Virus record (IMG/VR): IMGVR_UViG_3300009418_000094
Coordinates: 1 to 27,337 of that record
Direction: 5' to 3' (one strand)
Length of the DNA stretch: 27,337 nucleotides
From: a virus
In this document: positions 1 to 27,337 of the stretch, in pieces
How the letters are laid out: every line of letters begins with the position of its first letter
Position numbering within the stretch: the stretch's first letter is position 1
Program-made: the position numbers and the translations under genes
Notes under the pieces: generated by a model
Database searches by the model: none
Seen by the model: only the letters and a program-made list of their open reading frames with translations
What the model was told of the DNA's origin: nothing

Positions 1-627
1 AATCATTGGAGGATCTCCGTATGTCGGATCTGGAAGATCTGGGTAAGTAGGTTGATGGTAGTCTGGGGGATTCCAGAATTTTTTCTTAAAGATAGGAGGA
101 AGCCACGGTAGGGGACTTCCGGGAAGCCAATCAAATGATCCAAAACCGGGCTTAGGACCGTACCGATCTAGATCGTAAAGTCCTTCCTTAGCGTGCTTTG
201 CCTTTATCTTTTCCAATTGTGTTGGTGTAACCATAGGTGGAATATTTGGGCCTTCAAAATTAGGATTAGTAGGAGTTCCAATATCAAAAGGATTTGTTTT
301 GTCGGGTCGAATAGGATCTAAAGGAACAGGACGAAAGGGTAAGGGTTTTACAGCTGGATCTATCCAAGGCTGTTGTGGGTTTCCCGGCGTAAACATAGGA
401 GGTTCTCCTCCCGGAAGTTTTGGTATAGGATTTGTTGGATCTGTTCCCGGAGGCATTCTTTCAGGTCTTATTGGTAGAATATCAGGCACAGGATCATAAG
501 GCCAAGGACCTTCAGGATAATCTGGATTGCTACCCCTCTGTTGAGGTACTCCAGCGGTAGCACTAAACGCAGGTTTTCTAGCTCTTCTTGTTTTATTAGC
601 TCTAGCTCCTCGTCTCTTCTTAGCCAT
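1..627 (-). CDS. Proline-rich phage protein, partial (3' end beyond left edge)
   Basis: An open frame begins at an ATG at 627 and stays open for 209 codons to the first base of the window, so the C-terminus is missing. The start lies two bases past the stop of the ClpP-like gene and has an AGGTGAG ribosome binding site about 7 bases upstream. The first 18 residues are strongly basic (MAKKRRGARANKTRRARK). The rest is extended and proline-rich: I count about 50 Pro in 209 residues, in short units such as DPxxP, PPxFTPG and LPDPTYGDPP, with many Asp, Asn, Gly and aromatic residues. A less Pro-rich stretch around residues 135-157 (TQLEKIKAKHAKEG) could be a helix. I recognise no family. Its place in the tail module suggests a virion or tail-associated protein, but that is inference only. 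Confidence 0.75.
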   Translation of the reverse strand, partial: MAKKRRGARANKTRRARKPAFSATAGVPQQRGSNPDYPEGPWPYDPVPDILPIRPERMPPGTDPTNPIPKLPGGEPPMFTPGNPQQPWIDPAVKPLPFRPVPLDPIRPDKTNPFDIGTPTNPNFEGPNIPPMVTPTQLEKIKAKHAKEGLYDLDRYGPKPGFGSFDWLPGSPLPWLPPIFKKKFWNPPDYHQPTYPDLPDPTYGDPPMI

Positions 628-628
628 T

Positions 629-1378
629 CTATCTCACCTCTTTCTTTATTAAGATAGGAGAATTAGGTTTATTAATTCTTAAATCTTTTTCTATATAATG
701 ATGCCACTTTGACATACAATTATGGTTTGCGGGAACTAAAACCTTTCTATCATTACCATCAAAGTAAGATATAAAGACACCACCCCCTGTTAATCTAAAC
801 TCTACAACAGAAATTGGTCCATGTTCCATTCCTATATCCATATACATTTTAATTAAAGTTGCTAAGGTAACATTAAAATTTTCTGTAATAATATTATCTT
901 CTTTTAAATGAAACAAAGATATTAGTGGATGATTATAACTCCACTCATTATCGCCTGTTTGAATATAGGTTCTATGAAAAGAAACCTCAGAACCCATTTC
1001 TTTAAACTCTCTTTCAGAAGATCCTGCCCACCATATAGCAGCAGCACTATGGGCTCCTAAAAAGGAACCAGCAACAGCAACAGCCTTATATTCTTTAGTT
1101 ATTCTACATAGTTTGTAGCCCGATAAAGCACTTCCACCGGGAGAATCTATAATAATTCTAATAACAAGTTCTTTTTCTTTAGCTTCTTTACAAAGCTTAT
1201 TAAAATATTTGGGAACAGTATAATCTATATACCCCCAAAAATGCCAGTCGTTAAACTCGTCCATGTTGTTTGTATCTACATAAATAAATGAATCATGATA
1301 CTTTAGTTCTTCATTAACAGAACCATATACACAGGTTGCAAAAGCGATCTCAATAGCTAATAATATTCTTGCCCACAT
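629..1378 (-). CDS. ClpP/SppA-like serine protease with signal peptide
   Basis: A 249-residue protein. ATG at 1378 is chosen because GAGGAG lies 8 bases upstream; an in-frame TTG two codons earlier is less likely. Residues 1-20 look like a signal peptide or membrane anchor: short basic start, then a hydrophobic run LLAIEIAFATCVYG. The rest has the landmarks of the ClpP/crotonase-fold serine proteases: an oxyanion-loop SPGG at 79-82, a candidate nucleophile Ser111 in GAHSAAAIWWAG, and a candidate His135 in EVSFHRTY. The third catalytic residue cannot be placed by eye. Phage ClpP-like proteases usually mature the prohead and sit beside the portal; this one has an export signal and sits between tail fibre and proline-rich genes, so its substrate may be in the periplasm or envelope (inference). 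A catalytically dead family member is also possible. Confidence 0.72.
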   Translation of the reverse strand: MWARILLAIEIAFATCVYGSVNEELKYHDSFIYVDTNNMDEFNDWHFWGYIDYTVPKYFNKLCKEAKEKELVIRIIIDSPGGSALSGYKLCRITKEYKAVAVAGSFLGAHSAAAIWWAGSSEREFKEMGSEVSFHRTYIQTGDNEWSYNHPLISLFHLKEDNIITENFNVTLATLIKMYMDIGMEHGPISVVEFRLTGGGVFISYFDGNDRKVLVPANHNCMSKWHHYIEKDLRINKPNSPILIKKEVR

Positions 1379-1397
1379 AAACAAGTCTCCTCTTTAT

Positions 1398-1556
1398 TTA
1401 ATTGTCTTTTTCTATAGCTCTTATTCGATCCTCATGATCGTGAACAATCTCCTTAATAGAATCAATAGCTGTAGTAATATGTCCCAGCTCTCTTTGAATT
1501 TTCCAAAGCATTCCCATGATGCCCAAACCTACGATAAGTTCTGGTAGTATCTCCAT
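1398..1556 (-). CDS. Small membrane/coiled-coil protein, 52 aa
   Basis: An ATG at 1556, one base beyond the tail fibre stop, opens a 52-codon frame ending in TAA, 20 bases before the protease start. The product begins MEILPELIVGLGIMGMLW, one short hydrophobic segment, then a charged helix ending in HDHEDRIRAIEK, which has heptad character. Single membrane segment plus coiled coil is the layout of XhlA-like, spanin-like or holin-accessory small phage proteins, but the sequence alone does not assign it. It fills the space between its neighbours without overlap, which supports it as a real gene. Confidence 0.65.
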   Translation of the reverse strand: MEILPELIVGLGIMGMLWKIQRELGHITTAIDSIKEIVHDHEDRIRAIEKDN

Positions 1557-1557
1557 A

Positions 1558-2220
1558 CTATGCCGTCCTTATCGCTATCCAGACACAGTTAGTTAAACCG
1601 TGTGTAATAGTAGTATTTGTGGATGATAACTCATCATACTTAATTGTTGGAGTACCATGTAATTCGGTATGGTTTCCATCAGTAGTTTTAGCAGCTAACA
1701 CTTGCCATGTTTCGCTAGTTCCACCACCACTTATGTCAATAGTAGTACTACCATTGGTCTGGATTTTACCAGACGTAGGACTAGTCTCAGTTCCAACAGC
1801 AACAATAGTATTTAAAGGTGTATCAAACGTACCCGTACCGTATGCATTAAACAAAACTTGAAAAAAACCGCTGCCCGATCCTTCAGCAGTAATAGCTTCT
1901 TTAACAGTATTATATTTCCATTCAGAAGAAGAATTTGTATATCTAATCCCACCATTTATATTTGTATTATCTGAATCAGATCTTACAGCAGTTCCATCGG
2001 TAGAATCAAGATCATTCAAAGCATCTACAGTAGATTGTTTAGCAAGCTTATATCCACCAGTTGTTGTACCATCATGTACTCTTGCAGTATAGGTTGAATC
2101 AGTATCAGATCCTGTATCAACCGTAATTTCACCCGCTGCTCCCGCAAAACCAGAAGTACCATCGGTTCCATCATGCTGTTCAGTACTTCCTCTCCTAAAC
2201 TGTACTTGTTTAGCTCCCAT
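1558..2220 (-). CDS. Tail fibre-like protein with Mtd-type N-terminus
   Basis: A 220-residue protein starting at ATG 2220 with GGAGGATAATA just upstream. Residues 1-60 fit the N-terminal module of Mtd-type and other phage receptor-binding proteins: VQFRRGSTEQHDG, then GAAGEITVDT, then a VHDGTTTGGYKLA unit. That module usually forms the trimer base that attaches a fibre or spike to the virion. The remainder is Ser/Thr/Gly-rich and beta-like, with GTGTFDTPLNTIV and a C-terminal NTTITHGLTNCVWIAIRTA. The protein is short for a full receptor-binding fibre, so it may be a short fibre or an adaptor. It is followed by small membrane and protease genes. Confidence 0.72.
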   Translation of the reverse strand: MGAKQVQFRRGSTEQHDGTDGTSGFAGAAGEITVDTGSDTDSTYTARVHDGTTTGGYKLAKQSTVDALNDLDSTDGTAVRSDSDNTNINGGIRYTNSSSEWKYNTVKEAITAEGSGSGFFQVLFNAYGTGTFDTPLNTIVAVGTETSPTSGKIQTNGSTTIDISGGGTSETWQVLAAKTTDGNHTELHGTPTIKYDELSSTNTTITHGLTNCVWIAIRTA

Positions 2221-2222
2221 TA

Positions 2223-2435
2223 TTATCCTCCAAACTTGAATGGGACAGATTCAGACAGCTTCTCTTGAAGTTCTTCCATTATATTACTTGGAAGACTATC
2301 TAAATCTCTCTTGTTGTCATTAATAACACCCCGAACTACCTGATATAGTCCGGGTGTACACTTAATAGGATCATCAAGATCCTCAATTAAACGATTAAAC
2401 AATGATTCTTGTAATGCTTCTACTTTAGTAGTCAT
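2223..2435 (-). CDS. Small helical protein, possible terminase small subunit
   Basis: A 70-residue, mostly helical acidic protein. Its ATG overlaps the TGA of the upstream 66-residue gene (ATGA at 2432-2435), which suggests translational coupling, and no strong ribosome binding site is visible. The central CTPGLYQVVRGVINDN resembles the short ATPxxLxxARxxLKDN helix seen in small terminase/DNA maturase A-like proteins of T7-like phages, which also start with a helix such as LFNRLIEDL. The C-terminal part (EELQEKLSESVPFKFGG) is another helix. The position downstream of tail tube B and the size fit a small terminase, but no large terminase is in the window to support it. It could also be an unrelated small structural protein. 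Confidence 0.5.
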   Translation of the reverse strand: MTTKVEALQESLFNRLIEDLDDPIKCTPGLYQVVRGVINDNKRDLDSLPSNIMEELQEKLSESVPFKFGG

Positions 2436-2632
2436 ACCTGACTCGCTTTCTCACAATCACAGTCTTCCTTTTTCTTTTCACAATCACAAGGACGTTTCTT
2501 TTCACAGTCACACTTCTTCCATAGTCGAATTTTGTTTAACCATTCCTTTTTCTTACGACAGTCATCACATTCCTTGATAAATCCAAAGGTAACAACCCTA
2601 ATTAACCAAGATACAATATCTCCTAAACCCAT
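2432..2632 (-). CDS. Small cysteine-rich protein with CDCEKK repeats
   Basis: A 66-residue protein, ATG at 2632 with AGGAGATAAAA upstream, 9 bases past the tail tube B stop. Residues 1-20 (MGLGDIVSWLIRVVTFGFIK) form a hydrophobic or amphipathic helix. Then comes ECDDCRKKKEWLNK, a CxxC knuckle followed by a basic helix, which is a layout I know from small proteins of many phages. The C-terminal half has three near-identical CDCEK units, repeated also at DNA level as TGTGAYTGTGARAA. The eight cysteines in CxxC or CxC pairs suggest metal binding or a redox role. No catalytic function can be assigned. Confidence 0.68.
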   Translation of the reverse strand: MGLGDIVSWLIRVVTFGFIKECDDCRKKKEWLNKIRLWKKCDCEKKRPCDCEKKKEDCDCEKASQV

Positions 2633-2641
2633 TTTTATCTC

Positions 2642-5600
2642 CTATGATTCTGCACTAGATCTTTTTCTAGGTACAAAAGTACCATTCAATTCAATATTAG
2701 TAATGTTTACTGGATCGGGAGTATTACTAGTAATAGTAATAAAACAATCGTTGGCATTTAAAAATACCTTCTGAGTAAACTCACCTTGATATTCTGTAGC
2801 AATAGACGCTTCATAAAAAGGATCTATTCCAAAAATCTTTGATCTTTTTGGTGGACTATTTAATACTGAAGATACTATAGCATTGTCTTTATATACATTA
2901 AGCCTATATTTTCCAGTATTAAAGTGCCTTGTATTCATTGTCAAAACTTTAAAGACACCTTCAATAGTATTGTTATTCTGATCTCTATAAGTTGGAGGCG
3001 ATAGCATTGCTCTCATCCTAAAGTTTTCTCCAATAATAAAATCTTGTTTCAAGAAAGTAGCATTATTAGTAATAATCCCAAAATCATAGACAAAGTAAAG
3101 ATTCTCTCCAATATTATCAAGAGATTCTTCAAGTGTACCACAATCTAATTGGTTGTATTGTACAATATCAGCTACATAATTACTATCATATGCCAGATCA
3201 CTAGGAAGTAATGAAGTGTTTGTATCTGTACTACTATCTGTAATAGAACCATAATCAATAAACTCCTTGGCATAAGGAGGTAGTAGGAAATCATTGATAC
3301 CAATTAATTCTAGTACAGTACGCTTAGGAGAACCATCTCCTTCGATATCACCAACAGTTCCAACAACTTTAACACCCATAGTAGACTCATCAATTTCATA
3401 TCTAGCATATCCAGCACCATAACTATAGTTATAACATTTAAAAACCTGTCCCGGTCGATAGTCACCAACACCTTCCCATTCATTTCCTAACACAACCTCA
3501 AAAATATTGGGATTGTGATAGGGAAGTTGTATAAAGCTACGACCATCGGCTGAAGATAGAGTATCATAATTTGAGTTGTTATCTATAGGACCGGGAAAGC
3601 TCGGTACTGGAGTAGACCCACTACCTGATCCCATATAAATACTAGAATACTGAATAGTAAAAGAGTATCCAACGAAGTTTGATCCCTTTACTGTTCCATC
3701 TGGGTATTTACCAATAGTCATACCCCTCATTTTTTCTACTTCGGGAGGAATATTCAAAGAATCTCTCCATGCTACGTTCTTATCGTTTCCAGACCTTTTA
3801 TGTCTCACAGAATTCGCAAACAACTGAGGACCAGAATACAATCTACCTAGATAATTAGCAGCACCAAACGATTTAAAGGGACCGTTTCTATCTTTCATTG
3901 AATCTTCTAAAACAGCTCTTAAGAAAGTATCCTTAGTTGAAGGAATTTCTCCAAGGATCACATTCTCTGTATAAGTAGTCTGTGATTGAACGGTTTGATA
4001 AGAAGAACCGGGAGACAAAGGTGCTCTTGTATTTTGTTCAGTCTTTCTATCATGAGATATTCTATACTTGTTATGTAAATCATCTATAGTCTTTGATTTT
4101 CTTCCCTTACTAGAGTCTGATTGACCATACAAAGAACTAACCATATCAAACAAAGGATTGTATACACTCGCAGCAGGATTTGCGTCAGCAGAATCTGCCT
4201 TCCCACACTCACAATCACTTGGATCAAATGAAATTTCATTATTAGAAGGAGGATCCTCGGTACAACAGGCAGAAATACTATTACAGGGAGCAGTATTAAT
4301 ACAACCAGCCAAAGCACATATTTCTACACAAGGTCTAATATTCTTAGCAACCATGTGATGATAACTAACTCCTAGAAACTTAATCATAGAATAATACATT
4401 GGTGTATCACCTTCACCATCACCAGTAGTATCTACCAAATACGGTTCACCAGTTGAGGGAATGGTAACTTGACAAGATCCATTGGCAAACCTAAGTAGTT
4501 TAATAGGACCAGCAAAAACCTGAGAAGGACCTTTATTTCTATTAGAAAGCGTAGTACCACAAACTGACAAAGTTGCTCCACAAGCCAACAAACCCTCTCC
4601 TTGGCTAGCCGCATCTTCACAAAAATTCTCAAACGCAGGATCTTTCCAATCTATAATTACCTTGTTTGCCGAATCTGTATCAGTACCGGGGAAAGCATTA
4701 AGAACAATCTTACGATTGCTTGCTGGTATTTCATAAGGAAAATCTATATAATTAGTAAAACAATCATCGTTTGGATAACTAACAAATGGAGGACCAAATC
4801 CAGACGGTATATGAACATCTACCCAACAAGAACCGCTTGCTAGAGAACCTATGCTTCCTACTCTTAAACCACTACAAGTCATTGATAGGCTAGTATTATC
4901 GTCATCTAACCAATGAGAAACCTTTCGATAATATTCAGATGAATCGTCTCCTGTTAAAGAATAAGGAGAACAATCGTCATTACAGAATAATCCTCCTAAA
5001 TAATTAGTATGACAAATACCACCTTGAGGAAGATCTTCTCCTGAGTCTGATATACAATCATCAGTATGACAAGTAGGAACTCCTGCAATAGTTTGACTAC
5101 ACGCAACTGAAGATGTTCCACCAACCAGCATAGAATACACATCTAAAACAGCAAAATGGGGTCCACTATCATAGTCAAAGAAATCCGATGCAGTAGAACA
5201 TTCTAAGTGGGGTCCTCCTTGTAGTGTCCAAGGAAGACAAGCTCGACCATCAGGCCAGCAATAGCTATTGAAACAACAATAAAAACCTTCAGGACAATCT
5301 TCATTATCTCCACATTGAACACCACCTATACAATGTCCATTATGGTCAAGACATCCTAAATCACAGTTACAAGGATTACAAGGGCCGTAGTCACAGCCAC
5401 AATTACTAGGACAAGAACAATCACCATCTTGCATACAAGTTCCATCAGGACAAACACCCTCACACCCACACTTTGGATCGGGACACTTACCCTGTTGATC
5501 CCCACCTGAACAAGGATCTTGTTGATTGTCACACTCATAGCAATCATCTACAGAATCACAACAACAACAATCATCAGGACAACCAAGACTAGCACAAGAT

Positions 5601-8600
5601 TCTAAATAATATGTATCGCTAGGATTCAGACAACAAGGTGAAGGACCAAGAATGTCTCCATTCTTTCCTACACAACAAGGAACTCCTGTTTCTAGAGGCA
5701 AAGAACCATCAGCACATGGACAATTATCACATCCGTTAAACTTTGCACAAGATTCTCCTTGTGCTGCCGAACCATTAGGACAACAAGGGGGTTCTCCACC
5801 ACCATTAGGACAACATTCAACCGTATCAGGATCGCATTCACAACCGCATTGACCAGTACAATTACATGGTTCTGGGCAATCACAAAGACTACAATCTCCG
5901 TTTGGACACTGTACTTCACTACCTCCACAACAACAGGGACCAGATAAGCCATCATCACAACATCCCTCAGGACCAGAAGGACCATCCTCACATACACCAT
6001 AAGGATCGCATTCACTACTGTCACAAGTTGTACACTCAAAGCCAGCAAGATACGTTCCTTCAGGACAACAAGCCGATCCCGGAGTATTGCCATATGGACA
6101 TGTATCAAGTGGTGTAAGCTGGTTTACAAAGAACCTATGCTTCCTTCTATATTCAATTATATTATCAGGATCTGTAATATCCTCAAAAACAATCTCATTC
6201 TCAAACATAATCGTTTCATCACAGGAATTACATAACTCATTATATCTAACTTTTAATTTTTCTTCATTAATCTTATGAAATACAGTTGTTCTATCTAAAA
6301 GAGTTCCATCTGGAGCCAAGCTACCTGAGTTTAGTAATTCATATCCAGTACCTTCTGGATTGTAAAGATATTCTTGTGCTTCTCCACCTTCCCATTCTAT
6401 AAAATTATCATCAGAATTATAAGAAGATATAGACGCATTAAATCTTCTGGATATAGCTCCTTCGTTTACCACTTCCCACTCAAAGAAGTCAGCCTGTCCA
6501 GTATAGATCTCTCCAAGTTCAGTAATAGTAGCATAGGTAACGTATAACTCAGGAATAATAGCAATGTTACCCTCAGGACTAAATAGATAATCGCTACTAA
6601 CAGATCTTCGATCCATTCTTGGTACTGTTTCTGGATCTGTATTCATGTTCATTCGTTGTAGAAATATACTTGTTCGTGGATTTGTACCAAAAGCCGTATA
6701 CCAAGTACGTGCTACCGTAATAAATATTTCATTATCAAATTCTCTTACACTGAGAACCTTAGAATTAGAGGGAAGAGTCCATTTAAAGAAAGCATTCTGA
6801 GCTACTCTATCTCCCTCCCATCTATTTATATATACATACATTGTATTATAGAATACTTTATCAACCATAATAATCATATCTTTATTAGGTAAAGCTTCCA
6901 TTAAAGATATTTCTTTTGGTAGATAACCTTCAGCATGTTTGCTTACTTCAATAGCCTGATTAACTGTAGCAGATGAGCTAGAAAAATATAGGAATAACTT
7001 ATAAGGAGAAAAGAAATATATCTGAGATCCCATAGGAACAGGATCAATCAAAGGTTCAGTAGAATAAAAAGAAGAGGGAGCAAGCTTTGCAGTAAAGGGA
7101 CTGATTTGATTCTCAGAGCCCACCACTTCGTATTGTGTATCTCCTAGAGTATTAACAAAAATATAATCTTTAAATGGAACCATACTAGCTATAGTACTCG
7201 ACTTCTCTGCACCAGCTCGTATATCAATAGGATCGGTATCAACTATATTATCAGGGTCATCAAGCCAAAGATTAAAGTAGTCATTACTTGCAGACGAAAA
7301 TACAGTATCATCAGAAGCAAACCAAAGTCTGTTCCTCCATATACACATATCCGTAATCTTAGCTTTAGCACCATCCTCAAATACCAATGGTCCTTTATTA
7401 CTTATTTTATTTCCGCTTGTTCTTGTTTTCCAAGTAGGATATTTAACAACCCACTTGTTCTCAGCAGTAACATAGTCAAGAATAATAGGCATTTTCTTTT
7501 TATCGAATAAACAATTTCCATCTTGAGATCTAATTCTCTCAAAGAAAGGTTGTTTATCGGTACTAATAGTTCTATAGTATGCAGAAGGAGTAGTACCAAA
7601 GGATTCTCTTGTAAAGAAAACCTTACCATACCCCGCAGTACTTCCTGTCTCTCCTGCAATCTCAGCTAAGACTGTTTCTGCACCATTAAGATTTACATTA
7701 TCATCGCTTGCTGGCGGCAAAGGAATTTTAGAAAAGTTTTGAACTGATTGACCCAGAACATCATCAGTTCTGATGTCTTTATCAACATTAATCTGAGAAG
7801 TATGAGCAGAACCTGATTCACTAACATCTAATGCAGCAGTAAAACCGGGTCCAGTTGTTGAATCCTCAACACCTTCTACAGCAGTAACGACCATAGAGTA
7901 TTTATATTCTGTAGTAGACTTAAAAACTATCTTCGCTTCGGCAGTTGTTCCTTCTATCTCAATAGACACAGGCTCAAACGGAAAATTATTACCTCCGGGT
8001 GGATTTAACAAAAGATCTTTAAGCAAAGAACGAACAATATCATTGGTTGTTCGAGGATAGTTAACACTGATAACATCTGGATCTGCGGCTGTATCTGTAA
8101 AAGTTATAGCTTCAAGAGACGCACTAAAACTACCTGTCTTTAGTTCGTCTGGAGTTGATTCAATATCTGAAAGAGTCTCGTTTACCCAATCCCAAGTAAC
8201 AATTAAAGATCTAAAGTTATTAATATTACCGATAGTTCCTACATTAATAGTTGTCTTAAACTCAGCAATCTCCCCACCCTCAGCATATCTGGAGGTTAGG
8301 TAGGTAATATCTTCTCCCGGAAATCCTTGTTCATATCCTGCTTCTACCTGATTATTGAGAATAAACAAAGAAGAACCAAAGGGAATTGTCTTTAATCTTT
8401 CACTTGTAGAGAAAGCTTCTTTGGCATAGGTAACATAGTCATAAAAATCTGAAGCATTTTCAACAGTAGTATCTACAGTTTCTTCTGTAACAATACCATT
8501 ATCATCTATTTTAAATACAGAAATAAGATTTTCAAAACTAGTAGAAGAAGAGTTAATAGCAATAAGAAACCTATTGGAACCATCTAAATCCAGCCAATCA

Positions 8601-8845
8601 AAGTGTACGTCATCGTTTGCACTAAGCAAAGGAATGTTCAAAGCTCCGTCTCTATCACTATCCTCATCAACAGTACCATCAATAAACTTGAATCCATTTC
8701 TTTTCTCTAAAGATTTTTCTATAGTAACAATACAGTTATCTAGTTCTTGTGCCTCGTTTAGTTGCCGTTTGCTTGGAGGAGTTCTCCCAACTCCACCACT
8801 AAGAGAGTTAATAGGTATTACAACTTTACTACTTCTTTTAGCCAT
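2642..8845 (-). CDS. Giant tail tubular protein B (T7 gp12-like) with Cys-rich insert
   Basis: Tail nozzle homologue of about 2067 residues; T7 gp12 has about 800. ATG at 8845 has GAGG 8 bases upstream and overlaps the tail tube A stop by 8 bases; an open frame continues 13 codons upstream but lacks a better start. Family landmarks: N-terminal GGVGRTPPSKRQLNEAQELDN (residues about 14-35), NRLWFASDDTVFSSASNDYF (about 502-521), PMGSQIYFF (about 603), and the end NITNIELNGTFVPR matching the gp12 C-terminus. Between them, residues about 913-1207 hold about 62 Cys in CPNG, CPDG, CC and CxC units. A further segment to about residue 1550 has scattered Cys. The likely role is the nozzle ring under tail tube A; the insert would project from it (inference). 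Confidence 0.85.
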   Translation of the reverse strand: MAKRSSKVVIPINSLSGGVGRTPPSKRQLNEAQELDNCIVTIEKSLEKRNGFKFIDGTVDEDSDRDGALNIPLLSANDDVHFDWLDLDGSNRFLIAINSSSTSFENLISVFKIDDNGIVTEETVDTTVENASDFYDYVTYAKEAFSTSERLKTIPFGSSLFILNNQVEAGYEQGFPGEDITYLTSRYAEGGEIAEFKTTINVGTIGNINNFRSLIVTWDWVNETLSDIESTPDELKTGSFSASLEAITFTDTAADPDVISVNYPRTTNDIVRSLLKDLLLNPPGGNNFPFEPVSIEIEGTTAEAKIVFKSTTEYKYSMVVTAVEGVEDSTTGPGFTAALDVSESGSAHTSQINVDKDIRTDDVLGQSVQNFSKIPLPPASDDNVNLNGAETVLAEIAGETGSTAGYGKVFFTRESFGTTPSAYYRTISTDKQPFFERIRSQDGNCLFDKKKMPIILDYVTAENKWVVKYPTWKTRTSGNKISNKGPLVFEDGAKAKITDMCIWRNRLWFASDDTVFSSASNDYFNLWLDDPDNIVDTDPIDIRAGAEKSSTIASMVPFKDYIFVNTLGDTQYEVVGSENQISPFTAKLAPSSFYSTEPLIDPVPMGSQIYFFSPYKLFLYFSSSSATVNQAIEVSKHAEGYLPKEISLMEALPNKDMIIMVDKVFYNTMYVYINRWEGDRVAQNAFFKWTLPSNSKVLSVREFDNEIFITVARTWYTAFGTNPRTSIFLQRMNMNTDPETVPRMDRRSVSSDYLFSPEGNIAIIPELYVTYATITELGEIYTGQADFFEWEVVNEGAISRRFNASISSYNSDDNFIEWEGGEAQEYLYNPEGTGYELLNSGSLAPDGTLLDRTTVFHKINEEKLKVRYNELCNSCDETIMFENEIVFEDITDPDNIIEYRRKHRFFVNQLTPLDTCPYGNTPGSACCPEGTYLAGFECTTCDSSECDPYGVCEDGPSGPEGCCDDGLSGPCCCGGSEVQCPNGDCSLCDCPEPCNCTGQCGCECDPDTVECCPNGGGEPPCCPNGSAAQGESCAKFNGCDNCPCADGSLPLETGVPCCVGKNGDILGPSPCCLNPSDTYYLESCASLGCPDDCCCCDSVDDCYECDNQQDPCSGGDQQGKCPDPKCGCEGVCPDGTCMQDGDCSCPSNCGCDYGPCNPCNCDLGCLDHNGHCIGGVQCGDNEDCPEGFYCCFNSYCWPDGRACLPWTLQGGPHLECSTASDFFDYDSGPHFAVLDVYSMLVGGTSSVACSQTIAGVPTCHTDDCISDSGEDLPQGGICHTNYLGGLFCNDDCSPYSLTGDDSSEYYRKVSHWLDDDNTSLSMTCSGLRVGSIGSLASGSCWVDVHIPSGFGPPFVSYPNDDCFTNYIDFPYEIPASNRKIVLNAFPGTDTDSANKVIIDWKDPAFENFCEDAASQGEGLLACGATLSVCGTTLSNRNKGPSQVFAGPIKLLRFANGSCQVTIPSTGEPYLVDTTGDGEGDTPMYYSMIKFLGVSYHHMVAKNIRPCVEICALAGCINTAPCNSISACCTEDPPSNNEISFDPSDCECGKADSADANPAASVYNPLFDMVSSLYGQSDSSKGRKSKTIDDLHNKYRISHDRKTEQNTRAPLSPGSSYQTVQSQTTYTENVILGEIPSTKDTFLRAVLEDSMKDRNGPFKSFGAANYLGRLYSGPQLFANSVRHKRSGNDKNVAWRDSLNIPPEVEKMRGMTIGKYPDGTVKGSNFVGYSFTIQYSSIYMGSGSGSTPVPSFPGPIDNNSNYDTLSSADGRSFIQLPYHNPNIFEVVLGNEWEGVGDYRPGQVFKCYNYSYGAGYARYEIDESTMGVKVVGTVGDIEGDGSPKRTVLELIGINDFLLPPYAKEFIDYGSITDSSTDTNTSLLPSDLAYDSNYVADIVQYNQLDCGTLEESLDNIGENLYFVYDFGIITNNATFLKQDFIIGENFRMRAMLSPPTYRDQNNNTIEGVFKVLTMNTRHFNTGKYRLNVYKDNAIVSSVLNSPPKRSKIFGIDPFYEASIATEYQGEFTQKVFLNANDCFITITSNTPDPVNITNIELNGTFVPRKRSSAES
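5225..6108 (-). other. Cysteine-rich domain inside tail tube B
   Basis: This is the segment of the tail tube B gene coding for the disulfide- or metal-type domain. It runs from a CPYGNTPGSACC unit to a CWPDGRACLPW unit. Roughly one residue in five is Cys, with Gly, Pro, Asp and Asn making up much of the rest. Recurrent units are CPNG, CPDG or CPEG followed by CC or CxC; one run is CCCC. The last unit, EDCPEGFYCCFNSYC, recalls eukaryotic WAP/granulin or EGF-type small disulfide modules, but that is resemblance of spacing only. The frame is uninterrupted across the segment, so it is not a sequencing artefact of frameshifts. Confidence 0.85.
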
Positions 8846-11800
8846 TAGGTAGTCCTCTCCATTTTCTTCTAGGCCAAGCATCATTAGATCCTACAGTCCT
8901 ATTTCTGTGAACAGCTTTATAAACATTAGGATCACCAGTAACTAAAATATTTCTTCCACGACTGGTAATATCTTTAGACTTAGACAGCCATTTGGATTCT
9001 GTCTCTCGTCTTAATAGAATCTGATCTACATTCAAGTCTCCAACAACTATTCTTTGATATTCTCGAACAGCACTATCTATTATAGAACTTTGCATAGAAG
9101 TTTCAACTTCTTCCCAAGGAATGAAATAAATAACTTCAACATTTCTACCATCAGTAACTTTAGTATCATCCCATTCAAGAGTATCGTTTGTAAGATTCTT
9201 TAGATATATCTTTCCATCTTGTTGTCTAAAATAGTCTGCACCATTTATTAGAATATCATCACTATCATATTCAAAGTCGCCTTCTAAATGACCATTTGCA
9301 TATCTTGCAGATAAGATTGTTTTATTAACAGGACCTTCGGTAAGGTCAAATATCTCTGCGTTTTCTTGTAAGACTATCTTCTTTGATATAGCATTAACAG
9401 GAAGGGAATATGTTGCACTTGTTCCTGCGGTATCGGTATAGCTAATGGAAACAGTATCTCCATCTGAATACTTATGTCCAGAAGACAGAATAGATACCGA
9501 AGCTGGCTGAACATTTTTAACTTTTGTAAGATTGAAGATAGACGAAACATAACTATTAGAAATAACAGTACTATCTCCATCAACAGTCAGTTGCATACCT
9601 CTTACTAAGGCACTTGAAGTGTCATCGGCTTGGTCATCAACAGCATAAACTACACCACTTGTAATAGTATTTGTTCCTCCTACTGTACCTCTTACATTAA
9701 ATACCGAAGCTACGGCATCATGAATAACACCTGAACCACTAACTACCTCACAAACAGCAAACTCGGTTACATTAGAAGTAACATCTGGATAATTAGTATT
9801 ATCATCTACCATTTCATTACTATATCCCCAACCATAACTTGTAAAGGCATCTGATCCGACAATATCAGTCTTATCAGTATACTTCAAAGTTAATCCAGAT
9901 ATAGATCCGCTTGTAACTTCTCCTGCTCTAAATACAACCGAAGATGTACTGGTTGAAGGAGACTTGATCGTGAGAACATCTCCTACAACATACCCACTAC
10001 CGGGATTCATAATAGTAAAGTCAGTAATAACACCATTTAATACATCACTGATATATAGACTTGCTCTAGCATCAGTACCACCAGTAAAGGCGGTTGCTAC
10101 AGTACCAGAAATACCATCATTAAATGAACTACTTACAGTAACTGTTGTATTTCCTGCCGTTCCTTTTATCATTTGAGTAATAGTTAATTCATTAGTAGCT
10201 ATTGCTACATTAAATCTAGAACCACCATGTCCATTAGAACCCTCCATAGCTGTTTTTAAGTTAGCAGCTGCTTCAGCAGCAAGAGGGGAAGTATCTCTAT
10301 TAACAGCAATATTACCGTTGGTAAGAACAGTACCATTAGATGAAGTACTATACTCATAAGTCTTATCTGTACCATCAGTAGAAATAAATTGTATGGTTTC
10401 TCCAAGATCAATCGCTCCAGCAAATACAAATGCGGTCAAACTAGCAGCTGCACCTGCTCCAGTATCATTAATCTCATATTCTTGGGTCGTAGATGCAGTA
10501 TAGTCTGCACCATTATGAACAAGAGTAGCAGCATCAACCACACCAGTATATAGATTCTGATCATCAGCTGAATTATAGGTAGAGGCTGCATCTTCTGTAT
10601 AAAAGTAGAACGATGGAGCAAAGTATGACTCTGCACTAAGAGCACCTGACGATGGATAACTAACATCGGCTACTGTCTTCTGATTTGTACTGGTTACTTC
10701 TCTCTTCATCTTTATTAGAGGACCAGTAATACCTCTCTTGCTGGCTATAGCACTAAGAACAGAACCAAGACCCGCATCTGGAAACCCTAACTTAATATCC
10801 AAAGCTACAGATTCTACATCATCAGAAACTCTCTTAAGTTTCAAAGAACTAGCCCTTCCAACCTCAACCTCATATCCTCTACCGCTATCGACAATAGCTT
10901 CAAGATCTACATTTCCGCTTGCAGACTCATTTCCTTGAATAATACAATTCTCTACATCTGTTCCAGTATCCCAAACAAGATAATATAATTGTCTACCTGT
11001 ACTTCCAGAAGCAAAATCAAAGCCAGCAGTACCTCCAGTTGCTCCGTATATATTATTCATACCAAGCATATGAAGACAACCAACTGATCCTGTATCATCG
11101 TCTGTAGTACCACCATGCCAAAGAGCTTCTCCTCTATAGTTAGAAGATGCTGGCATAGTTTTAATTTTCTGAATTCCAAGAGTAGAAACAAGAGATCTTC
11201 CAGACGGATGATATGTATTTGAGGCAGGGATTGTTATACTTACTTTCTTCTGTTTAAGAGCAACGCTTGTATCTGCTGGAACACTAGAGCTATCTGCAAA
11301 AACAAATGTAATGACATCTCCTACTTCCCATCCATATCCTCCATCTACCAACTGAACATCAATGAGTTTGTCTGATGATTCTCTAAATAATGCTTTACAG
11401 TTAACACCCCCAGAACTCTTAGTAGTAGAGGTTAGAATTTGTTCTTGAAATCCAGTAGCCGTGTATGCCGCTGTTCCAATAGTAGTTAGCTCTCGTAGTA
11501 AATAATGATTAAACGTAATAGGGTTTAATACTTTATTATTAACATATCCTTTAATTTGACAGGTATATGATTCTCCATCGTCTCCTGTATAGGAGGTGGG
11601 ATGAGTATAAAGTTTAGATGTTCCATCCAACCCTGCTATTCTACTATCAAACGTATACCACGTTGCCGCAGTAAAGTTAGATGAGTTAAGTTCACCAGCA
11701 TCTTCAAGACACAAACTTGCATTACTATCCGATTCAACATCGGGAGGAAGCACATTATTTTTAATAGTTGTAGTTACACTAGATCTACTAGATCCACTAA

Positions 11801-12929
11801 GATCTTGGTAGCTGCCTTGATAAGGAGGGAAAAGGACATAGGTTCCTGCTGTGTTTAGTTTTCCTCTATCCTTAAAGTCACCTAATGTTTTGACAACACC
11901 ATCAGCCAGTGTTATATTAGCCCTAGCTCTTTTACCAGTACCAGTACCACTTAAGTATTGAATCTCTTGACTCTTGGTTTTACTAGAACTATAGTTATAT
12001 CCCGGATAGGATTTGGTAGTCGATGTTGATAGGTTCCAGAAGTTGTTTGTTGCATTGGTTACAGACGTACTAGTATCCAGAAGAACACTAGAAGAAGTCT
12101 TTTGTGGAGCAGTAGATCCAGAACCATCTTCAAAATATCGAAGAGCACCAGTACTTGCAGTTACGGTACATACGACACCACCAGCATTATATTCTTCAGC
12201 TCCCCAACAACTAGTATTACTAGTAGTATTAGCAGCACTTACTGAATCCCAGATCCATCTAGTTGTTTCTAGATCTCCAATGAGAGGATCTTCAAAGGCA
12301 TGAGTACCGCCATGATTACCATCAGCACCAAAGCCAGAAGCTACTGGTTTAATTCTTACCTCATCCCCATCAGCAAATCCAGACCCATTATAGTTAGGAG
12401 ATACGGTAAAGCTTTCACAGACACCCATAAGGTAGGAAACATCAACAGTTACACTAGTATCCGTACCATCTATAGTTCTTAACTTAACAGCATCGGATGT
12501 CGTGGTAGTCCCGAACATATTAGAAATAGCATCATGTCCTGAGTCGCCTTCTTCTATTTGTTTAATCCAATTCTTACCATAAGAAGCCAATGTTAATCCA
12601 TCAGATGGAATAGTATTGGCTGTAAAAACAACACTAATAGATAATCCAGTATCAAACGTAAACGTCTTCAGTGTACCAGAATCCAACAGCACAGTATTTG
12701 CAGTAGTAGTAGTGGGTAGACCCATGTTTACAACAGAACCAAGAAAATACTTCTTGATATCTTTGTTGTGTAGTGTACCTCTTAACTGATAGTCTCTAAC
12801 AGTTTCATTGAAAACATATTTAGCTATCGTTAGATCAACAGATTGGTCATCATCAAGAGATGTTACTATTTGCTCCCCACTATTGAGGAGCATACGATTA
12901 ATAGCTTCTAACTTAGAAATCATTCCCAT
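8838..12929 (-). CDS. Giant tail tubular protein A (T7 gp11-like) with large internal insert
   Basis: A 1363-residue protein at the gene 11 position; T7 gp11 has 196. ATG at 12929 follows AAGGAG by 7 bases. The first 70 residues (LEAINRMLLNSGEQIVTSL, then a helix ending in VRDYQLRG) match the gatekeeper N-terminus. The last 180 or so (IPWEEVETSMQSSIIDSAVREYQRIVVGD, then RRETESKWLSKSKD) match its C-terminal helices. In between are over 1000 Ser/Thr/Gly-rich beta-like residues. These hold five or six units of the type GSGYVVGDVLTI (around residues 182, 530, 684, 807, 976, 1150). A segment at about 832-953 with TDGTDKTYEY, TAGNTTVTV and FTGGTD looks like a repeat module of phage surface proteins. 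The likely role is the ring joining portal to nozzle, with the insert on its outside (inference). Confidence 0.82.
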   Translation of the reverse strand: MGMISKLEAINRMLLNSGEQIVTSLDDDQSVDLTIAKYVFNETVRDYQLRGTLHNKDIKKYFLGSVVNMGLPTTTTANTVLLDSGTLKTFTFDTGLSISVVFTANTIPSDGLTLASYGKNWIKQIEEGDSGHDAISNMFGTTTTSDAVKLRTIDGTDTSVTVDVSYLMGVCESFTVSPNYNGSGFADGDEVRIKPVASGFGADGNHGGTHAFEDPLIGDLETTRWIWDSVSAANTTSNTSCWGAEEYNAGGVVCTVTASTGALRYFEDGSGSTAPQKTSSSVLLDTSTSVTNATNNFWNLSTSTTKSYPGYNYSSSKTKSQEIQYLSGTGTGKRARANITLADGVVKTLGDFKDRGKLNTAGTYVLFPPYQGSYQDLSGSSRSSVTTTIKNNVLPPDVESDSNASLCLEDAGELNSSNFTAATWYTFDSRIAGLDGTSKLYTHPTSYTGDDGESYTCQIKGYVNNKVLNPITFNHYLLRELTTIGTAAYTATGFQEQILTSTTKSSGGVNCKALFRESSDKLIDVQLVDGGYGWEVGDVITFVFADSSSVPADTSVALKQKKVSITIPASNTYHPSGRSLVSTLGIQKIKTMPASSNYRGEALWHGGTTDDDTGSVGCLHMLGMNNIYGATGGTAGFDFASGSTGRQLYYLVWDTGTDVENCIIQGNESASGNVDLEAIVDSGRGYEVEVGRASSLKLKRVSDDVESVALDIKLGFPDAGLGSVLSAIASKRGITGPLIKMKREVTSTNQKTVADVSYPSSGALSAESYFAPSFYFYTEDAASTYNSADDQNLYTGVVDAATLVHNGADYTASTTQEYEINDTGAGAAASLTAFVFAGAIDLGETIQFISTDGTDKTYEYSTSSNGTVLTNGNIAVNRDTSPLAAEAAANLKTAMEGSNGHGGSRFNVAIATNELTITQMIKGTAGNTTVTVSSSFNDGISGTVATAFTGGTDARASLYISDVLNGVITDFTIMNPGSGYVVGDVLTIKSPSTSTSSVVFRAGEVTSGSISGLTLKYTDKTDIVGSDAFTSYGWGYSNEMVDDNTNYPDVTSNVTEFAVCEVVSGSGVIHDAVASVFNVRGTVGGTNTITSGVVYAVDDQADDTSSALVRGMQLTVDGDSTVISNSYVSSIFNLTKVKNVQPASVSILSSGHKYSDGDTVSISYTDTAGTSATYSLPVNAISKKIVLQENAEIFDLTEGPVNKTILSARYANGHLEGDFEYDSDDILINGADYFRQQDGKIYLKNLTNDTLEWDDTKVTDGRNVEVIYFIPWEEVETSMQSSIIDSAVREYQRIVVGDLNVDQILLRRETESKWLSKSKDITSRGRNILVTGDPNVYKAVHRNRTVGSNDAWPRRKWRGLPNG

Positions 12930-12944
12930 TATAGTGCTCCTTAT

Positions 12945-12985
12945 AAAAAACTAAAAACCCACTCTCCCCTTTCGAGAAGAGAGGG
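12945..12985 (-). terminator. Rho-independent terminator after the major capsid gene
   Basis: Read on the minus strand, CC-CTCTC-TTCT pairs with AGGG-GAGAG-(T bulge)-GG around a CGAA loop. That gives 11 base pairs, two of them G-T, followed directly by G, five T, AG and six T. It lies about 40 bases after the capsid stop and just before the tail tube A ribosome binding site. This matches the position of T-phi downstream of T7 gene 10 and would lower expression of tail genes relative to capsid. Confidence 0.8.
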
Positions 12986-13026
12986 CGAATGTCAATATAA
13001 TATTATAAATAAAAATAATATAATTA

Positions 13027-14553
13027 TTATGACTTAACAAATGCTCCCGGTATTGCACCAAGACCAGTAGGAATATTATTTGATAGTGCAGAATCAAGTG
13101 CAGGTTTACCATTGAATAGTGCATTTCCATACAGGTCAATAAGAATGGAACCTTTAGCTGCATCTACAGAACCAGAAGCGTTAATTTCTGCTAACGTAAT
13201 ATCATCAGTATCAGTTTCGTTCATTTCTAAAGCACCTCCTGCGATGTCATCCACCTCAGCAGTTACAGAACCTTTGTACTTGATACCATCAAGGACAACA
13301 CCTGTGCATTCTGGTTTAAGAATACCAGTACCACCCATCATAGAAGCAACAGTAAATACTGTATTTCTACGAACATCATCTACTGTATCAACTTTAAGAC
13401 CTTGTAGTCTAATTGATGCAATAGCTGAAGCTGTAAACATAAGTGCTTTAATACCAGCTTCAAGACCTTGAACATTATACTTATCTTCACCAATAACTGG
13501 TACAAGATTAGTGTCAGGTGATGCATCAGGATTACTTGTGGCAACAGTTGCATAGTTTGCAACAGGTAGGTGATTGCTCTTAACAATAGTAACACCCATG
13601 TAAACTAGAGTATCACCTAGTCCAAACATACCTTGAGATAAACCAGCACCTAAGCCACCCATGTCTTCAGTTGCACCGAATAAAGGTCTACGACCGCCAT
13701 CATCAAGATCGCCGGTTGCACGAGCAACACCAAGAGCACGGATATCTTGGAAAGTTCTTGGTTCAACTACTAAGAAGTATGGTTCTTCAGGAATGTCAGC
13801 TTCTTGTTGACGTACTAAGAAGTCTTCCACATATTGAAGAAGTTCTAAAGCAGCTGTAGTTCTATTTGCAGCAGATGCAGTGCCACTTCCTAAGTATTGG
13901 AAGTTATCACGAGTTCTTGCAAATCCAAACTGGTGTCTAGGTTGCATACCTCGTGTACTAGCTATACCTGCGGTAACAGTTCCCCACAAAGTGGAATCGT
14001 TGCCCGGAGCACCAACTTCGTCAAAAGATAAACAAACTGTATCTATAGCAGTCTTTTCAAGCTCAATACTGTTGCATATAGCACGAGATACGAAAGACGC
14101 AAGTTGTTTATCACGAGTAGAAGCAAGACGCAAACCAGCTTGACGTGCAAGCTCTGCTCTGTATTCCCACTGTGATACCATTTGGTCAATGTTGTCTAGC
14201 TCGAAGTGAGCAGCCATTGGACGCTTGTCCAAAGTAACAACAAATGAATCTGAAATTGGTGAGTTACCGTCTTTATCGTTACCACCACCAAGCTCTTCAC
14301 CCGCAGCCCAGACAGCGTTAAGACCTACTGTACCAGTGATTGGGAACTCCATTTGCATACCACTAGCAATTTGTCTGCTAGTAACTAAATTTTCAAACAT
14401 ATTATATTCGTCATACGCATTGATGACTTCACCCGACCATATCGGGAGCCACAAACGACCCGGAGCACCCGGAGTTGTAGCAGTATGGAGCGAAGTATCT
14501 GCTCGATACCCGATATCTCCATGAAGTAGAATTTGATCTCCACTAAATGCCAT
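13027..14553 (-). CDS. Major capsid protein (T7 gp10-like position)
   Basis: A 508-residue protein; ATG at 14553 follows AAAGGAGATTTATC and the gene ends in tandem TAA TAA. The N-terminal part (LFLPIWSGEV-type sequence, read here as LWLPIWSGEVINAYDEYNMF) and the following TSRQIASGMQMEFPITGTVG, AAHFELDNID and RQAGLRLASTRDK segments are typical of podovirus HK97-fold capsid proteins. It sits directly after the scaffold and before tail tube A. It is about 150 residues longer than T7 gp10A; the extra C-terminal part from about residue 415 (GVVLDGIKYKGSVTAEV onward) may be an added surface domain. Codon use looks more regular and GC-richer than in the tail genes, as expected for the most highly expressed gene. 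The terminator just downstream fits that. Confidence 0.88.
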   Translation of the reverse strand: MAFSGDQILLHGDIGYRADTSLHTATTPGAPGRLWLPIWSGEVINAYDEYNMFENLVTSRQIASGMQMEFPITGTVGLNAVWAAGEELGGGNDKDGNSPISDSFVVTLDKRPMAAHFELDNIDQMVSQWEYRAELARQAGLRLASTRDKQLASFVSRAICNSIELEKTAIDTVCLSFDEVGAPGNDSTLWGTVTAGIASTRGMQPRHQFGFARTRDNFQYLGSGTASAANRTTAALELLQYVEDFLVRQQEADIPEEPYFLVVEPRTFQDIRALGVARATGDLDDGGRRPLFGATEDMGGLGAGLSQGMFGLGDTLVYMGVTIVKSNHLPVANYATVATSNPDASPDTNLVPVIGEDKYNVQGLEAGIKALMFTASAIASIRLQGLKVDTVDDVRRNTVFTVASMMGGTGILKPECTGVVLDGIKYKGSVTAEVDDIAGGALEMNETDTDDITLAEINASGSVDAAKGSILIDLYGNALFNGKPALDSALSNNIPTGLGAIPGAFVKS

Positions 14554-14697
14554 GATAAATCTCCTTTATCATATATTATGAATTTAAAATAAAAATACAA
14601 TATACGACAGCTACCTTAGAATTATTCTTTCGAGTTCTTTGGTAAAAGGAAACCATTCAATATCCCCTAAGAATATTTATTGTTTCAAACGCATTAA
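14554..14697 (-). promoter_or_regulatory. Capsid gene leader, possible promoter
   Basis: This is the longest noncoding gap in the window (144 bases), between the scaffold stop and the capsid start. It ends with the strong AAAGGAG site of the capsid gene. A weak sigma70-like pair can be read on the minus strand, TTGTAT (14595-14600) and TAATAT (14573-14578) with 16 bases between, but AT-rich DNA gives such matches by chance. A 26-codon frame starting ATGGTTTCC near 14656 also fits in the gap and is probably spurious. No T7-type promoter is visible on the minus strand. Confidence 0.25.
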
Positions 14698-15678
14698 TTA
14701 AAAGTGACCCTGTATAATTCCTTGAGAAGCATTAACTCTTTGTTGTACAGCTTCTCGGAATCGAGGATCAACTTTGTATCTTGGGTTTCTCATATCTGCC
14801 ATCATCTCTTGTTGACTTGCATACCCTACAACTTGTTTAGACATAGCTTCACCCGCTTGTCTCCTGTTTGGAGTAGGTGTAGGCTCTTGTCGCCTTATAC
14901 TAGAAGCAGCCTGATTGTAGCGTTGTTGCAACCCCAGAAGAGTTGTAGCATAACTAGGTGAACGAAGCTGTGCATTAATAGCATCCCGTTCGCCACCTTC
15001 GAGATTATCTCTCGCCCAACCCAAAATATTATTGAGGTTTTCTTCTCCCCCAACATGACCAGCAGCAGTACGGAAAGCTTCCTTATTAGCTGCTTGTCTT
15101 CCATAAACAAAATGATCAATCACTTCATCAGTAACACCCATCTTTGTTCTGATTTGATCTCTAGACTCAGGAGTAAGTTCTCCATTAGCCTCGATTTCTT
15201 CTCCCCATTTATTCCACTCGTTCACAGTAACCTGATCTAAGGCACTTTCTTTCGTAGTGGGTTCAGGAGGAGTATCAATCTGAAGCTGCTCCCCTTTTTG
15301 AGGATCAGCAATAGGTGCTTCAACGGCAGGTTGTCCTGCGTTGGGATCATAGTTTGGATTTGTAATTCCATTTTCATTATATTGAGTCTTAAGCTCAGAA
15401 ATTTCTTGACGAGCTTGAGTATAATTCTTTTGGGCTTCAAACAAACTATCAAACCAACCATCTGCATTCTTAAAGTTTGCAGGGATTTCCTTCCCTTGAT
15501 CTCTGACATGACTTAGGAACGCCTGTTTCTCATGAGTATATTGTGCAATATCTTCTTGAGCAATGTTTTCAGGAATTCCACCTTGAGATAGTTCCGGTGT
15601 AGATTGTTCCGTAGCCAATTGTTCCGTTGGAGTTGGCTCTGGAGTCTGTGGAGTCTCATTTACTTGTTGATCAGTCAT
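14698..15678 (-). CDS. Scaffolding (capsid assembly) protein, T7 gp9-like
   Basis: A 326-residue acidic protein with ATG at 15678 after AGGAGAAATAG. The first 60 residues are disordered, rich in Thr, Pro, Glu and Gln (TPEPTPTEQLATEQSTPE). The middle is helical with ADGWFDSLFEAQKNYTQAR and a predicted helical block at about residues 148-245. The C-terminus ends in MRNPRYKVDPRFREAVQQRV, the conserved basic helix by which podovirus scaffolds bind capsid protein. The position directly before the capsid gene agrees. The protein directs procapsid assembly and leaves the shell before packaging. Confidence 0.85.
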   Translation of the reverse strand: MTDQQVNETPQTPEPTPTEQLATEQSTPELSQGGIPENIAQEDIAQYTHEKQAFLSHVRDQGKEIPANFKNADGWFDSLFEAQKNYTQARQEISELKTQYNENGITNPNYDPNAGQPAVEAPIADPQKGEQLQIDTPPEPTTKESALDQVTVNEWNKWGEEIEANGELTPESRDQIRTKMGVTDEVIDHFVYGRQAANKEAFRTAAGHVGGEENLNNILGWARDNLEGGERDAINAQLRSPSYATTLLGLQQRYNQAASSIRRQEPTPTPNRRQAGEAMSKQVVGYASQQEMMADMRNPRYKVDPRFREAVQQRVNASQGIIQGHF

Positions 15679-15692
15679 CTATTTCTCCTATG

Positions 15693-16127
15693 TTATTTGG
15701 CAGATGCGCTGCCAAAATAAAATCCTATAATAGCAAGCAACGCTTGCCTGTTTTCTTCTGCAAAGAGATAACCATTAATCTCTTTAAAAACTGTTTCTTC
15801 TTTGCCACCAAAAAGACCAAAGAAAAATTCTTGTGTCTTTTGGGTAACCTCTACAACGATAGGTATGTTAAAAATTGGAGCAATAAAAGGAGCATACATA
15901 CACGCAAACAAAACAGAAAGGACAATGATCCTTCTTGTTATTCTGCCAGCATCAATGCCGACCCTTTTAACAGCACTATTTGCAGTATCATCTGAAGCTT
16001 TCTGAGCCTGAAGCATAAGCTTCATTCTCTCTTGCTCATTCTTTCTTTTCTCTGCTTGTTGTTTAAAAATAAACCCAGCAAGAGAACCACCTAGCATTGT
16101 AACTACATCGGGTGTTAAAAAATCCAT
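15693..16127 (-). CDS. Holin-like membrane protein
   Basis: A 144-residue protein with ATG at 16127 after AAGGAGATTATGT. It has a weak hydrophobic segment near the N-terminus (VVTMLGGSLAGFIF), then a charged helix (QQAEKRKNEQERMKLMLQAQK), a strong membrane segment at about 64-91 (RIIVLSVLFACMYAPFIAPIF) and a last one at about 129-140 (LLAIIGFYFGSASAK). The arrangement, and the closing IIGFYFGS, resembles the three-segment holin family of gene transfer agents and marine phages. It would form or seed holes in the inner membrane for lysis. No endolysin is next to it, so a structural membrane role cannot be excluded. Confidence 0.6.
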   Translation of the reverse strand: MDFLTPDVVTMLGGSLAGFIFKQQAEKRKNEQERMKLMLQAQKASDDTANSAVKRVGIDAGRITRRIIVLSVLFACMYAPFIAPIFNIPIVVEVTQKTQEFFFGLFGGKEETVFKEINGYLFAEENRQALLAIIGFYFGSASAK

Positions 16128-16139
16128 ACATAATCTCCT

Positions 16140-16352
16140 TTATTGTCCTTCATCCAAATCAGGTTTATTAGGAAGGTTATCTCTTGGATTATGAGTATCA
16201 GAAGAAGTATATATCTTTGTATTAACAGGTACTTGAAGATCTTCATCTACTTTATTCACATAATAGCCCTCAGCAGTTATGCATATTAACGCAGAAAAGA
16301 TACTTCCAAAGAAAAACCCCGCTAGAAAAGAAACAATACTTCTCTTAGTCAT
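16140..16352 (-). CDS. Small single-span membrane protein, 70 aa
   Basis: ATG at 16352 lies in an ATGA overlap with the preceding 37-residue gene, and GAGGGGG is 7 bases upstream. Residues 1-4 are basic (MTKR) and residues 5-30 are a hydrophobic Phe- and Gly-rich segment (SIVSFLAGFFFGSIFSALIC). A polar tail with Asp and Pro (YTSSDTHNPRDNLPNKPD) follows. The Cys is not in a good lipobox. Such a short anchored protein next to a holin-like gene could be part of the lysis or spanin set, but no family is recognised. Confidence 0.6.
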   Translation of the reverse strand: MTKRSIVSFLAGFFFGSIFSALICITAEGYYVNKVDEDLQVPVNTKIYTSSDTHNPRDNLPNKPDLDEGQ

Positions 16353-16462
16353 TTAACAGCCCCCTCTAATATTTTTTTAGTACTTGTAGAAATAATCTTA
16401 GTAACCTTTTTAAATAAAGGCTCAGATTTTTTCTTATTTTTTTTACACTTTGTACAACCCAT
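16349..16462 (-). CDS. Small basic protein with N-terminal CxxC, 37 aa
   Basis: ATG at 16462, three bases after the stop of the 35-residue gene, with AAGGA 10 bases upstream; the TGA overlaps the next ATG. The product starts MGCTKCKKNKKKSEP, a CxxC pair in a lysine-rich stretch, followed by a helix (LFKKVTKIISTSTKKILEGAVK). It may bind metal or nucleic acid. The tight fit between neighbours and the coupling overlap support it as a real gene; the function is unknown. Confidence 0.6.
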   Translation of the reverse strand: MGCTKCKKNKKKSEPLFKKVTKIISTSTKKILEGAVK

Positions 16463-16464
16463 GT

Positions 16465-16572
16465 TTAATAATCCTTCTTTTTAATCTTCTTTCCTGTTTT
16501 CTTGGCATGTTTTTTAGCAGCAGCCTTACCTTTTTTAGAATACGGAAACTTCTTTTTACCTAGAGTTGGCAT
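16465..16572 (-). CDS. Very basic conserved small phage protein, 35 aa
   Basis: ATG at 16572 follows AAGGGGGTTCGTT, and the frame closes with TAA at 16465. The product starts MPTLGKKKFPYSKKGKAAAK and continues KHAKKTGKKIKKKDY: about half the residues are Lys. The opening pattern (MPxxGKKKFPYxKKGKxAAK) is one I know from tiny proteins next to portal genes in many marine podoviruses. The charge suggests DNA binding or association with the portal. It lies 16 bases after the portal stop. Confidence 0.72.
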   Translation of the reverse strand: MPTLGKKKFPYSKKGKAAAKKHAKKTGKKIKKKDY

Positions 16573-16587
16573 AACGAACCCCCTTTC

Positions 16588-18180
16588 TTAAACCCCTAGT
16601 TGCTGAGCAACCTGAGCTATGTTAGATCCACCAGTTTGCTCTTCTAAATCTTGACCAGCAGCTTGCTGAGCCACATTAGCAACCGCTGCCCCGCCTTGCT
16701 GGAGAAGTTGTTGCTGCATTTGCTGTTGCATTTGCTGCTGTTGCATTTGTTGTTGCATCTGTTGTACTTCTTCTTCTGACTTAATCCAATTCTCAGGATC
16801 AAATCCTAGTGTACTAACTAAAGCTCTTCCAAATTCGTCCCACCTAAAAGTAGCAATTGATTCTGGTGGTAGGTTTCTAACCATTTCTCCAAGCTGCATT
16901 AACTTAGTAAGATCAGACTCTCTATTAAGAGCCTGAAGTCCAGTAACAATCTCTACATCTAAATTACCTTGGGTATTAAAGAATTGTTCAAACAATCTAG
17001 GATCAATTGACCCATCATCTACCATAAGAAAGACAGTTCTGTTAAGAATTGGTACAAATAAATCTCTAGCAATGGCACTAAAAGCACCGCCTAAAACATT
17101 CTCAAGTTCTTGACCAATACGTCTTACAGCTGTAGCAGTAACACGATCTCCCGAAGGAATGGAGGCAGAATCTAAAAGAAAAGCTTGTCCAATTTCTCTT
17201 CGCATAACTTGAACAGCTGCTGAGACAGCTTGAACTTGAGGGCTCATTGTAGAAGCTGGACTAATAGCTTCAATGTCTTCCCGTCTCGCAGCAATCCATT
17301 GACCATTAGGAGCAACACCGACATCATCAATATCTGTGATACCTGCTGGATCTACAGCCATCCAGAAAGTAGAACTTGCTGCCATACCCTCGATCATTGC
17401 TCTAGTATAATTCTCAAGTGTTTCAATATCACCAATCAAGTCTTCACAATGAGATCTTGAATAAGGTTCACCAGCGATTGAGTTCCAACGAAGAACGGCA
17501 AAAGGTATAACATTATACATACCAACTTCTATAAGATCGCCATTCATTTCTTTTTGAGCAACCCACTCTCCTTGTTCTCCCTTAAATATCCTATTAAATT
17601 CGACATCATATCCTTGTTTTGAATAATCAGCACCAACAGCATATCCAGAATCATTTAATTGTTCATCTTCTGACTTAGAAATAAACTCTAAATAAATAAT
17701 CTCAAGTAAATCACCATTCACATCTCGTCTTATAACATAGTGATCAAGCCTTATGTTCCTAAATGTATAATCATCTTCTTGAACAACCATTACATCTCCA
17801 ACTACAATACAATGTTGAAGTGCTTGGAATAATGTTTCCCTAAGGTTTTGGCTTGTTAGTTTTGTATAAACTTGGTAAGCTAAATTATTAAGATAAACTT
17901 GAGTCTCTGTTGATGGTTCTTGTCCTCCTTTAAGATTGAATCTAAAAAAGGGAGAGTCATCTAGAGGAAGTAGAGCATGAAGAATACGAGAAGACATAGC
18001 AGTAACACCGCGAGCGGCTACCGATGAATATGGTTTATTGAGATCACTGTCATCATTGAAACCATGAGGAGGAAAGATTGAAGGAATAGTTAAAGAAGAA
18101 CAAAACCTAGCTCTTTCCAACTTAGCATGACGAAAACTATCTAATTTTTTAAATCTTTCTGCTATTGTTTTCTCTTGCAT
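16588..18180 (-). CDS. Portal (head-tail connector) protein, T7 gp8-like
   Basis: A 530-residue protein with ATG at 18180 after GGAGTAATTAA. It has the podovirus portal signature: an N-terminal helix RFKKLDSFRHAKLERARFC, then TIPSIFPP, then PYSSVAARGVTAMSSRILHALLPLDDSPFFRF (around residues 50-80). Further on are the wing and stem parts, YSRSHCEDLIGDIETLENYT and FLLDSASIPSGDRVTATAVRR. The length is close to T7 gp8 (536). The C-terminus carries a Gln/Met run (QQMQQQMQQQQMQQQMQQQ) and a Gly/Ala/Gln tail. It forms the 12-fold ring through which DNA is packaged and to which tail tube A docks. Confidence 0.92.
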   Translation of the reverse strand: MQEKTIAERFKKLDSFRHAKLERARFCSSLTIPSIFPPHGFNDDSDLNKPYSSVAARGVTAMSSRILHALLPLDDSPFFRFNLKGGQEPSTETQVYLNNLAYQVYTKLTSQNLRETLFQALQHCIVVGDVMVVQEDDYTFRNIRLDHYVIRRDVNGDLLEIIYLEFISKSEDEQLNDSGYAVGADYSKQGYDVEFNRIFKGEQGEWVAQKEMNGDLIEVGMYNVIPFAVLRWNSIAGEPYSRSHCEDLIGDIETLENYTRAMIEGMAASSTFWMAVDPAGITDIDDVGVAPNGQWIAARREDIEAISPASTMSPQVQAVSAAVQVMRREIGQAFLLDSASIPSGDRVTATAVRRIGQELENVLGGAFSAIARDLFVPILNRTVFLMVDDGSIDPRLFEQFFNTQGNLDVEIVTGLQALNRESDLTKLMQLGEMVRNLPPESIATFRWDEFGRALVSTLGFDPENWIKSEEEVQQMQQQMQQQQMQQQMQQQLLQQGGAAVANVAQQAAGQDLEEQTGGSNIAQVAQQLGV

Positions 18181-18184
18181 TTAA

Positions 18185-18499
18185 TTACTCCGGTCTTGGA
18201 ATTTGAACAACATCAGGTCGATCTCTATAGATAGACTCAGCTGCTCTTGTTCCAACATCTTCTTGTGCTTCGATCTCTTCTTGAGTTCTTGTCTCTTCTG
18301 TTTCGATCTCAGCTTTCTTACGTTCTTCAGCTTCTTTTGCAGCTTTTTCTCTAGCTAATCTGGAAGATTCTCGTTCTGCTTCCTTAGCTTCAGCTCTTGC
18401 CATCTGTTCTTGTGTTTGCGATTGCATTCTTGCAAACTGTCTTTGCTGCATCTGCTCCATTTGAGCATAGTCAGGTCCTCCTCCTCCTTTTCCACCCAT
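18185..18499 (-). CDS. Coiled-coil protein upstream of portal, 104 aa
   Basis: ATG at 18499 overlaps the previous stop by one base (TAATG). The N-terminus is glycine-rich (MGGKGGGGPDYAQM). A Gln/Met segment (QMEQMQQRQFARMQSQTQEQ) follows, then a long highly charged helix rich in Ala, Glu, Lys and Arg (residues about 35-85). The end is RDRPDVVQIPRPE. Proteins opening with MGGKGGGG directly before the portal are common in marine podoviruses, but no function is established that I know of. The spacing to the portal start is 4 bases, so the two are probably co-translated. Confidence 0.7.
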   Translation of the reverse strand: MGGKGGGGPDYAQMEQMQQRQFARMQSQTQEQMARAEAKEAERESSRLAREKAAKEAEERKKAEIETEETRTQEEIEAQEDVGTRAAESIYRDRPDVVQIPRPE

Positions 18500-18840
18500 T
18501 ATACTATCCCTTCTTTCTTATTGGTTGTCTTCCTATCTGTTGTCTTCTTACGGACTTTAGTTTGTTTATTACGTCCCTTTGTCCCCCCCGAAACGCCCAC
18601 TCCTCCCGTGTTGACATGTTGCTGTACTCCATCGGAGGATATAGTTTGTCCAGTTCCTTTATCACTTCCTCGTCTATCAGAGGAAGTCTTTCCTTCAGAG
18701 GTTTTTGAGACATTGTGTTCTAACCTTTCTACTCTACTTTCCAAATCTGTAACAATACTCATCAAGTGCCGTTCTGTTTGAGATAAAGATCTTCCAGCTC
18801 CATACATACTTCTTATAAATCTGTTTGAATAATCAGTCAT
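18499..18840 (-). CDS. Hypothetical protein, 113 aa, overlaps another gene
   Basis: ATG at 18840 lies in an ATGA overlap with the preceding gene. Residues 1-45 look like a normal folded or helical protein (FIRSMYGAGRSLSQTERHLM, then IVTDLESRVERLEHNV with heptads). From about residue 43 the protein becomes low-complexity Ser/Thr/Lys/Gly-rich, and exactly there a second frame (18713-18504) also codes a convincing protein. So the N-terminal third looks selected on its own and the C-terminal part may be shaped by the overlapping gene. No family is recognised. Confidence 0.6.
   Translation of the reverse strand: MTDYSNRFIRSMYGAGRSLSQTERHLMSIVTDLESRVERLEHNVSKTSEGKTSSDRRGSDKGTGQTISSDGVQQHVNTGGVGVSGGTKGRNKQTKVRKKTTDRKTTNKKEGIV
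18504..18713 (-). CDS. Small conserved-type phage protein, 69 aa, nested in +1 frame
   Basis: ATG at 18713 opens a frame lying wholly inside the 113-residue gene, shifted +1, and ends only 5 bases before it. The upstream sequence offers AAAGG about 10 bases away, a moderate ribosome binding site. The product (EEVIKELDKLYPPMEYSN, then WAFRGGQRDVINKLKSVRRQ) has an amphipathic helix, a Pro turn and a GQRDVINKL helix. That is the look of the small proteins found near portal genes in many podoviruses (helix, then G-x-x-x-V-I-x-x-L). Its composition is that of a folded protein, better than the other frame over the same bases. The function is unknown. Confidence 0.65.
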   Translation of the reverse strand: MSQKPLKERLPLIDEEVIKELDKLYPPMEYSNMSTREEWAFRGGQRDVINKLKSVRRQQIGRQPIRKKG

Positions 18841-19043
18841 TTATTTTTTCTCCTACGAATCTTTTTCTTTGGAGCCTTGCCACAAGTCCAAGCTTCGTTC
18901 TCAGGAGTACTAGGATCGTCAGATATGTAAGTACCCTTCTTTGATCTGGTTCGTTTGTTACCAGAGTATCCCAATCTTTCTTCTAGTCTATCAAAGACTA
19001 AATCTACCAAATTCCCAAAGGGAGTTCCATCAATAAAACTCAT
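18837..19043 (-). CDS. Hypothetical basic protein, 68 aa
   Basis: The likely start is ATG at 19043, because AGGAG sits 8 bases upstream of it; an in-frame ATG two codons earlier overlaps the reductase stop but is too close to that site. The N-terminus MSFIDGTPFGNLVDLVFDRL is a short motif followed by an amphipathic helix; the middle has SGNKRTRSKKGTYISDDPST; the end is a lysine/arginine block (APKKKIRRRKNK). It may bind DNA. No family is recognised. It is the first gene after the reductase and may begin the structural cluster. Confidence 0.6.
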   Translation of the reverse strand: MSFIDGTPFGNLVDLVFDRLEERLGYSGNKRTRSKKGTYISDDPSTPENEAWTCGKAPKKKIRRRKNK

Positions 19044-19045
19044 TA

Positions 19046-20956
19046 TCATTCTCCTGTTAAATCAACAACCTCACATCCATTGGCAGTACATGCCAACTCT
19101 CTAGAGTTGTTTGTAGTATCTTCTTTTTCATAGCCTATTAATTCAGACCACTCAATTTCCGTAGGCATTCCATTAGATAGGTCAAACCATTCTTCAGGAC
19201 TTACTTTTTCAAACGGTGCTTGATCATAGACATGGTTTTCTTTTGGAAGGAATGAAATTCCACTAACCCATTCCCAGTGTTTCCAAACCCAATCACCAAT
19301 AGCAAGAAACTCATCATCCGAATAAGAAATAGTAACACTTGGTTTATGGTCACACCAGCATTGTTGATATGTTTTCCATAGTTCTAAATGATCAATTGCT
19401 GTAAGTTCTTTTTGGGTAATAGAATCAATAGGAGATTTAATAGGAAAGGAAAACACAACAGTACTATGAGGTCGCATACTACAATCTTCGTGTGGAATAT
19501 TTTTATCCATCATAAACTTTGTCATTGGATCTTGTTTGTCCATACGAACTCTACGAATATATATTTCACTAAATCGTGGATGCATACCAGAAGATGAGCC
19601 AGCAACACAACTGGTAGTACCACTTGGTTTAACGCAGGTCACAGCCTTGCTGGGACTTACCTTAAGCTTACTAGCCCATATAATATTTTGTTCTCTAGCA
19701 TAATCCTTAAGGCGACCAAGATGAAGGGCAAGTTTGTCCATGTCTTCTCGACCACTAAAGAATTCGTTGTCAAAAATTCCAGTAAAGGAAACACCAAGAA
19801 GTCTTTCCTCATCGCAATTAAGTTTCCATTGATGATCCAAGTAGGTGAAGTTAGTACAAGCCGATTGAATAGTTCCAAAGATAACAGCTGAACGTATCTT
19901 TTCTCTTATTGTAGACGGATTATCTGATGATTTAATTACAATCTCTGATAGATTACAAAATTGTTTATGCCTAAGAATAATTTCAGAACATGGGTTTGTA
20001 CCAAAATCATAATCTGAATCCCTTCCAGCCATGTTTGCGATCATCTTCATAGATTCTCTATTACAAATACCACGCTCACCAGACCTTGAGTTGTACATTT
20101 CCTGCCATTCATCTAAGAAGACAGCAAAGGACGGCTTGGTTTCATAGACTGCGGAGTTGTTTGCGAGAGATCTATAGCCTGAGGATTCCCACCAAGGACC
20201 ACTCTTAGCCTTTGCCATGCTCTTGTCGTTAAGATCGCTGAGTGAAATGAGGGCAGATCTACGAACTGCACCAGCAATAACAATCTCACCGATCATACAA
20301 ACTATATCGTGGACTTCAAGACTAGAGAGCTGGCGACCCTTGGCTTTCATGAAGGTATTCACAACAAACTTAAACAGTCTGACTAATGGCTCTGGACCTG
20401 AGGCTCTTCCTCCAAAGGTCTTAAGTCTAGCACCAGCTGGACGAATGAGTTGTGTTTCCCATGTGGGATGAATACCTTTATATAGATGCCAGATTAATTG
20501 ATCAAGAGCCTCAGCCCAACCCCTTCGTGAGTCGGCTACTACGAGGCTGATATCTTCTCTGCGAATAATATCATCAGGTATTTTGGGTAATTCATTAACA
20601 TTCTTCTGCTCACAGGAGAAGCCAACGCCTGTCCCACAGCAGAGAATGTACAATATTTGAGCAAAAACAGAGGTATCATTGACAGCCACATAGCTACAGT
20701 TATATAGACAGGTATCGTCTACGTCTGCGGCTGGACCAGCGGTCATCAAAGCTCTCATACTAGGAAATACTTCACGGTTTAACAAGTGATTTCGTGCTGT
20801 AGACAGCTCTGGATCATCGAATTCTAGATCAAATCTATCAATAAAATAATCAAAGTATCTATAAACACACTCGTCCCAAGTTTCCCTACGCCCAGACTCT
20901 TCAATCCAGCGGCAGTATTTACTTGTTGCTATAAAATCTTCAAATAACTTGCTCAA
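19046..20956 (-). CDS. nrdJ: Class II (B12-dependent) ribonucleoside-triphosphate reductase
   Basis: A 636-residue protein reducing ribonucleotides to deoxyribonucleotides with adenosylcobalamin. I start it at TTG 20956, which overlaps the exonuclease stop as TTGA and has AAGGAG 8 bases upstream; another TTG seven codons earlier has no such site. Key residues of the monomeric RTPR type are all present: Cys87 in NCSYVAV, Cys323 and Glu325 in TNPCSEI, Cys334 in QFCNLSEI, and a C-terminal Cys623/Cys628 pair (CTANGC) that passes electrons from thioredoxin. CCGTGVGFS lies at about residue 106. The length is shorter than the 739-residue Lactobacillus enzyme. Class II reductases are frequent in marine T7-like phages. 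With the exonuclease and kinase beside it, the gene would supply dNTPs for phage replication. Confidence 0.9.
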   Translation of the reverse strand: MSKLFEDFIATSKYCRWIEESGRRETWDECVYRYFDYFIDRFDLEFDDPELSTARNHLLNREVFPSMRALMTAGPAADVDDTCLYNCSYVAVNDTSVFAQILYILCCGTGVGFSCEQKNVNELPKIPDDIIRREDISLVVADSRRGWAEALDQLIWHLYKGIHPTWETQLIRPAGARLKTFGGRASGPEPLVRLFKFVVNTFMKAKGRQLSSLEVHDIVCMIGEIVIAGAVRRSALISLSDLNDKSMAKAKSGPWWESSGYRSLANNSAVYETKPSFAVFLDEWQEMYNSRSGERGICNRESMKMIANMAGRDSDYDFGTNPCSEIILRHKQFCNLSEIVIKSSDNPSTIREKIRSAVIFGTIQSACTNFTYLDHQWKLNCDEERLLGVSFTGIFDNEFFSGREDMDKLALHLGRLKDYAREQNIIWASKLKVSPSKAVTCVKPSGTTSCVAGSSSGMHPRFSEIYIRRVRMDKQDPMTKFMMDKNIPHEDCSMRPHSTVVFSFPIKSPIDSITQKELTAIDHLELWKTYQQCWCDHKPSVTISYSDDEFLAIGDWVWKHWEWVSGISFLPKENHVYDQAPFEKVSPEEWFDLSNGMPTEIEWSELIGYEKEDTTNNSRELACTANGCEVVDLTGE

Positions 20957-21714
20957 GGCTGTATCTCCTTTACCCAATTATTCGGTTCCCATAAATTAAT
21001 GCTCCTTGTAGACTTAGTATATTCACCCTCCCTTAAGATTCGTACACACCTAGCCATTGATAAAGCAAACTCTTTTCTTGTCATATCTCCATAGTCAGAT
21101 TGATTAGGTCTATCTTCATTCTCATATAAATTAAAGATCTCATCAACCCAAGACTCCTTAGCCCAGCTATTCAGAAACTTCTCAGCTTTCTTAGGACCTA
21201 CCCTCCATAGACCGGGAATTCCATCAGTAGAATCTCCCATAATCCATTGCTTGAAGAAGAATTTATCTGCCTCTTCCTCTGTAATGAACACACTATCCTC
21301 CTCCTTATCAGGATTCCAGTGCCATCCGGGTACAGATCTCAAGTCCTTATCAATAGTTACGGAGATAGCAGCCCCCTTACTGGAGGCTAGTCCCATAAGA
21401 TCATCGGCTTCCAACTTATCAATACACCTTGTATCAGCATTGTCATATAAAATCTCAATAGCATAGTCAAGACTATCTGGTTGGGCAGTTCCGTCTCTAT
21501 GAGCCTTATATCGAGGCCAAATATCCCGTCTAAAGTTTTTACTTCGAGGACAAGATAAAGCAACGATTGTTTTTGTGACTCCTTCTGGAGTCCAGTTCTC
21601 TAAATCAACAGCCAGTCTGTCTTCTAAACAATCTATCCCCTCTACATCAGCCCAGAACGAGGCTTTGTAGGCAAGTATATCGCCATCAATAACAGCAAGT
21701 TTAGGTTTCTTCAT
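20953..21714 (-). CDS. 5'-3' exonuclease, T7 gp6-like (FEN/PIN fold)
   Basis: A 253-residue protein. ATG at 21714 is chosen because GGAG lies 7 bases upstream; a TTG four codons earlier is the alternative. Metal-binding acidic residues typical of the FEN family are visible: D10 and D12 in AVIDGDILAY, KNFRRDIWPRYKAHRDG at about 59-75 (the helical arch entrance), DKLEADDLMG at about 99-108, TIDKDLR at about 121-127, and GDSTDGIPG at about 160-168. A helix-hairpin-helix follows (GPKKAEKFL). In T7 this enzyme removes RNA primers and degrades host DNA to nucleotides. It overlaps the kinase gene by 14 bases. Confidence 0.9.
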   Translation of the reverse strand: MKKPKLAVIDGDILAYKASFWADVEGIDCLEDRLAVDLENWTPEGVTKTIVALSCPRSKNFRRDIWPRYKAHRDGTAQPDSLDYAIEILYDNADTRCIDKLEADDLMGLASSKGAAISVTIDKDLRSVPGWHWNPDKEEDSVFITEEEADKFFFKQWIMGDSTDGIPGLWRVGPKKAEKFLNSWAKESWVDEIFNLYENEDRPNQSDYGDMTRKEFALSMARCVRILREGEYTKSTRSINLWEPNNWVKEIQP

Positions 21715-22417
21715 TAAAATCTCCAAACAATCTATCTATTAAGTCATCAATAACAACATCAATATCAGGTAATCTATCTTCTCTACGAGCTTTACATAGC
21801 TCACATAGACATACTTTATCATGTATCTCAAGACCAAGCCACATCCTAATACGTCTTGATACTATAGATTCCAGATTTTCTTTTGTATTCTCATTAACAA
21901 TAATAGTTGTAAATAAGTCTTGATAATCAGGATGACCCATATCTTTTGATATTGACAGCTGTTCGGATTCGTGGCTACGCCATGTTGCATTTGCCTCAGG
22001 TAACGACCTCTTTCCCGCAGTAATAAATATTTGGGATGCACCGAGTTTCCTAGTTCTGGATAATTCATTAAGATATCTACAATCATCTGAGATGATAACT
22101 CTTTCCCAATATTTTTTCTCATTTTCTAAATCCTTAAACTCAGATTGTTTTATTTTTTGTAGGTCTTTTGCCCAAGATTTAATCCAATGATTTATATCCT
22201 TATCTCTCATTGCCTTACCAATATTTTGACAGTACTCCCTATATTCTTCAGGAGAATCGTCTTTGTTAATTCCCTCAGATTCTGCTAGGTCTTTGATTGG
22301 CTTAGCAAACGGTAGAAACATTGGTATAAAACCAAGTCTAAACGCTTGCTCTGCTATTATCTTAGCCGTAGTTGTTTTTCCAACCCTAGCCTGACCACTT
22401 ATAGTAATGATTTGCAT
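21701..22417 (-). CDS. Deoxynucleoside monophosphate kinase
   Basis: A 238-residue P-loop protein, ATG at 22417 with GGAG 8 bases upstream; a GTG two codons earlier is possible. The Walker A motif is GQARVGKTT at residues 8-16, with an ISG strand before it. A helix with FAKPIKDLAESEG, and the later RVIISDDCRYLNELS and IIVNENTKENLESIV segments, fit the T4 gp1-like dNMP kinase family: the DDCRYLNE loop contacts the nucleotide and the lid follows. A short VCLCELCKARRED segment near the C-terminus has a CxxC that could bind a metal. It would phosphorylate dNMPs freed by the exonuclease. Confidence 0.8.
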   Translation of the reverse strand: MQIITISGQARVGKTTTAKIIAEQAFRLGFIPMFLPFAKPIKDLAESEGINKDDSPEEYREYCQNIGKAMRDKDINHWIKSWAKDLQKIKQSEFKDLENEKKYWERVIISDDCRYLNELSRTRKLGASQIFITAGKRSLPEANATWRSHESEQLSISKDMGHPDYQDLFTTIIVNENTKENLESIVSRRIRMWLGLEIHDKVCLCELCKARREDRLPDIDVVIDDLIDRLFGDFNEET

Positions 22418-22908
22418 TTCCACTTCTCCATAACACTTTGTTTTCTAGGACACCTTGTCTTAAGTGTTTTCCAAAGCTCTATAGGACTATAATTATCTTC
22501 TTTAGAATAGACTTCTGAATTTCTAAAGTAATTTAACCAACTAATGATTGGTTGTGTACAACAATTAGGAAGTTCTTGTTTCTTAAATCCTTTTGTTAAC
22601 CAATATCTAGTCATTATCCAAGGATTCATATCATATGTTTCTATGTTTTCAAAGAGCATACTAGGGGGATTTACATCCCCAAAATATAAAATGTCTATGG
22701 GATTAGTAATCTTATTCATAGTTTCAAAAGAAACCCATCGACATCCTATTGTTATATCACAATGTAAAGCAAAGATATTTCTTAAATTATCTATACCTTT
22801 TTCACGAACAACTAAAGAAGCGTGATTAATTTTAGAGCCTGTTAGGATATTAACAACCTTTCCCCAAGGTGCTTTGAGTTCACTAAATAAAATATATATT
22901 TCAATCAA
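22399..22908 (-). CDS. Possible permuted papain-like (NlpC/P60-type) protein
   Basis: About 169 residues from TTG at 22908, which overlaps the polymerase stop as TTGA and follows GGAG by 9 bases; a TTG five codons upstream also exists. The N-terminus EIYILFSELKAPWGKVVNIL, then GSKINHASLVV with His29, and later ELPNCCTQPIISWLNYF with Cys116/Cys117 show the order His before Cys that marks the circularly permuted papain fold (YiiX/LRAT-like amidases and peptidases). An acidic or polar partner residue cannot be fixed by eye. The family cleaves amide bonds in peptidoglycan, lipids or proteins; the substrate here is unknown. It is an unusual neighbour for a polymerase and a kinase. Confidence 0.55.
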   Translation of the reverse strand: MIEIYILFSELKAPWGKVVNILTGSKINHASLVVREKGIDNLRNIFALHCDITIGCRWVSFETMNKITNPIDILYFGDVNPPSMLFENIETYDMNPWIMTRYWLTKGFKKQELPNCCTQPIISWLNYFRNSEVYSKEDNYSPIELWKTLKTRCPRKQSVMEKWKCKSLL

Positions 22909-24590
22909 TGTGTTTCGCTCCAATCTTTACCTATACGATATTCACCATCAAGCTGCATACATCCTAGTTTTTCTCCGGCTTCACGAATAGAATCTACAGC
23001 CCACTGACCTAGCTTGTCAGCCATGTCAGGATAGCATTCCATTTGCCACTCATCATGGACAGTTGCCATAAATTTAGCGGGATTGGTTCCCATTTTCTTT
23101 CGGAGTAAAACTTGTGCAAGCTTCATAACAATTGCACCGTCACCTTGAAGCTGAACATTGAGTGAACTATGCTCTGATCTACAAGGAACTTCTCTACCAT
23201 CTAATAAAGTAATAGTACCCTTCTTGGCTACTTGAAACTTAACATCATCAATAACTTTCTTAATAGCAGGAATCTTAGCAAAGTAGGATTCCTTAAGTTT
23301 TCTTCCTACGTGTGATGATTGATTAACAATCTTACCAATCTTTGCATCACCCGCACCATATATTAATCCATAGAAGAAAGTTTTTGCGGTGTCTCTCGAA
23401 GGAAGACCCGCAGCTTTTTGATTTACAGAGTGTATATCATCATTAAGAAGAACATTTGCATATGCTCCATCATCATACTTCATCATGTGAGTCGCTAACA
23501 TTCTAGCTTCAAGTCCAGAAGCATCAGCTCCTAGCATAACCCATCCTTTTCTAGGAACAAACAATCTTCTCGCTCGCTTGTCTCCACTTACCTGTTGAAG
23601 ATTGGGTTGGCTTGCGGTCATCCGACCTGTGACTGTACCTTGTGGATTAATAGAACCATGAATCCTACCATCTCGGCTATGTTCCGATCTCTTAACCCAG
23701 TCAGATACCTGACCCATAAGTTTAGTGTTATTAAAATAATCTACAAGCATAGTAGCTTCAGGATATTTTAACTTCTTAAGTACTGATTCATCTACTTTAG
23801 GATTTCCCTTTTCAGTTTGAGGTGGTTTCCAATTATATTTCTCAGACAATCTTTCTGCAATTTGTTTTCTAGAGCCGGGATTAAAGATAGTTATTTTATC
23901 CTTTAATCTCTTACCAGTCTTTTCAGAATGTCGTTCTTCTACTTTGGTTGGAAAGATCTCTCTCATACTATCTTCAACTGAAGATTTCTCAATGAGTAAA
24001 TCAAACTCCAATTGTTCAGCAGCTTCAAGATTAAAACCAATACCATTGATAGTTTGTTCGCTAATTATATCAGTTACATTATGCTCAAGCCAAACAGGCT
24101 TGGGATATTTATTAGCAAATTCTTGCTGAGCTTTATAAACTTTAACATTTACTTTAACATCTTGTATACAATAATCCATCATCTCTTGAGTAAACACATC
24201 CCATCCATGTTGATAGTTTAGTTTCTCAACTCCAACCTCTCGACCCCAACACTCCAAGGAGTTTCCTCCAAGTGGGTGATTAGATTTCTCTGGATACATC
24301 ATACGACTTACAACCAGAGTATCAAAAGTAGGGGTATTAATGGGACCATAATAACGCTCAAGCATAGGTTTATCAAACATAATAATATTATGCCCAATAA
24401 TAAGCTCAGCGTCACGTAATAACTGAATACCCTTAGAAATTTCATCGGGTCCATAAGTATATGTTTTATCTGTTTCAACATCTCTTGCAACGAGACACCA
24501 GACTTTAGTTCCAGAGGGTATCGCGTTCCCCTTCCTGTCTAGTATCAATTCGTTCAGTCCATTCGCTTCTATATCGAATACTAATTTCAT
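22905..24590 (-). CDS. DNA polymerase I family A, T7 gp5-like
   Basis: About 561 residues from ATG at 24590, which follows AAGGAGATGATA; an open frame extends 24 codons upstream to a TTG without a site. The 3'-5' exonuclease motifs are complete: D6 and E8 in FDIEANGL, N68 and D73 in GHNIIMFD, Y140 and D144 in YCIQD. Polymerase motif A is GADASGLEARM (D356), motif B is RDTAKTFFYGLIYGAG (R399, K403, Y407) and motif C is VHDEW (512-515). The residue equivalent to E. coli Phe762 is Tyr407, as in T7. The protein is shorter than T7 gp5 (704), and I see no clear thioredoxin-binding loop. It copies the phage genome with the primase-helicase encoded just upstream. Confidence 0.93.
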   Translation of the reverse strand: MKLVFDIEANGLNELILDRKGNAIPSGTKVWCLVARDVETDKTYTYGPDEISKGIQLLRDAELIIGHNIIMFDKPMLERYYGPINTPTFDTLVVSRMMYPEKSNHPLGGNSLECWGREVGVEKLNYQHGWDVFTQEMMDYCIQDVKVNVKVYKAQQEFANKYPKPVWLEHNVTDIISEQTINGIGFNLEAAEQLEFDLLIEKSSVEDSMREIFPTKVEERHSEKTGKRLKDKITIFNPGSRKQIAERLSEKYNWKPPQTEKGNPKVDESVLKKLKYPEATMLVDYFNNTKLMGQVSDWVKRSEHSRDGRIHGSINPQGTVTGRMTASQPNLQQVSGDKRARRLFVPRKGWVMLGADASGLEARMLATHMMKYDDGAYANVLLNDDIHSVNQKAAGLPSRDTAKTFFYGLIYGAGDAKIGKIVNQSSHVGRKLKESYFAKIPAIKKVIDDVKFQVAKKGTITLLDGREVPCRSEHSSLNVQLQGDGAIVMKLAQVLLRKKMGTNPAKFMATVHDEWQMECYPDMADKLGQWAVDSIREAGEKLGCMQLDGEYRIGKDWSETH

Positions 24591-24665
24591 TATCATCTCC
24601 TTCGTCCTGATCTTGAAGACTACTCCAATACTTATTATACCACACAACTTCTTTCCAGTCAATAC

Positions 24666-26393
24666 TCATTCGTCATTTCCAAGCATAATCTGTCCAGTAT
24701 CGTCAAGGGCAAAAACAATTTCACGAAGCCTACCTGTGCCTCTGTCATAGTATAGAGCAGAAGCAACACCAGCTCTACCAGTCAGTCTATTCTTTAGAAC
24801 TCTAACTGTTGTAGTATTAGCAAGACGATCATCAGAATTCTGTCGATCTCGTTCCAATGCTATCACGGTATTGGGAACTGAACCTAAGGATCCAGAGCCT
24901 CGAAGATCTTGAAGAGTAATTCTATCTCCTTCTTCGTATGCTTTGTTGGTCTTCTTAAGTTGAGATACCACATCAATCCGTACTCCAGTACGGGAGACAA
25001 GGTTTCTCATTTCTTTCATAAGATTATCAATGACCATTCTTTCAGAGTCAAACTTGTCCTCTACCATAGCCAGACCAACAGCAGCTGCGGTAATATGATC
25101 GAGTATAATTACTTCAACTCCTAAAGATACTGCCATGTATTCCATACGAGCGAAGAGATTATTCAAACCACTGTGACCAAGGTGATCGTATATATACAGG
25201 TTGGTTTGATTAAGCCTTTCCTTTGCATCGTTATACATTTCATCAGTAAAGTCACTGACAATACTCATATCAATAGGAGGTTTTCCTAGTTTAATACGAA
25301 GATCATTCATAGTCTTTGCTGCCTTAAGCGCACGAACTGGTCTGTTGATCATGATAGAAATCATATCATCTAAGATCTCCTGCGGAGATTCTTCAAGCAT
25401 AATAGCACCGACACTACGACCTTCTTCAAGATGGTGCATGACCATTTCTTTGAGGATTGTGGTCTTTCCGGATCCTGTTCCAGAACACCATAAAGTAATT
25501 TCACCTGATCGTTGACCGACAAGGAATTCAGTAAGCGTATCAAAAGGGAATCCATATACTTTAGGCTCCATATTTTCTAGGTTATTAACAATATCTTTAA
25601 CATGTATTATTTCATCAGGCGCATACACTTGTGCTTGCCACAACGCATTGATAACTTCTTTGCCAGTATTCTTCATCAAGCATTCGTTGGCATCCTTATA
25701 TGGTAGGGATGCAATGTGGCACTTGCCCGGAGGTAGAATCTCAGCAACCCTAGCCATAGCAGCACGACCAGCCTCGTCTTGATCAAAGCATAGTACGATC
25801 TCGTTGTAGCTTGTGACAAATTCTAGGTTTTGTTTGATTGATTTCACCGCTGAAGCTACACCGTTTGGTAAAGAAACCACGGGCCATTTTCCTTGAAGCA
25901 ATTGATTACATGTCATACAATCAATTTCGCCCTCTGTAATAATCAATCGTTTATTTTTCTTTCCGCTGCCACTCCATAGGTGTTGACCCCACAGAGGTAG
26001 GTTGCTTGTATCTCCACGCCAATGGAATTGTTTAGTTTCAGATCTTAGATGCTGAGCAATAAGCTCTCCGCTGCTAAGATAATAATTAGCGATGTCAACA
26101 TTCTTTCCATTAACTCTTGCGGTTTGATATCCATACAGCTTGGTAGTCTTCATTTCAATAAGACGATCAGGTTTTCCAACACACTCCCCATTGATTGGAG
26201 ATAGACTTAAGCTAGTAGGTATAGTAGTTTGGTATGTCATTCCATCTCCTTTTTCAAAGTACTCACAGGCAAAGCAATAGCCATGACCATCTGAGTATCT
26301 TATTAAATTATCTCCTGAATTATCATTACCCTTGTTCCTACATGATGGACAGGGTTCTCTGTCAACTACTTGACTTTCTTCTTGTGCGTTCAC
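24666..26393 (-). CDS. DNA primase-helicase, T7 gp4-like
   Basis: A 575-residue bifunctional protein; GTG at 26393 follows AAAAGGAG by 10 bases and overlaps the upstream gene by 32. The zinc ribbon is C15, C18, C40 and C43 (CPSC and CFAC). The Toprim motifs are IITEGEIDCM and CFDQDEAG. The helicase half has Walker A SGTGSGKTT, a Walker B strand VEVIILDH, motif H3 VVSQLKK, motif H4 LRGSGSLGSVPNTVIALERD and an arginine-finger region NRLTGRAG. The length is close to T7 gp4A (566). It unwinds DNA ahead of the polymerase and makes primers for the lagging strand. A 75-base stretch separates it from the polymerase start. Confidence 0.93.
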   Translation of the reverse strand: MNAQEESQVVDREPCPSCRNKGNDNSGDNLIRYSDGHGYCFACEYFEKGDGMTYQTTIPTSLSLSPINGECVGKPDRLIEMKTTKLYGYQTARVNGKNVDIANYYLSSGELIAQHLRSETKQFHWRGDTSNLPLWGQHLWSGSGKKNKRLIITEGEIDCMTCNQLLQGKWPVVSLPNGVASAVKSIKQNLEFVTSYNEIVLCFDQDEAGRAAMARVAEILPPGKCHIASLPYKDANECLMKNTGKEVINALWQAQVYAPDEIIHVKDIVNNLENMEPKVYGFPFDTLTEFLVGQRSGEITLWCSGTGSGKTTILKEMVMHHLEEGRSVGAIMLEESPQEILDDMISIMINRPVRALKAAKTMNDLRIKLGKPPIDMSIVSDFTDEMYNDAKERLNQTNLYIYDHLGHSGLNNLFARMEYMAVSLGVEVIILDHITAAAVGLAMVEDKFDSERMVIDNLMKEMRNLVSRTGVRIDVVSQLKKTNKAYEEGDRITLQDLRGSGSLGSVPNTVIALERDRQNSDDRLANTTTVRVLKNRLTGRAGVASALYYDRGTGRLREIVFALDDTGQIMLGNDE

Positions 26394-26703
26394 GCTTCTT
26401 AAACTCCTTTTCAGTTATTTTACCAAATGCTAAATCATATCTATTACCTAATTCTTCTTTAGTAATTGCTGGAGGTCTTCTATCATCTCCCTTACCATTT
26501 TCTGCCAGTGATCCTTTTTCTATATGAGGCATCCATGATTTTTTATTCTTCTGTTCCGAGGGAGTCATGAAGCTGTCGTTCTTTACTTGCATGTTTTCTT
26601 TTTTCCATTTCTTAACTCCTCCCACTCTCTCTCTTCTTTTCATTATATCTTTGACTTTTTTTTCTCTACTCCACTCATTTACATTAGATCTTATTTCACC
26701 CAT
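26362..26703 (-). CDS. Small phage protein with NGKGDDRRP motif, 113 aa
   Basis: ATG at 26703 follows AAGGAGAATATTATATA. The first 60 residues are lysine- and arginine-rich (REKKVKDIMKRRERVGGVKK). The segment at about 65-100 holds SLAENGKGDDRRPPAITKEE followed by a RYDLAFGK helix. That NGKGDxxRP block ending in a short FGK motif recurs as a free-standing protein of about 40-60 residues in many phages, so an internal start is possible and the N-terminal basic part may be an extension. The function is unknown. The end overlaps the primase-helicase start. Confidence 0.65.
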   Translation of the reverse strand: MGEIRSNVNEWSREKKVKDIMKRRERVGGVKKWKKENMQVKNDSFMTPSEQKNKKSWMPHIEKGSLAENGKGDDRRPPAITKEELGNRYDLAFGKITEKEFKKRERTRRKSSS

Positions 26704-26724
26704 TATATAATATTCTCCTTCTTC

Positions 26725-27081
26725 TTATATAGTAGCCTTACTTTGGTAGAAAATAGTAAGACCCAAGTAGTTAGCCAAGGCATGTTCTACTTGAGCACCC
26801 TTACTATTCTCCCAGCCAGAAAGCATATAGATTGAATCACATTCTACAAGAAGACTTAAGTCTCTGGCGATTGCATTCTTTCTATATTCTTTATCCGTTA
26901 ATGCATGTTGCTCTTGCTCTTCTATGTCTTGACTTGTGTCCAGCTTAGCTGGGTTTATAATTTCTCTAAATAAATTAGATCTCTTAAGATTTTTTTCTGC
27001 TTCATGAAAAGCATTTTGATTAAGCATTGGCATACCGCTCATTGGTCCTGCGATATAAACTTTAAAAGCATTGTCATACAT
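26725..27081 (-). CDS. DUF4406 / nucleoside deoxyribosyltransferase-like protein
   Basis: A 118-residue protein, ATG at 27081 with AGGAATTAGAA upstream, overlapping the RusA stop by 8 bases. YIAGPMSGMPMLNQNAFHEA at about 9-28 and CDSIYMLSGWENSKGAQVEH at about 80-99 are the two signature blocks of DUF4406, related to nucleoside 2-deoxyribosyltransferases. The Glu in QVEH (Glu98) matches the catalytic glutamate of that superfamily. It may hydrolyse or exchange the base of deoxynucleotides, in line with the nucleotide genes downstream; the exact reaction is not known for phage members. Confidence 0.82.
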   Translation of the reverse strand: MYDNAFKVYIAGPMSGMPMLNQNAFHEAEKNLKRSNLFREIINPAKLDTSQDIEEQEQHALTDKEYRKNAIARDLSLLVECDSIYMLSGWENSKGAQVEHALANYLGLTIFYQSKATI

Positions 27082-27337
27082 TTCTAATTCCTAGCGTGAA
27101 ATAACCATCTTCTCCTTTGGGAGCCCATTCTTTGGTAGCATGGACAGAACGGATTATACCATCATCTGTCCATAGCTTACCATTTAATAGGTCAAAAATT
27201 CCTTTGATAAAATTATCTATGTCTCCCTTGGGACAATCTAGCTTTGTAGATTTAGGTTGTTTTATATAGCATTCTAAATCTACCATGAGAGGTTGATCAA
27301 TTAAATCAAAGTCTGCACCTAACACTTCATATATAAC
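27074..27337 (-). CDS. rusA: RusA-like Holliday junction resolvase, partial (5' end beyond right edge)
   Basis: The frame is open to the right edge of the window, so the N-terminus is missing. A GTG at 27325 is in frame, but the family is usually about 120 residues and only 87 are present, so the real start is probably outside. The C-terminal catalytic part is clear: CPKGDIDNFIKGIFDLLNGK then LWTDDGIIRSVHATKEWA, the D-x-D-N-xx-K and W-x-DD pattern of RusA in which the Asp residues bind Mg. It cuts four-way DNA junctions and branched replication products. Its position just upstream of the primase is where T7 has its unrelated resolvase gene 3. Confidence 0.85.
   Translation of the reverse strand, partial: VIYEVLGADFDLIDQPLMVDLECYIKQPKSTKLDCPKGDIDNFIKGIFDLLNGKLWTDDGIIRSVHATKEWAPKGEDGYFTLGIRNV

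Follow-up and report, generated by a model that had tools for sequence, protein, structure and literature searches.

The DNA analyzed here, referred to below as the window, is the 27,337 nt record IMGVR_UViG_3300009418_000094, whose gene content is T7-like. On the minus strand it carries a replication set (primase/helicase, DNA polymerase, exonuclease, and ribonucleotide reductase) and a virion set consisting of portal (16588–18180), scaffold (14698–15678), major capsid protein (MCP, 13027–14553), tube, nozzle, small terminase, and an Mtd_N tail protein. A DUF4406 (nucleoside 2-deoxyribosyltransferase-like) protein is encoded at 26725–27081 (E = 1.4e-22). The T7 gp18-type small terminase, or DNA packaging protein (2223–2435, minus strand; PF11123, 2.9e-07), is followed by the Mtd_N-type tail protein (1558–2220, minus strand; PF18454, 5.1e-07; phrog_9648), by p52, a 52-residue protein with a hydrophobic N-terminus and a weak match to phrog_5225 (1398–1556, minus strand), and by the open reading frame of interest at 629–1378, also on the minus strand, which encodes a ClpP-like protein of 249 residues. 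Its ATG is at 1378, and a ribosome-binding site, GAGGAG, can be read from the sequence 8 nt before it (1387–1392, minus strand).

A second metagenomic locus, L001, is 99.95% identical to the window across 6,279 bases and extends beyond the window edge, where it encodes a proline-rich protein, the proteins p58, p132, and p336, the large terminase, and proteins that are probably internal to the virion. The proline-rich protein (L001:5653–6474) contains tandem SSSPSLPPFT units and is present in the window lineage and absent from its sister. That sister phage (L093/G001, 64 kb) carries a relative of the ClpP-like protein in the equivalent place. The large terminase of the window lineage is about 35–40% identical to the best isolates listed, and seven isolate records among the large-terminase matches belong to the Autographiviridae; the Autographiviridae-related neighbors suggest that the lineage may be of marine origin.

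The reading frame at 629–1378, which the first-pass annotation had assigned to this position, is indeed there. Near-unchanged copies occur in two further metagenomes (L001 and L002; protein 99.6% identical), and the sister gene has AAGGAG 7 nt ahead of its ATG. The window and sister proteins are 59% identical over 237 residues, such that 41% of positions differ, and NG86 analysis of the 237 codons gives dN of 0.32 and dS of 1.13, which is the signature of purifying selection. Together with the recurrence in further metagenome contigs, this rules out a chance reading frame: the ORF is a true gene under selection.

The best matches of the protein in four libraries are of the ClpP type, and all are weak. 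The match to PF00574 has E = 0.016 and 15.6 bits, under the Pfam cut-off of 20.2; the best PHROGs family is phrog_5410 (0.0018), the best NCBIfam model is NF045542, ClpP-related head maturation (E = 0.0055), and the PDB search returns ClpP chains at E 0.16. For the sister protein, the E-values are 0.0076 with NfeD1b_N and 0.27 with CLP_protease (11.5 bits), and neither protein reaches the curated score for S14 (PF00574). In hhalign, an alignment of the window and sister proteins against nine ClpP-like proteins scores 47.5 (probability 89) over residues 42–145; none of 200 column shuffles scores above 23.2, and 12 other window proteins reach no more than 26.6. Without the Vequintavirus sequence the score is 37.6. 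The profile of the nine ClpP-like proteins, when run against the ORFs of the fetched viral loci, retrieves the window-lineage protein (4e-5) and its sister counterpart (0.0045). The core therefore resembles the ClpP/crotonase (ClpP-fold) superfamily at a level above the controls, and the library matches and the comparison with shuffles uphold the ClpP-like identity first proposed, at the level of the fold family. On these profile comparisons, the protein is predicted to be a very divergent ClpP-fold serine hydrolase.

One competing profile match was considered. A SusD homologue was returned by the profile search with E = 0.0031, a better value than the 0.16 of the ClpP chains, which are absent from the SusD profile-search list. 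We dropped this match as chance because its gaps run through the PGG loop. AlphaFold modeling gave a pLDDT of 32 with the two-row alignment, and 47.7 overall when six rows were added to the window protein, with block means of 65–78 for residues 51–130. Five of the six added rows are viral ClpP-like sequences truncated after the His, and since ClpP-like rows were fed in, the ClpP structure matches of this model are biased and carry low weight.

The landmarks of a ClpP active site are located where they had been described. SPGG occupies residues 79–82 (1133–1144, minus strand), the candidate nucleophile Ser111, within GAHSA, lies 32 residues past the SPGG serine (1046–1048, minus strand), and the candidate general base His135, which hhalign aligns with the ClpP histidine, lies 24 residues past Ser111 (974–976, minus strand). 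The numbering in E. coli ClpP is identical, with SPGG starting at 79 and the serine at 111. The 32-residue step is also present in PA5oct, RaK2, a Vibrio phage, Ayreon, and LL12, and is longer in two Mycobacterium phage proteins. The sister keeps TPGG, Ser111, and His135; the loss of Ser111 and His135 in close homologues, which the first-pass annotation had named as evidence against its proposal, is thus absent. Indeed, both residues are invariant when the window and sister proteins are aligned with five further ClpP-like proteins from viruses, and the S14 pair of catalytic Ser and His is found at ClpP spacing. An earlier alignment with longer rows placed His157, which is also conserved, opposite the ClpP histidine instead of His135; we prefer His135 because of the 24-residue spacing.

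The context of the serine is unusual, in that GAHSA replaces the usual A-A/C-S. The window has PGG-x25-GAHSA at 1044–1141, and a scan of the viral collection with this pattern found 42 stretches, consisting of 41 new loci (L206–L246) and L002, against a chance level of 32 matches obtained with a pattern four N longer. Within the viral collection, an in-frame match in a ClpP-like protein is seen only in the window lineage and the sister. No residue could be assigned as the catalytic Asp, as hhalign homology is unreliable and the models are of low confidence beyond about residue 145. A hand alignment would put a conserved Gly200 at the position of the ClpP Asp, and the conserved Asp181 could stand in as the third catalytic residue. 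Taken on sequence, Ser111 and His135 are likely to be catalytically active.

Residues 1–19 (1322–1378, minus strand) form a signal-like hydrophobic segment that may end in a signal peptidase I site, VYG↓S. Residues 5–14 have a mean hydropathy of 2.58 (2.82 in the sister), a value that none of 62 cytosolic E. coli proteins reaches with the 10-residue window. The same is true with 12- and 14-residue windows (0/62), and 1/62 reaches the value of the segment with an 8-residue window. Among exported or anchored E. coli controls, 15/25 lie at or below 2.58, which places the segment near the middle of that group. The 87 controls were hand-picked by name and general knowledge from 136 features, with integral membrane proteins among those excluded. 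The segment combines a positive n-region with a hydrophobic core, as in Sec-exported or anchored proteins, the atypical element being a conserved Glu10 inside the core; a charged core residue is found in 2/25 of the exported or anchored controls. The end of the segment reads ATCVYG↓S and resembles SATVYG at the end of the E. coli BamA signal, after which we take BamA to be cleaved. The signal-like segment that had been described is accordingly upheld by its hydrophobicity and c-region, and departs from the expected form in the glutamate within its core. Read by eye, the residues leading up to the conserved Cys16 (FAT↓C) deviate from the lipobox consensus of bacterial lipoproteins, [LVI][ASTVI][GAS]C.

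Signal peptides usually drift. In this protein the N-terminal segment is conserved more than the catalytic core: the window and sister share 18/20 of their first residues, followed by 10/25. By NG86, codons 1–20 have dN of 0.068 and dS of 0.84, and codons 21–45 have dN of 0.49. The low dN at a dS of 0.84 indicates that it is the protein rather than the DNA that is conserved, and the jump in dN after codon 20 indicates that the conserved stretch stops close to residue 20, at the would-be VYG↓S site. By contrast, p70, a small hydrophobic protein also encoded by this phage, keeps 9/20 of its first residues in the sister. These observations fit an N-terminal segment that has a job of its own, as a signal or membrane anchor, rather than a neutral tail.

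The ClpP-like gene lies after the Mtd_N tail protein at 1558–2220, so its description as following a tail gene stands, and, in the order seen in L001, before terL. Its assignment to a lysis region is not supported. In the sister, the holin-like and LysM-lysozyme genes lie together on the far side of terL and of two genes for probable internal virion proteins, about 9 kb from the ClpP-like gene. A 5,199-residue ORF adjoins the lysis genes of the sister (G001 10413–26012; L098, L099). Adjacency to portal and MCP, as expected for a head maturation protease, is likewise not seen, with the gene at 629–1378, the MCP starting at 13027, and the portal at 16588. The premise that phage ClpP-like proteases are encoded near the portal is also too general, since Mycobacterium phages and Vequintavirus have ClpP-like genes among non-structural neighbors.

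To define the distribution of the gene, the wider clade was scanned by its terminase (80 loci). The gene is present in 3/82 loci with both terminase genes, 10 duplicate loci having been excluded from this count; the three (L001, L002, and L093) represent two lineages. The gap between the small and large terminase genes is <0.5 kb in 62/79 loci that are devoid of the gene, and in three loci with 2.4–3.4 kb between them (L127, L160, and L167) the interval was covered by homology search alone. In related phages, runs of tiny, highly basic proteins occur near the terminase genes, upstream of terL in L011, L015, L018, L019, L022, and L023. No ClpP-like homologue is found in 26 further clade records (0/26; 30–69 kb, selected for length), with no Clp match at E 0.01. 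Viral alignment scans for relatives return the sister and one Vequintavirus-like contig. In phage isolates there are no close homologues at E 0.1; at E 10, 100 records are returned, and the 40 listed, mostly ClpP of the Vequintavirus type, all cover one and the same 75-residue stretch at E 5–7. Plasmids hold no homologue at E 10, and two scans of cellular genomes found no relative. The ClpP-like gene is an accessory gene, so far confined to one phage lineage. The window proteins scanned include no Clp ATPase, and neither the window protein nor the sister matches a PADLOC anti-phage defense family (0 for both).

The gene is accompanied by p132 and p336, whose sister counterparts, p123 and p284, are directly next to it. 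Sister p123 matches phrog_9522 (E = 6e-5) and p284 matches phrog_10356 (E = 3e-9), both tail/virion families, and on this basis p132 and p336 look like virion proteins. The tail nozzle protein (2642–8884, minus strand; PF25675, 4.4e-58) is 2080 residues long and carries a Cys-rich insertion of ∼1,190 residues (roughly 760–1950). The whole protein contains 92 Cys, 84 of them within residues 901–1600, and the sister nozzle, of 2,042 residues, has a similar Cys-rich insertion. Relatives devoid of the ClpP-like gene lack the insertion in 22/22 full-length nozzles and have no nozzle ORF above 12 Cys. This comparison began with 36 rows, of which the 22 closed ORFs from loci devoid of the gene were used; eight were open-ended, L157, L162, and L164 were excluded as meaningless short ORFs, and L001, L093, and L102 represent the ClpP-bearing lineages. 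Because the two lineages are sisters, the co-occurrence of gene and insertion counts as one evolutionary event, and it does no more than hint at a link between the protease and the enlarged tail. The tube protein (window 8838–12929, 1363 residues) is far above the usual size of T7 gp11 and contains two Tube stretches; its residues 970–1009 match Gp18_dom_I (tail sheath) just below the cut-off.

ClpP is known as a cytoplasmic, ATPase-fed machine, and its phage versions are mostly known as head maturation enzymes. The window protein shares with ClpP (S14, PF00574) a core at ∼42–145, the SPGG loop, and the Ser +32 and His +24 spacing, but it differs in the lack of an identifiable Asp, in a C-terminal half that has no detectable match, in its signal-like N-terminus, and in the GAHSA sequence around the serine. 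The Vequintavirus (rV5-like) ClpP-like proteins, such as that of Escherichia phage LL12, are 35% identical over residues 68–142 with no indel between SPGG and Ser, a match that at E 5 in the full phage search is near chance. Their genes, like that in the window, are not head genes as judged by their neighbors; the proteins, however, have no hydrophobic N-terminus and are about 100 residues longer. Head maturation proteases (NF045542, phrog_94, phrog_1684) show weak profile similarity to the window protein and are portal-adjacent in two examples, whereas the window gene is not. SppA/SohB (S49) have in common with the protein the SPGG motif and an envelope location, the latter being proposed for the window protein, but hhalign with a four-row S49 profile scores 21.7 versus a maximum of 22.0 in 100 shuffles, and E. 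coli SppA and SohB have no His at the place of His135. The NfeD1b N-terminal protease domain (PF25145) is matched by the sister at E = 0.0076 (16.3 bits versus a 40-bit cut-off), with no match to the window protein. PMC5332604 mentions ClpP from the genomes of marine viruses, linking it with Fe-S proteins. In titles and abstract openings, among the matches listed, an exported phage ClpP is not evident. We consider the view that this combination of features is an unusual one to be a fair judgment.

The reading we tentatively favor, at a confidence that stops short of an even chance, is that the protein is a ClpP-type hydrolase, exported or tethered to the membrane, whose target late in infection is an envelope protein. 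The starting point is observed, namely that the T7-like phage has, among its structural genes, an accessory gene whose start site is good. Its expression would be late, and the hydropathy of the N-terminal segment suggests that the product would be exported to the inner membrane or periplasm. There, Ser111 and His135 would carry out hydrolysis together with a divergent third residue, and no Clp ATPase would be needed. The substrate may be an envelope protein or peptide, either of the host (a receptor, or a target in exclusion) or related to the tail, although this is a guess; the benefit would probably be felt at the envelope stage, as a change in receptor, a block to second infection, or easier release. 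A more specific version, in which a self-exported, ATPase-free periplasmic ClpP-type protease was gained with the Cys-rich nozzle as one envelope-interaction module, is conceivable and, in our estimate, unlikely.

Two other readings deserve some weight. The location of the gene among tail and virion genes, in the sister directly before p123/p284, and the restriction of the Cys-rich nozzle insertion to the two ClpP-bearing lineages are what one would expect of a virion or tail maturation protease that trims the enlarged nozzle, the enlarged tube, or p132/p336. The nozzle co-occurrence counts only once, however, the lineages being sisters, and phage tail parts assemble in the cytoplasm, to which a conserved signal-like N-terminus is ill-matched; we regard tail maturation as doubtful, although it is the strongest of the alternatives. 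A ClpP fold that serves without catalysis, as a scaffold or structural component tethered to the membrane, would account for the GAHSA in place of A-A/C-S and for the canonical Asp that could not be placed, its position falling on the conserved Gly200 if the hand alignment is right. Conservation of Ser111, His135, and the PGG loop despite 41% divergence argues against such a pseudo-protease, which we judge to be rather improbable.

The remaining explanations fare worse. A lysis protein might be suspected given that the gene follows p52, with its hydrophobic N-terminus, in the interval corresponding to that occupied in T7 by the holin and spanin genes; but p52, common in the terminase clade, is kept by many relatives that have no ClpP-like gene, and the holin-like and LysM-lysozyme pair of the sister is about 9 kb off, such that a role in lysis seems very unlikely. 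The ClpP fold might also bring to mind a protein that acts in the cytoplasm as a partner of the host Clp system or as its decoy, with which the hydrophobic N-terminus is at odds, and we give this little credence. A prohead (head maturation) protease whose gene has moved away from the portal region would agree with the best NCBIfam match, the ClpP-related head maturation model at E = 0.0055. Its absence from 79/82 terminase-bearing loci, its distance from portal and MCP, and its signal-like N-terminus speak against this, and processing is not known for T7-type capsids; this origin is hardly credible.

If the favored reading of an envelope-acting, exported or tethered hydrolase is true, the ClpP fold would be at work in the envelope, beyond its cytoplasmic and head-maturation roles, and T7-like phages would have a new route to receptor handling, superinfection, or tail maturation.
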